A stretch of 49,686 nucleotides of DNA from a virus, in IMG/VR virus record IMGVR_UViG_3300027291_000152, positions 1-49,686 of that record. One strand, written 5' to 3'. Positions 1 through 49,686 of this stretch are shown in pieces. How positions within the stretch are numbered: the first letter of the stretch is position 1; each line of letters starts with the position of its first letter. The notes beneath the pieces are model-generated. The model searched no databases. It was given only the letters and a program-made list of their open reading frames with translations, and had not been told where the DNA came from. A program made the position numbers and the translations under genes.

Positions 1-127
1 GCGCTGCTTTCAAAAACTCCCAGAAAACAGCCTACATTGAATATCTATTTGAGAGTTCTGACCATCCGGATTCACCCCAGATCACCAGCATTCATGCGGG
101 TTGCAGGAGTTTTGCAGGGCCGACGAA

Positions 128-143
128 TTACCCAATTGGGTAA
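128..143. repeat. 16-base perfect palindrome upstream of cyclophilin gene
   Basis: TTACCCAA is followed directly by its reverse complement TTGGGTAA. The palindrome lies just upstream of the likely promoter of the cyclophilin lipoprotein gene, so it could be an operator. It also overlaps the stop of a 46-codon frame that is open from the window's left edge, which may or may not be the end of a real gene. No regulator for it is visible here. Confidence 0.4.
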
Positions 144-152
144 GCTCTGGGC

Positions 153-180
153 TTGGTGGGTGGAGATCGCCGCATAAAAT
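153..180 (+). promoter_or_regulatory. Candidate sigma-70 promoter for the cyclophilin gene
   Basis: TTGGTG (153-158), a 16-base spacer and TAAAAT (175-180) resemble a sigma-70 promoter ending about 17 bases before the GTG start. The match was made by eye only. Confidence 0.35.
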
Positions 181-196
181 CGGCCAACTTATTTGA

Positions 197-1036
197 GTGC
201 GCAAAAAAATGATCCATCGTGCCTTGTTGGCCCTCTCGACCTGTTTGATCCTGGCCGCTTGTGGGGGCCATTCGGGCTTTCCGCCCAGGATCAATGCCGT
301 CAAGCCTGTCTCCATGCAGTACGGCCAGACCGCGACCGTGCTGGTGGGGGGCAAAGACCTGCGCTTTTCTGTGCAAGTAGACAGCGGGGGTGCCTGCACC
401 GACCCCAGTTACGGCAGCAGCAGCACCACGGAAGTTCTGGAGCTCAATTGCAAGGTGGCCGCCACTGGCGACATGGTCTTGACTTTCAGGGCAGAAAACG
501 GCGATCTGCTGTACCAGACCAGCCTGAACGTGCCCAACCCTCAAGTGAGCCTGATCACCAACCAGGGCAGCATGACGCTGGAGCTCAACCCGATGGCAGC
601 CCCCATTTCGGTGAACAATTTTCTGCAGTACGTGAACAAGGGCTTTTACAAAGACACGCTGTTTCACCGCGTCATCCCCGGCTTTGTGATCCAGGGCGGC
701 GGCTACACCACCGGCATGGTCAAAAAGACAAACCCAAGCGCCCCCATTGTTTTGGAAAGCAACAAAGGCCTGAGCAACCTGCGTGGCACCGTGGCCATGG
801 CCAGAACCGCCGAGCCCAACTCCGCCACGTCGGAGTTCTTTGTCAACTTGGTGGACAACACTTCGCTCGATTACAAAAGCGAGGCGCAGCCAGGTTATGC
901 CGTCTTTGGCACCGTGGTTCAGGGCATGGACGACGTGGTGACCACCATCGCCAGCCAGGCCACAAGCAGGCAAAGTGGCTTTGATGATGTGCCTGTGCAA
1001 GACGTCATCATTTTGTCGGCGCGGCAGATTCGATAA
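197..1036 (+). CDS. Cyclophilin-type peptidyl-prolyl cis-trans isomerase, lipoprotein
   Basis: This gene encodes a 279-residue exported proline isomerase. The N-terminus has a basic MRKK stretch, a hydrophobic core and a lipobox LAAC with the lipidated cysteine at residue 22, so the protein should be anchored to a membrane facing the periplasm. Residues 25-112 form an extra domain of unknown function. The cyclophilin domain runs from about 115 to 275 and keeps the FHRV motif (catalytic Arg about 158) and the QGGG motif (166-169). Cyclophilins catalyse prolyl bond isomerisation in folding proteins. The start is either GTG at 197, which supplies the basic n-region, or ATG at 209; neither has a strong Shine-Dalgarno. 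The 3' end overlaps an antitoxin remnant on the other strand. Confidence 0.88.
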   Translation: MRKKMIHRALLALSTCLILAACGGHSGFPPRINAVKPVSMQYGQTATVLVGGKDLRFSVQVDSGGACTDPSYGSSSTTEVLELNCKVAATGDMVLTFRAENGDLLYQTSLNVPNPQVSLITNQGSMTLELNPMAAPISVNNFLQYVNKGFYKDTLFHRVIPGFVIQGGGYTTGMVKKTNPSAPIVLESNKGLSNLRGTVAMARTAEPNSATSEFFVNLVDNTSLDYKSEAQPGYAVFGTVVQGMDDVVTTIASQATSRQSGFDDVPVQDVIILSARQIR

Positions 1037-1173
1037 GGCGCATTCTCAAATCTGGCGACAAGCATCATGCGCAGCGCATCAGACAGGGTTAATCCCATAG
1101 CGGCCAAAACGACACTGGTCTCTTCTTTGATTTGCTCATCATTAAAGGCCGTATGCCCAATGACTGATCGCAA
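1027..1173 (-). pseudogene. Remnant of a RelB/DinJ-family antitoxin gene
   Basis: Reading the minus strand from 1173, residues 10-47 (FNDEQIKEE, then VLAAMGLTLSDALRMML) closely follow the N-terminal ribbon-helix-helix pattern of RelB/DinJ antitoxins: DEQIK, AVLAAMGL, SDA.R.ML. After about residue 49 the frame runs into the antisense of the cyclophilin gene, and the usual C-terminal toxin-binding part is missing. No toxin gene is next to it. I read it as a decayed antitoxin left by an earlier mobile element beside the integrase. The family call rests on pattern recognition only. Confidence 0.55.
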
Positions 1174-1227
1174 CCCCGTTTACACAGAACTCTCTGCACC
1201 CTTGCTGGCGCGATACCGAATACGACT

Positions 1228-2406
1228 TCAGCCCACTCCAAGGGGCCTGCTGCTCAAGGGTTGAATCACCTCCACGGCGTCGAACAAGCGCTCCCGGCTC
1301 AAGTGGGCGTAACGGCTGGTGGTGCGAATATCCGAATGGCCCAATAACTCCTGCACCTCGTAAATGCTGCGCCCAGCATTGACCAGAAAACTGGCAAAAC
1401 TGTGCCGCAAGTCATGCATCCTCAAATCAGGCATGCCCGCGGCTTTGCGGGCAGTGTCCCAACTATAAAAAATTGAGACGTACGGTTTTTCAGTTTTAGG
1501 GTTCGGAAATATATAGGCTGATGGCTCAAGCGATACGGGACTGGTGTCACGCAAAGCTTTCAGCAAACTCAGAGCCCCGGAAGATAGGGGAACATGGCGA
1601 ATTTTTCCGGATTTTGTTTTGGGAATGCGCCAAGAATTTTTAACAAAATCTATTTCTTGCCACTTGGCTTCCAGAACTTCACGTTTTCTCGCCCCGGTAT
1701 AAATCAAAAAAGGAACAATAAAAGACAACATTTTGTTATCACTGGCATGCACGGCATCAAGTAATTGATTCGCTTGCTCTGCAGATAAAAAACGTTCAAT
1801 TTTATTATTGTCTGATAAGTTTTTTAGTTCTTTTGCTGGATTGCTGTGTACGCCTTCGATTTTCCAGCGAAGTGCCAAAGTGTAGCCATACCGCAGCATG
1901 ACCAACAATCGATTAATTGTGCCCGGTGCGTACGACTTGGTTTGCATTTCTTGAATCAGTCGGGCGATGTCGGGCGGCATTAACTCACCCATAGCCCGAG
2001 GCCCTAAAGTCGGCAAAATGTGATTGCGAATGACCGACTCATCAGTGCCCCAACTGCGTTTGTAGGTTTTGACATAGGGCAAATACTGCTCAACAAAGAA
2101 ATCCCCCAGGGTAGGTCCTGCGCCAAACAGCAACACGGCGTGCGGATCGGCCCCCGAGCGAATTTTGCGCAGCTTATCCCTGGCTTCTGCCCTGGCCTCA
2201 TCCACTGTGATGATTCGGGCATTGCCTAAAGTCATGATCTTTTTGGACTTACCCTCGAAATAGCGCAAGCGAAAAGACATCCGACCGTTGGGCAAGGCGT
2301 CCACATACAAACCCTTGATCAGGGTATCAAACACCTCCCAATGCTTACGATCAGGCGGGCACACCAAAAGATCCACAACAGAATCCGTCAAACGCGCAAC
2401 AGTCAT
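1228..2406 (-). CDS. Tyrosine recombinase / integrase
   Basis: This is a 392-residue site-specific recombinase of the phage/island integrase family. It cuts and rejoins DNA at att sites through a tyrosine-linked intermediate. The N-terminal arm-binding segment (about 20-95, with ADPH) is followed by a SAM-like core-binding domain (about 100-190) and the catalytic domain. The active-site set is complete: Arg240 (TGAR), Lys near 265, His331 and Arg334 (HDLRHSF), His357 (LLGHSD) and Tyr366 (SRYAHL). I chose the ATG at 2406 because GAGG lies 8 bases upstream. An upstream in-frame ATG at 2442 falls inside an inverted repeat. It has no visible excisionase or cargo, and its AT-rich composition differs from the prophage to the right. 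It is probably not that prophage's integrase, since a glycan cluster lies between them. Confidence 0.92.
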   Translation of the reverse strand: MTVARLTDSVVDLLVCPPDRKHWEVFDTLIKGLYVDALPNGRMSFRLRYFEGKSKKIMTLGNARIITVDEARAEARDKLRKIRSGADPHAVLLFGAGPTLGDFFVEQYLPYVKTYKRSWGTDESVIRNHILPTLGPRAMGELMPPDIARLIQEMQTKSYAPGTINRLLVMLRYGYTLALRWKIEGVHSNPAKELKNLSDNNKIERFLSAEQANQLLDAVHASDNKMLSFIVPFLIYTGARKREVLEAKWQEIDFVKNSWRIPKTKSGKIRHVPLSSGALSLLKALRDTSPVSLEPSAYIFPNPKTEKPYVSIFYSWDTARKAAGMPDLRMHDLRHSFASFLVNAGRSIYEVQELLGHSDIRTTSRYAHLSRERLFDAVEVIQPLSSRPLGVG

Positions 2407-2433
2407 AAATAATGCCTCATATTTACAGTCTAA

Positions 2434-2449
2434 GATCTGCATTCAGATC
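2434..2449 (-). promoter_or_regulatory. Inverted repeat upstream of the integrase
   Basis: GATCTG-CATT-CAGATC lies about 28 bases before the integrase start codon. Its position and symmetry fit an operator or transcription-start control site. No cognate regulator is identified. Confidence 0.3.
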
Positions 2450-2528
2450 AATCTGTGCGTCATGCCACTTTAAAAATCAAAAAGCGACCTCCCCCGCTTG
2501 TTCGTTATCTCGAAAAAACGGCGTTGCT

Positions 2529-2543
2529 GAGTCGTTACGACTC
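2529..2543. repeat. 15-base palindrome between integrase and RTX gene
   Basis: GAGTCGT-T-ACGACTC lies in the 176-base gap between the divergent integrase and RTX-like gene. It could be an operator or a recombination core; nothing else supports either role. Confidence 0.3.
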
Positions 2544-2582
2544 TTGTGAATTGAAATGGTGTTCTAAATTTTCATACGAGAA

Positions 2583-5500
2583 ATGCTCCTTGTTTCTGCA
2601 ATCCATATTGATCCGCTCACTACAGGTACAGACAACATCCCCGGCGGTGCTGGTAATGACACCATCACCGCTGTGTTGCAAGCTGCTGGTGCCACCGGCA
2701 CAACAGTTGCCCCCGGCGACGTGGTCAACGGCGGTGCGGGCACTGACACCCTGAGCATCGCAGTTGCTGGCGCATTGGGCGCTGACTACACTTTGTCCGC
2801 CATCCAAACAAGCGGCGTTGAAAAAGTTCTGTTGAACAACTTTGACACTGCTGCATCCAACAACATCGTCGACACAGCCTTGATGACTGGCTTGACCACG
2901 GTTGGTCTGTCAGCTTCTGATGCTGCTGGCGACACAATTTTCACTGGCCTGAATGGCTTGGTCGGCGCTGAAATCCGTAACGGCTCTGGCGACCTGACTT
3001 TGACTTACAACGCTGCTGTCGTTGCTGGCGCTGCTGATACCCAAGCTGTGACCGTTTCTAACCTGTCTGCTGGTACTTTCACAGCCGACGGCGCTGAAAC
3101 CATCGCTATCACCTCCGAATTGGTCAAATCCACTTTGACTAACGTGGCTTCCAACTCCTTGAAGACCATCACTGTTGCTGGCGCTGCTGACCTGACCATC
3201 AGCACGGCCTTGACTACCGCCACCATAGACGCTTCCGCTGCTACTGGTGCTGTGTCTGTAAAACTGGGTACCGCCACACAAAAAGTCACTACAGGCGCTG
3301 GCAACGACACCATCGACGCTGCTGGCACATTGTCTAACGCTGACACGATTGTTGGTGGTGCAGGCACCGATACATTGAAGTTGTCCGTTGGTAACGCCAC
3401 TGTTGCAGTGGGTACTTCGGCTTCCAAAGGTGACTTGTTCAACGTTTCTGGCGTTGAAGTTATCGACATCGCTTCTACCAACGACGCTGCAACTCTGAAC
3501 TTGGACAACACCACAGGTGTATCAACTGCCGTTGCTGCTTCTAACGTAGGTGTATTTGGTGTAGACGGTACAACCGAAACTGATGGTGATACCGTGACAT
3601 TCGTTTTGAATGGCATCTCATACACAACAGGTGCGAGAACCGCCGGTGGTGCCGCAATTGACGATACCTATGAGGGCCTCGTAACTCAGAAAATCAACAC
3701 GATCACTGGCTTTACAGCCGTCCAAGGCACAAACTTGGTTACCATCACTAACACTTCTGGATCTTCAGAGGCGGTTGAGTTTGGCGGTTTGGCAATTACG
3801 GGCACTGGTACTGTTGCTGCGACAGGCACAACCGGTTACACGAACGTAGCTTTCACCAACGTCACCACACAAGCTATTGACGTCTACTCTGCCGACGCAG
3901 TGACTGCTTCGTTGAAAGACGCTTCAGGTACTACTGACGTTTTGGCTGTTAACCTCAAGACATTGTCTGCTGACAAAGGCTTTGACCAAGCCATCGGCAC
4001 GATCACTGCCAACAACATCGAGACCATCAACCTCGGCGTGACAGGCATGACAGACGGCAAGATCAAAACCGTTGCTGCTTTGACTGGCAACGCTGTTAAA
4101 ACACTGAACATCACAGGCGACTCTGACCTGACGATCACTGCCTTCACAAGCTCGACTGCTCTGACAACCATCGACGGTTCGACAGCTTCTGGCGACCTGA
4201 TCTTGTCCGCAGCTCCGGCAGCAAAAGACCAGTCCATCAAAACCGGCTCTGGCAACGACACCATCAACATGGGCGCGTTCTTGACAGCCGCTGATACCAT
4301 CGATGGCGGTGCTAACAACGTCGCATCAGGCGGAACTTCTGTTGGTAAAGATACACTGACTGCCACTGGCAACGTGGGTACAACCAACACTGCCGCTGCT
4401 CTGAAAATCAGCAACGTGGAAACCATCACAGTTGCTGTGGGTGGCGCTGCAACAACCAACATCGACGCCGCTGGCATCGTTGGTGCAGAAAGCATTGCTT
4501 TCAGCGCTACAAGCGGCACCGTTAAGGTCACCAACTTGGCTGCTGCAACCAAAATTGGAGTGGGTACAACAACAAACGAAATGGTTGGCACTTTGGACTT
4601 GGCTTTGGCCGATGCCACCGGTGCTACTGACGCCATCAGCTTGGTTTACTCGACAGGTACGGACACTTCTGCAACAACCATTGTTAAAGTGGCCGCCGCA
4701 GTTGAGACACTGAACATTGCTGCAACGACTGAGTCTGCAAACACGACCACTCAGACCATTACAAGCACTGATCTCGCCTCTAAGAACATTGTGGTGACTT
4801 CCGGTCACGCCAACGACACACTGGCACTGGGTACTCTGAACGCAGCAACAACCAACGTTGACGCTTCTGTCTACGCAGGTATCTTGACAGCAACAACTGC
4901 CGCTACAGGCGCAGTAACTCTTTCTGCTAAGGGTGGTTTGGCCCACAACCTCGTTGCAGGTGCTGGCGCTGACACAATCTCTTTGGTTGGTGCAAACGGT
5001 ACTGCTGCTCCTACGCTGAACGGCAACGGTGGAACTGACGTTCTGAACATCAACCTTGACAACGCTGCTTCTGACTTCACAAACGTCAGCAACATCGAAA
5101 CCATCAACGTGACGGTCTCTGGCAACAAGCAAGCTGGTTTCAATAACGGCACAGCCGACAACGGCTTGAACGCTGCAACAACAGTTAACGTTTTGGGTGG
5201 CGACACATTGTCAACATTCACTATCGGTACGGCCGCATCTTTGGATGATGACGCAACTGGCACCACCTTGAAGTTGGATGCTTCCTCCTTTGCTGGCGCC
5301 ATTGACATCGCTGTTGCTTCTGATGCATTTGACGCTGAATTGTCTATCTTGGCTGGCGCAATGACTACCGACAAAGTGTCGATCATCATCGCCGGAACAG
5401 ACAACAAAGTGGCTTTGATGTCTGGTGTGGAAACACTGACAGTTTCTTCGACAAACAACGACGTCGACGCAGCCGTTGATCTGACGAACGTGACTGGATT

Positions 5501-6731
5501 GGTGACACTGAACACAACGTTCGTGACAACAACCAACGCCGACCAAATCAAGGTTGATAAATTGGCTGCTGGTGTTGCCGTTAAAGCAACTTTGGCAACT
5601 GCTGCCGATAATTTGGTGGTTAATTTGGCCTCTGTATCAGGTACATCCGATGTGTTGGGTCTGGAAGTTGTTGAATTCGGTGATGCTGGTGTAACTAACG
5701 AGCAATTGAACTTCGACGCCGCTGGCATTGAAACTCTGAACCTGAAGATGAGCAACGCCAACGCTGGTCGTTTGCTGCTTGACGGTGTGACTGCAACCAC
5801 TGGCTCCACAGTGACGGTTAACGTCTCAGGCACTGGTGTAGCCGAGTTGAACTCCTTGTCCTCTTCAATCACAACCGTTGTTTCAACTGGTACAGGCGCT
5901 TTGACCATTGCTGCTGCTGACCGTACAGCCTCTGCCATGACCATCACTGGTGGTGAAGGTGGTGACGCGATCGCTCTGCGCAACTCTAGCGACGTGCTGA
6001 CCGGTGGTTTGGGTACCGATACATTGACAGTCTCCTTCGGCGCCATCTTGGGTGGTATCGAAGTCAACTTGGGTGCAACAGACCAAGTGGTGTCGCTCAA
6101 CGGTTCTAGCAACGCAGCAGTTCAGACTGGCTTTGAAAACGTCAACTTGAATGCATTCACAGGCTTCGGCGCTGTGGTGACAGGTTCTACCGGTGCCAAC
6201 ACGATTGTGGGTACAGTGCTTGCTGACCAGATCACATCTGGCAACGGTGCTGACACTATCACGGCTGGTGGTGGTAACGACACAATCGATCTGACTGAAA
6301 CCACAGCCGCTGCTGACACAGTTATTTTTGCTGACACTGCTGCGAATAACGGTGTTGACACGATAACTGGTTTCGGCGCTACAAACGACATTCTGAACCT
6401 GGATGCATTTGAGGCAGATGCAGCTGGTGACGAAGTATTGATTGCAGCAGGTGCCGCAACTACTACTGCTGGTCGTGTTTATTATCTCGGTGGTTTGGCA
6501 GCCGGTGACGCAGATGGCACTACAGCTGCTGCTGCTGCTATTACTGCTGGTGCAACTTGGACTAACGCCAACGTGACAGCATTTGTCGTACTTTCTGACA
6601 ACAACTCAACTGCAATTTATTCGTGGACTGATGCAGCAGGTGCCGGTGCAGCTGCAGGTGAGTTGACTTTGGTTGGCACGATTGATGCTGCGATGACATC
6701 GGCTCAATTGGCCACCGCAATTGTTGTCTGA
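2583..6731 (+). CDS. RTX / S-layer-like beta-strand repeat protein, probably 5'-truncated
   Basis: The 1,382-residue product is very rich in Thr, Ala, Asn, Val and Asp and appears free of Cys. It has repeated beta-strand blocks punctuated by calcium-binding RTX-type nonapeptides such as GGAGNDTI (start), TGAGNDTI, TGSGNDTI, and GNGADTI/GGGNDTI near residue 1,220. The C-terminal region (DTITGFG onward) resembles type I secretion targeting domains, so it is probably a secreted surface layer or adhesin. There is no signal peptide, as expected for type I export. It starts abruptly in an RTX repeat: a stop lies at 2565-2567, the ATG at 2583 has only a weak GAG upstream, and the N-terminal anchoring module usual in such proteins is absent. 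The gene may have been cut by the neighbouring integrase element. Codon use is more AT-rich than the prophage. The methyl- and glycosyltransferases downstream could modify it. Confidence 0.75.
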   Translation: MLLVSAIHIDPLTTGTDNIPGGAGNDTITAVLQAAGATGTTVAPGDVVNGGAGTDTLSIAVAGALGADYTLSAIQTSGVEKVLLNNFDTAASNNIVDTALMTGLTTVGLSASDAAGDTIFTGLNGLVGAEIRNGSGDLTLTYNAAVVAGAADTQAVTVSNLSAGTFTADGAETIAITSELVKSTLTNVASNSLKTITVAGAADLTISTALTTATIDASAATGAVSVKLGTATQKVTTGAGNDTIDAAGTLSNADTIVGGAGTDTLKLSVGNATVAVGTSASKGDLFNVSGVEVIDIASTNDAATLNLDNTTGVSTAVAASNVGVFGVDGTTETDGDTVTFVLNGISYTTGARTAGGAAIDDTYEGLVTQKINTITGFTAVQGTNLVTITNTSGSSEAVEFGGLAITGTGTVAATGTTGYTNVAFTNVTTQAIDVYSADAVTASLKDASGTTDVLAVNLKTLSADKGFDQAIGTITANNIETINLGVTGMTDGKIKTVAALTGNAVKTLNITGDSDLTITAFTSSTALTTIDGSTASGDLILSAAPAAKDQSIKTGSGNDTINMGAFLTAADTIDGGANNVASGGTSVGKDTLTATGNVGTTNTAAALKISNVETITVAVGGAATTNIDAAGIVGAESIAFSATSGTVKVTNLAAATKIGVGTTTNEMVGTLDLALADATGATDAISLVYSTGTDTSATTIVKVAAAVETLNIAATTESANTTTQTITSTDLASKNIVVTSGHANDTLALGTLNAATTNVDASVYAGILTATTAATGAVTLSAKGGLAHNLVAGAGADTISLVGANGTAAPTLNGNGGTDVLNINLDNAASDFTNVSNIETINVTVSGNKQAGFNNGTADNGLNAATTVNVLGGDTLSTFTIGTAASLDDDATGTTLKLDASSFAGAIDIAVASDAFDAELSILAGAMTTDKVSIIIAGTDNKVALMSGVETLTVSSTNNDVDAAVDLTNVTGLVTLNTTFVTTTNADQIKVDKLAAGVAVKATLATAADNLVVNLASVSGTSDVLGLEVVEFGDAGVTNEQLNFDAAGIETLNLKMSNANAGRLLLDGVTATTGSTVTVNVSGTGVAELNSLSSSITTVVSTGTGALTIAAADRTASAMTITGGEGGDAIALRNSSDVLTGGLGTDTLTVSFGAILGGIEVNLGATDQVVSLNGSSNAAVQTGFENVNLNAFTGFGAVVTGSTGANTIVGTVLADQITSGNGADTITAGGGNDTIDLTETTAAADTVIFADTAANNGVDTITGFGATNDILNLDAFEADAAGDEVLIAAGAATTTAGRVYYLGGLAAGDADGTTAAAAAITAGATWTNANVTAFVVLSDNNSTAIYSWTDAAGAGAAAGELTLVGTIDAAMTSAQLATAIVV

Positions 6732-6781
6732 TGAATTTAACTGCTTAAAAGAGTGATTTGTTAAGGTTTTAAACCTTCCGA

Positions 6782-6812
6782 CCCCACCCCTCACAAGGGG
6801 GTGGGGTTTTTT
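6782..6812 (+). terminator. Rho-independent terminator after the RTX-like gene
   Basis: A perfect 9-bp stem (CCCCACCCC with GGGGTGGGG), a 7-base loop and six T residues form a textbook intrinsic terminator 50 bases after the stop codon. It separates the RTX-like gene from the glycan cluster. Confidence 0.93.
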
Positions 6813-6849
6813 CTAAGCGCAACCCTTTTGCCTTTAGACAAAACCCCAT

Positions 6850-7455
6850 ATGAAATCCTTTCTGCACGTCGGCTGTGGCCCCAAGCGCAAAGACCGAACG
6901 ACTAAGGGCTTGAACACGCCTGACTGGTCAGAAATCCGCCTCGACATCGATGCCTCAGTTCAACCCGATGTCATTGGCACCATGACCGACATGTCGGCCG
7001 TTGCCACAGCGTCTGTGGATGCTGTCTTTTCTTCTCACAACATCGAACACCTGTACCCGCACGAGGTTCCACTGGCTTTGTCTGAGTTCTTGCGCGTGCT
7101 CAAGCCCGATGGCTTCTTTGTGGTCACTTGCCCTGACCTGCAAAGCGTTTGCAAGCTGATTGCCGAAGACAAGCTCACCGAAGCGGCTTACACCAGCCCC
7201 GCTGGACCCATTGCTCCCATCGATATTTTGTATGGCCTGCGCTCATCCATGGCCCAAGGCAATCTGTACATGGCGCACCGCTGTGGCTTTACGCAAAAGG
7301 TGTTGACAGCAACCCTTCAAGCGGCTGGTTTCAAGTCGGTGGCCACCATGGCCCGCCCCCACCCCTACTTTGACCTTTGGGCGGTGGGCAGCAAGCAAGT
7401 ACTTCCGCAAGATCAAATGAAAGCACTGGCCGTTGCGCACATGACGCCGCTGTAA
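6850..7455 (+). CDS. Class I SAM-dependent methyltransferase
   Basis: This 201-residue protein has the Rossmann-fold layout of Methyltransf_11-type enzymes: motif I HVGCGPK at residues 6-12, an acidic strand (LDID) that would hold the SAM ribose, and a post-motif segment SHNIEHLYPHEV followed by LRVLKPDGFFVVTCPD. Such enzymes move a methyl group from SAM to small molecules or sugars. It is the first gene of a same-strand run of methyl- and glycosyltransferases with gaps of about 20-30 bases or overlaps. A role in modifying a surface glycan or lipid precursor is therefore likely but inferred from context. The substrate cannot be read from the sequence. Confidence 0.85.
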   Translation: MKSFLHVGCGPKRKDRTTKGLNTPDWSEIRLDIDASVQPDVIGTMTDMSAVATASVDAVFSSHNIEHLYPHEVPLALSEFLRVLKPDGFFVVTCPDLQSVCKLIAEDKLTEAAYTSPAGPIAPIDILYGLRSSMAQGNLYMAHRCGFTQKVLTATLQAAGFKSVATMARPHPYFDLWAVGSKQVLPQDQMKALAVAHMTPL

Positions 7456-7482
7456 CTTGCCGAAAGGCCACCCAAGAGCCCC

Positions 7483-8310
7483 ATGACCGCAGAAAGCATC
7501 AATTCGCAGGTTCACCAGCAACTGCAAAATATTCTTGTCCAGGCAACTCAGGGCAACGCGGCTGAGCAAGCGCAGTTGAACAACGCACTGCGTCTGCTGT
7601 CCAAGTGGCGCTCTGTACTGATTCAAAACACTCTGCTCCAACAGCAAGGCACCATCGTCATGCAAGGGCCTTTGCAGGGCTTGAACTTCTTGCCTCAATC
7701 GGCCGAGGGTTGTCACATCGCCAAGCTGCTGGGTTGTTACGAGCAGCCATTGCAACCTTTCATTGAAGCGGCCATAGCTGCTGGCTACCCCACCATCTTG
7801 AACATCGGTTGCGCAGAGGGTTACTACACCGTGGGCATGGCGCTTCGCATGCCAAACACCCGTGTGCTGGCCCATGACCTCAACCCCAAGGCGCAAGAAG
7901 TTTGTGCAGAGCTGGCTCACAAAAACCAAGTCTCTGACCGTGTTGCCGTGGGCAGCTTGTTTTCCCCGGCTGACTTTGCAGCTTATGAGGGCCAAAAGTT
8001 GCTCTTGATGTGCGACATCGAAGGCGCAGAGCGTGAGTTGCTTGATCCTGTCCTCGCTCCAGCGCTCAAGGGCATGGACATCATCGTCGAGAGCCACGAA
8101 TGCCTGATCACGGGCGTTACGCAGTTGCTCATTGACCGCTTCAAGGATTCCCACCAGATCACGCTGGTGCAAGACGACGGTCAACGTCAATTGGTCACCC
8201 CACCGGCATGGTTTCTGAACTTGGCTCACCTGGACCAGTTGCTGGCCACATGGGAGTGGCGATCAGGACCTACGCCTTGGCTTGTGATGAAGCCAAAGTC
8301 ACCGCGGTAA
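7483..8310 (+). CDS. FkbM-like SAM methyltransferase
   Basis: The 275-residue product has a helical N-terminal region (1-95) and a methyltransferase core with motif I ILNIGCAEG at 105-113, a strand LAHDLNP and CDIEGAERELL, the acidic-loop pattern typical of FkbM-family O-methyltransferases. It lies 27 bases after the previous methyltransferase and 19 bases before a glycosyltransferase, so all are probably co-transcribed. By family and context it would methylate a sugar or other surface-polymer precursor in the cytoplasm. The exact acceptor is unknown. Confidence 0.8.
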   Translation: MTAESINSQVHQQLQNILVQATQGNAAEQAQLNNALRLLSKWRSVLIQNTLLQQQGTIVMQGPLQGLNFLPQSAEGCHIAKLLGCYEQPLQPFIEAAIAAGYPTILNIGCAEGYYTVGMALRMPNTRVLAHDLNPKAQEVCAELAHKNQVSDRVAVGSLFSPADFAAYEGQKLLLMCDIEGAERELLDPVLAPALKGMDIIVESHECLITGVTQLLIDRFKDSHQITLVQDDGQRQLVTPPAWFLNLAHLDQLLATWEWRSGPTPWLVMKPKSPR

Positions 8311-8329
8311 GTGATTCACCGGTGACCCC

Positions 8330-9979
8330 ATGAGCGCTGCCATTTATTACCACCCGGAGGCCTACACCACCAGCGGCCCCAAGCTGATGGGGCGCAATGC
8401 GGCGGGTGAGTCCTTCCTTCGGGGCTTTGCCTCGTACAGCACCTCTTCTTCTTTCTGGGCACAGGTTCAAAAGCCCGAGCACGCTCGTCTCTTTGCGGCT
8501 GCGCTGGCTTCCTTTGGCCGCACAGAGCCTGTGCGCTCTGCCGATAAATCTTCTTTGGGTGCGCTAGCCCAAGCGGGAGTGGTCTATTACCCCGGCCCCG
8601 GCATCGGTGAGCATGCATTTCACCGCGCAGCCTTTGGCCATGGTGCTTGGAGCCTGTGCGGCATCACCCACACCACCTCGTCTGCCGGGGCCATGGATGC
8701 ACTGGCGAGTTTGATCACAGCCCCCGTTCAGCCTTGGGATGCACTCATCTGCACATCTACCGCTGTCAAGGACAACGTCACCCGCCTTTTGCAAGCTCAG
8801 GTGGACTACCTCAAAGATCGACTTGGCATCACCAAGATGGTCTTGCCCCAGTTGCCGGTGATTCCTTTGGGCATCCATACCGCTGACTTTGCTTTTTCTT
8901 CAGACCAAAAGTCCGCCGCGCGTGCCACTTTGGGCGTATCGCCGGACACACTGGTCGTTTTATTCATGGGGCGCTTATCGTTTCATGCCAAAGCCCATCC
9001 TCTGGCCATGTACCAAGCACTCGAAGCGGCTGCACAGGCTTCGGGCAAATCGGTGGTGCTGGTTGAATGCGGCTGGCATGCCAATGATTTCATTGCCAAA
9101 GCCTATGCCGATGCGGCTGCCTTGGCCTGCCCCTCTGTGCGGGTGGTGACGCTCGATGGTCGTGATGCGGCGGCCCGCCAGACCGCCTGGGCCGGTGCCG
9201 ATGTGTTTTGCTCCCTCTCGGACAACATCCAGGAGACCTTTGGCATCGTCCCCATCGAGGCCATGGCCGCTGGCTTGCCAGTGGTGGTCTCGGACTGGGA
9301 CGGCTACAAGGACACGGTGCGCGATGGGGTGGACGGGTTTCGCATTCCCACCCTGATGCCCCAAGCTGGCCTGGGTGGCGACTTGGCCTACCGCCATGCC
9401 CTGGAAGTGGACACCTACGACATGTACTGCGGCCACACCTGCTCGCTGGTGGCTGTGGACGTGCAGGCTGCTGCTGTGGCGTTTGAGAAACTCTTCAACA
9501 GCCCCGAACTGCGCCGCCAGATGGGCGAGGCTGGCAGGGCACGGGCACAGGCGGTCTATGACTGGAAGCCCATCATCGGCCAATACGAAGCCCTGTGGGC
9601 CAGCCTGTCTGAACTGCGCACGGCCCAGGCCAAAGACCTGAAGCCCTTGACGCACCCGTGGCCAGCGCGCATGGACCCCTTCCATGCCTTTGCCAGCTAC
9701 CCCACCCAAAGCCTGACACCCCAGACTGTGCTCGGCCTGGTGGATGCCGATCTGAACACGGCCGTTGGCCGGGCCCTGGCCTACCGCCAACTGGCCATGG
9801 TGGACTTTGCCAAGAACATATTGCCCACCGAAGCGGAGGTGCGCGCTGTGCTGGTTGCTGCCCAGTCGCCTGCTGCAGCCTCGGGTTTGCTGCAAGGCAT
9901 TGCACAAGCTCGTCAGCCCTTTGTGTTTCGCGCCCTGGCCTGGCTGGTCAAGTTGGGTGTGCTCAAGGTGGTGTCATGA
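8330..9979 (+). CDS. GT4-family glycosyltransferase
   Basis: This 549-residue enzyme is longer than most GT-B glycosyltransferases (350-420). The C-terminal nucleotide-sugar domain shows VLFMGRLSFHAK and the retaining GT4 E-x7-E pattern at Glu302 to Glu310 (QETFGIVPIE), followed by AMAAGLPVVVSDWDGYKD. About 110 residues after the core (from about 435) have no match I recognise and may be a partner-binding or accessory module. It should transfer an activated sugar to a growing surface glycan. Its stop overlaps the next start (ATGA at 9976), which indicates translational coupling to the second glycosyltransferase. Confidence 0.88.
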   Translation: MSAAIYYHPEAYTTSGPKLMGRNAAGESFLRGFASYSTSSSFWAQVQKPEHARLFAAALASFGRTEPVRSADKSSLGALAQAGVVYYPGPGIGEHAFHRAAFGHGAWSLCGITHTTSSAGAMDALASLITAPVQPWDALICTSTAVKDNVTRLLQAQVDYLKDRLGITKMVLPQLPVIPLGIHTADFAFSSDQKSAARATLGVSPDTLVVLFMGRLSFHAKAHPLAMYQALEAAAQASGKSVVLVECGWHANDFIAKAYADAAALACPSVRVVTLDGRDAAARQTAWAGADVFCSLSDNIQETFGIVPIEAMAAGLPVVVSDWDGYKDTVRDGVDGFRIPTLMPQAGLGGDLAYRHALEVDTYDMYCGHTCSLVAVDVQAAAVAFEKLFNSPELRRQMGEAGRARAQAVYDWKPIIGQYEALWASLSELRTAQAKDLKPLTHPWPARMDPFHAFASYPTQSLTPQTVLGLVDADLNTAVGRALAYRQLAMVDFAKNILPTEAEVRAVLVAAQSPAAASGLLQGIAQARQPFVFRALAWLVKLGVLKVVS

Positions 9980-11211
9980 ACATCCTGTTCATTCACCAGA
10001 ACTTCCCTGGGCAGTTCAAGTTTCTGGCCCCGGCGCTGGTCAGGCAAGGCCACACCGTGGTGGCCATGACCATGCAAAAGACCGATGCCCAGGACTGGCA
10101 GGGCGTGAAACTCGTGCCCTACAGCGCAAGCAGAGGCACCACCGCCAACATCCACCCCTGGGTGTCGGACTTTGAAACCAAGGCGATCCGGGGGGAGGCT
10201 TGCTTCAAAGCCGCATTGCAGATGAAGCAGCAGGGCTTTAGCCCCGATGTGATCATCGCCCACCACGGCTGGGGTGAGAGCCTGTTCTTGAAGGATGTCT
10301 GGCCCCAGGCCAAGCTGGCCATTTACTGCGAGTTCTTCTACCACCCCACGGGGGCCGATGTGGGGTTTGATCCGGAGTTCCCGGCCAAGGACCCGGGTGA
10401 CGCTTGCCGCCTGCGGCTGAAGAACCTGAACAACCTGCTGCACTTTGAGGTGGCCGATGCCGGAATGTCTCCGACGCACTGGCAGGCCAGCACGTTTCCG
10501 CAGCCGTTCAGGTCAAAGATCACGGTGGTGCATGACGGCATTGACACCCAGGCCGTGGCACCCAACCCCAATATCAGCCTCACCTTCAACGGCCACCTTA
10601 CCCTGACCAAGCACGACAAGGTCATCACCTTCGTCAACCGCAACCTCGAACCCTACCGGGGCTACCACGTGTTCATGAGGGCGCTGCCGGAGATCCTCAG
10701 GCGCAGACCGAATGCCCGGGTGCTGATCGTGGGCGCTGACGATGTGAGCTACGGCGCCCGACCAGAGCATGGCCAGAAGTGGAAGGACATTTTTGCTGCA
10801 GAGGTGCGCTCACAGATCAGTGACGCTGACTGGGCCAGGGTGCACTTCTTGGGCAATGTGGCTTACCAGCACTTCATCCCGCTGCTGCAACTGAGCACCG
10901 TGCATGTCTACCTGACCTACCCCTTTGTGCTCTCCTGGAGTCTGCTCGAAGCCATGAGCGCTGGTTGCGCCATCGTGGCCAGCGACACGCAGCCTCTGCA
11001 CGAGGCGATCAAGGACGGGGAAACCGGCAAACTGGTGAACTTCTTTGACCATGCCCGACTGGCCCACGAAGTGTGCGATTTGTTGGACCAACCGCAAGAG
11101 CGCCAAAGGCTGGGGGCCAACGCCCGCACCTTCGCGCAGCAGAACTACGACCTGCAGACCGTTTGCCTGCCCCGGCAGTTGGCGTGGGTCAATGATTTGA
11201 TCGGATCATGA
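9976..11211 (+). CDS. GT4-like glycosyltransferase
   Basis: The 411-residue product begins MNILFIHQNFPGQF, a typical GT-B first strand, and carries an FVNRNLEPYRG loop and the C-terminal segment HVYLTYPFVLSWSLLEAMSAG (about 309-329). The second Glu of the E-x7-E pair is present (Glu325), but the position eight residues before it is Phe317 rather than Glu. This variant seems to be a feature of its subfamily. An open frame extends upstream to 9658, but the ATG at 9976, overlapping the previous stop, is the natural start. It probably acts in sequence with the preceding glycosyltransferase on the same glycan. Confidence 0.88.
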   Translation: MNILFIHQNFPGQFKFLAPALVRQGHTVVAMTMQKTDAQDWQGVKLVPYSASRGTTANIHPWVSDFETKAIRGEACFKAALQMKQQGFSPDVIIAHHGWGESLFLKDVWPQAKLAIYCEFFYHPTGADVGFDPEFPAKDPGDACRLRLKNLNNLLHFEVADAGMSPTHWQASTFPQPFRSKITVVHDGIDTQAVAPNPNISLTFNGHLTLTKHDKVITFVNRNLEPYRGYHVFMRALPEILRRRPNARVLIVGADDVSYGARPEHGQKWKDIFAAEVRSQISDADWARVHFLGNVAYQHFIPLLQLSTVHVYLTYPFVLSWSLLEAMSAGCAIVASDTQPLHEAIKDGETGKLVNFFDHARLAHEVCDLLDQPQERQRLGANARTFAQQNYDLQTVCLPRQLAWVNDLIGS

Positions 11212-11315
11212 AGACAATCAAGAATCTGTTTCCCATCATGCTCTTGGTCGCCACACAAATGTGCTCCATCTTCGTGCTGGTCTACCTCTACCTCAACACC
11301 TTCAACCTGATTTGA
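11208..11315 (+). CDS. Small single-span membrane protein, 35 residues
   Basis: ATG at 11208 overlaps the stop of the upstream glycosyltransferase (ATGA). The 35-residue peptide has a short basic start (MKTIKN) and then an almost unbroken hydrophobic stretch (residues 7-33), so it is probably one transmembrane helix. The coupled start argues that it is translated. It could anchor or assist the glycosyltransferases. I recognise no family. Confidence 0.5.
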   Translation: MKTIKNLFPIMLLVATQMCSIFVLVYLYLNTFNLI

Positions 11316-11321
11316 GGTCAC

Positions 11322-11498
11322 ATGACCCCTGAACTTGAAGCCGACTTCTGGCGAGAACTGGCCGAAATCGAAGCCGAATCCATCGGCTGGCAGCCCTTGG
11401 AGCCGGGCGCCTACCTGCATGTGAGCGATGAAGAAGCAACCGAGGTGCTGGTGGTGGGCGTACCGCAGGCGGGGGCGGCGGTGTTGCTGGTATGCTGA
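11322..11498 (+). CDS. Hypothetical protein, 58 residues
   Basis: This short frame starts at ATG 11322, 6 bases after the preceding small gene. The product is acidic at the N-terminus (MTPELEADFWRELAEIEAES) and hydrophobic at the C-terminus (GAAVLLVC). It follows the spacing of the upstream run, which supports expression. No function is assignable. Confidence 0.4.
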   Translation: MTPELEADFWRELAEIEAESIGWQPLEPGAYLHVSDEEATEVLVVGVPQAGAAVLLVC

Positions 11499-11502
11499 CA
11501 CG

Positions 11503-11874
11503 ATGCCCACCGATCAATCCACTCCCTTTGGTTGGCACCCCAACGGCACTCCGACCTGCCGTATCCCGCATCTGCGCAAAAGGCAAGGCCGCTGCTACGA
11601 ACTGGCACTGCGTGGCTGTTTGCAAGCGCCGGAGTGGGAACTGGTACACGGCGAATGTCATGGCTACAACGGGACTCACATCGGCCACGCCTGGCTGGAG
11701 TTCGACGGCGAAGCTTACTGCCCTGTGCTCGACGAATGCCTGCCGATTCCGGTGTTTGTGTCCAGGCTTGGGGCTTCGGTGCACGCCCGCTACACGGCGG
11801 ACGAAGTCTTGTTTATGAAGCTGCGCCATCGGCATATGGGGCCGTGGGATCAGGCAATGCAAAACGGGGATTGA
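11503..11874 (+). CDS. Hypothetical protein with RCYELA / HIGHAWLE motifs
   Basis: The ATG at 11503 gives 123 residues. Features are a Cys-containing RCYELALRG segment, a WELVHGE strand, GTHIGHAWLEFDGEAYCPVLDE and a His-rich C-terminus. The conserved Cys...His...Asp order (RCYE, GHAW, VLDE) recalls a papain- or transglutaminase-like layout, but this is speculative. An in-frame extension to 11428 has no better start. The gene ends 3 bases into the promoter of the S24 repressor and may be host or prophage; I place it at the boundary. Confidence 0.5.
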   Translation: MPTDQSTPFGWHPNGTPTCRIPHLRKRQGRCYELALRGCLQAPEWELVHGECHGYNGTHIGHAWLEFDGEAYCPVLDECLPIPVFVSRLGASVHARYTADEVLFMKLRHRHMGPWDQAMQNGD

Positions 11875-11900
11875 CGCAAGAACATTCGTTCTTCTACAAT
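11871..11900 (+). promoter_or_regulatory. Promoter of the S24 repressor gene
   Basis: TTGACG (11871-11876), an 18-base spacer and TACAAT (11895-11900) form a strong sigma-70 type promoter. One operator fills the spacer and a second covers the predicted start point, so the downstream repressor should shut off its own transcription. Confidence 0.75.
11880..11891. promoter_or_regulatory. Repressor operator O1
   Basis: GAAC-ATTC-GTTC sits between the -35 and -10 boxes. The symmetry extends outward to AAGAAC/GTTCTT (11878-11893). The half-site spacing equals that of the Gram-positive LexA box (CGAAC-N4-GTTCG) and differs from the CTGT-N8-ACAG box usual for beta-proteobacterial LexA. Confidence 0.7.
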
Positions 11901-11906
11901 TGCTCA

Positions 11907-11918
11907 GAACAAATGTTC
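11907..11918. promoter_or_regulatory. Repressor operator O2
   Basis: GAAC-AAAT-GTTC repeats the O1 half-sites 27 bases downstream, between the -10 box and the start codon. Two equally spaced sites suggest cooperative or stepwise binding. Confidence 0.7.
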
Positions 11919-11929
11919 CCGAGCAAGAA

Positions 11930-12514
11930 ATGAACGAACGAGACCCCGAATACCTGGCTGCCCTGCAGCGCCACTACGCCAACGCGCACGCCTTCCCGTC
12001 CTACGACAAGCTCCTGCCTGTCCTGGGTGTAGCCGCACGCTCGGCCGTCAAAACCATCCTCGAGCGCCTAGCCAAGCAGGGCTTTGTCGAGCGCAACAGC
12101 GATGGGGTCTGGATACCAAGCAAGCGTTTCTTCGAGCGCCCCCTGGCCGAATGCGCGGTGCGAGCAGGCTTGCCGACGGAAGTGGCCGATGTGGGCACCC
12201 AGCCCTTCTATCTGGACGAATACCTCATCGAATCCCCGGCCGACACGCTGGTGATCCCGGTGCGTGGCAACTCGATGACGGACGCGCACATCGATGATGG
12301 CGACCTGGCCATTGTGGATACCCGGCGCAGTGCCTCGGTGGGCGACTTCGTGGTGGCGCGTGTCGATGGTCAATTCACCCTCAAGGAACTGGTGATCGAG
12401 CAAGGCCGACGAGCACTCAAGGCCCACAACCCTGCCTATCCCTTGATCCTGTCTCAAGGTGAACTGGACATCGTGGGCGTGGTGGTCGGATTGACCCGCA
12501 AACTCGTGCGCTGA
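11930..12514 (+). CDS. LexA-like S24 repressor, self-cleaving
   Basis: The 194-residue protein has an N-terminal winged helix (about 5-65; PSYDKLLPVLGV, ILERLAKQGFVER) like LexA, and a C-terminal S24 peptidase fold. The catalytic serine is Ser115 (RGNSM) and the general-base lysine is Lys152 (TLKEL). The likely self-cleavage bond is Ala79-Gly80 (VRAGLP), the LexA-type Ala-Gly site. RecA-stimulated cleavage would release repression after DNA damage. It lacks the XRE helix-turn-helix of lambda CI, so this phage seems to use a LexA-type switch. The ATG at 11930 follows two operators and gives a natural N-terminus; TTG at 11900 would lie in the -10 box. It probably represses the downstream phage genes as well as itself. 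Confidence 0.88.
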   Translation: MNERDPEYLAALQRHYANAHAFPSYDKLLPVLGVAARSAVKTILERLAKQGFVERNSDGVWIPSKRFFERPLAECAVRAGLPTEVADVGTQPFYLDEYLIESPADTLVIPVRGNSMTDAHIDDGDLAIVDTRRSASVGDFVVARVDGQFTLKELVIEQGRRALKAHNPAYPLILSQGELDIVGVVVGLTRKLVR

Positions 12515-12555
12515 GGTCACCTTCATCGCAAAACCAATAACAAGAAGGAGACTTG

Positions 12556-13959
12556 ATGAAACTGGCCAACGTCGATGGGATAGTGAACCACGAGTCAGAT
12601 CCGACCGCCCTCGCCGAAGAGGCGGCTGCTACGACTGGCGTCAAGCACCGCAAGCCTCGGGCCACAGATGGCGGGCCGGAGATCCTGCCGGATATGGGGC
12701 ACTACGTGACCCTGGTGCGCAAGATCCGGCACCGGCCGCTGGTGGCGCAGTGGTTGCAGCACCTGCACCCTGAGGAGCAACCCGGCATCGAGTGGGAGCA
12801 CAAGATCTGCACCAGCTACAAGCAGAGCCTGTTCACCGTGGTCGCGGGCCTGTCCGGTGCCATTCGTCAGCGGCTGGAGGAAGCCGCAGAGCGCCTGCTG
12901 CTGCTGTCGGATGACTTCGGGTGTGAGGCCGTCAAATCGCTGCTGAGTGAAGACGACGAGACCGAGCAACAGGCGGTGGCGGCTGCCGGCGACAAGTACG
13001 GCCGGGCGCTCTACCTGTACCTGTGTCGCCTGGCGGATGACAAGGACCGCCGGTTCGAACAGGCCGAGACTGCCCGCCAGCAGAACAAACAGTGGAAGTC
13101 CGAAGCCTATGCCAGTCACTTCCGGGGGCCAAAGGCGGTGGACATCGCCCTGAACGACACGCTGAAGGACAAACTCAAGACGGCGATTGCCGCCATCTAC
13201 CCGCAGGCACCGCTGCAGGATGTGGTCATCGAGCACTTCCAGCGCCGCGACCTGACCCAGGCCGAGGATCGTGGCGGTGAGGACGAGTCGGCACCGGTCT
13301 GGCTGCACACCATCGTGGTCGGCTTCAACGGCAAGGAAACCCACTGGGACAAGATCGTCGACGGTGAGGTGACCACGCGGCACGATCAGGCACTGCAGCG
13401 CATCACCTTCACCTACGAGCCGAGCACTGGGGCGTTGTCGGTATTCACCGAGGACAAGAGCCATCGCCAGGAACTGGCCAAGGCGCTGCGTGACGTGGTG
13501 CTGGCCAGCGACACCGAGATTGCCAAGATGCCGCTTCGGATGTTCGACCTGTCCGCCTTCGGCTCCGCCCAGGTGTTCGATCTCCTCAAAACCGAGCCGG
13601 GCGATGGCATCGAGCGCATCAGCATCAGCCTCATCAAGGTGGCCAGGCCGTTTGAGCAGGAAGACGAGAACGGCACCCATCACTTGAGCAGCGACCTGAC
13701 CGTGCGCCGGGACCGGCGTGACCGGCGCAATGTCTACACCGTGGCCTACGAGGACTATGGCCTGGAGGATCTCACTCAGTGGGCGCTGTGCCAAGTGAAA
13801 CTCGTGCTGCGCATGGCCAAAAGCAAAGATCGCCGTGCCCACAACATCGACGTGCAGATCACTGCCCCCAACGGCCTGAATGACAACGCCAAGACCGAGG
13901 ACGAGCGCCAGCTCGTGATGCGTCTCCTCAAGCGCTGGAACATCGTCACCGAGTTTTAA
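12556..13959 (+). CDS. Unrecognised 467-residue protein (first gene of a two-gene unit)
   Basis: I do not recognise a family. The ATG at 12556 has a strong AAGGAG five bases upstream. The product is acidic with mixed alpha/beta character. A helical N-terminal half (about 90-210) has LEEAAERLLLLSDDFG. A middle part (250-400) has strands such as WLHTIVVGFNGKETHW and RITFTYEPSTGALSVFTED that recall a substrate- or protein-binding domain. The C-terminus reads LMRLLKRWNI-like (residues 455-465). It follows the repressor by 41 bases and precedes the next unknown gene by 11 bases, so the two are probably one transcript. Position between repressor and replication genes suggests an early or lysogenic role such as host takeover or superinfection immunity. 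That is inference. Confidence 0.75.
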   Translation: MKLANVDGIVNHESDPTALAEEAAATTGVKHRKPRATDGGPEILPDMGHYVTLVRKIRHRPLVAQWLQHLHPEEQPGIEWEHKICTSYKQSLFTVVAGLSGAIRQRLEEAAERLLLLSDDFGCEAVKSLLSEDDETEQQAVAAAGDKYGRALYLYLCRLADDKDRRFEQAETARQQNKQWKSEAYASHFRGPKAVDIALNDTLKDKLKTAIAAIYPQAPLQDVVIEHFQRRDLTQAEDRGGEDESAPVWLHTIVVGFNGKETHWDKIVDGEVTTRHDQALQRITFTYEPSTGALSVFTEDKSHRQELAKALRDVVLASDTEIAKMPLRMFDLSAFGSAQVFDLLKTEPGDGIERISISLIKVARPFEQEDENGTHHLSSDLTVRRDRRDRRNVYTVAYEDYGLEDLTQWALCQVKLVLRMAKSKDRRAHNIDVQITAPNGLNDNAKTEDERQLVMRLLKRWNIVTEF

Positions 13960-13970
13960 GGGGGCGGTCG

Positions 13971-14897
13971 ATGCTCGTCAAGACGCTGCAACGCCTTGAG
14001 CAACTGCCCGGCGTGGACCGCACCCTGATCGGTAGCACCTTGGCGGAGCTGCGGCAGACGCTGTTCGACCAGGGATGGATCGTCCCCATCGGCTACCTCA
14101 GCCATGTCGATGTCGAGGTGTGGGACGAGGTCCGGGAGGAGGTCGAAGTCGAGATCGATGAGGCCGCCAGCCTCTATCGCTATCCCCACCCGCACCAGCG
14201 GCGTGTCATCTTCAGTCGTCCGCTCACCGACATCACCCGCTACCGTTTTCAGTTGGACGCGTTTTTCGACCGCGTAGCGCAAATGCTGGGTATCGAACCT
14301 CGGTTTGCCGGGCGCCGCCGTTGCCTGATCGGCCATCACCTCTGGTATCTGGGCGACCTCCGGATCGGCAGCAGTCACGCGTTTGCACCGGTGTTCTTCG
14401 GGCGACGGCTCAAGGCGCTGCCGGCCGAGCAAATCACGACAGCCCTGTCCGACTTGGCCTTCGGCACGGGTGGGGTGGTGCTGGCGCTGACCGATCCGAA
14501 GCTGGCTTTGCCCAACGGTCACCAGGTGCGCGCCGTCAAGGATCTGCTGGTCGTGGAGGACGGCGTGGAGCAGTTTGATCTGCCGGTACTGGAGCGGATT
14601 CTGGTCGGGCTGCCCGCAGATCCGGCCGACGAGCCGGAGGAGTGGTTCGATGCCAAGACGGGTCGACTGCAGCTCAAGCATCTGGAGGCGCCGGTGATGT
14701 TCGAGGGCATCCAGGCCAAGATCATCGAGCTCTTCTGGAAGGCGCAGGATGGCGCTCCGCTGTCGTGGACTGCCGAGGTCAAAGGTCGGTCCGGTTCCGT
14801 GGCCCCGACGCTCGACAAGGCGATGGGTGGCAAGGAGCGGCGCGAGCTGTTCATCGAGATCGTCACGCGAGGGAAATATCGGCTGCGGCGGTCATAG
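13971..14897 (+). CDS. Unrecognised 308-residue protein with winged-helix-like C-terminus
   Basis: No family is recognised. The N-terminal part (1-110) includes an acidic run DEVREEVEVEIDEAASLYRY and a strand-rich region. The middle has GRRRCLIGHHLWYLGDL and GTGGVVLALTDPKLALPNG. The C-terminus (about 240-308; IQAKIIELFWKAQDGAPLSW ... GKYRL) resembles a winged-helix DNA-binding domain, as in ELLWxN...GxGYRL response-regulator tails. It lies 11 bases after the 467-residue partner, and the pair ends before a gap with repeats and a hairpin. A regulator or the DNA-facing half of a two-protein system is plausible. Confidence 0.72.
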   Translation: MLVKTLQRLEQLPGVDRTLIGSTLAELRQTLFDQGWIVPIGYLSHVDVEVWDEVREEVEVEIDEAASLYRYPHPHQRRVIFSRPLTDITRYRFQLDAFFDRVAQMLGIEPRFAGRRRCLIGHHLWYLGDLRIGSSHAFAPVFFGRRLKALPAEQITTALSDLAFGTGGVVLALTDPKLALPNGHQVRAVKDLLVVEDGVEQFDLPVLERILVGLPADPADEPEEWFDAKTGRLQLKHLEAPVMFEGIQAKIIELFWKAQDGAPLSWTAEVKGRSGSVAPTLDKAMGGKERRELFIEIVTRGKYRLRRS

Positions 14898-14912
14898 GCC
14901 AATCGGCATCTT

Positions 14913-14953
14913 TGCCAAATCATCTGCCAAACCATGGGCTAAACGTCTGCCAA
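14913..14953. repeat. Three TGCCAA repeats in the leader of the replication operon
   Basis: TGCCAA occurs at 14913-14918, 14925-14930 and 14948-14953, all in the same orientation and spaced 12 and 23 bases apart, in the 102-base gap before the replication operon. They may be binding sites for a regulator of early transcription. Copy number is low, so chance is not excluded. Confidence 0.3.
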
Positions 14954-14972
14954 GCCGTGCGAAGAATAGGTG

Positions 14973-14993
14973 ACTCCTTAACCACCAAGGAGT
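14973..14993 (+). promoter_or_regulatory. Hairpin sequestering the Shine-Dalgarno of the replication operon
   Basis: ACTCCTT (14973-14979) pairs perfectly with AAGGAGT (14987-14993) across a 7-base AACCACC loop. The right arm is the ribosome binding site of the gene starting at 15000 (spacer 6). In RNA, the stem would hide the Shine-Dalgarno, so translation of the operon's first gene may be switched by folding or by a bound factor. Confidence 0.5.
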
Positions 14994-14999
14994 TGCGAA

Positions 15000-15533
15000 A
15001 TGCAAACCCATTCTTCGGCCCTCGCAGCCACCCAGCAACCAACTGCCCCCGTCCTCGACATCGGCAGTCTTCCCCTCCAACTCGAAGACCTCACCCGCGA
15101 GCGCATCAAGGCGCTGCCCAAGCCGGCACTGCAGGAGCTCTCCGTCCTGCTCGCCGAAATGGACCGTGGCATTGGCCACGCCCGTGAGCTGCTGACTGCT
15201 GCGCTCGATGACCTCTACGGCGACGCCGCCCGTGAGCAACTTTACGAGGCTGGCCGCGACACCGGCACCACGCACCTGACCGACGGCGATCTCGCCATCA
15301 CGGTAGAGATCAAGAAATCGGTGTCCTGGGATCAGGACGAACTGGCCGCCATCGCGCAGCGCATTGCCAGCAATGGCGACGACCCAGCGGAATACATCGA
15401 CGTGAAGTATTCGGTCTCCGAGCGCAAGTTCGCCGCCTGGCCCGAAACTCTGCGCCGCCCCTTCGAGGCCGCCCGCACCCTCAAACCCGCCAAGCCGGCC
15501 TTCCGCCTGGCAATCGTTGGGGAGGGCAAGTGA
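15000..15533 (+). CDS. Phage early protein, unknown function, 177 residues
   Basis: This is the first gene of the replication operon, with AAGGAGT six bases before ATG. The protein has a predicted helical core (LTRERIKALPKPALQELSVL; EMDRGIGHARELLTAALDDL) followed by a beta-strand segment DLAITVEIKKSVSWDQDELA and a helix with IAQRIASN. Similar small proteins often precede a RecA-like ATPase and an ssDNA-binding protein in phage replication modules, so a recombination-accessory role is likely. No catalytic motif is visible. It overlaps the ATPase gene by one base (TGATG). Confidence 0.7.
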   Translation: MQTHSSALAATQQPTAPVLDIGSLPLQLEDLTRERIKALPKPALQELSVLLAEMDRGIGHARELLTAALDDLYGDAAREQLYEAGRDTGTTHLTDGDLAITVEIKKSVSWDQDELAAIAQRIASNGDDPAEYIDVKYSVSERKFAAWPETLRRPFEAARTLKPAKPAFRLAIVGEGK

Positions 15534-16393
15534 TGGCACTCCCGATCATCAGCGCTGACCAGCGCTTGTCAGAAAAACGCTGCGCCAAGGTCGCCCTCGT
15601 CGGAATTCCTGGGGCTGGGAAAACCTCACAGATCCGCACCCTCGATGCCGAGCGCACCTTGCTGGTGGACACCGAGGCCGGCGATCTCTCGATCCTCGAC
15701 TGGGCTGGCGACACCCTGCGCCCGCGCACCTGGCCGGAGTTCAAGGACCTGGTGGTGTTCCTTGCCGGGCCAAGCCCGAGCGCCTCGCCCGAGCAGGCCT
15801 TCTCGCAAGCCCACTTCGACCACGTTTGCCAGAAGTACGGCGATCCGGTGCAGCTGGCCAAGTACGACACCTACTTCGTCGATTCCTTGACCGTGCTCTC
15901 GCGGATGTGTCTGGCTTGGTGCAAGACCCAGCCGGCGGCCTTCTCCGAGAAGACCGGCAAGCCTGACACCCGGGGCGCTTACGGCTTGCTCGGCACCGAA
16001 ATGATCGGTGCGCTCACCCACCTGCAGCACGTGCGTGACAAGCATGTCATCTACGTCTGCATCCTCGAAGAGAAGCTGGACGACTTCAACCGGCGCATCT
16101 ACCAGCTGCAACTTGAAGGCGCCAAGACCTCTGCCGAGTTGCCGGGCGTGCTCGATGAAGTCATCACGCTGGCCATCCTCAAGGCCGACGACGGCACGCC
16201 GTACCGCGCTTTTGTGACCGGCGCAGACAACGCCTGGGGCTTCCCGAGCAAGGACCGCAGCGGCCGGCTCGACCCCATCGAAGAACCCCACCTCGGAAAG
16301 CTCATCGCCAAGTGCCTCGGCCGCACTGCCGCAGCTGCGCACGCCACTGCTTTCCCGAACGCCACCCCCGAATCCAACGCATCCCAGGAGTAA
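15533..16393 (+). CDS. RecA-like P-loop ATPase (AAA_24 type) of the phage recombination module
   Basis: The product of 286 residues has a Walker A motif GIPGAGKT near residues 25-32, then LLVDTEAGDLSILDW and a Walker-B-like strand YDTYFVDSLTVLSR. This is the layout of phage AAA_24/Sak4-like nucleotide-binding proteins, which act as single-strand annealing or strand-exchange factors. The ATG at 15533 overlaps the previous stop and has GGAGGG upstream; a GTG at 15530 is less likely. It is followed after 6 bases by a candidate ssDNA-binding protein, the usual partner of Sak4 proteins. Confidence 0.82.
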   Translation: MALPIISADQRLSEKRCAKVALVGIPGAGKTSQIRTLDAERTLLVDTEAGDLSILDWAGDTLRPRTWPEFKDLVVFLAGPSPSASPEQAFSQAHFDHVCQKYGDPVQLAKYDTYFVDSLTVLSRMCLAWCKTQPAAFSEKTGKPDTRGAYGLLGTEMIGALTHLQHVRDKHVIYVCILEEKLDDFNRRIYQLQLEGAKTSAELPGVLDEVITLAILKADDGTPYRAFVTGADNAWGFPSKDRSGRLDPIEEPHLGKLIAKCLGRTAAAAHATAFPNATPESNASQE

Positions 16394-16399
16394 GCCGCC

Positions 16400-17056
16400 A
16401 TGTCCAACTGGAACGATTTCAACGACGCTGAACAGCAGCAGTCCTTCGACCTCATCCCGCGCAACACGGCAGCCAAGCTGCGCCTAACCATCAAGCCCGG
16501 TGGCTTCGATGATCCGGCACTGGGCTGGACCGGCGGCTGGGCCACCCAGAGTTTCGAGACCGGCGCGGTCTACCTCGCCTGCGAGGGCGTGGTGATGGAA
16601 GGTCCGTTTGCCAAACGCAAGATCTGGTGGAACGTCGGCCTGCATTCGCCCAAGGGACCCAACTGGGGGAACATGGGCCGGACCTTCGTCCGTGCCGCGC
16701 TCAACTCCGCGCGCAACGTGCATCCGGCCGACAACAGCCCCCAGGCCCAGGCGGCTCGTCGCATCAGCGGCTTTGCCGACCTCGATGGCCTCGAGTTCGC
16801 CGCGCGCATCGACATCGAGAAGGATGGCCGGGGCGAGGACCGCAACACCATCAAGGCCGCCATCGAGCCAGACCACAAGGACTACGCCCTGGTCATGGGC
16901 GTGATGCCCAAGGGGGGTACTGGCAATCCCGGTGGCAACTCCGGTGCGCCGGCTGCGGTCGCGGCACCCAGTTACACACCTCCGGCTGCACACACGGCCA
17001 CCTCGCGTCCTGCGTCTTCCACCGTCCCCAGCGGCAAACCCGCCTGGGCGCAGTAA
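16400..17056 (+). CDS. Candidate phage ssDNA-binding protein (DUF669-like)
   Basis: The protein of 218 residues starts MSNWNDFNDAEQQQSFDLIP and has an OB-like beta-rich core (AKLRLTIKPGG, FAARIDIEKDGR) and a low-complexity Ala/Pro/Ser tail ending in GKPAWAQ. A flexible tail with an aromatic tip is reminiscent of SSB C-termini. Directly downstream of an AAA_24 ATPase, such proteins commonly serve as the phage SSB. The exact family is not certain. The start is supported by its position just after the ATPase stop. Confidence 0.65.
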   Translation: MSNWNDFNDAEQQQSFDLIPRNTAAKLRLTIKPGGFDDPALGWTGGWATQSFETGAVYLACEGVVMEGPFAKRKIWWNVGLHSPKGPNWGNMGRTFVRAALNSARNVHPADNSPQAQAARRISGFADLDGLEFAARIDIEKDGRGEDRNTIKAAIEPDHKDYALVMGVMPKGGTGNPGGNSGAPAAVAAPSYTPPAAHTATSRPASSTVPSGKPAWAQ

Positions 17057-17070
17057 GGGAGGGCGTGACG

Positions 17071-17928
17071 ATGATGAGCACACTTATTCTCACGACCAGC
17101 CACTACGGCGTGGTGCGCTTCGGTGACCTGGCGGTGGAAGCCGTGGTGCTGGAAGACGGCACGCGTGGCTATGTGCAGCGGCAACTGGCCACCGCCATCG
17201 GCCTGCACGAATCGCGCCGGGGCAGCCAACTCAAAACCTTGCTGTCCGATGTCGCCCCGGGCGCGGTTGAGGTCTTGCAGGAGAACGCCTGCAGCATCCG
17301 TCTGCCCTCGGGCCAGACCACGGCCTTCTTTCCGGCCGGGGTGATCAGCGAGGTCGCCTCGGGCGTGATCGACGCGGCCCTCGAAGGTCGTCTGCACCGC
17401 AAGCGCCAGCACCTGGTGCCCAACTGCCAGCGCATCTTGAAGGCCTTGGCCAAGACCGGTGAGGTCGCGCTGATCGATGAGGCCACCGGCTACCAGTACC
17501 ACCGCGCCCCCGATGCGCTGCAGGCCTTGATCTCCCGTCTGCTGCGAGAACGTGTGGCGAGCTGGGAGCGGCGCTTCAGCCCCGACTACTACCGGGCGCT
17601 GTTTCGCCTGTTCGGCTGGCAGTACCAGGGCCATCAGCAAAACCCGCCGGCGGTGATCGGCCAGATCACCCTGCGCTGGGTGTACGACGTGATCATGCCT
17701 CGCGAAATCATCGAGGAGATCCGCAACCGCAAGCGCCTGTCCGACAAGGCGCACCAGTGGCTCTCCGAAGGCGGCCTCGCCTTGCTGGAAAAGCAGATCC
17801 ACGCGGTGACCATGATCGCGCGCTCGTCGATGACCTACCGGGACTTCGACACGCGCTGCGCCACGGCGTTTGGCAGCCAGCCGCTGCAGATGACCCTCTT
17901 CATCGGTGCGCTGGAGGGAGGGCAATGA
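17071..17928 (+). CDS. P63C domain protein
   Basis: This 285-residue phage protein matches the P63C domain pattern in its C-terminal half: WERRFSPDYYRALFRLFGWQYQ, then RWVYDVIMPREIIEEIRNR (about 165-230). The N-terminal half contains DGTRGYVQRQLATAIGLHESR, resembling a small DNA-binding segment. P63C proteins occur in phages and mobile elements and their activity is not established. It lies in the replication operon with GGAGGG upstream of ATG 17071. A longer reading of the frame back to 16627 would overlap the previous gene and is rejected. Confidence 0.75.
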   Translation: MMSTLILTTSHYGVVRFGDLAVEAVVLEDGTRGYVQRQLATAIGLHESRRGSQLKTLLSDVAPGAVEVLQENACSIRLPSGQTTAFFPAGVISEVASGVIDAALEGRLHRKRQHLVPNCQRILKALAKTGEVALIDEATGYQYHRAPDALQALISRLLRERVASWERRFSPDYYRALFRLFGWQYQGHQQNPPAVIGQITLRWVYDVIMPREIIEEIRNRKRLSDKAHQWLSEGGLALLEKQIHAVTMIARSSMTYRDFDTRCATAFGSQPLQMTLFIGALEGGQ

Positions 17929-18495
17929 ATGGCCGGCCAATGTTGGGCTTGCCGCCGGCAGGCCCGTGGCCTCGGCCACAGCGACAACCGCTTCCGGGTG
18001 GGCGAAGCCCGTCGGTACCCGATGGATTGGGTCTTTTGCAGCCGCAAATGCCAGGACGCGTTTCACGCGCTCTATGGCCAGTGGCTGCGAACCGACCCCA
18101 GGCAGGAGGACGTGCTCATGGTTGATCCGACCGAATTCGAGCGCGCGGCGATGCGCGCCTGCCTGAAGTTCTTCGGCGAGGCCGCCGGTGAGATCGGTTT
18201 CGACAAACCGCTGGGTCACTACAGCGAGGCCGAGGCCTTGCAGGTGATCGAGGCGATTGTGACCGGCTGGACGGAAGCCATGGCGGCGCACCACCAACAG
18301 GCGAAATACCCACCCGTGCGTGGAATTGAGCCCTATGAGACGCAGGTACCGCAGCCGGTGGCCAAGCTGGAGCCGACATCGGCAACGACCACCTTCGATC
18401 CGGCGAATCCCTTCGCGGATCTGGAGGACGACCTGCCGTGGGAAACCGAGACGCCAGTGTCAGCCAAGTCGGACAAGCGTGGGAGGGCGAAGTGA
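17929..18495 (+). CDS. Zinc-ribbon protein, DUF6511-like
   Basis: The 188-residue product begins with a probable zinc ribbon: Cys5 and Cys8 (CWAC) with Cys37 and Cys41 (CSRKC), separated by GHSDNRFRVGEARRYPMDWVF. The rest is helical (RAAMRACLKFFGEAAGEIGF) and ends in an acidic, disordered tail. I recall this arrangement as DUF6511 in prophage replication modules. DNA or protein binding is likely; the function is unknown. The start at 17929 overlaps the upstream stop. Confidence 0.65.
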   Translation: MAGQCWACRRQARGLGHSDNRFRVGEARRYPMDWVFCSRKCQDAFHALYGQWLRTDPRQEDVLMVDPTEFERAAMRACLKFFGEAAGEIGFDKPLGHYSEAEALQVIEAIVTGWTEAMAAHHQQAKYPPVRGIEPYETQVPQPVAKLEPTSATTTFDPANPFADLEDDLPWETETPVSAKSDKRGRAK

Positions 18496-19043
18496 TGCAG
18501 AAAGACGCCACTCATCAGCCGAACACAGGGCGGTGCGTCGTTCGTCGCAAGCCTCTCCCCTTATCGGTACGGCTTTGGAGCCGCGTTGATCTGGGTGCAG
18601 GTCCCGATGGTTGTTGGCTCTGGCTGGGTAGCACCAACGTCAGGGGCTATGGACAGATCCGTCGCGAGCCAGAGGGTAATGCGCTTCGAGGCGCAAAGAC
18701 CACCACTCACCGCGCAGCGTGGGAGCTTACCTACGGCCCTATCCCTGATGGGCTGCATGTCTGCCATCGCTGCGATACGCCACGTTGTGTGAATCCGGCG
18801 CACCTCTGGCTTGGGACACACGCCGAGAACCTGGCTGACATGAAGGCCAAGGGGAGAGCAGCTCGTGGCGAGCGTAGTAGTTCAGCACGTCTGAACAGCA
18901 AACAGGTACAGGTCATCAAGCGCCTGCTTGCAGTTGGTGCGTGCTCACCCAAGGAGCTATCGGTGCTGGCCGGGGTGACGCCCAGTGCCATCGACGCGAT
19001 CAAGCACGAAAAAACATGGAGGCATATCGATGCTGGACTTTAA
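18495..19043 (+). CDS. HNH homing-type endonuclease, inserted
   Basis: This 182-residue protein carries an HNH_3-type motif around residues 88-103 (HVCHRCDTPRCVNPAHL: His88, Cys90, His91, Cys93, Cys98, Asn100, His103), then THAENLADMKAKGR and a C-terminal helix-turn-helix that probably recognises the target site. Free-standing HNH enzymes of this kind cleave phage DNA lacking them and spread by repair. It starts one base inside the previous stop and runs 14 bases into the next gene, whose Shine-Dalgarno lies inside it, so it seems precisely fitted between two replication genes. It is probably not needed for replication. Confidence 0.85.
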   Translation: MQKDATHQPNTGRCVVRRKPLPLSVRLWSRVDLGAGPDGCWLWLGSTNVRGYGQIRREPEGNALRGAKTTTHRAAWELTYGPIPDGLHVCHRCDTPRCVNPAHLWLGTHAENLADMKAKGRAARGERSSSARLNSKQVQVIKRLLAVGACSPKELSVLAGVTPSAIDAIKHEKTWRHIDAGL

Positions 19044-19785
19044 TCACAGACCGGCCTTCCACGAGCGGGTGACGGGCTTCATCGATGCGGCGCTGGATGT
19101 TGAACGTGCCGGGCAGACCCCGCGTGACTACCTTGGTGCTTCCCGTCTGGGTGTGGCTTGCGAACGGGCGCTGCAGTACGAGTACGCCGGTGCGCCAGTT
19201 GATCCCGGGCGGGGTTTCTCGGGGCGCATCCTGCGGGTGTTCGAGGTCGGCCATGTGCTGGAGGATCTGGCCGTGCGCTGGCTGCGCATGGCGGGGTTTG
19301 AGCTGCACAACCAGAAGGTCAACGGCGGCCAGTTCGGCTTCTCGGTGGCGGGTGGCCGGATCAAGGGGCACGTTGACGGAATCATCACGGCGGCACCGCC
19401 AGAGCTGGGGCTTTCTTTTCCGATGCTCTTCGAGTGCAAGACCATGGCCGACAAGCACTGGAAGGCCTGCGCCAAGTCTGGCGTGGCGGTCACCAAGCCA
19501 GTCTATGCAGCACAGATGGCGACCTACCAGGCCTACATGGAAGGCACGGTCGAAGGCATCAGCCGCAACCCGGCGCTCTTCACCGCCATCAACAAGGACA
19601 CGCAGGAGCTGTGGTTCGAGCTGGTGCCCTTCGATGCGGCGCTGGCGCAAAAGATGTCCGACCGGGCGGTGCGAGTGATCCAGGCGACGGAAGCCGGTGA
19701 GCTACTGCCGCGTGCCTTCGCCGAGGCCAGTCACTTCGAGTGCAAGTTCTGCAGCTATGCGCAGCGTTGCTGGGGAGGTGTGTGA
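19030..19785 (+). CDS. Cas4/RecB-like PD-(D/E)XK exonuclease with Fe-S cluster
   Basis: The product is 251 residues. The PD-(D/E)XK core has Asp116 (GHVDGII), Glu135 and Lys137 (FECKTM). Four cysteines, Cys44 (GVACERA) and Cys238, Cys241, Cys247 (CKFCSYAQRC), match the iron-sulphur cluster of Cas4 and AddB nucleases. Such enzymes resect DNA ends to leave single strands for annealing. It works naturally with the AAA_24 ATPase and SSB upstream. ATG 19030 has GGAGG 7 bases upstream and gives the normal N-terminus; an extension to 18985 is rejected. Confidence 0.85.
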   Translation: MLDFNHRPAFHERVTGFIDAALDVERAGQTPRDYLGASRLGVACERALQYEYAGAPVDPGRGFSGRILRVFEVGHVLEDLAVRWLRMAGFELHNQKVNGGQFGFSVAGGRIKGHVDGIITAAPPELGLSFPMLFECKTMADKHWKACAKSGVAVTKPVYAAQMATYQAYMEGTVEGISRNPALFTAINKDTQELWFELVPFDAALAQKMSDRAVRVIQATEAGELLPRAFAEASHFECKFCSYAQRCWGGV

Positions 19786-20264
19786 TGAGCACAGCTTCCA
19801 AGCGCGCCAGCGCACGAAAGACCTACCGCACCGAGTGGGTGGATCGCTGGTCGCCACCCAAACCCCTGGTCGGGCTGCAGGCCATCGAGAAGGTGTTGAA
19901 CCGTCACACCTTCCTCGTGTGCCCGGAGTCTCGTCTGGTGGTGGCGGTGCTCGCCCGCGCCATCCACGACAGCCTGAGTTTGACCAACCGCCGGATGCGG
20001 CGCGAGGCCCGGCGCTTTCTGCTCGGGGATGACCTCACGCTCTGGTGTGACCTGGTCGGCTTGCATCCGGACTTCGTGCGTTTCGTCGCCCGCAAGGCGG
20101 GCTACCTCGCGGACGAGAAGGCGCATTGGCAGAAGGTGCCGATCAAGGTGCCGGCCCTGCCGGTACCGACTGAGCCGGTCGTCAACGCCAGCAGCGCGCC
20201 CGTGCATTCCATCACCTGCCACGCCCACAACCATCCGCCACAGGGAGGACTGATCCATGCTTGA
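19785..20264 (+). CDS. Hypothetical phage protein, 159 residues
   Basis: The ATG at 19785 overlaps the nuclease stop (TGATG). The protein is basic at the N-terminus (KRASARKTYRTEWVDRW), has a helical middle (SLTNRRMRREARRFLLGDD) and a Pro-rich, His-containing tail. Its place between nuclease and primase suggests a replication-accessory protein. No family is recognised. Confidence 0.65.
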   Translation: MSTASKRASARKTYRTEWVDRWSPPKPLVGLQAIEKVLNRHTFLVCPESRLVVAVLARAIHDSLSLTNRRMRREARRFLLGDDLTLWCDLVGLHPDFVRFVARKAGYLADEKAHWQKVPIKVPALPVPTEPVVNASSAPVHSITCHAHNHPPQGGLIHA

Positions 20265-22569
20265 CTTCAATTCGGTGCCGCCGGTGGCTATCCCCACTGG
20301 TGGTGATCTCAACCAACAACGCGATGCCATCCGTGCCGATCTGCTGGCGCGGCTGGAGTCGGTGCTGATGACGCTGCTGCCTGCCGGTAAGAAGCGTGGC
20401 CAGAAGTACCTGGTCGGCGACATGCTCGGCAGTCCTGGCGACAGCCTGGAGGTGTCGCTCAAGGGGGAAACCGCTGGCCTGTGGCACGACCATGCCACGG
20501 GTGAAGGCGGTGACATCTTCGATCTGATCGCTGCCCACCATGGGCTCGATACCCAGGCGGACTTTGCCCGGGTGCTGGAAATCGCCGGGCAACTGGTCGG
20601 GCGTGCCGCCAGCCATCCCCCGAAGCGCAAGAAGGCCGAAGCCCCTGTCGACGAGCTGGGTCCGGCCACCGCCAAGTGGGACTACCTGGATGCAGCCGGC
20701 AACCTGATCGCCTGCGTGTATCGCTATGACCCGGCACCGGGCAGGAAGGAGTTCCGCCCCTGGGATGCCAAGCGCCGCAAGATGGCGCCGCCCGAGCCGC
20801 GCCCGCTCTACAACCAGCCAGGGGTCGTTGCTGCGGAGCAGGTGATCCTGGTTGAGGGCGAGAAGTGTGCGCAGGCCTTGATCGAGGCAGGCATCATCGC
20901 AACCACGGCCATGCACGGGGCCAACGCGCCGGTCGACAAGACCGACTGGTCACCGCTGGCGGGCAAAGCCGTGCTCATCTGGCCGGATCGGGACAAACCG
21001 GGATTCGGCTATGCAGAGACCGCCTCACAAGCTGTGCTCATGGCTGGGGCCACTTCTTGCGCCATCCTGCTGCCACCCGATGACAAGCCCGAGGGATGGG
21101 ATGCAGCGGATGCCTTGGTCGAGGGCTTCGATGTCACGGGTTTCATTGCCACCGGTCCTCGCATCACGGTGCAGCCTTTGGGCGATGAGCCCGATCTGCC
21201 GGAGTACGACGGGCAAGCCGACCACGACAGCGATGCCACGGTCTGGGGCACCGAGGATGCGCTCGCGGTGAGTTTCACCCGGCGCTACCAACGCGATTGG
21301 CGCTACATCGCGGCCTGGGGCAAATGGCTGATGTGGGATGGCCAGCGCTGGCGGGCCGAAGAAACCTTGGCGGCCACCGATCTGATCCGTCACGTCTGTC
21401 GCCACGCGGCAGTCCGCGCAGACAGCAGCAAGGTCGCAGCCAAGCTCGCCGCCAGCAGCACGGTGGGTGGTGTCGAACGTCTGGCCCGTACCGACCGCCG
21501 GCACGCGGCGACCACAGACGAGTGGGATGCGGACATCTGGCTCATCAACACGCCAGGGGGTGTCGTCGATCTGCGCACCGGCCGGATGCGCCCGCACGAC
21601 CGTGCCGACCGGATGACGAAGATTGCTTCGGCCACTTTGGTGTCGGGCAGCACCTGCCCGACCTGGATGCGGTTTCTGGAGCAGGTCACCGGTGGCGATA
21701 CCGAGCTGCAGTCCTACCTGCAGCGGATGTTCGGCTACTGCCTGACCGGGGCGACCAGTGAGCACGCCTTGTTCTTCCTCTACGGCACCGGCGCCAACGG
21801 CAAGTCGGTGTTTGTAAACACGCTCTTCACCCTGCTCGGGGACTACGCCGCCAACGCCCCCATGGACACCTTCATGGAAACACGTGGGGATCGGCATCCC
21901 ACCGATCTGGCGGGGCTGCGCGGCTCGCGCTTTGTCGGCGCAACCGAAACCGAACAGGGGCGGCGCTGGAACGAGTCGAAGATCAAGGAGATCACCGGTG
22001 GCGACCGGGTGTCCGCCCGCTTCATGCGCCAGGATTTCTTCACCTACGTGCCGCAGTTCAAGTTGGTGATCGCGGGCAACCACAAGCCGGCCATCCGCAA
22101 CATCGACGAGGCCATGCGCCGGCGCCTGCACCTGATCCCCTTCACGATCACCGTGCCCCCGGAAAAGCGCGACAAGCAGCTGCAGACCAAGTTGCTGGCC
22201 GAGGCCAACGGCATCTTCAGCTGGGGCGTCGAGGGGTGTCTGGCCTGGCAGCGCGAGGGGCTGCGCCAGCCTCAATCGGTGCTGGATGCGACGGACGAGT
22301 ACTTCGAGGACGAGGACGCCATCGGCCAGTGGATGGGTGAGCGTTGCTATGTCGGACCTGCTGCGCGCGCCCCCACAGCGGACCTGTTTGCCGACTGGCG
22401 TGAGTGGGCAGAAAAGCACGGTGAATTCGTCGGATCGATCAAGCGTTTCTCCGAAACCTTGGTCTCACGACGCTTTGCCCGGTGGCGAAACCCGAAGGGA
22501 GCGATGGGCTTTGAAGGCATTGGCCTGCAGCCTAAGGAATACCCCGGATACCCCCACTACACCGACTGA
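20257..22569 (+). CDS. P4-family primase/helicase with Toprim and SF3 domains
   Basis: The 770-residue replication protein has an N-terminal primase-like segment (HDHATGEGGDIFDLI near 75), a Toprim domain with VILVEGEKCAQALIEAG (about 197-213) and PDRDKPG, and a C-terminal D5/SF3 helicase with Walker A GTGANGKS at 510-517, then LAGLRGSRF, VIAGNHKP and MRRRLHLIPF. It should prime and unwind phage DNA at the origin. It is coupled to the previous gene by an 8-base overlap and has GGAGG upstream. Downstream lies a long inverted repeat that may be the origin. Confidence 0.92.
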   Translation: MLDFNSVPPVAIPTGGDLNQQRDAIRADLLARLESVLMTLLPAGKKRGQKYLVGDMLGSPGDSLEVSLKGETAGLWHDHATGEGGDIFDLIAAHHGLDTQADFARVLEIAGQLVGRAASHPPKRKKAEAPVDELGPATAKWDYLDAAGNLIACVYRYDPAPGRKEFRPWDAKRRKMAPPEPRPLYNQPGVVAAEQVILVEGEKCAQALIEAGIIATTAMHGANAPVDKTDWSPLAGKAVLIWPDRDKPGFGYAETASQAVLMAGATSCAILLPPDDKPEGWDAADALVEGFDVTGFIATGPRITVQPLGDEPDLPEYDGQADHDSDATVWGTEDALAVSFTRRYQRDWRYIAAWGKWLMWDGQRWRAEETLAATDLIRHVCRHAAVRADSSKVAAKLAASSTVGGVERLARTDRRHAATTDEWDADIWLINTPGGVVDLRTGRMRPHDRADRMTKIASATLVSGSTCPTWMRFLEQVTGGDTELQSYLQRMFGYCLTGATSEHALFFLYGTGANGKSVFVNTLFTLLGDYAANAPMDTFMETRGDRHPTDLAGLRGSRFVGATETEQGRRWNESKIKEITGGDRVSARFMRQDFFTYVPQFKLVIAGNHKPAIRNIDEAMRRRLHLIPFTITVPPEKRDKQLQTKLLAEANGIFSWGVEGCLAWQREGLRQPQSVLDATDEYFEDEDAIGQWMGERCYVGPAARAPTADLFADWREWAEKHGEFVGSIKRFSETLVSRRFARWRNPKGAMGFEGIGLQPKEYPGYPHYTD

Positions 22570-22593
22570 AAAAGCCGAGCTGGCCGGGGCGGC

Positions 22594-22686
22594 CTGAAGG
22601 ATTTGAAGGGTTTACGGATTTACGCCTACACGCGTGCGCGTACACACGTATGAGAGGTTAACCCTCAGACCCTTCAAATCCTTCAG
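22594..22686. repeat. 18-bp inverted repeat after the primase gene, candidate origin or terminator
   Basis: The arm CTGAAGGATTTGAAGGGT (22594-22611) is matched perfectly by its complement at 22669-22686. The 57-base interior contains ACGCG-TG-CGCGT, TTTACGGATTTACG direct repeats and alternating purine-pyrimidine CG/TACACA sequence. It lies between the primase-helicase and the resolvase. The size and internal repeats exceed a simple terminator and no T-run follows. Options are a replication origin, an RNA switch or a strong processing stem. Confidence 0.65.
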
Positions 22687-22726
22687 CCCCGGTGTCGGCT
22701 CCTAAACGAATGAGGAACTGAACACT

Positions 22727-23200
22727 ATGACGACAACGATTTTGGCCCTGGATCTGGGCACGACCACCGGCTGGGCACTGACCGGCCGCGACGGATTCAT
22801 CAGCGGCGGCAGCGAATCTTTCAAACCACAGCGGTTTGAGGGCGGCGGGATGAGATACCTGCGCTTCAAGCGCTGGCTGACTGACATCAAGCAGTGCACT
22901 GATGGGCTCGACTGGGTGGTGTTCGAAGAAGTAAGGAAACACGCCGGGGTCGATGCGGCCCATGCCTACGGCGGCTTCATGGCGCACCTGACGGCCTGGT
23001 GCGAGCACCACCAGATCCCGTACCAGGGTGTGCCTGTGGGCACGATCAAGAAGCACGCCACCGGCAAGGGCAACGCCGGCAAGGCCGAGATGATCGCGGC
23101 TGCCAAGGCGCGCGGCCATGAACCGGTCGATGACAACCACGCCGACGCGCTGGCGCTGCTGGACTGGGCGATGGCCCAAGGGGGTGTGGCATGCGCATGA
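22727..23200 (+). CDS. RuvC-like Holliday-junction resolvase
   Basis: The protein has 157 residues, close to E. coli RuvC (173). The acidic active-site set is present: Asp9 (ALDLGTTTG), Glu67/Glu68 (VVFEEV) and Asp135/Asp136 with Asp140 (DDNHADALALL). It cuts four-way junctions in replicating or recombining phage DNA so that packaging is not blocked. It is the first gene after the inverted repeat and overlaps the next frame by a few bases. Confidence 0.88.
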   Translation: MTTTILALDLGTTTGWALTGRDGFISGGSESFKPQRFEGGGMRYLRFKRWLTDIKQCTDGLDWVVFEEVRKHAGVDAAHAYGGFMAHLTAWCEHHQIPYQGVPVGTIKKHATGKGNAGKAEMIAAAKARGHEPVDDNHADALALLDWAMAQGGVACA

Positions 23201-23559
23201 GCACCCCTTCGATTCCCTGCTCCTTGGGCAAGATGGCACCGCAGTCTCCAGCCAATGCCGAAGAGCTGCGCGCCATGCGCGCCGCTGCCTGGCACAAGCA
23301 AGGCATTGTGGTCGTGCCACTCGACGAGATCTACGACGACTGGGACCGGGCGTTTCTGACCGGCATCGCCATCAAGCTCTACGGTGCGCGCACCGTCGCT
23401 TCCCGCAAGAGCACACCTTGGGCCGAGGGCGAGGTGATCGACCGGGGTGATGGCGAGACCTGGACGGTGGTGGCGACCACAGGGAAGTCGGTGACGCTTC
23501 AGCGCAGCCGCGATGGTGCGCTGGCGACTCTCGGGCAACTTGGGGAGGCACGGCCATGA
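23191..23559 (+). CDS. Hypothetical phage protein, 122 residues
   Basis: The frame starts at ATG 23191 (GGGG six bases upstream) or ATG 23197, which overlaps the resolvase stop. The N-terminal region is helical (AEELRAMRAAAWHKQG) with VVPLDEIYDDWDRAFL and then a beta segment (EGEVIDRGDGETWTVVATTGKSVTL). It overlaps the next gene by 4 bases. I recognise no family; the gene order suggests a late-early regulatory or replication-accessory protein. Confidence 0.6.
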   Translation: MRMSTPSIPCSLGKMAPQSPANAEELRAMRAAAWHKQGIVVVPLDEIYDDWDRAFLTGIAIKLYGARTVASRKSTPWAEGEVIDRGDGETWTVVATTGKSVTLQRSRDGALATLGQLGEARP

Positions 23560-24143
23560 CCAAAAAGACGCAACGCGCCCGAGCCAGGGCCGATAAGAAA
23601 CCCCGCATCGGCGAGGAGCACATCCGCCCGGATGGCAGCGTGATCCGCTACGTGCGGGAAGAGGACGATGACCAGAAGCCGGTCGACCACTACCGCACCG
23701 TGGACACGCTGGCGCTGATGTTCCGTAACGGCAGCATCACCGGTGCCATGCACGATGCCGGCCAGCAGTTCTCGCAGGACTTTGCTCGGGCGTTCGGCAG
23801 CGGTGTCGCCAGTCCCAAGCTCGATGGTCTGCCAGGTGGCACCGCACCCGGGCAGATGATGGTCGAGAAGAACGCCGGTGCTGCCCGTGCGGTTCGGGAT
23901 GCACTAGAGGCTGTGGGCGGCAGTGGCAGTCCTGCTGGATCGGCGCTGTGGTACGTGGCCGGATTGGGGCAATCGGTCCGAGAGTGGGCGCTTCGCCAAG
24001 GCTGGGCTGGCAAGGCAATCTCCCTGCACGAGGCCAAGGGCATCCTGGTCGCGGGACTAGGGGTGTTGGCGCGGTACTACGGCTATGACCGCAGCAGCAG
24101 TGCGCGTAGCAGACGCCCTCCACAGACCGAGGCCGTTCCTTGA
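23556..24143 (+). CDS. Hypothetical phage protein, DUF6456-like, 195 residues
   Basis: The product has a basic N-terminus (KKTQRARARADKK), a helical segment LALMFRNGSITGAMHDAGQQFSQDF and a C-terminal part with SLHEAKGILVAGLGVLARYYG. The pattern recalls DUF6456 domains, which are found near regulators, but the match is weak. As the last gene of the early operon it might act in late-gene control. It is followed directly by the ParDE promoter, so the early transcript probably ends or is interrupted here. Confidence 0.5.
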   Translation: MTKKTQRARARADKKPRIGEEHIRPDGSVIRYVREEDDDQKPVDHYRTVDTLALMFRNGSITGAMHDAGQQFSQDFARAFGSGVASPKLDGLPGGTAPGQMMVEKNAGAARAVRDALEAVGGSGSPAGSALWYVAGLGQSVREWALRQGWAGKAISLHEAKGILVAGLGVLARYYGYDRSSSARSRRPPQTEAVP

Positions 24144-24180
24144 CAAGAGACGTGGGGCTGGGTTTAATAACTGTTATTAA
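24140..24180 (+). promoter_or_regulatory. ParDE promoter with overlapping operator
   Basis: TTGACA (24140-24145), a 17-base spacer and TTTAAT (24163-24168) form a strong promoter. A 17-base palindrome, TTAATAAC-T-GTTATTAA (24164-24180), lies across the -10 box. It is the expected binding site of a ribbon-helix-helix antitoxin, giving autorepression of the toxin-antitoxin pair inside the prophage. Confidence 0.78.
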
Positions 24181-24198
24181 CCAGCAGAAGGAGCAGCG

Positions 24199-24462
24199 AT
24201 GCCAACCAGTGTTGCTCTCAGCCCCCATTTTGAGACCTTCATCCGCCAGCAGGTCGACTCGGGTCGCTTCAACAACGTCAGCGAGGTCGTCCGCGCCGGA
24301 CTGCGTCTGCTTGAAGAGCGCGAAGCCGAACAGGCCACCAAGCTGCAGGCCTTGCGTGAGGCGATTGCGGTGGGCCTGGCCAGCGGTCCTGGGATTCCGG
24401 AAGAGGAAGTCTTTGATCGCCTGGAGGCGAAATATCGCGCTATGGCTGAGAAAGCGGTCTGA
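24199..24462 (+). CDS. parD: ParD-family antitoxin
   Basis: The protein has 87 residues. An N-terminal ribbon-helix-helix domain (MPTSVALSPHFETFIRQQV ... FNNVSEVVRAGLRLLEERE) binds DNA and forms dimers. The C-terminal helix (ALREAIAVGLASGPG) would wrap the toxin. AGAAGGAG lies 6-7 bases before ATG. The stop overlaps the toxin start (TGATG), the standard coupled order. It should neutralise the toxin and repress the palindrome upstream. Confidence 0.9.
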   Translation: MPTSVALSPHFETFIRQQVDSGRFNNVSEVVRAGLRLLEEREAEQATKLQALREAIAVGLASGPGIPEEEVFDRLEAKYRAMAEKAV

Positions 24463-24779
24463 TGCGGTTGGAGTTCCAGCCGCAGGCCGAACGCGATCTC
24501 GAAGGCATCGGTGACTATATCGCTCAGGATAATCCGCGACGGGCCATCTCTTTCCTGCATGAACTGCGCGCGCAGTGCCGCAAGATCCTGGTGGCGCCCC
24601 AAGCTTACCGGCCAAGGCCAGAACTTGGCGAAGGCATCCGCTCCTGCGCTTACGGCAACTACGAGATCTTTTTCACGGAAGATGGTCGGTTGCTGCGGAT
24701 CATCCGTGTGTTGCACGGTGCCATGGACATCGAAGCGCAGTTCGCCGAAAAAAATTCTGCTCCCGATGACAAAACCTAG
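24462..24779 (+). CDS. parE: ParE-family toxin
   Basis: The 105-residue RelE/ParE-fold protein shows the family signature: LEFQPQAERDLEGIGDYIAQDNPRRAISFL, RPELGEGIRSCAYGNYEIFFTEDG and IIRVLHGAMD. ParE toxins poison DNA gyrase and stabilise the element that carries them. It is coupled to parD and transcribed from the parD promoter. With HigBA at 40 kb this gives the prophage two intact toxin-antitoxin pairs. Confidence 0.9.
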   Translation: MRLEFQPQAERDLEGIGDYIAQDNPRRAISFLHELRAQCRKILVAPQAYRPRPELGEGIRSCAYGNYEIFFTEDGRLLRIIRVLHGAMDIEAQFAEKNSAPDDKT

Positions 24780-24829
24780 TTGAATGTTTGATCACACAAG
24801 GTAGAGTATTCACGTACTGCTGATAACTG

Positions 24830-24856
24830 CGCCCACCGGGGAGACCTTGGTGGGCG
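24830..24856 (+). terminator. Hairpin after the ParDE operon, possible terminator
   Basis: CGCCCACC (24830-24837) pairs with GGTGGGCG (24849-24856) across an 11-base loop, followed by TTGTCGTTT. The T-run is broken, so termination may be weak. It separates ParDE from the next phage genes. Confidence 0.5.
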
Positions 24857-24910
24857 TTGTCGTTTCTGGGCCTGGCGTTCGCCTCTCTGCCCAGCACTGG
24901 AGACGCCTCC

Positions 24911-25108
24911 ATGAAACTTCTCATCACCCGTCCGGTGGTTCTCACTGGCGACGGCGGCACGCGCGCGTTCGTTCCGGGCCTGAGGGTCGAAGTCGATGCC
25001 GTCACTGCCGAACAGATCCTGGCGCAGCAGGCGGGAATTTCTGCCGAGCCTGCCGCCGAAACCCCTTCTACACCACGCCGCCGGAAGTCCGCCGATGATC
25101 AAACTTGA
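24911..25108 (+). CDS. Hypothetical phage protein, 65 residues
   Basis: ATG at 24911 (after GGAGACGCCTCC) begins MKLLITRPVVLTGDGGTRAF, which reads as a small beta-rich domain followed by an Ala/Thr-rich tail ending in Arg-Arg-Lys. It overlaps the start of the next gene by 14 bases. No function is recognised. Confidence 0.6.
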   Translation: MKLLITRPVVLTGDGGTRAFVPGLRVEVDAVTAEQILAQQAGISAEPAAETPSTPRRRKSADDQT

Positions 25109-25673
25109 CGTCACCGCCGACGTGGCCAAGGCGACCGAGCACCTCTCGGATCTGGCCCAGCAGCATGTACCCAATGCCGCCGCCAAGGCCCTGACCCGGA
25201 CCGCCTTCGACGCCCGCGATGCGGTGCGTGACGGTCTGCCCGAGCGCTTCAACCTGCGTCGGCCGTGGATCAGTCGGGGCATTGGCGTGACGCCGGCCAA
25301 GCCTCGCACCTTGATGGCCGAGGTCTGGTCGCGGGATCGATTCATGGCGGCACAGGAGTCCGGCGGCAGCCATCCCGATGCGCGACCCATCCCGGCCGGG
25401 CGGTTGCGTGAGATGGCACAGGCCCGGGTGATCCCCAAGAGCCAGTGGCTCGACCAGGTCAAGAACAAGCCCACCGTCTTTTACCGGGCGGGGATGCTGT
25501 TCGAGCGCCGGGACGAGCGACGCATCCTGGCGCTGTACCTGCTGCGGCCCAAGGCCCAGATCAAGGTGCAACCGCGCTTCGGCATGGCCGAGACGGTCAG
25601 GAGCGTGACACTGAAGGAGTACTACCGGCAGATGGAACGGGCGCTGCGAGAAGAACTGGCGAAGGCCCAGTGA
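25095..25673 (+). CDS. Phage morphogenesis protein, lambda gpZ-like
   Basis: The 192-residue product has VAKATEHLSDLAQQHVPNAAAKALTRTAFDARDAV at its N-terminus, the layout of lambda minor tail protein Z (also 192 residues), which completes the tail for joining to the head. Other features are RRPWISRGIGVTPAKP and a helical basic C-terminus (EYYRQMERALREEL). It lies before the packaging genes instead of among tail genes. The likeness is by pattern only, so the assignment is tentative. Confidence 0.5.
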   Translation: MIKLDVTADVAKATEHLSDLAQQHVPNAAAKALTRTAFDARDAVRDGLPERFNLRRPWISRGIGVTPAKPRTLMAEVWSRDRFMAAQESGGSHPDARPIPAGRLREMAQARVIPKSQWLDQVKNKPTVFYRAGMLFERRDERRILALYLLRPKAQIKVQPRFGMAETVRSVTLKEYYRQMERALREELAKAQ

Positions 25674-25690
25674 TCGCGGCTGACGCATCT

Positions 25691-25725
25691 GACGGGTCCT
25701 CCCGGGCGATCTAAAAAGCGGGGGA
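25691..25725 (+). other. Possible cos packaging site
   Basis: The 187-base gap before the small terminase gene starts with GACGGGTCCTCCCGGGCGA and a GC-rich AAAGCGGGGGACGCGCC segment. This location, directly upstream of terS, is where lambda-type cohesive-end sites lie, and the GGGTCCT sequence resembles cos regions I recall from other lambdoid phages. It is unproven. Confidence 0.35.
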
Positions 25726-25787
25726 CGCGCCAACCACCCGGCTTGCCTAGCGCCAGCGACAAAAAGAGGTTGCCAGTTGCCACCCAG

Positions 25788-26090
25788 GTTTCCACCCGTT
25801 TCCACGCCGAGGTGATCCACCCCTGACGATTGATTGACCCGCCCGGCCCGGAGGAATGCGATGGGACTGTCCATCCGGGCCTATGCCCAACACCGTGGCG
25901 TCAGCCACACCGCTGTGGCCAAGGCCATCAAGGCCGGGCGCATCAGCGTCGAGCCCGACGGCAAGATCGACTCGGCCAAAGCCGATGCCCAGTGGGCGCG
26001 CAACACGCTGCCGTCACAGAACCTGAACACCGGCGCTTTGAAACCTGTGCCCAAGGTGGCAACCCCACCTGTTTCCACCCCGGTTTCCAC
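25788..26090 (+). repeat. GTTTCCAC repeats around the start of terS
   Basis: GTTTCCAC occurs four times in the same direction, at 25788, 25798, 26071 and 26083: two pairs 283 bases apart, with spacings of 10 and 12. The first pair lies between the cos candidate and terS; the second lies inside terS in a Pro/Val/Ser/Thr-rich linker. They could be small-terminase recognition sites like lambda R sites. The second pair may simply encode repeated residues (PVST). Confidence 0.4.
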
Positions 26091-26424
26091 TGCACCGGTT
26101 GCCAACCGCGAGTTGCAGCCGCCTCTGGAAACCGGCCGCATTGCCGCGCCTGACTACCAGACCAGCCGCGCCATCCGCGAGGCCTATGCCGCGCGCCTGG
26201 CCAAACTCGAATTCGAAGAACGCACGGGCAAGCTGCTCAACGCCGACGAGGTGAAGGTCAAGCACTTCAACCTCGCGCGGTTGCTGCGTGACCGCATCCA
26301 GCAAATCCCTCGCAAGGTCGCCCCGCAGATCGTGGCGGCCGTGGTCGCACAGCCCGACCAGCGCGTGGTGGAAGACCTGCTGATGGAGGCGATCCGCGAA
26401 GCTCTGGAGGAACTCTCCCGATGA
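25861..26424 (+). CDS. Terminase small subunit, Nu1-like
   Basis: The 187-residue protein has an N-terminal helix-turn-helix (IRAYAQHRGVSHTAVAKAIKAGRI), a Pro/Thr-rich linker, and a C-terminal helical region (YAARLAKLEFEERTGKLLNADEVKVKHFNLARLLRDRIQ) typical of gpNu1 relatives. It should bind the packaging site and recruit the large subunit. GGAGGAA precedes ATG 25861; an extension to 25834 is unlikely. Its stop overlaps the methyltransferase start. The large subunit lies 5.6 kb away, separated by methyltransferases and the minus-strand island. Confidence 0.82.
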   Translation: MGLSIRAYAQHRGVSHTAVAKAIKAGRISVEPDGKIDSAKADAQWARNTLPSQNLNTGALKPVPKVATPPVSTPVSTAPVANRELQPPLETGRIAAPDYQTSRAIREAYAARLAKLEFEERTGKLLNADEVKVKHFNLARLLRDRIQQIPRKVAPQIVAAVVAQPDQRVVEDLLMEAIREALEELSR

Positions 26425-27845
26425 CCGTCACTCCCGCCATGGCCAGCCGCATCGAGATGTGGCCACTGGATCGGCTCAAGCCCTACCAGAGAAATGCCCG
26501 TACCCACTCCGACGCCCAGGTGGCGCAGATCGCCGCCAGCATCGTCGAGTTTGGGTTTACCGCGCCGCTCTTGGTGTCGGAAGACGGCGGCATTCTCGCT
26601 GGTCACGGTCGCTTGGCCGCCGCCAGAAAACTCGATCTGGACGCCGTGCCCGTGGTGGTGCTCGACCACCTGACGCCCACCCAGCGCCGCGCCTACATCC
26701 TGGCCGACAACCAACTGGCGTTGCAGGCCGGCTGGGATCAGGAACTGCTTGCTATCGAGTTGGCCGACCTGTCGGCGGCGGGCTTCGATCTGGCATTGAC
26801 CGGATTCAGCGATGAGGAACTGGCCGACCTGCTTGGCGATATCGAAGAGGCCGTGCGTGCCGATGAGGATTTGCCCATTGGCGAACCCGTCGACGAGGAC
26901 ATTCCAGAGGCACCCGTCACCCCGGTCAGCCAACCGGGCGACATCTGGCAACTGGGTGCGCATCGCCTGATCTGCGGCGACTCCACCGATCCGGCTGTGG
27001 TCGCCGCGCTGATGGCGGGCGATCGGGCGAGCCTGTGCTTCACCAGCCCACCCTACGGTCAGCAGCGCAACTACACCCAGGGCATCGCCGACTGGGATGC
27101 GCTGATGCGCGGTGTCTTTGCCAACCTACCGATGGCCGGCGACGGTCAGGTGTTGGTGAATCTGGGACTGATCCACCGCGACAACGAGTTCATCCCGTAT
27201 TGGGATGGCTGGATCAGTTGGATGCGAACGCAAGGCTGGCGACGCTTTGGCTGGTACGTCTGGGACCAGGGGCCGGGGATGCCTGGCGACTGGGCAGGCC
27301 GTTTTGCACCCAGCTTCGAGTTCGTCTTCCACTTCAACCGCGAAAGCCGCAAACCCAACAAGATCGTGCCGTGTAAGCATGCAGGTCAGGACTCGCACCT
27401 GCGCGCCGACGGATCATCGACCGCGATGCGCGGCAAGGATGGTGAAGTCGGTGGCTGGACCCATGCCGGGCAGCCCACCCAGGAGTACCGCATCCCGGAC
27501 AGCGTAATTCGCGTGATGCGCCACAAGGGCAAGATCGGTCGGGACATTGATCATCCGGCGGTGTTTCCGGTGGCGCTGCCAGAGCACATCTTGCTCGCGT
27601 ACTCGGACCCGGGTGACGTCGTCTTCGAGCCCTTCGGTGGCTCCGGCACCACCATCCTGGCCGCGCAGAAGACGAATCGCGTGGCCCGCGCCATCGAACT
27701 GGCCCCGTCCTACACCGACGTGGCGGTCAAGCGCTTCCAACAAAACCACCCCGGCATCCCGGTGACCTTGCTGGCCACCGGACAGACCTTTGCCGAGGTC
27801 GAATCAGAACGACTGGAGAACACCGATGCAAGCCTGGCTCGCTGA
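26421..27845 (+). CDS. ParB-domain DNA methyltransferase 1 (TSPPY type)
   Basis: This 474-residue fusion has a ParB/Srx-like nuclease fold domain at about 10-130 (LKPYQRNARTHSDAQ, GHGRLAAARKL) and a methyltransferase at about 175-450. The catalytic motif SPPY is at 209-212 and motif I (FEPFGGSGTT) at 402-411, so catalysis comes before SAM binding (beta-type order). SPPY is more usual in N4-cytosine enzymes, DPPY in N6-adenine enzymes. No restriction gene is nearby, so it probably modifies phage DNA to evade host restriction or influences packaging. It overlaps the next gene by 20 bases. Confidence 0.88.
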   Translation: MTVTPAMASRIEMWPLDRLKPYQRNARTHSDAQVAQIAASIVEFGFTAPLLVSEDGGILAGHGRLAAARKLDLDAVPVVVLDHLTPTQRRAYILADNQLALQAGWDQELLAIELADLSAAGFDLALTGFSDEELADLLGDIEEAVRADEDLPIGEPVDEDIPEAPVTPVSQPGDIWQLGAHRLICGDSTDPAVVAALMAGDRASLCFTSPPYGQQRNYTQGIADWDALMRGVFANLPMAGDGQVLVNLGLIHRDNEFIPYWDGWISWMRTQGWRRFGWYVWDQGPGMPGDWAGRFAPSFEFVFHFNRESRKPNKIVPCKHAGQDSHLRADGSSTAMRGKDGEVGGWTHAGQPTQEYRIPDSVIRVMRHKGKIGRDIDHPAVFPVALPEHILLAYSDPGDVVFEPFGGSGTTILAAQKTNRVARAIELAPSYTDVAVKRFQQNHPGIPVTLLATGQTFAEVESERLENTDASLAR

Positions 27846-29106
27846 CAAACTGGAGCACTGGCCCATCGAGCGCCTGTTGCCTTACATCCGAAATGCCCGC
27901 ACCCACTCCGAGGCCCAAATCGCCCAGATCGCGGCGAGCATCGCCGAATTCGGCTTTACCGCGCCAATCCTGGCCGGGTCGGACGGCGTGATTGTGGCCG
28001 GTCACGGGCGTTTGGCGGCGGCGCGCAAGCTGGGGCTGGCTACCGTGCCGGTGGTGGTGCTGGAGCACCTGACCCCGACCCAGCGTCGGGCCCTGGTGAT
28101 TGCCGACAACAAGATCGCGGAGAACGCCGGGTGGGACGAGGAACTGTTGCGCCTGGAGCTGGCTGAGCTGCAGGAGGCCGACTTCGATCTCGCGCTCACT
28201 GGCTTCGATGCCGATGAGTTGCTGGAGATCATGGCCGGCGAGGAAACCACAACCGAGGGCAATACCGACGAGGACGCCGCGCCCGAGGTGCCGGTCACCC
28301 CAGTGTCCAAGCCTGGTGATGTCTGGATCATGGGCCAGCACCGGCTGCTGTGCGGGGACAGCACCAATGCTGCGAGCTACACCCTGCTGATGGCTGGCGA
28401 GAAAGCCCACATGGTCGTGACCGATCCACCCTATGGCGTGAATTACGCCAACAGCGCCAAGGATAAGCTGCGCGGCACGAACCGCCCGATCTTGAACGAC
28501 AACCTGGGCGAGGACTTCGAACCCTTCCTCAAGGCGGCGCTGACACCGATGATCGCGCACTGTCAGGGGGCGATCTACATCGCCATGTCCTCCAGCGAAC
28601 TGGACACGCTGCAGTCCGCCTTCCGGGCGGCCGGCGGCAAGTGGTCGACCTTCATCATCTGGGCCAAGAACACCTTCACGCTGGGGCGCTCGGACTACCA
28701 GCGCCAATACGAGCCCATCCTGTACGGCTGGCCCGAGGGCGCCAATCGCCACTGGTGCGGCGACCGCGACCAGGGGGACGTGTGGCACTTCAACAAGCCG
28801 CGTGTGAACGATCTGCACCCGACGATGAAGCCGGTGGAACTGGTCGAGCGCGCCATCCGCAATTCCAGCCGCCCGGGCGATTTGGTGCTCGACCCCTTCG
28901 GTGGCTCCGGTACGACGCTGATTGCCGCCGAGAAGTCCGGTCGCCAGGCAAGGCTGATTGAGCTCGATCCGAAGTACGTGGACACTATCGTTCGCAGGTG
29001 GCAGGACTACGCCGGCGCGCAGGCGATACGGGAATCGGATGGAATCCGGTTTGATGATGTGGTCGGCACTGTGGATGCCGCCGACGAAGTCGAGGAGGCG
29101 CCGTGA
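27826..29106 (+). CDS. ParB-domain DNA methyltransferase 2 (DPPY type)
   Basis: The 426-residue protein repeats the architecture of its upstream neighbour: ParB domain (about 6-125; LLPYIRNARTHSEAQ, GHGRLAAARKL) and a beta-type methyltransferase with DPPY at 200-203 and FGGSGTT at 358-364. The ParB halves of the two proteins are closely similar while the methyltransferase halves have diverged, which indicates a duplication with a different base or target specificity. DPPY suggests N6-adenine methylation. ATG 27826 has GGAG nine bases upstream; the open frame to 27790 is rejected. Confidence 0.88.
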   Translation: MQAWLADKLEHWPIERLLPYIRNARTHSEAQIAQIAASIAEFGFTAPILAGSDGVIVAGHGRLAAARKLGLATVPVVVLEHLTPTQRRALVIADNKIAENAGWDEELLRLELAELQEADFDLALTGFDADELLEIMAGEETTTEGNTDEDAAPEVPVTPVSKPGDVWIMGQHRLLCGDSTNAASYTLLMAGEKAHMVVTDPPYGVNYANSAKDKLRGTNRPILNDNLGEDFEPFLKAALTPMIAHCQGAIYIAMSSSELDTLQSAFRAAGGKWSTFIIWAKNTFTLGRSDYQRQYEPILYGWPEGANRHWCGDRDQGDVWHFNKPRVNDLHPTMKPVELVERAIRNSSRPGDLVLDPFGGSGTTLIAAEKSGRQARLIELDPKYVDTIVRRWQDYAGAQAIRESDGIRFDDVVGTVDAADEVEEAP

Positions 29107-29339
29107 AGCAGTCGCGCTGGATGTCGCTGGTGGAAGCCGTGACCAATGTGCTGGTCGGCTATGGGGTGGCGGTGGCCACCCAATGGGTGGTGTTTCCACT
29201 CTTCGGTCTGCACGCCACGCTGCAGGAGAACTTGGTGATCGGACTCGTTTTCACGGCCGTTTCGCTGGTCCGCAGCTACGTGCTGCGCCGGGCCTTCGAG
29301 GCGCAGCGCATGCGTCAGTTTTCCGCAAACTCGGGATAA
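29103..29339 (+). CDS. Small membrane protein, DUF7220-like, 78 residues
   Basis: GTG at 29103 overlaps the methyltransferase stop (GTGA). The protein has two probable membrane helices (VLVGYGVAVATQWVVFPLFGL and NLVIGLVFTAVSLVRSYVL) and a basic tail. I recall this family from phage packaging regions next to ParB-methyltransferases. Its function is unknown; membrane location suggests a role in exclusion or host interaction. It converges with and overlaps the minus-strand island by 25 bases. Confidence 0.7.
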   Translation: MKQSRWMSLVEAVTNVLVGYGVAVATQWVVFPLFGLHATLQENLVIGLVFTAVSLVRSYVLRRAFEAQRMRQFSANSG

Positions 29340-29521
29340 AGGTCGCCGCTGCTGATGTCGGCGCGGTACGTGACGTTGCGAAACTCGCCCGGGGCGTCGG
29401 CCAGGATCACGCCACCGACCGACTGGATGGCGACGCCGTGCTTGCGGGTGAGTGCCGTCAGTTCGGCGATGAACTGGTCGTAGTTGGCTTCGAGTTTTGG
29501 GGTGGTGGAGATGGCGGCCAC
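29315..29521 (-). CDS. Hypothetical accessory protein, 68 residues (island gene 1)
   Basis: This minus-strand gene is 10 bases after the 122-residue gene and probably shares its transcript from element A. The protein reads YDQFIAELTALTRKHGVAIQSVGGVILADAPGEFRN ... SGDLYPEF, a pattern I recall from small phage proteins without function. Its 3' end overlaps the 3' end of the DUF7220-like gene on the other strand. Confidence 0.65.
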   Translation of the reverse strand: MAAISTTPKLEANYDQFIAELTALTRKHGVAIQSVGGVILADAPGEFRNVTYRADISSGDLYPEFAEN

Positions 29522-29531
29522 GTTGCGCTCC

Positions 29532-29900
29532 TCACGCCGCCAGGGACTCTTCGATGATCTCGCAGTGGATCACGAAGCCCGTCAGGTAAGGCAGGCCCTT
29601 GGGGATGCCGTACTGCTTGCTGGTGCTGCGGCCAATCGTCCACCCCATCCAACGCTGGGTGGCGGCGTTGATCGCTTCCTGCAGGGCTTGTCCCTGGTAC
29701 AGCCCGTTTTGCACATCGTCGGCAAAGTGGCGACCGTGGCGGCTGTCGAGGAAGGTGCGGACCGACTCCAGCGGCTGGCAGGTGGCGTCCGAGATGGCGG
29801 TCATGGCCAGCTGCCAGGCAACTTCGGCGTGCTCGTTCATCGTGCCGTAAAAGCCCCAATCGGTGATGATCGGGGCGGGGATCTGGGTGGTGGTGTTCAT
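29532..29900 (-). CDS. Hypothetical accessory protein, 122 residues (island gene 2)
   Basis: The start codon at 29900 lies 40 bases after repeated element A, with AGGAG 7 bases before ATG. The protein contains WGFYGTMNEHAEVAWQLAMTAI, FADDVQNGLYQGQALQEAI and YLTGFVIHCEIIEESLAA. I recognise no family. It is one of four island genes placed at a fixed or near-fixed distance from the same regulatory motif. Confidence 0.7.
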   Translation of the reverse strand: MNTTTQIPAPIITDWGFYGTMNEHAEVAWQLAMTAISDATCQPLESVRTFLDSRHGRHFADDVQNGLYQGQALQEAINAATQRWMGWTIGRSTSKQYGIPKGLPYLTGFVIHCEIIEESLAA

Positions 29901-29940
29901 CTCTGGCTCCTGGTGGTTGATCGTTGCGACACCCGTAGTA

Positions 29941-29979
29941 ACGCGCTTCGGGCGATCAAAGCCAAGTGGTTAATCGATC
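29941..29979 (-). promoter_or_regulatory. Repeated island element, copy A
   Basis: On the minus strand this reads GATC-N9-CTTGGCTT-N11-AGCGCGT, then TACTAC. There are 40 bases between its end and the start codon of the 122-residue gene. The upstream flank is AT-rich with a run of seven A. TTGGCT could serve as a weak -35. Confidence 0.75.
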
Positions 29980-29989
29980 ATTTTTTTAA

Positions 29990-30463
29990 TCAATTTCCAG
30001 CCAGTTCGTCGAGGATGTCCTGGGCCTTCGCATCACCTGCCAGCGCCCGGCGCAGGGTGTGGATGGCCTGCTCGCGCGACACCTCTGGGCGACGGTTGTC
30101 GATCAGCCAGCCGATTGCCTCGGCCTGGTTGCTGGCCAGTGCTGGCGTTTCCTCGCCGATGCCCACATACCGTCCGTAGGCGCTGCCCGAGGGATCGACA
30201 AACACGGTTGTGCGTCCAGGCGCGCTGACGGCCACCACGCGCCGGCGCCCATCCGCGTGACCGCCGAGTCCAGCCAGCCAGTCCCGATCCTCCAGCAGTG
30301 TGCTGGCGAAGGCGTCGTACTCCGCCTCGGTCAGTTCTTTGCGCCACGCGATCTCGATGGGCTCGAAGGGGGCGCTGGGGTCGGTGTTGTGCAGCACTTC
30401 GTCCAGGCTGTAGGGCTTGCGTGCAAAGCGGGCACGGATCGGTGTGTGGTGGGTGGTGGTCAT
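29990..30463 (-). CDS. Hypothetical accessory protein, 157 residues (island gene 3)
   Basis: The ATG at 30463 follows element B by 40 bases and has AAGGA upstream. The protein includes RKELTEAEYDAFASTLLEDRDWL, a strand-rich middle (VVAVSAPGRTTVFVDPSGSAYGRYVGIG) and a helical C-terminus (SREQAIHTLRRALAGDAKAQDILDEL). A frame open to 30616 would run through the element and gene 4 and is rejected. No family is recognised; possibly a host-interacting protein like other phage accessory genes. Confidence 0.72.
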   Translation of the reverse strand: MTTTHHTPIRARFARKPYSLDEVLHNTDPSAPFEPIEIAWRKELTEAEYDAFASTLLEDRDWLAGLGGHADGRRRVVAVSAPGRTTVFVDPSGSAYGRYVGIGEETPALASNQAEAIGWLIDNRRPEVSREQAIHTLRRALAGDAKAQDILDELAGN

Positions 30464-30503
30464 GGTGGGGTCCTTTCGTTGGCGGTGGGTGACAGCTGCA
30501 TTC

Positions 30504-30542
30504 ACGCGCTGGTCGCCTGGAAAGCCAAGCTCAATCTGCATC
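30504..30542 (-). promoter_or_regulatory. Repeated island element, copy B
   Basis: The minus strand reads GATG-N9-CTTGGCTT-N11-AGCGCGT, then GAATGC. There are 40 bases to the ATG of island gene 3. The GAT end overlaps the stop region of island gene 4, so the element is packed tightly between the genes. Confidence 0.75.
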
Positions 30543-30737
30543 GCGGTGGGCATCGAGTGCATCAAGGGCTTCAATCGCCAGCACCAGATCGGCGATGCGG
30601 TCGGCCTCGAAACCAAACCCCCGGTGGCGCAGCAGGTGTTCGATGCTCGGATGCTTCATTCGGGCGATCTCCCGACAGGCATCGAGCAAGGCCTGCAGAG
30701 GTGCTGCCGGGATCGGGGCATCGCGCTGTGCGTTCAC
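30531..30737 (-). CDS. Hypothetical accessory protein, 68 residues (island gene 4)
   Basis: The GTG start at 30737 overlaps the stop of the DUF3489 gene (GTGA), which shows translational coupling. The protein is helical and acidic: APLQALLDACREIARMKHPSIEHLLRHRGFGFEADRIADLVLAIEAL. A longer frame on the same strand runs through the DUF3489 gene and is a shadow. Its coupling suggests it works with the DUF3489 protein, perhaps as a partner or modulator. Confidence 0.65.
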   Translation of the reverse strand: MNAQRDAPIPAAPLQALLDACREIARMKHPSIEHLLRHRGFGFEADRIADLVLAIEALDALDAHRDAD

Positions 30738-31330
30738 GCGGTGGCCTCCTCGGCAATCCGGTAGAGGCGCTGTCCTGCACCTGGGGTGCCGGCAGGGCCT
30801 TCGATCTTTTCGGAGACGATGGCCAGTCCCAGTTTCTTCTTGACCGTCCCGGCAAAGAATCCGCGAGTCGTATGGGCTTGCCACGAAGTGGCCTCGCAGA
30901 TCTGCGCGATGGTGGCGCCCTCGGGGCGTTTCAACATCTCGATCACCAGCGCCTGCTTGCTGTGCTCGCGACCGCGCTTGGGGGCGGCATCGGGGTGGTC
31001 CTGTTGCCAGTTGGCCTCGGCGGCGGCGACCGCTGCTTCCAGCTCCGGGTCGTCGGCCAGGGGCGGCGTGGCAACGCTGGTGGCCACCGTCGGCGGCAGC
31101 ACGTCTTCGGGTTGGGCATCGCCCTTGATGATGGCGATGGCGGCGCGTGTGATGCGCCACTGGCCGTCAGCCTGCTCGATCAACCCCCGCTGCGCGAGGC
31201 TGGCGATCATTTTGAGCTTGGCGCCGCCCTTGAGGTCGAGCAGCGGCTCGATCAGACCACCGGCGTCGCAATGCGCACGGGTGATGAGGTCCAGTTGGCG
31301 TTCGGTGATCGGGGTGGTTTGTGCGGACAT
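30734..31330 (-). CDS. DUF3489 protein with two winged-helix-like domains (island gene 5)
   Basis: The 198-residue product has an N-terminal winged-helix-like part (about 8-68; LDLITRAHCDAGGLIEPLLD ... AKLKMIASLAQRGLIEQADGQWRIT) and a C-terminal DUF3489 domain (about 120-194; KQALVIEMLKRPEGATIAQICEATSWQAHTTRGFF, VKKKLGL). DUF3489 is also winged-helix-like and found in mobile elements beside recombinases and DUF2924. It is the best local candidate for a regulator of the four repeated elements. It has AGGAG before ATG and follows gene 6 after 29 bases. Confidence 0.8.
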   Translation of the reverse strand: MSAQTTPITERQLDLITRAHCDAGGLIEPLLDLKGGAKLKMIASLAQRGLIEQADGQWRITRAAIAIIKGDAQPEDVLPPTVATSVATPPLADDPELEAAVAAAEANWQQDHPDAAPKRGREHSKQALVIEMLKRPEGATIAQICEATSWQAHTTRGFFAGTVKKKLGLAIVSEKIEGPAGTPGAGQRLYRIAEEATA

Positions 31331-31359
31331 GGTCGTGCTCCTTGTGGGTGATGTGAGGG

Positions 31360-31611
31360 TCAGGCGGTTTGCTGGTTGCTCGGTTGATCAGCCGTTTTGG
31401 GGGCGGCGCTTTGTCCTGCGGCCAGGCCTGCTTGGTAGGCCGCCACCAGGGCGCTTTTGACGCCCCAGACGCTGACGTCGTGGAAATCCAGGCTGTCGCT
31501 GTTGCGGGTTTCCAGTGTCTCGATGAAGAGGTGGTCCAGGGCGATCCGGGCGAGCAGCTGTTCGAGTTGCTGGGCGGCTCGGGTGGCGGTCTTGTTGGCG
31601 GTTTTGCGCAT
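31360..31611 (-). CDS. DUF6900-like protein, 83 residues (island gene 6)
   Basis: The ATG at 31611 lies 40 bases after element C, with GAAGGAG upstream. The protein shows LARIALDHLFIETLETRNSDSLDFHDVSVWGVKSALVAAYQAGL, a strongly conserved pattern I recall as DUF6900, common in mobile elements and phages beside DUF3489. It is the first gene of a likely three-gene operon (genes 6, 5, 4). Its function is unknown. Confidence 0.78.
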   Translation of the reverse strand: MRKTANKTATRAAQQLEQLLARIALDHLFIETLETRNSDSLDFHDVSVWGVKSALVAAYQAGLAAGQSAAPKTADQPSNQQTA

Positions 31612-31651
31612 CGTGGTTCTCCTTCTGGGGTGCGTTGCTGTGCTTGTAGTA

Positions 31652-31690
31652 ACGCGCTGTTCAAGAGGTAAGCCAAGCGCCGGTTTGATC
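31652..31690 (-). promoter_or_regulatory. Repeated island element, copy C
   Basis: The minus strand reads GATC-N9-CTTGGCTT-N11-AGCGCGT, then TACTAC as in copy A. There are 40 bases to the ATG of the DUF6900-like gene. It should drive genes 6, 5 and 4. Confidence 0.75.
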
Positions 31691-31716
31691 TTTCTGCACC
31701 TGGTTGGCCGATTTGC

Positions 31717-31935
31717 TCAGGCGACGATCCGGCGCTTGGCCAGATCAATCTCGGCAGGCAGCCACAGCGTGGCGATTTCTTCCTCGAGGGCTTGGCGCCG
31801 ACGCTCGGCGATCTCCTGCAGGGCCTCGATCTGCGCGAGCAAGGTGAGGAGATCGTCGCGCTGACGAAGGATGGGAGTGCCCACTTCGGGCAGCTGCTCG
31901 ATCCAGTTCAGGTGGGTGGTGTTGGCGGTGTTCAT
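31717..31935 (-). CDS. Small coiled-coil protein, 72 residues (island gene 7)
   Basis: The ATG at 31935 follows element D by 35 bases and has GGAG upstream. The protein is mostly one long helix (LRQRDDLLTLLAQIEALQEIAERRRQALEEEIATLWL), probably a coiled coil. No family is recognised. Upstream extension to 32061 would cross element D and the divergent terminase start and is rejected. Confidence 0.68.
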   Translation of the reverse strand: MNTANTTHLNWIEQLPEVGTPILRQRDDLLTLLAQIEALQEIAERRRQALEEEIATLWLPAEIDLAKRRIVA

Positions 31936-31970
31936 GGCGTGCTCCGTGGGTGTTGATGACATCCGTATGA

Positions 31971-32009
31971 ACGCGCTGTTGCCGATTGAAGCCAAGCGTT
32001 CGGTCCATC
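31971..32009 (-). promoter_or_regulatory. Repeated island element, copy D
   Basis: The minus strand reads GATG-N9-CTTGGCTT-N11-AGCGCGT, then TCATAC. There are 35 bases to the ATG of the coiled-coil gene, against 40 in the other three. It lies 22 bases before the divergent large-terminase start and could affect both directions. Confidence 0.72.
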
Positions 32010-32030
32010 TATTTCGCATCGGAGTGGCTT

Positions 32031-33899
32031 GTGTTCGACACTGCTGAATCGGCGGCGGCATTGGTCGTGCAGTCCGCCTGGAAAAGAGGGCTCGCGCCTG
32101 ACCCCGTCCTCACCGTCGATGACTGGGCCAACCGCCATCGGATGCTCTCCTCGGTCGCATCCGCCGAGCCGGGACGCTGGTCGACCAGCCGCACGCCGTA
32201 CCTGAAAGCCGTGATGGAAACGCTGTCGGCCACCTCGCGCGTCGAGCGTGTGGTGCTGATGGCCGGGGCGCAAATTGGCAAGACCGAAGCCGGATTGAAC
32301 TGGCTGGGCTACGTCATCCACCACGCCCCCGGGCCGATGTTGCTGGTGCAGCCCACGGTGGAAGGCGCCAAGCGTGTCTCCAAGCAGCGCGTGGACGCGC
32401 TGATCGAAGCCAGCCCCGAGCTTGCCGGTCGGGTGAAGGACCCACGAAGCCGAGACTCCGGCAACACCCAGCTGATGAAGGAGTTTCCCGGTGGCGTGCT
32501 GATCATGACCGGCGCCAACTCGGCGGTCGGCCTGCGCTCGATGCCGGTGCGTTACCTGTTTCTCGATGAGGTCGACGGCTATCCAGGGGATGCCGATGGC
32601 GAAGGTGATCCAGTGGCGCTGGCTGTGCAGCGCGCCGCCACCTTCGTCAATCGCAAGGTGTATCTGTGCTCAACCCCGACCTTGAAGGGTTTCTCGCGCA
32701 TCGAGGCGGCCTACCTGGAGTCGGACCAACGGGTGTTCGAAGTCCCTTGCGATCACTGTGGGGCGCACAGCCAGATCCTCTGGCGTGACATCAAATGGCC
32801 GACCGGCAAGATGGCGGAGGCTTCCTGGCACTGCCCACATTGCGACGGCATCCATCCGGAGTACCGCAAACCGGCACTGCTGGCCAATGGCCGATGGACA
32901 TCACAAGCTGAGGGTGACGGCAAGACGGTGGGTTTTCATCTGTCGAGCCTGTATTCGCCGTGGCTCACCTGGGGCGAGATCGCCCAGGAGCACCACGCTG
33001 CCAAGGACGATCCCGTCAGATTGAAGGTCTGGGTGAACACCAAGCTGGCCGAGACCTGGGAAGACCGTGAGGGCGAGACCTTGGACGCTGAAGGCCTGAT
33101 GGAACGTCGGGAAGCCTACGGGCCTGCGATCCCTGCCGAGGTGGCATTGCTCACCTGCGGCATCGACGTGCAGGATGACCGGCTGGAACTGGAAGTGGTC
33201 GGTTGGGGCCGGGACGAAGAGTCCTGGTCCATCGATTACAAGGTGTTGTGGGGTGATCCCTCGGCGCCGGACACCTGGGCGCAACTTGATGCCTATCTGG
33301 GCAACCGTTTCGAGCACGAGACCCTGGCCAATGGCCTGACGATTGAAGCCGCGTGTCTCGATACCGGTGGTCACCACACCCTGGCTGCCTATGCCTTCTG
33401 CAAGGGCCGGGAGCGCAAACGCATCTGGGCGATCAAGGGGAGCTCGGGCAAGCGTCCGATCTGGCCCAAGCGTCCGAGCAAGGCCAACAAGGGCAAGGTC
33501 AATCTGTTCACCGTTGGCGTGGATGCCGCCAAGGAAGCGATCTACGCCCGCCTCAAGAAGTCCGAGGTTGGGGCTGGTGCGATGCATTTCCCGCTGGACA
33601 GGGATGCGCAGTATTTCGAGCAACTCACTGCCGAGCGCATTCGCACCCGGTATGTGAAGGGCTTCCCTCTGCGCTTCTGGTGGAAGCCCGATGGCCGCAG
33701 AAACGAAGCGCTGGACTGCCGGGTGTACGCCTACGCCGCGCTGCACGGCCTGCTGTCGATGGGACTGAACCTGAACAAGCGGGTCGAGGCGTTACCGCCG
33801 ATTCCAGTGAGTCGCCAGAGCAAGAGCACACCTGTCTCGGCCCCGATGACCGCCAGCCCACGCCGTCGGCGCATGGCGATTTCTTCCAACTACCTCTGA
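32031..33899 (+). CDS. Terminase large subunit, GpA family
   Basis: The 622-residue packaging motor has an ATPase domain with Walker A GAQIGKT (79-85) and Walker B FLDE (Asp179-Glu180), a zinc-binding pair CDHCG and CPHC (about 243-270), and a C-terminal nuclease part. It belongs to the lambda GpA family, which cuts concatemers at cos and pumps DNA into proheads. I choose GTG 32031 (GGAG six bases upstream). The ATG at 31986 lies inside island element D. It partners the small subunit at 25.9 kb. Confidence 0.92.
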   Translation: MFDTAESAAALVVQSAWKRGLAPDPVLTVDDWANRHRMLSSVASAEPGRWSTSRTPYLKAVMETLSATSRVERVVLMAGAQIGKTEAGLNWLGYVIHHAPGPMLLVQPTVEGAKRVSKQRVDALIEASPELAGRVKDPRSRDSGNTQLMKEFPGGVLIMTGANSAVGLRSMPVRYLFLDEVDGYPGDADGEGDPVALAVQRAATFVNRKVYLCSTPTLKGFSRIEAAYLESDQRVFEVPCDHCGAHSQILWRDIKWPTGKMAEASWHCPHCDGIHPEYRKPALLANGRWTSQAEGDGKTVGFHLSSLYSPWLTWGEIAQEHHAAKDDPVRLKVWVNTKLAETWEDREGETLDAEGLMERREAYGPAIPAEVALLTCGIDVQDDRLELEVVGWGRDEESWSIDYKVLWGDPSAPDTWAQLDAYLGNRFEHETLANGLTIEAACLDTGGHHTLAAYAFCKGRERKRIWAIKGSSGKRPIWPKRPSKANKGKVNLFTVGVDAAKEAIYARLKKSEVGAGAMHFPLDRDAQYFEQLTAERIRTRYVKGFPLRFWWKPDGRRNEALDCRVYAYAALHGLLSMGLNLNKRVEALPPIPVSRQSKSTPVSAPMTASPRRRRMAISSNYL

Positions 33900-33934
33900 T
33901 ACCGCCAGCCTCCCGCTGGCCGGGAGTGCTGTCC

Positions 33935-34147
33935 ATGACCCTCGAACAACTCAAGGCCCAGCGGGAAGCCCTGCAGGCCGCGCGCTTCAATGGTGTGCTC
34001 ACCGTGAAGGCCGGCGACAAGTGGATCACCTACAAGTCCGATGCCGAACTGCAATCGGCCCTGGGGGATCTGGATCGCGAGATCGCCAAGGCAGAAGGTC
34101 GCCCGCGCGCTCGTCGCATCCGCACCTACGCAGGGAAGGGGCTGTGA
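33935..34147 (+). CDS. gpW-like head-tail joining protein
   Basis: The 70-residue product (lambda gpW is 68) begins MTLEQLKAQREALQAARFNG, has a beta hairpin VLTVKAGDKWITYKSDAELQSAL and a basic C-terminus. It sits between terminase and portal as in lambda. gpW binds below the portal to complete the connector. Its stop overlaps the portal start (TGATG). A long frame reading back to 33353 is a shadow of terminase. Confidence 0.85.
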   Translation: MTLEQLKAQREALQAARFNGVLTVKAGDKWITYKSDAELQSALGDLDREIAKAEGRPRARRIRTYAGKGL

Positions 34148-35583
34148 TGAAGGCATTCCAGAACCTGCGCCGCAAAGTGGGGGCGATGATCGGCGGTTTC
34201 GAGGGCGGACTGTCCGCCCGGCGCCTTAAGACCTTCCACGCCAGCCGCGCCCACGTCAACACGCTGATCCAGGCGGCCGGCACCGATATGACCGCGCGTG
34301 CCCGGCATCTCATCCGCAACAACGGCTACGCCGCCAATGCGGTCGAGTCCTGGGCCGGCAACGCGGTGGGCACGGGCATCAAGCCCTCGTCGGGGATTGC
34401 CGATGCAGTGCTCAAGGACCGAGTGCAACGGTTGTGGCTGCGCTGGACGGATGAGTCCGATGCCGAAGCACTGACGGATTTTTATGGCCAGCAGCGCCGG
34501 GCCGCCCGGGAACTTTTCATCGCCGGCGAGGTGTTCTTCCGCATCCGACCACGTCGGCCCGAGGACGGCTTGAGCGTACCGCTGCAGTTGCAGATGCTCC
34601 CGGCCGAGATGCTGCCCTTGAACCATAACCAGCAGCTGGAGAACGGCCACCGCGTCCGCCAGGGCATCGAGTTTGACCGCATCGGCCGGCGCGTGGCCTA
34701 CCACTTTCTGCGCCGCCATCCGGGCGACATCACCGATCCGGGCTTGAGCGGGGAGACGGTACGGGTACCCGCCGAATCGGTACTGCACATCGTCGATCCT
34801 GTCGATGCTGGGCAGCTGCGCGGTGTGTCCCGCTTCTCGCCGGCATTGGTGAAGCTGTTTCTGCTCGACCAGTACGACGACGCCGAGCTGGATCGCAAGA
34901 AGGTCGCGGCGATGTTCGTCGGCTTCGTGCGCCGGCCCGAGCGCGACTTCGACAACGGTAATGAAACCGATGACCGGGGCGAGCCGCTGCTGCCACTCGA
35001 ACCCGGGCAACTCCAGATCCTGGACGACGGCGAGGACATCACCTTCTCGACACCGGCCGATGTCGGCGGCAACTACGAGTCCTTCCAGTACCGAACCCTA
35101 CTGCAGGTGGCCGCTGCCTTGGGCTTGCCCTACGCGAACCTCTCGGCCGATATGTTGAAAGCCAACTACTCCAACACCCGCGCGGCGCTGCTGGAGTTTC
35201 GCCGCCGCATCGAAGCCTTCCAGCACTCGGTGCTGGTGTTTCAGCTGTGCAGGGCGGTATGGTCGCGCTGGATAGACACGGCGGTGCTCTCGGGCCAGCT
35301 GGACTTGCCCGATTACGAAACTCGCCGCGCCGACTACCTGGACTGCAGCTGGCTACCGCCACGTTGGGACTGGGTTGATCCCCTGAAGGACATCCGCGCC
35401 GAGATCAACGCCATCGAGGCGGGGCTCAAGTCGCGCACCCAGGCCATTGCCGAGCGAGGGTTTGACGCCGCGATGGTTGATGCCGAGATCGCCGGTGACC
35501 ACCGGCGTGAGGACAGCCTGGGGCTCTCCTTTGGGCGCGAGCCTGTGCCTGCACCGACGCCAGCACCCACTCCCTTGAACTGA
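34147..35583 (+). CDS. Portal protein, lambda gpB family
   Basis: The 478-residue protein follows lambda-type portals: ARHLIRNNGYAANAVESWAGNAVGTGI near 55-80, REEFIAGE-like ARELFIAGEVFFR, DPVDAGQLRGVSRFSPAL, and ALGLPYANLSADMLKANYSNTRAALLEFRRRIE. It forms the dodecameric ring through which DNA enters and leaves the head. The ATG at 34147 overlaps the gpW stop. The C-terminal tail is Pro-rich. Confidence 0.93.
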   Translation: MKAFQNLRRKVGAMIGGFEGGLSARRLKTFHASRAHVNTLIQAAGTDMTARARHLIRNNGYAANAVESWAGNAVGTGIKPSSGIADAVLKDRVQRLWLRWTDESDAEALTDFYGQQRRAARELFIAGEVFFRIRPRRPEDGLSVPLQLQMLPAEMLPLNHNQQLENGHRVRQGIEFDRIGRRVAYHFLRRHPGDITDPGLSGETVRVPAESVLHIVDPVDAGQLRGVSRFSPALVKLFLLDQYDDAELDRKKVAAMFVGFVRRPERDFDNGNETDDRGEPLLPLEPGQLQILDDGEDITFSTPADVGGNYESFQYRTLLQVAAALGLPYANLSADMLKANYSNTRAALLEFRRRIEAFQHSVLVFQLCRAVWSRWIDTAVLSGQLDLPDYETRRADYLDCSWLPPRWDWVDPLKDIRAEINAIEAGLKSRTQAIAERGFDAAMVDAEIAGDHRREDSLGLSFGREPVPAPTPAPTPLN

Positions 35584-35592
35584 GGAATCTCT

Positions 35593-36933
35593 ATGACCGA
35601 TTTGCCTTACCTGGCGTCCCGCCTGTACGGGACGCCACTCCTGATTGCGCGCCCCAAACTCGAAGTCATCCTCGGGGTGGTGGCCAGAAAGCTTGCGGGC
35701 GACACGCTCGCCACGCCACCGCCGGCCACTGTCGATGCCGTCATGACCGGTGGCCTCCAGCACCTGGAGAGCATCGCGGTGATCCCCGTCCTCGGCACCC
35801 TGGTGCGGCGCTCGTCCTATCTCGGTGCGGCCAGTGGCCTCACCAGTTACCACGACATCGAGGCCACGGCCGAAGCGGCTTTTGCCGACCCAGAGGTGCG
35901 CGCGGTGCTGCTGGAGATCGACTCCAGCGGTGGCGAAGCCGGTGGGGTGTTCGATCTGGCACAGCGTCTGCGTGCCTTGTCACAGACCTCCGGCAAACCA
36001 CTGTGGGCGATTGCCGATGAGGCCGCGCTGTCGGCTGCCTATGCCATTGCCTGTGCCGCTGACCGTTTGTGGCTCACCCGCACCGCCGAGGTGGGCTCGA
36101 TTGGCGTGGTGGCGGTGCACGTTGATGAGTCGGTGGCCGACGCGAAGGCGGGGCTCAACTACACCTTCCTGCACGCCGGCGCCCACAAGGTCGATGGCCA
36201 TCCGCACGCGCCGCTGTCAGCAACAGTGGCTGCTGACATCCAGGCGGACATCGAGCAACTGCACGAGCAGTTCATCGCCTTGGTCGCTGGATTCCGTCGT
36301 CTGCCACCCGAGGCGATTCGTGACACCGAAGCCCGCGTCTATCGCGGTGAGGCCGCCCTCCAGACAGGGCTGGCCGATCAGATCGGCACCCGCGCTGAGG
36401 CGATTACGGCCCTACAGCGGCAGCTGGCCATGAGTGCTGGACGCAGCTTACGCAACAAGGCCGCTGCGCTTTCGGCCTGCCGCCCCCCGTCCCACATCAG
36501 CTCCCGATCCCAACCATCCCAGAAGGAGATCTCCATGAATGATCACAACCTTGTTACGCCGGCGGACGACACCCTGGAAGGTTCGACCCCGAACACAAGC
36601 CCGACCCCGGCGCAGTCACCGCAAACCCCGCCGCCGCTCGACGAAGCGGCCATCACCGCCCAGGTTGAACAACGACTGCGCCGACAGCTTGCTGAACTGA
36701 CCGAAATCGCTGCCCAGGCCAAACGCCTCGGGGTCACCGTCGATCCGGCACAGGCCCTGGCCCGTGGCGTCACCCCGGATGCACTGCGTCAGTCGGTGCT
36801 GAAGCAGGCCGCTGAGCGCGATGTGGCGCAAGACATCGTCGCCGAGGCTCCGCAGCAACCCCAAACCAAATCCCAATCCGTCGCTGACAGCCCCCTGGTC
36901 AAAGCGGCCCAAGCCTATGGAGGTCGTAAATGA
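35593..36933 (+). CDS. Prohead protease fused with scaffold (lambda gpC-like, S49)
   Basis: The protein has 446 residues. The N-terminal part (about 50-285) is an SppA/ClpP-like S49 peptidase with LLEIDSSGGEAGG, nucleophile Ser147 (ALSAAYAIA) and Lys199 (HKVDGH), as expected for a Ser-Lys dyad. The C-terminal part (about 315-446) is a helical scaffold with a Pro/Thr-rich start. It matures the prohead by cleaving scaffold and portal. An internal start at 36535 gives the scaffold alone, the lambda C/Nu3 arrangement. Confidence 0.9.
   Translation: MTDLPYLASRLYGTPLLIARPKLEVILGVVARKLAGDTLATPPPATVDAVMTGGLQHLESIAVIPVLGTLVRRSSYLGAASGLTSYHDIEATAEAAFADPEVRAVLLEIDSSGGEAGGVFDLAQRLRALSQTSGKPLWAIADEAALSAAYAIACAADRLWLTRTAEVGSIGVVAVHVDESVADAKAGLNYTFLHAGAHKVDGHPHAPLSATVAADIQADIEQLHEQFIALVAGFRRLPPEAIRDTEARVYRGEAALQTGLADQIGTRAEAITALQRQLAMSAGRSLRNKAAALSACRPPSHISSRSQPSQKEISMNDHNLVTPADDTLEGSTPNTSPTPAQSPQTPPPLDEAAITAQVEQRLRRQLAELTEIAAQAKRLGVTVDPAQALARGVTPDALRQSVLKQAAERDVAQDIVAEAPQQPQTKSQSVADSPLVKAAQAYGGRK
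36535..36933 (+). CDS. Nested scaffold protein (Nu3-like), same frame as the protease
   Basis: Inside the protease gene, AGAAGGAGATCTCC precedes an in-frame ATG at 36535, a far better ribosome site than most in this prophage. The product would be 132 residues: a Thr/Pro-rich head, then a long helix VEQRLRRQLAELTEIAAQAKR and a short C-terminal tail. This mirrors lambda Nu3, translated from within C, which supplies excess scaffold over protease during prohead assembly. Confidence 0.82.
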   Translation: MNDHNLVTPADDTLEGSTPNTSPTPAQSPQTPPPLDEAAITAQVEQRLRRQLAELTEIAAQAKRLGVTVDPAQALARGVTPDALRQSVLKQAAERDVAQDIVAEAPQQPQTKSQSVADSPLVKAAQAYGGRK

Positions 36934-37322
36934 GCACACCTTTGAATTCTCCCGCGACCCTCGGTGACCTCATCAAGCGCGAGTCCGACCCGGACTACAC
37001 CCGCGAGACCGTCACCCTGAAGGCCGGTACCGCCTATCCCCTGGGCGCCGTACTCGGCCGCATCACCGCCACGGGCGTCTATGCGTTTTCACCGGCGGCA
37101 TCGACTACGGGCATCGAGGGTGCCGAGATTGCCTGCGCCGTGCTGCTGCACCCAGTCGCTGCCAGTGATACCGACACCCATGCGGTGGTACTCGCACGCG
37201 GCCAAGTCATCGTCGCCGACCGTGCGTTGGCATTCGATGCCTCCGTGGCGGACGCCGCTGCCCAATCCCTCAAACACCAGCAACTGGCTGCCCACGGCAT
37301 CGTCGTGCGTCCGGTCGCTTGA
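36930..37322 (+). CDS. Head decoration protein, lambda gpD-like
   Basis: The 130-residue protein has an N-terminal extended arm (LNSPATLGDLIKRESDPDYTRETVTLKAG), the HDPD beta-tulip pattern TAYPLGAVLGRITATG and a C-terminal segment ending in GIVVRPVA. Decoration proteins trimerise on the expanded head and stabilise it. The ATG at 36930 overlaps the scaffold stop (ATGA). Confidence 0.88.
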   Translation: MSTPLNSPATLGDLIKRESDPDYTRETVTLKAGTAYPLGAVLGRITATGVYAFSPAASTTGIEGAEIACAVLLHPVAASDTDTHAVVLARGQVIVADRALAFDASVADAAAQSLKHQQLAAHGIVVRPVA

Positions 37323-37345
37323 TCTCACTTCCCAGGAGTCTTGAT

Positions 37346-38383
37346 ATGACCGTGATCGTCAATCCGTTCGACGCCGGCGGCTTCACGCTGGCCGAGATGT
37401 CGGCCGCCATCCAGATGCTGCCCAACCCCTATGGCCGGGTCGGCCAGCTGGGACTGTTTGCACCCGAGCCGATTTCCCAGCGCAACGTCACCATCGAGTC
37501 CATCGAGGGTGAGCTGCGTCTGCTGCCGGCTGTCGCCCCCGGCGCACCCGCGACCGTCGGCACTACCGACAAACGTTCGGTGCGCTCGTTTGCCGTGCCG
37601 CACATTCCGCACAACGACGTGGTGCTGCCCGAGGAGATCCAGGGCATTCGTGGCCTGGGTCTGGCGGCCAGTGAAGACCCGCTGGTGACCGTGATGACCC
37701 GCAAACTCGCCCGGATGCGCGCCAAGCACGCGCAGACGCTGGAGTACATGCGCGTGAACGCCTTGCTCGGCATCACCAAGGACGGGGCGGGCAACACGCT
37801 GTACGACTGGCACGATGAGTTCGGCATCCAGAAGCCCGAGGTGGATTTTGTGTTCGGTGGCACCGAAGACATGGTCATTCACTGCACCCAGGTGGCCCGC
37901 CACATCGAGGAGAACTTGAAGGGCGAGATGATGACCACCATCCACGCCCTGGTCAGCCCCGAGTTCTTCGATGCCCTGGTCAAGCACAAGACAGTCAAGG
38001 AGGCCTACACCTTCTACCAGGGCACCGCCGGCACCAACCCGCTGCGCGACGATGTGCGCCGGGGTTTCCGCTTCGGCTCCATCCTGTTCGAGGAGTATTT
38101 CGGCACGGTGACGCTCGCCAACGGTACCAGCGTGCGCCTGATCCCGCCGCGCGAGGGGGTGGCGTTCCCGCTGGGCACGCTCGACACCTTCCGCACCTAC
38201 TTCGCGCCCGCGAACCTGATGGAAGCGGTCGGCACCTACGGCCAGGAGCTTTACGCCCATCAGTTGGCTCGTCCCAATGGCACTGGCGTGGATATCTACA
38301 CACAGTCCAACCCGCTGCCGATTGTGAAACGCCCGGCACTGACCGTGCGACTCTTCTCCACCAACGGCTGGCCTGCACCATGA
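37346..38383 (+). CDS. Major capsid protein, lambda gpE-like
   Basis: The product of 345 residues (lambda gpE 341) has HK97-fold signatures of the gpE family: MTVIVNPFDAGGFTLAEMSAAIQ, IESIEGELRLLP, the FAVPHIPHNDVVLPEEIQGIRG loop, and the C-terminal PFPLGTxDTF-like segment VAFPLGTLDTFRTYFAPANLMEAV. It forms the icosahedral shell. AGGAG lies about 7 bases before ATG 37346; the frame's earlier ATG at 37319 is unlikely. Confidence 0.93.
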   Translation: MTVIVNPFDAGGFTLAEMSAAIQMLPNPYGRVGQLGLFAPEPISQRNVTIESIEGELRLLPAVAPGAPATVGTTDKRSVRSFAVPHIPHNDVVLPEEIQGIRGLGLAASEDPLVTVMTRKLARMRAKHAQTLEYMRVNALLGITKDGAGNTLYDWHDEFGIQKPEVDFVFGGTEDMVIHCTQVARHIEENLKGEMMTTIHALVSPEFFDALVKHKTVKEAYTFYQGTAGTNPLRDDVRRGFRFGSILFEEYFGTVTLANGTSVRLIPPREGVAFPLGTLDTFRTYFAPANLMEAVGTYGQELYAHQLARPNGTGVDIYTQSNPLPIVKRPALTVRLFSTNGWPAP

Positions 38384-38703
38384 CGGTTTTTGGTGACCTG
38401 ACCCGGGCCATGTCATCCATCGTGCTCACCACCTTCGGTGAGCCGGTGGTGTTTCACCTCGAAGGGCAAGCCGAGGCGCTGCCGGGCCGGGGCGTCTTCA
38501 CCGCCATCCACCAGGAGGTGGATGCCAGCACTGGTGTGCCGGTGTCCATGGTCCAGCCGGTGCTGGAGGTGCGGCAGGCCGATCTGCCGGCCACGCCGAC
38601 GGAAGGCGATGCCGTGACCGTGCAAGGTGTGCTCTACCTGATCGTCGAGGTGCGACCCGATGGGCACGGCTTTCTGAAACTGATGCTTCACAAGAACAAA
38701 TAA
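38380..38703 (+). CDS. Head-tail joining protein, lambda FII-like
   Basis: The 107-residue protein follows the capsid gene with an ATGA overlap. It has a beta-rich domain (RGVFTAIHQEVDASTGVPVSMVQPVLEVRQADL ... GDAVTVQGVLYLIVEVRPDG), similar to FII-type connectors that seal the head before the tail attaches. Confidence 0.75.
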   Translation: MTVFGDLTRAMSSIVLTTFGEPVVFHLEGQAEALPGRGVFTAIHQEVDASTGVPVSMVQPVLEVRQADLPATPTEGDAVTVQGVLYLIVEVRPDGHGFLKLMLHKNK

Positions 38704-38715
38704 GGAGGGGCGGCC

Positions 38716-39270
38716 ATGAAACACCCACGCACCCTGATTCGTGAGGCAGTCAAGGAACAACTGTTGGCGCAGCTGCCAACCATCGACCCGCGCATCACCG
38801 ACTCGCGCATCAGTATCCACCGCAGCACACCGCTGTTTGCAGCCAAGCTGCCGGCCATCCTGATCTACACGCGGGACGAGCGCATCGAGGATCAGCCCAA
38901 TGCTGACCCCGGATTGCGCTATCGCAAGCTGGAGCTCTCCATCGAGATCATCGCCAGTGGTGAGGCCGCTGCCGAAGAGGCCGATGTGCTGGCGCAGGCG
39001 GTGGAAGCCATCCTCGATCTTGATGAGACCTTGGGGCTGCTGGTCGAAGGCACGCGCCTGACCCGCACCGAGGTCGATCAGGGCGGAGAGGGCGATACGC
39101 CCATTCTGGCTGCCCGCCTGTCGTTCGAGGTCAGCTACTGGACCAAGCCTGTGATCGATGGCGGGGTATTGCCGCTGCAGGTGCTGGTGAGTTGGGTGCC
39201 TGAGATTGGCACTCACCATGAGCAAAGCTATCAGCCGGTCGGCACGCACTACCGGGAGTCAGGTTCATGA
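38716..39270 (+). CDS. Tail terminator-like protein (lambda gpU-like)
   Basis: The product of 184 residues starts KHPRTLIREAVKEQLLAQLP and has strands LPAILIYTRDERIE and YRKLELSIEIIASGEAAAEEADVLAQAVEAIL, the fold pattern of tail terminators that cap the tail tube and set its end. TAAGGAGG precedes ATG. Its stop overlaps the baseplate V start. It is longer than lambda gpU (131), with an extra C-terminal part. Confidence 0.65.
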   Translation: MKHPRTLIREAVKEQLLAQLPTIDPRITDSRISIHRSTPLFAAKLPAILIYTRDERIEDQPNADPGLRYRKLELSIEIIASGEAAAEEADVLAQAVEAILDLDETLGLLVEGTRLTRTEVDQGGEGDTPILAARLSFEVSYWTKPVIDGGVLPLQVLVSWVPEIGTHHEQSYQPVGTHYRESGS

Positions 39271-39929
39271 GCCAGCGCAACCTGCACCAGGACATGACCG
39301 AGGCAGAGCGGCGCATCAGCAATGTGGCACTGATGGGCCAGGTGGTGGCGCTCGACACGGCTCGTGCCCGCGTGCGGGTGCAGGCCGGTCCCATCACCAC
39401 CGGCTGGTTGCCCTTTGCGACGATGCGTGCAGGCCTCGACCGCACCTGGCATCCGCCAGAGCCCGGTGAGCAGGTGTTGCTGGTTGCGGCCGGTGGCGAT
39501 CTCAACCAGGCTGTGGTGGTCGGCTCGATCTACCGCAGCGAGCATCCTGCTCCGGCTGAATCAGCAGACGTCTCTCGGACCCTGTTCAAGGACGGAGCGG
39601 TGATGGAATACGACCGCGCCCAGCACCACTGGCGCCTGGCCGTGCCATCGGGCGGCAAGATCGTGCTGGAGATTGGTGCAACCACCTTGGAATTGCGCGA
39701 CGACGGTACGACGATCGCTACTCCCAAGTTCCTAGTCGATGCCTCCGAGAGCACCTTCACCGGAACCGTGCTGGTGAAAAAGCTCTTCACCTACCTCAAG
39801 GGATTGGTCGGCAAAGGCAGTGGTGGTGCCGGGGCAAGCATTGAGGGCGACATTCAGGTCAACGGTAATGTCTCGGCTACCGGCTCCATCATGGACGGCG
39901 GCGGCAACTCGAATCACCACTCACATTGA
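39267..39929 (+). CDS. Baseplate spike protein, P2 gpV-like
   Basis: The 220-residue protein has an N-terminal OB-fold (VVALDTARARVRVQAGPITTGWLPFATMRAG, PPEPGEQVLLVAAGGDLNQAVVVGSI) and a C-terminal beta-helical spike ending in NSNHHSH. P2 gpV relatives coordinate an iron ion through C-terminal His-x-His pairs at the needle tip, and HHSH fits that role. The spike pierces the outer membrane as the sheath contracts. It follows lambda-like head genes directly, so the tail module is of another origin. Confidence 0.9.
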   Translation: MSQRNLHQDMTEAERRISNVALMGQVVALDTARARVRVQAGPITTGWLPFATMRAGLDRTWHPPEPGEQVLLVAAGGDLNQAVVVGSIYRSEHPAPAESADVSRTLFKDGAVMEYDRAQHHWRLAVPSGGKIVLEIGATTLELRDDGTTIATPKFLVDASESTFTGTVLVKKLFTYLKGLVGKGSGGAGASIEGDIQVNGNVSATGSIMDGGGNSNHHSH

Positions 39930-39957
39930 GTGTGAGGCACGCTTGGCGCTGCGGCTT

Positions 39958-40371
39958 TTACACAAAGGTCGCGGCCGAAACCCCGAAACGCTCGCTCAGC
40001 GCCCGCACTTGCCGAATGTTGAGCTCGCGCTTGCCGGTCAGGATTTCAGAGACAACGCCCTGGCTGCCGATCTCGGCGAGGTCGCTTTGCTTGAGGTCGT
40101 GTTGCTCCATCAGGAACTTCAAGGCTTGCACGCCGGTGGTCTCGGGCAGCGGGTGATGCGCTGCCTCGTAGTCCTCGATCAGATCGCCCACGATGTCGAC
40201 CAAACCCATGGCAGGATGGGCTTCATTGCCCTGAGTTTCATCCAGCAGGGCTTCGAGCATTTCGGTCATCCGCGCGTAGTGGGCCTCGTCCCGGATAGGA
40301 GCGATATCTGTAGCAGCACGGAACTGTTCCCAGACCGGGAGCAGGTGCTTCACGTCGATGGCTGCATTCAT
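39958..40371 (-). CDS. higA: HigA-family antitoxin
   Basis: The 137-residue protein has an acidic N-terminal region and an XRE helix-turn-helix near the C-terminus (LKFLMEQHDLKQSDLAEIGSQGVVSEILTGKRELNIRQVRALSERFGV), the HigA layout with DNA-binding domain last. It neutralises the toxin and represses its operon. The ATG at 40371 overlaps the toxin stop (ATGA); a GTG at 40380 is less likely. Confidence 0.88.
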   Translation of the reverse strand: MNAAIDVKHLLPVWEQFRAATDIAPIRDEAHYARMTEMLEALLDETQGNEAHPAMGLVDIVGDLIEDYEAAHHPLPETTGVQALKFLMEQHDLKQSDLAEIGSQGVVSEILTGKRELNIRQVRALSERFGVSAATFV

Positions 40372-40655
40372 GATTTCCACGCTCCTTTGTCGTAATCCCG
40401 GTGGGTCAGCACCGCCTTGATGTACACGATTTGCTTCTCGAACCGGATGTAAGCGATCAGACGGTACTTGTTGCCGCCGATATCGAACACCACCAACTCG
40501 CCGACTTTGTCCACCGCATTGAAGGCGGCTTTGAGCTCGGCCCAGTTGGCAAACCGGTTCTTTTCAATCACCCGCCGCCATCCCTGCAAGGGGGCTTCGG
40601 CCTGAGGATGATCGGCAGCGAAGGCCCGCAGGGCACTGTTGCTGATGATTTTCAT
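40368..40655 (-). CDS. higB: HigB-family toxin
   Basis: The 95-residue protein has the HigB signature: MKIISNSALRAFAADHPQAEAPLQGWRRVIEK, FANWAELKAAF, VFDIGGNKYRLIAYIRFEKQIVYIKAVLTHRDYDKGAW. HigB cleaves mRNA on the ribosome. It precedes and is coupled to higA on the minus strand, inverted relative to the baseplate genes on each side. An extension to 40757 is rejected because it crosses the promoter. Confidence 0.9.
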   Translation of the reverse strand: MKIISNSALRAFAADHPQAEAPLQGWRRVIEKNRFANWAELKAAFNAVDKVGELVVFDIGGNKYRLIAYIRFEKQIVYIKAVLTHRDYDKGAWKS

Positions 40656-40661
40656 GGGGTC

Positions 40662-40689
40662 AGTATATCTCAAATTGAGATAAACGCAA
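40662..40689 (-). promoter_or_regulatory. higBA promoter with operator in the spacer
   Basis: On the minus strand, TTGCGT, a 16-base spacer and TATACT form a promoter just upstream of higB. A perfect 17-base palindrome, TATCTCAA-A-TTGAGATA on the plus strand (40666-40682), fills the spacer and touches the -10. It is the expected HigA binding site for autorepression. Confidence 0.75.
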
Positions 40690-40713
40690 GCAAGCCTATC
40701 CCGGAGGTCACCG

Positions 40714-41049
40714 ATGCTCGGCATCAACGCCCAAACCGGCCAGCCCCTGGCTGGCATCGACCATCTGCGTCAAAGCATCCACGACATCCTGACCACCCGC
40801 ATCGGCACCCGCGTGATGTGTCGCGACTATGGCTCGCGGCTGCCCACGCTGATCGACAACCCGATGACCCCGAGACTCGCCATGGATCTGTACTCGGCCA
40901 CCGCTGAGGCCTTGGCGCGCTGGGAACCCAGGTTCAAGCTCACCCGGGTGCGCATCGCCAGGGCAGAAGTCGGGCAAGTCGTGCTCGATCTGGAAGGGAT
41001 CTATCTGCCCGATGGCACGGCTGCCGTGCTTACTGCAGTGGAGGTGTGA
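40714..41049 (+). CDS. Baseplate wedge protein, P2 gpW / gp25-like
   Basis: The 111-residue product has the gp25-type pattern LRQSIHDILTTRIGTRVMCRDYGSRLP and LARWEPRFKLTRVRI. It helps trigger sheath assembly and joins wedges in the baseplate. GGAGG lies upstream of ATG 40714. It begins just after the inverted higBA insert and is directly followed by gpJ. Confidence 0.92.
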   Translation: MLGINAQTGQPLAGIDHLRQSIHDILTTRIGTRVMCRDYGSRLPTLIDNPMTPRLAMDLYSATAEALARWEPRFKLTRVRIARAEVGQVVLDLEGIYLPDGTAAVLTAVEV

Positions 41050-41892
41050 ATGACGACACTGAACGATCTGGCGAGTTTGCCAACTCCGGCAGTGATCGAG
41101 CCTCTGTCCTTCGAGACGATTTTGTTGGAACTGCAGACCGAGTTTCAATCACTCTACCCGGACTACTCGGCCCTCTTGGCCTCGGACCCGGCCGTGAAAC
41201 TCCTGGAGGTCGCGGCTTACCGGGAGGTCCTGCTCAGAAACCGTATCAACGCAGCGGCCAAAGCATCTCTCCTGGCCTTTGCCACCGGCAGCGACCTCGA
41301 CCATCTGGCCGCTTTCTACGGTGTGACGCGCCTGATGGATGAGACCGATGAGGCGCTGCGCCTGCGCACCCGTCAACGCATCATTGGCTTTGCCAATGCT
41401 GGCGGCGCAGCGCACTACCGTTACTGGGCGCTCTCGGCATCCCCCGAGGTGGCCGATGTCGAAGTCGACAGCCCGGAACCCGGGCGTGTGCGCATCAGCG
41501 TACTCGCCAAGGGTGAAGTAGACACCGTTCCGGATGCTGTGCTCGATGCAGTGCGTGCCGTGGTGCTGCGTGACGACATCCGGGTGCTGACCGACACCAT
41601 CGAGGTGGTGCCGGCCGAACTCATTCCCGTCACGGTGGCCGCCCGGATCTGGCTTTACCCCGATACACCCATGGCCGCTTTCGAAGCCATCGAGGCACGG
41701 TTCAAGGAAGCATTGGCGGCGCAGTCGGGCCTGGGCTGGGATCTGACGCCCTCCTGGGTGATTGGCGAGCTGCAGCGTACTGGCGTGCACAAGGTCGAGT
41801 TGCTGTCACCAGCCGTGGACATTCCCGCCAACGCCAACCAGGCGGTGCGCCTGATGAATCTGAATCTGGAATTTGCGGGGCGGGATCGATAG
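41050..41892 (+). CDS. Baseplate J-like protein
   Basis: The 280-residue protein matches Baseplate_J: ETILLELQTEFQSLYPDY, LKLLEVAAYRE-like VKLLEVAAYREVLLRNRIN, FATGSDLDHLAAFYGVTRL, and ANAGGAAHYRYWALSASPEVADVEV. It forms the edge of the baseplate with gpI. Spacing to gpW is zero bases, so they are co-translated. Confidence 0.93.
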   Translation: MTTLNDLASLPTPAVIEPLSFETILLELQTEFQSLYPDYSALLASDPAVKLLEVAAYREVLLRNRINAAAKASLLAFATGSDLDHLAAFYGVTRLMDETDEALRLRTRQRIIGFANAGGAAHYRYWALSASPEVADVEVDSPEPGRVRISVLAKGEVDTVPDAVLDAVRAVVLRDDIRVLTDTIEVVPAELIPVTVAARIWLYPDTPMAAFEAIEARFKEALAAQSGLGWDLTPSWVIGELQRTGVHKVELLSPAVDIPANANQAVRLMNLNLEFAGRDR

Positions 41893-41934
41893 CGCTTCGC
41901 GCCTTCCCAGTTCTCCCCCTGCGCTGGAGGGCAC

Positions 41935-43509
41935 ATGACCACTGACCATTTGCTGCCCGCCAATGCCACTCCGCTGGAGCAGGCGCTATCCCTGGCGACC
42001 GATCCGTTGTCGCCGCTGGCACTGCCGGCGGACGCAATCCGCCAGTTCAAGACCGCTCCGACAGACCCGCTGCTGCCTTGGTTGATCTGGGAGTATGGCC
42101 TGGGCGAATTGCTGCCTTACTTGCCCGAACCCCGTCGCGCCATCGCCGAGGGCATCCTCTGGCAGCGACTGCGTGGTACGCCGGCGGCACTCTCGACCGC
42201 CTTGTCCTGGATCGGGATGCGCGCCACCGTCGAACAGGAACCGCCCGGCGTTCACTTCGCCGAGTTCCAGCTCGATCCGGGGCAGGTGCAGGGCAGCGAC
42301 ACGGCCATTGCCAACCTGATCGCCATTGCCCGGCTATCGGCACCAGCACGCTCTCGCCTGTCACGCCTCTATCACGGCCATGACCTGCGCCGCGTCGTGC
42401 TCGATGAGAGTCGGCTGGGCGAGGCGCTGCTGTCCGATCACAGTGGCGTGTTCTGGCGAGATGGGCAGACCAAGTTGTCGTTTGGCCGGGTCCGCCAATG
42501 GGCGAACGCACCCGCCGACATCGTGCTGGCGCCCGCGCGGGAGGCCGTCCGCTTTGCAGTGGCACGTTTGATCGACCGGTATCTGCTCGACTTCTCGGCG
42601 CTGGGCGATCCTGGGTACACGCCCAACGAGGAGATCCTGCATTCGCATCTGTTCACCCTGGCCAATGCGCTGGGGGTGCCGGATGCACAGTCGTTGTTGC
42701 CAGAACGCCGGTTCGCACGGGCGATGGTGGTGCTCTCCGACAGCACACCCTTGGGCGACATCAACGCCAACTTGCCGCGCTTTGCCTGGCAGGAGGTGGG
42801 GCAGGCGATCACCCTGGGGGGCACTGACAAGCTGTCCGCGACGCGGCACCGACTGATTCGCATCGAGGTGGCTGAGCGCAGCCTTCGGGGCCATCCGGGC
42901 GACCTGGTCGTGCCGAACTTGAGTATCCAGTCCCACCGAGAGCATCTCGCTGTCCATCGTATCCAGGCCCGTGCCGATCAGGCGCTGGGGATGTGGACCT
43001 TGGGCGAGTCCGTGCCCAGCCTCGACCGGGGTTTTGTACGCCGCGATCACACCCGAGGCAACTTGGGCCTGCCCGATGCCGCTGGCTGGCGGCCACGGTT
43101 TTACCAGCGAGCGCAGGTGGTACTCAGCGAGGTCATTCTGGGCGAGGTCAATACCCGCACGCCACGGCGAGCACTGCTGCGCACCAGGCCGTTGTCGACC
43201 CTCGGCGATCTCACCTTGGGTGATCTGGCCGAGGTCGAGTGGCGAACGCTGACTGAGGTGCACATCGCCGTTTCGGGCTTCACCGGTGTGACGCCTTACG
43301 GGTTTGCCGAAACGCCCTCCATCCTGCAGCGCCTGCTCACCCGCGCCACCGAGCGCAACACCGAAGCACTCGTCGCGCCATCGCGGGATGCCGTGGCCAG
43401 TCACCAAGCCGGTTGGCAGGGCCAGAGCTGGACCGGTGTGCGCTGGCCGTCTTCAACCTGGACCGACACCCGCGAGTTGATCGGCGCGACCCATCAGACG
43501 CTGAACTGA
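41935..43509 (+). CDS. Tail protein I-like with long C-terminal extension
   Basis: Residues about 1-190 match P2 gpI (MTTDHLLPANATPLEQALSLATD, LPWLIWEYGLGELLPYL, GTPAALSTALSWIG, ARLSAPARSRL). P2 gpI is about 176 residues, so about 330 extra residues follow. The extension holds recurring LSDS/LG(D,E) units (RRVVLDESRLGEALLSDHSG, VVLSDSTPLGDINANL, QVVLSEVILGEVNTRT, LSTLGDLTLGDL), suggesting a beta-repeat fibre-like part. It lies where a receptor-binding or fibre network would attach. Confidence 0.85.
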   Translation: MTTDHLLPANATPLEQALSLATDPLSPLALPADAIRQFKTAPTDPLLPWLIWEYGLGELLPYLPEPRRAIAEGILWQRLRGTPAALSTALSWIGMRATVEQEPPGVHFAEFQLDPGQVQGSDTAIANLIAIARLSAPARSRLSRLYHGHDLRRVVLDESRLGEALLSDHSGVFWRDGQTKLSFGRVRQWANAPADIVLAPAREAVRFAVARLIDRYLLDFSALGDPGYTPNEEILHSHLFTLANALGVPDAQSLLPERRFARAMVVLSDSTPLGDINANLPRFAWQEVGQAITLGGTDKLSATRHRLIRIEVAERSLRGHPGDLVVPNLSIQSHREHLAVHRIQARADQALGMWTLGESVPSLDRGFVRRDHTRGNLGLPDAAGWRPRFYQRAQVVLSEVILGEVNTRTPRRALLRTRPLSTLGDLTLGDLAEVEWRTLTEVHIAVSGFTGVTPYGFAETPSILQRLLTRATERNTEALVAPSRDAVASHQAGWQGQSWTGVRWPSSTWTDTRELIGATHQTLN

Positions 43510-43513
43510 TTTG

Positions 43514-43532
43514 GCAGCGCACTGAGCGCTGC
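43514..43532 (+). other. Hairpin between gpI-like gene and the next
   Basis: GCAGCGC (43514-43520) pairs with GCGCTGC (43526-43532) across a 5-base loop. It follows the stop codon by four bases and is not followed by a T-run. It may be an RNA processing or stability element, or a weak terminator. Confidence 0.35.
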
Positions 43533-43572
43533 TGCTTTGCATTTCTCCCCCATTCATTCTCTGGAGCACCCG

Positions 43573-44274
43573 ATGGCCATCCTGACTGCCAGCGGTCGCG
43601 CCGCGCTTGCCGCCGCGATCAAAGAACAAACCCTACACCTCGCCTTGGGCGAAGGCGATCCCTTGTGGGACACCACCCGCGCGATCAGCACACCCTTCGA
43701 TGAGGCTGGGGTGATCGAGCTGGGCTTTACGCACCTGGCCGACATCCGCGTCACCTCGCTGGATGACCAGACCGAGTACGTGCTCGATGTGGACTACAGC
43801 GCCAATGCCCGTGAGGGCGTGATCCGCCGTCTGCCGGCCAGCACCATCCCCGAACAGGGCGAGGTGACGATCCATTTCAAGGTTTCCCATCCGCCCGAAT
43901 CCATCGGCCAGACGGCGCTGCTGCGCGAAGTGGGCCGCCGCGTCGTCGATGAGGTGCATTTCGTCGCCGCTGACCCCGAGGGCGAGATCGTGGTGCCGAC
44001 CGGACGCTACCGGCTGGTCACCGAGCCCACCAACCATCTGTTCATCCGCGTGCGCTTCGACTTCGAGGACGCCGCCACCAGCGTGGTGCGCGAGCAAGGC
44101 CTCTTTGTCGGCACCCAGACCGATCCTGAGTTGCTGTCATCGGCACCAGGGCAGAAATTCTTTGTGCAGAACCAAGTCGTTGAGCCCGGCATCCTCCTCG
44201 TGCTGCAGAACTCGGTGCCCATCGTGCGCCAGCCCAGCACGCGCGAGACCTTCGAATTCGTTGTCACTTTTTAA
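43573..44274 (+). CDS. Phage tail/baseplate protein, unknown function, 233 residues
   Basis: The ATG at 43573 (GGAG upstream) starts MAILTASGRAALAAAIKEQTLHLALGEGD. The protein is beta-rich (VTIHFKVSHPPESIGQTALLREVG, FIRVRFDFEDAAT) and ends RETFEFVVTF. It lies between gpI and the DUF4815 protein, which suggests a baseplate or fibre-connecting role. No certain family. Confidence 0.65.
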   Translation: MAILTASGRAALAAAIKEQTLHLALGEGDPLWDTTRAISTPFDEAGVIELGFTHLADIRVTSLDDQTEYVLDVDYSANAREGVIRRLPASTIPEQGEVTIHFKVSHPPESIGQTALLREVGRRVVDEVHFVAADPEGEIVVPTGRYRLVTEPTNHLFIRVRFDFEDAATSVVREQGLFVGTQTDPELLSSAPGQKFFVQNQVVEPGILLVLQNSVPIVRQPSTRETFEFVVTF

Positions 44275-44289
44275 TCCGCGAGGCCACCC

Positions 44290-47200
44290 ATGATCGAGCG
44301 TTACTACAACCTGTTTGACCCGGCCAAGCACTACACCCAGCTGCTGTTCCGTGCCGGCGATGGTCTGCAATCGCGGGAATTGAATGAGATCCAGAGCACG
44401 TTGATGCACCGCCTGCAGGGCGTGGCCGATGCGCTGTTGAAGGATGGCGACATCATCAGCGGCGCCAACCTGCAGATCGATGCCGACACCGGCTTGGTCA
44501 CACTGGAGGCCGGTCGTGTTTATCTGCGCGGCGCGGTGCGCGACGTCCCGGCCGCCACTTTCACGGTGCCGACTTCGGGCCGCATTGCCGTAGGCGTGCG
44601 TTTCACCACCCGCACGGTCACCGAACTCGAAGATCCCAACCTGCGCGAGCCGGCCGTCGGCGTGCGCAACTACCAGGAGCCTGGGGCCGGGCGACTGCAG
44701 GAAACCCTCGCCTGGGGCTGGGAAGGTGCCGGCACCAGTGATGGCCAGCCCGGTGACTTCCATGCCGTCTATGTGCTGGACAACGGTATCTTGGAGAACC
44801 GCCGCCAGCCACCCGTGCTCGATGGCGTGATTGCGAGCCTGGCGCGCTACGACTATGACGCCAATGGCCACTATGTGACCGAAGGGCTGGGCGTTCGATT
44901 CCTCAGTACCGATGCCGACGCCCAAGAGCACATCTTTTCTTTGGCGGAGGGGCGGGCCAACATCGACGGCTTCAAGGTCGAGCGCAGCCAGTCGCAGCGC
45001 CTGCGTCTGCCCATCGACCCGGATCTGCAGCGGGTGTCCTCGGAACCGCAGGTCTTTAACGACAGCGGCGATGGTTCGATGGTCGTCACGATCAACCGCC
45101 CGCCGCTGGCCCAGGTGATCGACATCAAGGTCACACAGCAGAAGACCGAGACTGTCGTGCACGGCGCCTTCACCGGCAGCCGCGATGTGCTGACCGAGCC
45201 CACGGTGGTCGCAGTTCTGGAGATCAAACAAGGTACGACTACCTACGCCCAGGGCACCGACTACAAGGTCGTCGGCGATGAGATCGACTGGAGCCCGGGT
45301 GGTGCCGAGCCGGCACCCGGATCGAGCTACCAGGTCACCTACCAGTACATCGCCAGCATCACCCCGACCCACCTGAGCGACACCGGCTTCAAGGTCACGG
45401 GCGTGGTGCAGGGCTCAACGATGTACATCGACTACCAGTGGAAGCTGCCGCGCGTCGATGTGTTAGCGCTGACCGCCGATGGTCAGGTCGAACGCATCAA
45501 GGGCATCAGCCAGGTGCGCAACGCGATAGCCCCCACCGTGCCGGCCTCGCGCCTGGACTTGGCCGAGATCGCCTACGACTGGCGCAATGGCGCTGAGCCT
45601 ACGGTGCGCAATGTTGCGATTCGCACCATCAAGGTCTCGGAATTGACCGCGATGCAGCGCCAGATCGCCGACCTCTATGACCTGATGGCGCTGGAGCGCC
45701 TGCGGGTGGATGCCAACATCCGTGAGCCCGCCGCCAAGAAGGGGCTCTTCGTCGACAATTTTCTGGATGACGATCTGCGCGACCAGGGTGTGGCGCAGAC
45801 CGGCGCGGTGGTGGCGGGGGTGCTCACGCTGCCAATCACCGCTTCGGCCCAACACGCCAAGGACAACGGAAACACGCTACTGACACTGGACTACACCCTG
45901 ACGCCTGTGGTGGAACAGTTGGCCCGCACAGGGGCGATGAAGATCAATCCCTACCAGGCCTTCGATCCGGTGCCGGCCCGGGTGACGCTCAATCCAGCGG
46001 TTGACCAGTTCACCGTCACCAACACCACCTGGGCCTCGGACGTGACCGAGCGGCTGATCACCGGCAGCGGTGTGCTTGAGCAGGTCATAGAGACCCGACG
46101 CGCAGATCAAGTACTGACGTCCTTCAGCGAGGAGGCGCAGTTTCTGCGTGCGCTGCAGGTGAGCTATCGGGTCGAAGGATTCGGGCCAAGCGAGGCGCTG
46201 GCTACCTTGCGTTTCGATGGGGTCGGCATTTCTCAACCTGCGGGTGCGGCAGCCAACGCCTCGGGCCTGCTCACCGGCAGCTTCCAGATCCCGCAGGCAA
46301 TTCCGGCTGGCGCCAAGTTGGTGGAATTCCTCGGGGCGGGTGGTAGCTACGGCTCGGCGACCTACATCGGTCGCGGGCAGATCGTCACCGAGACCCGTCG
46401 CCGGATTCTCACCACGGTAGTACGCCGCTGGGACCCGCTGGCGCAGACCTTCACGCTACCCGAGCGCCGCACCATCGGTGGCTTGGAGTTGTGGTTCACC
46501 ACCAAGGGGGGATCGGCACCGGTCATCGTGCAGATCCGTGAAACCCAGGTCGGCCTCCCGACCACCACGGTGCTGACCGAAGGCCGGCTCTATGCCTCAG
46601 ACATCAAGACCGACGGCAACCCAACCCGGATCACGCTCGATCCGGTAGCGCTCGACGCCAACCGCGAGTACGCCATCGTGGTGCTGACCGACGACGCCAA
46701 CCACGCCGTGTCGGTCGCGGAACTCGGCAAGTACGACCCGCGCACCGGTTGGGTGACGGCGCAGCCTTACCAAATCGGTGTGCTGCTCTCATCCTCCAAC
46801 GGCATCACCTGGACACCGCACCAGACGCAGGACCTGACCTTCCGGCTGCTGGGTTGCCGCTTCACGCAGCAGTCCAAGACCGTGAGTTTGGGCCAGTACA
46901 CGGTGACCAACCTGTCGGACGTGATGGCGCTCGCGGGCGTTGAGCGTCCTGCCGCTGGCACCGATGTGCAGTTCCTGGCGACCGATGCGCAAGGGCGGAT
47001 CGTCACCTTGTCGGAGGACCAGGGGTTGGCCTTGAGCGAAAAGCTCTCGGGCAACTTGGCGGTGTCGGCCAAGCTGACCGGCACGGAAACGGCCAGTCCG
47101 ATCCTGTATCCGGGCACCCAGTTGGTGTTCGGTACGTTGGAGGCTGCCGGCGACTACCTGTCGCGGGCTATTCCCGCTGCGGCCACCTTCAACGTGGCAG

Positions 47201-47451
47201 TGACCTTCGATGCCCTGACACCAGGGACCTCGAGTGTCTCGGTGCAGGCGGAGTCCGGCACGCCGGGCAGTTTCCAGGCGCTGTCCCTGTCTTCAGGCGT
47301 GGAGGTGGGCAACGGCTGGGTGGAACGCACCTACAAGGCCACCAGCCTCGTCGGCGTCGGTGCCGACCGCACCACGCGCGTGAAGCTGGCGTTGTCCGGC
47401 AATCCGCAGCACCGACCCTTCGTGCGCAACCTGCGCGTCATTGTCACCTGA
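44290..47451 (+). CDS. DUF4815-like tail protein, 1,053 residues
   Basis: This is the largest prophage gene. The N-terminal part, MIERYYNLFDPAKHYTQLLFRAGDGLQSRELNEIQSTLMHRLQG, is typical of DUF4815 phage proteins. Repeated beta-strands follow. The C-terminal half has VRRWDPLAQTFTLPERRTIGGLELWFTTKGG and a jelly-roll-like series. Such proteins are thought to be distal tail or fibre-associated parts. Position before the coiled-coil and glycine-rich genes supports a host-recognition assembly. Confidence 0.8.
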   Translation: MIERYYNLFDPAKHYTQLLFRAGDGLQSRELNEIQSTLMHRLQGVADALLKDGDIISGANLQIDADTGLVTLEAGRVYLRGAVRDVPAATFTVPTSGRIAVGVRFTTRTVTELEDPNLREPAVGVRNYQEPGAGRLQETLAWGWEGAGTSDGQPGDFHAVYVLDNGILENRRQPPVLDGVIASLARYDYDANGHYVTEGLGVRFLSTDADAQEHIFSLAEGRANIDGFKVERSQSQRLRLPIDPDLQRVSSEPQVFNDSGDGSMVVTINRPPLAQVIDIKVTQQKTETVVHGAFTGSRDVLTEPTVVAVLEIKQGTTTYAQGTDYKVVGDEIDWSPGGAEPAPGSSYQVTYQYIASITPTHLSDTGFKVTGVVQGSTMYIDYQWKLPRVDVLALTADGQVERIKGISQVRNAIAPTVPASRLDLAEIAYDWRNGAEPTVRNVAIRTIKVSELTAMQRQIADLYDLMALERLRVDANIREPAAKKGLFVDNFLDDDLRDQGVAQTGAVVAGVLTLPITASAQHAKDNGNTLLTLDYTLTPVVEQLARTGAMKINPYQAFDPVPARVTLNPAVDQFTVTNTTWASDVTERLITGSGVLEQVIETRRADQVLTSFSEEAQFLRALQVSYRVEGFGPSEALATLRFDGVGISQPAGAAANASGLLTGSFQIPQAIPAGAKLVEFLGAGGSYGSATYIGRGQIVTETRRRILTTVVRRWDPLAQTFTLPERRTIGGLELWFTTKGGSAPVIVQIRETQVGLPTTTVLTEGRLYASDIKTDGNPTRITLDPVALDANREYAIVVLTDDANHAVSVAELGKYDPRTGWVTAQPYQIGVLLSSSNGITWTPHQTQDLTFRLLGCRFTQQSKTVSLGQYTVTNLSDVMALAGVERPAAGTDVQFLATDAQGRIVTLSEDQGLALSEKLSGNLAVSAKLTGTETASPILYPGTQLVFGTLEAAGDYLSRAIPAAATFNVAVTFDALTPGTSSVSVQAESGTPGSFQALSLSSGVEVGNGWVERTYKATSLVGVGADRTTRVKLALSGNPQHRPFVRNLRVIVT

Positions 47452-47463
47452 TGGGGGTGAGCG

Positions 47464-47670
47464 ATGACCCAGGAGCGCACGCCGCGCGGCTACCCGCTGC
47501 CGCACCCCGAGCACCTGCTCTCTGATGACGTTCTCAACCTGCGTGAGGCCATCACCCGCATCGATGCGGATGTGGCCGCGCAGGAAGCGTCCACCCAGCA
47601 GGGGCAAGACCAACTCACCGAACGGCTGCACCGCCAGCAACTGCGGGTGTTTCACCGGTTCGACTTTTAA
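47464..47670 (+). CDS. Small tail-region protein, 68 residues
   Basis: This short protein starts TQERTPRGYPLPHPEHLLSDDVLNLREAITRIDADVAAQE and has a helical middle ending RVFHRFDF. It follows the DUF4815 gene by 12 bases. It may be a chaperone or a link between tail parts. Not recognised. Confidence 0.6.
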   Translation: MTQERTPRGYPLPHPEHLLSDDVLNLREAITRIDADVAAQEASTQQGQDQLTERLHRQQLRVFHRFDF

Positions 47671-47682
47671 GGAGCACACCCC

Positions 47683-48276
47683 ATGGCCAAAGACCCCTTG
47701 CTGCGCGATGCGGTGCGCGCGATCAAAGCCAAGATCGAAACCGCCGCCGAGATCGCCACCCCGGAAGAGCTCGCGTACCTCGGCACTGCTATCGACCGCA
47801 TCGGTGGTCGCGCCACCGTCCTCGAGGTCGAGGAGATGGGCGACATCAAGATGGCCGAGCTTACTGAGCACGCTAGCGCGGTTGAGGCCGCGACGCTCGA
47901 CACCATCGCCACGGCGGCTGATGTGGCCATTGCCAACGTCACGGCCACCAAGACAGCGGCCGAGACCGCGATCACCGCCACCAAGACGGCAGCGGAATCC
48001 TCGGTCACCCAGACCAAGAACGCGGCCCTGGCCGTGATGGCCCAGACCGAGACCAGCACGGTGGCCACCGTCAACGCCGCTGCCCAGACCGCCATTCAGC
48101 AGGCGGCGGCCAGCCGGGACGAAGCGATTGCGACATCGGATACGCACATGAACGAGGTCGTTGCTGCGTCCACGGCCTTCAAAGAACAAGCGCTGGCCGA
48201 TGTTGCCGCAGCAGCGAACACCGTGACCCAACAGTTTGTTTTTGGGCCCAAGTCATTTTTCTACGGCCAACTCTAA
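47683..48276 (+). CDS. Coiled-coil tail protein, 197 residues
   Basis: The protein has an N-terminal helical region (RDAVRAIKAKIETAAEIATPEELAYLG) and then a long Ala/Thr-rich heptad-like section (ATKTAAETAITATKTAAESSVTQTKNAALAV), a fibre-shaft pattern. It ends FGPKSFFYGQL. It probably connects the baseplate to tail-tip proteins. Confidence 0.65.
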   Translation: MAKDPLLRDAVRAIKAKIETAAEIATPEELAYLGTAIDRIGGRATVLEVEEMGDIKMAELTEHASAVEAATLDTIATAADVAIANVTATKTAAETAITATKTAAESSVTQTKNAALAVMAQTETSTVATVNAAAQTAIQQAAASRDEAIATSDTHMNEVVAASTAFKEQALADVAAAANTVTQQFVFGPKSFFYGQL

Positions 48277-48288
48277 GGAGCCCCCTCG

Positions 48289-48600
48289 ATGTCCATTCTG
48301 GGAACGGCGCTGCCAGCCGCCAACACGCTGGCAACCCTCTACGAAGTGCCCACCGGCCGCCGCGCCGTGGTCAACGTCGCCGCCTGCAACAAGGGCACGA
48401 CTGCCGCCAAGGTGCGCGTGGCGCTCACCGCGTCAAGCACGCCGGCCGAGAGCGAGTTCATCGAATTTGATGTGAGCCTGGCCGCCACCGAGGTGCTGGA
48501 GCGCACCGCACTCTCCTTGGCTGCCGGTCAGAAGATCATGGTGCAGGCCAGCGCTGCCTCGGTCAGCTTCAACGCCTGGGGCATCGAGGAGGTGGCGTAA
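48289..48600 (+). CDS. Tail-region protein, 103 residues
   Basis: This beta-rich protein has ANTLATLYEVPTGRRAVVNVAACNKGTTAAKVRVALT and AAGQKIMVQASAASVSFNAWGIEEVA. The sequence resembles small beta-sandwich proteins in phage tail-fibre regions. Its stop overlaps the glycine-rich gene start (TAATG), so the two are co-translated and may assemble together. Confidence 0.6.
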   Translation: MSILGTALPAANTLATLYEVPTGRRAVVNVAACNKGTTAAKVRVALTASSTPAESEFIEFDVSLAATEVLERTALSLAAGQKIMVQASAASVSFNAWGIEEVA

Positions 48601-49686
48601 TGGGACGATTTCTACGCAGCGTGAGCACCGACACGGTTGATCCACGCAAATATAAAAACTACCAGGAATACACCGCCGCCGGCAGCTATTCATTCACGGT
48701 GCCCGCTGGCGTTTCCAAGGTCCGCGCCATCGTGGTGGGCGCGGGCGGTGGTGGCGCCTGCTCCAAGACCACCTACTACGCCGGCAACGGTGGTGGGGGT
48801 GGCGGCTTCGCCATGGGCGAGTACGACGTCACCCCGGGCCAGGTGCTGGCCATCACGGTCGGCGCCGCAGGTGCCGGCTCCTCCAGCAACAACACGCAAG
48901 CCAGCAACGGTGGTACATCCAGTGTGGGAAGTTTGTTGTCTGCCACGGGCGGCAACGGCGCCCCCGGTCACGGCAACAGCTATGGCAGTGGGGGTGCGGG
49001 TGGTACGGGTACGGGCGGCACGCTGTTCAACCGCACCGGCGGGACCGGTGGACGCGGTTGTTACGGCTCTTGGGGCTCTGGCTCCGAGAATCACGGTGGT
49101 GGCGGAGGTGGCGCTGCGGGCTCCTGGCTGGGTAACGGTGGCGCAGGCGGCTCTGTTGGCTGGCAATCCCACTACACAGCAGCCGGTGCTGGCGGCGGCG
49201 GCATTGGTGGCGCCGGTGGCAACACCACCCAGTGGACGCAGCAATCTTCATCCAACTACGTGGCCATCTCGGGTGCTGGCGGTGGCTCGGCAGGCGCCGG
49301 TGGTCACGGTACCGATTCCGGTCAGGCCTCGATCAATTCCAGTACCACCTTGAATTACGGCAATGGTGGTGCTGCCATCGATGGCAGCTTTGCGACGCCA
49401 CTGTGGGGGACGCACTATTCGACGGCCGGTATCGATCTGGCCGACTTCTCCAGTGCGACTGGCGTGGTGCCCAAGTTCTACACCGCTGTCACTGGTTCGG
49501 CTGGCCTGTTGACCGTCAAGGACTATTCGTTTGCCACGCCCCGCTTGCTCAACTGCAACGGTGGCGGCGCTGCCGGTGTGTGGGGCCAGTCCACTGGTCT
49601 GATGGGTGGCACCGGTGGTCCCGGTGGTGGTGGTTCGGGCGGCTATGCCTACACCTCGAACAACCCGTCGCACGGTGGCCAAGGGG
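48600..49686 (+). CDS. Glycine-rich tail tip / adhesin protein, partial at window edge
   Basis: Open from ATG 48600 to the last base with no stop; 362 codons are visible. The N-terminal domain (about 20-55) reads YTAAGSYSFTVPAGVSKVRAIVVGAGGGG, typical of glycine-rich phage tail proteins. Most of what follows is Gly-rich (GNGGGGGGFAMG, GGTGTGG, GGGGIGGAGG), a composition that in other phages forms polyglycine-II bundles at a receptor-binding tip. The high Gly-repeat content can vary by recombination and shift host range. It is coupled to the preceding gene. Confidence 0.75.
   Translation, partial: MGRFLRSVSTDTVDPRKYKNYQEYTAAGSYSFTVPAGVSKVRAIVVGAGGGGACSKTTYYAGNGGGGGGFAMGEYDVTPGQVLAITVGAAGAGSSSNNTQASNGGTSSVGSLLSATGGNGAPGHGNSYGSGGAGGTGTGGTLFNRTGGTGGRGCYGSWGSGSENHGGGGGGAAGSWLGNGGAGGSVGWQSHYTAAGAGGGGIGGAGGNTTQWTQQSSSNYVAISGAGGGSAGAGGHGTDSGQASINSSTTLNYGNGGAAIDGSFATPLWGTHYSTAGIDLADFSSATGVVPKFYTAVTGSAGLLTVKDYSFATPRLLNCNGGGAAGVWGQSTGLMGGTGGPGGGGSGGYAYTSNNPSHGGQG

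Follow-up and report, generated by a model that had tools for sequence, protein, structure and literature searches.

A two-box element heading accessory-gene units and integration operons in AcaML1-like temperate phages: a probable promoter region that doubles as a joint of gene shuffling

The lambda CII regulon consists of separated promoters that lie opposite the lytic genes, one of them driving the integrase, and that are activated by one phage protein; the CII site is TTGC-N6-TTGC, and no accessory-gene array belongs to the regulon. The PeSLs, reportedly described by Arbiol in 2010 and Comeau in 2014, are said to be composite promoter-terminator motifs of T4-like phages, in which a promoter and a stem-loop between small accessory genes form the joints of modular shuffling. 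The phages that carry them are reportedly lytic and T4-like, with host sigma-70 early promoters. In IncN plasmids, a repeated promoter-bearing element, CUP, heads several small operons in a row; it is bound by ArdK, which is encoded in the regulon, and the row is rearranged when copies recombine (PMC5371602, PMC6289460). ArdK is a TrfB-like regulator (PMC6289460). In cluster K mycobacteriophages, the lineage-specific motif SAS (GGGATAGGAGCCC) is repeated directly ahead of the starts of many genes; an inverted repeat (ESAS) precedes about half of the copies, and the binding partner is unknown (PMC3203893).

The element described here is close in logic to CUP, the PeSLs and SAS/ESAS, and is a member of none of them by sequence or setting. 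As with CUP, several operons each begin with one conserved element. The array encodes the DUF3489 protein, predicted to be winged-helix-like, which is a candidate for the regulator. CUP, in contrast, lies in the plasmid leading region and answers to the TrfB-like ArdK, whereas the present element belongs to prophages with DUF3489 as candidate; this distinction is drawn from the setting and not from a direct comparison of sequences. The modular shuffling of small genes is shared with the PeSLs, but here the core is temperate and AcaML1-like, the sequence is not of the sigma-70 type and an integration operon is part of the same regulon. A phage-lineage-specific motif ahead of many genes recalls SAS/ESAS, although our boxes are placed 33-46 bases upstream, each unit has a separate Shine-Dalgarno sequence, and GGGATAGGAGCCC does not describe them. 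The likeness to the CII regulon lies in separated promoters opposite the lytic strand, one of them for integration; the difference is that the element does not contain TTGC-N6-TTGC, that an accessory array is present and that no CII homologue was identified. In the literature covered, mostly outside subscription papers, no description of the boxes or of DUF3489 function was found, as the initial annotation had anticipated.

In the window (the whole 49,686-nt stretch of DNA analysed), the pattern GATS-N9-CTTGGCTT-N11-AGCGCGT has exactly 4 matches, each on the minus strand (Table 1), a count far above chance expectation. No fifth match was found there with up to 3 mismatches, dinucleotide shuffles giving an expectation of 0.01. 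The positions of the four copies, their distances to the start codons and the lack of further copies in the window are all as the initial annotation had described them. Four units follow the copies: the kleA-like gene; the DUF6900 gene, DUF3489 gene and small ORF; the 157-aa gene; and the phrog_8020 gene with the last 68-aa gene. Defence-gene models gave no match to the array genes and Pfam mostly none, and no closing copy of the element ends the array in the window. Elsewhere (L022:3215-4201), the product of one cassette with an element in front is a DUF932 protein.

Table 1. Copies of the element and array genes in the window
Feature	Position	Strand	Details
Element copy 1	31971..31996	-	CTTGGCTT 31989-31996, N11, AGCGCGT 31971-31977; ATG 31935, 35 bases on; full pattern 31971-32009
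GATG block near copy 1	32006-32009		Outside the general core
Element copy 2	31652..31677	-	CTTGGCTT 31670-31677, N11, AGCGCGT 31652-31658; ATG 31611, 40 bases on; full pattern 31652-31690
Element copy 3	30504..30529	-	CTTGGCTT 30522-30529, N11, AGCGCGT 30504-30510; ATG 30463, 40 bases on; full pattern 30504-30542
Element copy 4	29941..29966	-	CTTGGCTT 29959-29966, N11, AGCGCGT 29941-29947; ATG 29900, 40 bases on; full pattern 29941-29979
kleA_kleC-like gene	31717..31935	-	Copy 1 in front; 72 aa; Pfam PF17383, E 1e-8
DUF6900 gene	31360..31611	-	Copy 2 in front; 83 aa; PF21841, E 5e-26
DUF3489 gene	30734..31330	-	198 aa; without own element; 29 bases after the DUF6900 gene, same unit
Small ORF	30531..30737	-	GTG start, 68 aa; overlaps the DUF3489 stop codon; own stop abuts copy 3
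157-aa gene	29990..30463	-	Copy 3 in front; weak phrog_21303 match
phrog_8020 gene	29532..29900	-	Copy 4 in front; 122 aa; E 4e-46
Last array gene	29315..29521	-	68 aa; without element; 10 bases after the phrog_8020 gene, same unit

The prophage occupies the window from about 11.9 kb rightwards, where it seems to start with an S24-type repressor, and contains terminase, portal and capsid genes. Positions 1-11500 have lower G+C and are host-like; they encode a long protein rich in repeats and a tyrosine integrase (1228-2406, minus). Two overlapping small genes (24199-24779), ParD/ParE toxin-antitoxin-like by eye, form an insert in the early region with a relative in another genome (G014), and an HTH_3 antitoxin-like gene with a small HigB-like gene (39958-40571, minus) lies within the tail genes on the opposite strand, without an element. 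Two adjacent genes for ParB-domain DNA methylases (26421-29106) lie beside the array, as they do in each of the element-bearing phages examined.

The element had been described as tripartite, which did not hold. When bacterial genomes were scanned with the two boxes only, GATS not being required (at least 119 stretches), GATS was present in 3 and GAT in 9 of 93 non-redundant sites among the matches listed, so that the first block is not general; we rejected the three-block motif and regard GATS as a feature of a subset. In copy 3 this block (30539-30542) belongs to the final codons of the ORF upstream (GAT GCA GAT TGA). The general form consists of two boxes, (G)CTTGGCTT(C)-spacer-(AAC)AGCGCGTTCAT, with 11 bp between CTTGGCTT and AGCGCGT. 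An exact scan of IMG/VR gave 65 stretches, which with the window hold 103 sites, and a weight matrix over the fetched loci gave 385 sites. The spacing was exactly 11 bp in 383 of 385 exact-box pairs (range searched 4-18), in loci that had been fetched by the 11-bp pattern, yet are long enough to show other spacings. Past AGCGCGT, weaker conservation goes on (TNATNC..GTC..CAAC) as far as a TGTCGCAAC-like stretch.

An open frame with an ATG start and a Shine-Dalgarno sequence begins 30-46 bases past AGCGCGT (mode 40) at 85.7% of the 385 sites, against 2.8% of random positions, and the proposal that matches in other prophages would precede small genes by 35-41 bases is strongly supported. In 94 arrays, the median gap to the previous gene is 94 nt for genes with the element and 27 nt for genes without it, 94 of 130 of the latter being within 40 nt of the previous gene or overlapping it. 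This difference indicates that each apparent transcription unit starts with an element. A recent duplication of one segment was rejected, since the downstream genes belong to unrelated families and the same boxes recur about 15-20 kb away. The initial annotation had read the differing spacers as conservation of the blocks alone; these spacers are partly mosaic through recombination and so are not a simple case of conservation point by point.

The element marks AcaML1-like temperate phages of Beta- and Gammaproteobacteria, Acidithiobacillus and Nitrospira. In most records, 3-7 copies head an array of small genes, one of them for DUF3489, oriented opposite to the lytic genes, and one further copy, usually at the distance just given, heads an operon with DUF2924 and serine recombinase genes. 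The element-bearing phages have in common a core of replication, ParB-methylase, terminase, portal and capsid genes. The window conforms to this picture, with an AcaML1-like core and an array opposite the lytic genes that contains both DUF3489 and phrog_8020. The sole annotated phage relative of its DUF3489 protein is in Acidithiobacillus caldus phage AcaML1 (88% identity), which has four exact copies, three in the array and one 33 bases before gp4 (DUF2924), the head of the serine-recombinase operon. Behind an exact element in the same phage (L189:8661-9000, the AcaML1 22248 region) there is a DUF6900-like gene, apparently unannotated, and the annotations of gp5 and gp30 overlap elements, their annotated starts looking wrong.

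DUF3489 and DUF2924 loci were also searched by protein, which avoids conditioning on the motif. Elements with no more than 2 mismatches were found in 74 of 77 DUF3489 loci, with 213 copies on the DUF3489 strand and 4 on the opposite one; shuffled loci gave 1. Just upstream of DUF2924, both boxes are exact in 61 of 79 loci and have at most 1 mismatch in 15 in 72, while none of the shuffled upstream regions came closer than 3 mismatches. Exactly one DUF3489 gene is present in all 24 viral records chosen for the element, and the gene is present in all 19 records chosen for DUF2924 and size. In one viral record of 92 kb (G048, locus L329) the DUF3489 gene, the array and the recombinase-type element all occur twice, as though a pair of such prophages stood in tandem. 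The 21 whole bacterial genomes contain 1-10 copies of the pattern each and 0 matches to the reversed-pattern control, mostly as an array beside DUF3489 and a single copy elsewhere, which is usually in the same prophage at about 15-20 kb. The array with DUF3489 is opposite to primase and terminase in 15 of the 15 records in which all three could be placed; in 11 records, the recombinase operon points the same way as the array 9 times and the other way twice. With a shared signal ahead of most array units and of the integration genes, these look like one co-regulated set. Of the reading originally proposed, a dedicated, oriented signal at the starts of accessory-gene units is supported; that reading was incomplete in missing the integration operon and the recombination joint.

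In some lineages box 2 reads AGAGCGT, AGCGTGT or GAAGCGT, usually genome-wide, with some mixtures. In a table compiled by hand, in which one entry (G005) was counted without a DUF2924 check, an A-type box 2 at the recombinase operon goes with an A-type array in 4 of 5 records and a C-type box with a C-type array in 25 of 25 (Fisher p 2e-4, 30 records, kinship ignored). This agreement points to a reader that acts in trans and varies from lineage to lineage, although differences between hosts would produce the same pattern.

Upstream of the boxes, AAGCCAAG copies often form a hairpin with box 1. Of 322 sites, 27 have a perfect 9-nt left arm AAGCCAAGC, pairing with GCTTGGCTT, where 0.2 would be expected, and 36 have one with a single mismatch, against an expectation of 3; the arm lies mainly at a distance of 4, 8 or 20 from box 1. 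In addition, 56 of 318 sites have stems of 10 pairs or more, against 3.4 expected. The hairpin is enriched overall but, unlike the stem-loop of the PeSLs, present at only a minority of copies; it is poor or absent in the window, so it is optional. It suggests an RNA structure that closes the preceding transcript.

The left flanks of the element (ends of upstream genes) and its right flanks (downstream genes) assort independently of each other, 35 left-flank clusters having at least 2 right partners and 45 right-flank clusters at least 2 left partners. The boxes are therefore also the joints of cassette exchange. Among 99 pairs with the same left and different right flanks, identity is lost after CTTGGCTT in 48, at AGCGCGT in 10 and beyond it in 31, with 10 unclear; among 101 pairs with the same right and different left flanks, the break is at AGCGCGT in 31, at CTTGGCTT in 22 and further left in 24, with 24 unclear. 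Such pairs overlap and are not independent events. The gene orders 6-1-3-0 (window), 6-1-3-4-0, 1-3-4-0, 6-1-4-0 and 10-6-1-18-4-0 show that single units are gained and lost on a fixed scaffold.

We suggest that the element is probably the promoter region of each unit of the regulon, read by a dedicated factor, and that it doubles as a shuffling joint. The fixed 11-bp spacing around a variable spacer, the single orientation and the near-constant distance to the gene point to a promoter signal at the level of DNA. Since a sigma-70 scan is empty at the boxes (0 matches in 29000-32200), it is the geometry that carries the term promoter. If TTGGCT is taken as the -35, what stands 17 bp away is GTTCAT, GTTACT or GTGAAT; the element lacks a TTGACA and TATAAT-like pair 16-18 bp apart; from this we infer the dedicated factor. 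In the proposed arrangement, CTTGGCTT would occupy the -35 position and AGCGCGTTCAT would cover the -10 region, transcription would start about 10-15 bases past AGCGCGT, and a leader of about 25 nt would contain the Shine-Dalgarno sequence. The factor would turn on the small-gene array and the distant DUF2924-serine-recombinase operon together, in a programme that may be lysogeny-related or otherwise separately timed, as transcription against the replication and structural genes suggests. The preceding transcript would often be closed by the hairpin, with box 1 as its right arm. Standing at the start of every unit, the same boxes also act as short homology joints for the gain, loss and exchange of unit-sized cassettes. 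Sigma-54, sigma-32 and lambda CII patterns did not fit when their consensus sequences were compared by eye, and a repressor operator or stoperator is disfavoured by the asymmetry of the element and its strong strand bias.

The best candidate for such a factor inside the regulon is the strongly conserved DUF3489 protein, a putative regulator. Its predicted model, of moderate quality (pTM 0.38), has two winged-helix-like domains that match MarR-like winged helices with E of about 0.01-0.1, while searches by sequence against solved structures gave chance-level matches only. Being encoded inside the array, DUF3489 may co-occur with the element by hitch-hiking, and in three genomes with an element-led recombinase operon it was not found, which counts against it as the sole reader. 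That DUF3489 represents a new class of phage activator or sigma-like factor, acting at a non-sigma-70 promoter and uniting integration and the shuffling accessory array in a lysogeny regulon throughout a large phage lineage, is possible but doubtful. The AcaML1 recombinase operon (L190:1-3200) codes for an additional one or two small proteins of HTH-like type (gp1, gp2), whose weak Sigma70_r3 or SopB-HTH-like matches make them alternative regulator candidates.

A reader supplied by the host alone, with host RNA polymerase and a host factor acting on a sequence that descent and recombination among its copies preserve, would explain why the element is kept before recombinase operons in genomes without DUF3489. 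Conversely, the window and one further record (G016) have the array and, in the sequence covered, no recombinase operon; among the genes examined, no phage gene occurs in both settings, and this speaks for a host factor unless some of these are remnants. The hosts belong to several classes, for which a common factor is conceivable, and the CTTGACTT variants shift towards the sigma-70 -35 TTGACA. Nevertheless, no TATAAT-like hexamer follows at 16-18 bp, clade-specific variants agree between sites far apart in the prophage, and box identity seems stricter than ordinary host promoters would show, so that we consider this explanation unlikely.

An element acting in the leader RNA, through control of translation, antitermination or processing, with the promoter elsewhere, would account for box 1 as the right arm of a hairpin, in which single changes keep G-U pairing in 17 of 27 cases against 17 of 61 in shuffles, and for conservation that runs to about the start of the leader. 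It is quite improbable given that most copies, those of the window included, have no hairpin, that the spacing of the boxes stays fixed although the distance from them to the ATG has a spread of over 10 nt, and that no Rfam match was found at E up to 1. Finally, the boxes could be sites for the phage serine recombinase in an integron-like cassette array, since units are swapped at the element and the recombinase operon itself bears a copy. Such site-specific recombination was rejected, as the breaks are scattered and a fixed crossover point is lacking; the window array, moreover, has neither closing copy nor recombinase, and this reading is very improbable. Scattered break points fit better with general recombination at short homology, or with selection that preserves the boxes once exchange has occurred at random, than with a site-specific enzyme.

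With the promoter region and shuffling joint as the preferred reading, the two boxes and their strict spacing offer a sequence handle for the accessory genes and integration operons of widespread, little-studied temperate phages. This handle reveals unannotated small genes, such as the AcaML1 gene after the element at 22248, and through the element the function of DUF3489 becomes testable. The element would be a temperate-phage case in which a regulatory signal is also the joint of gene exchange, which bears on how accessory genes are kept expressible in phages that swap them.
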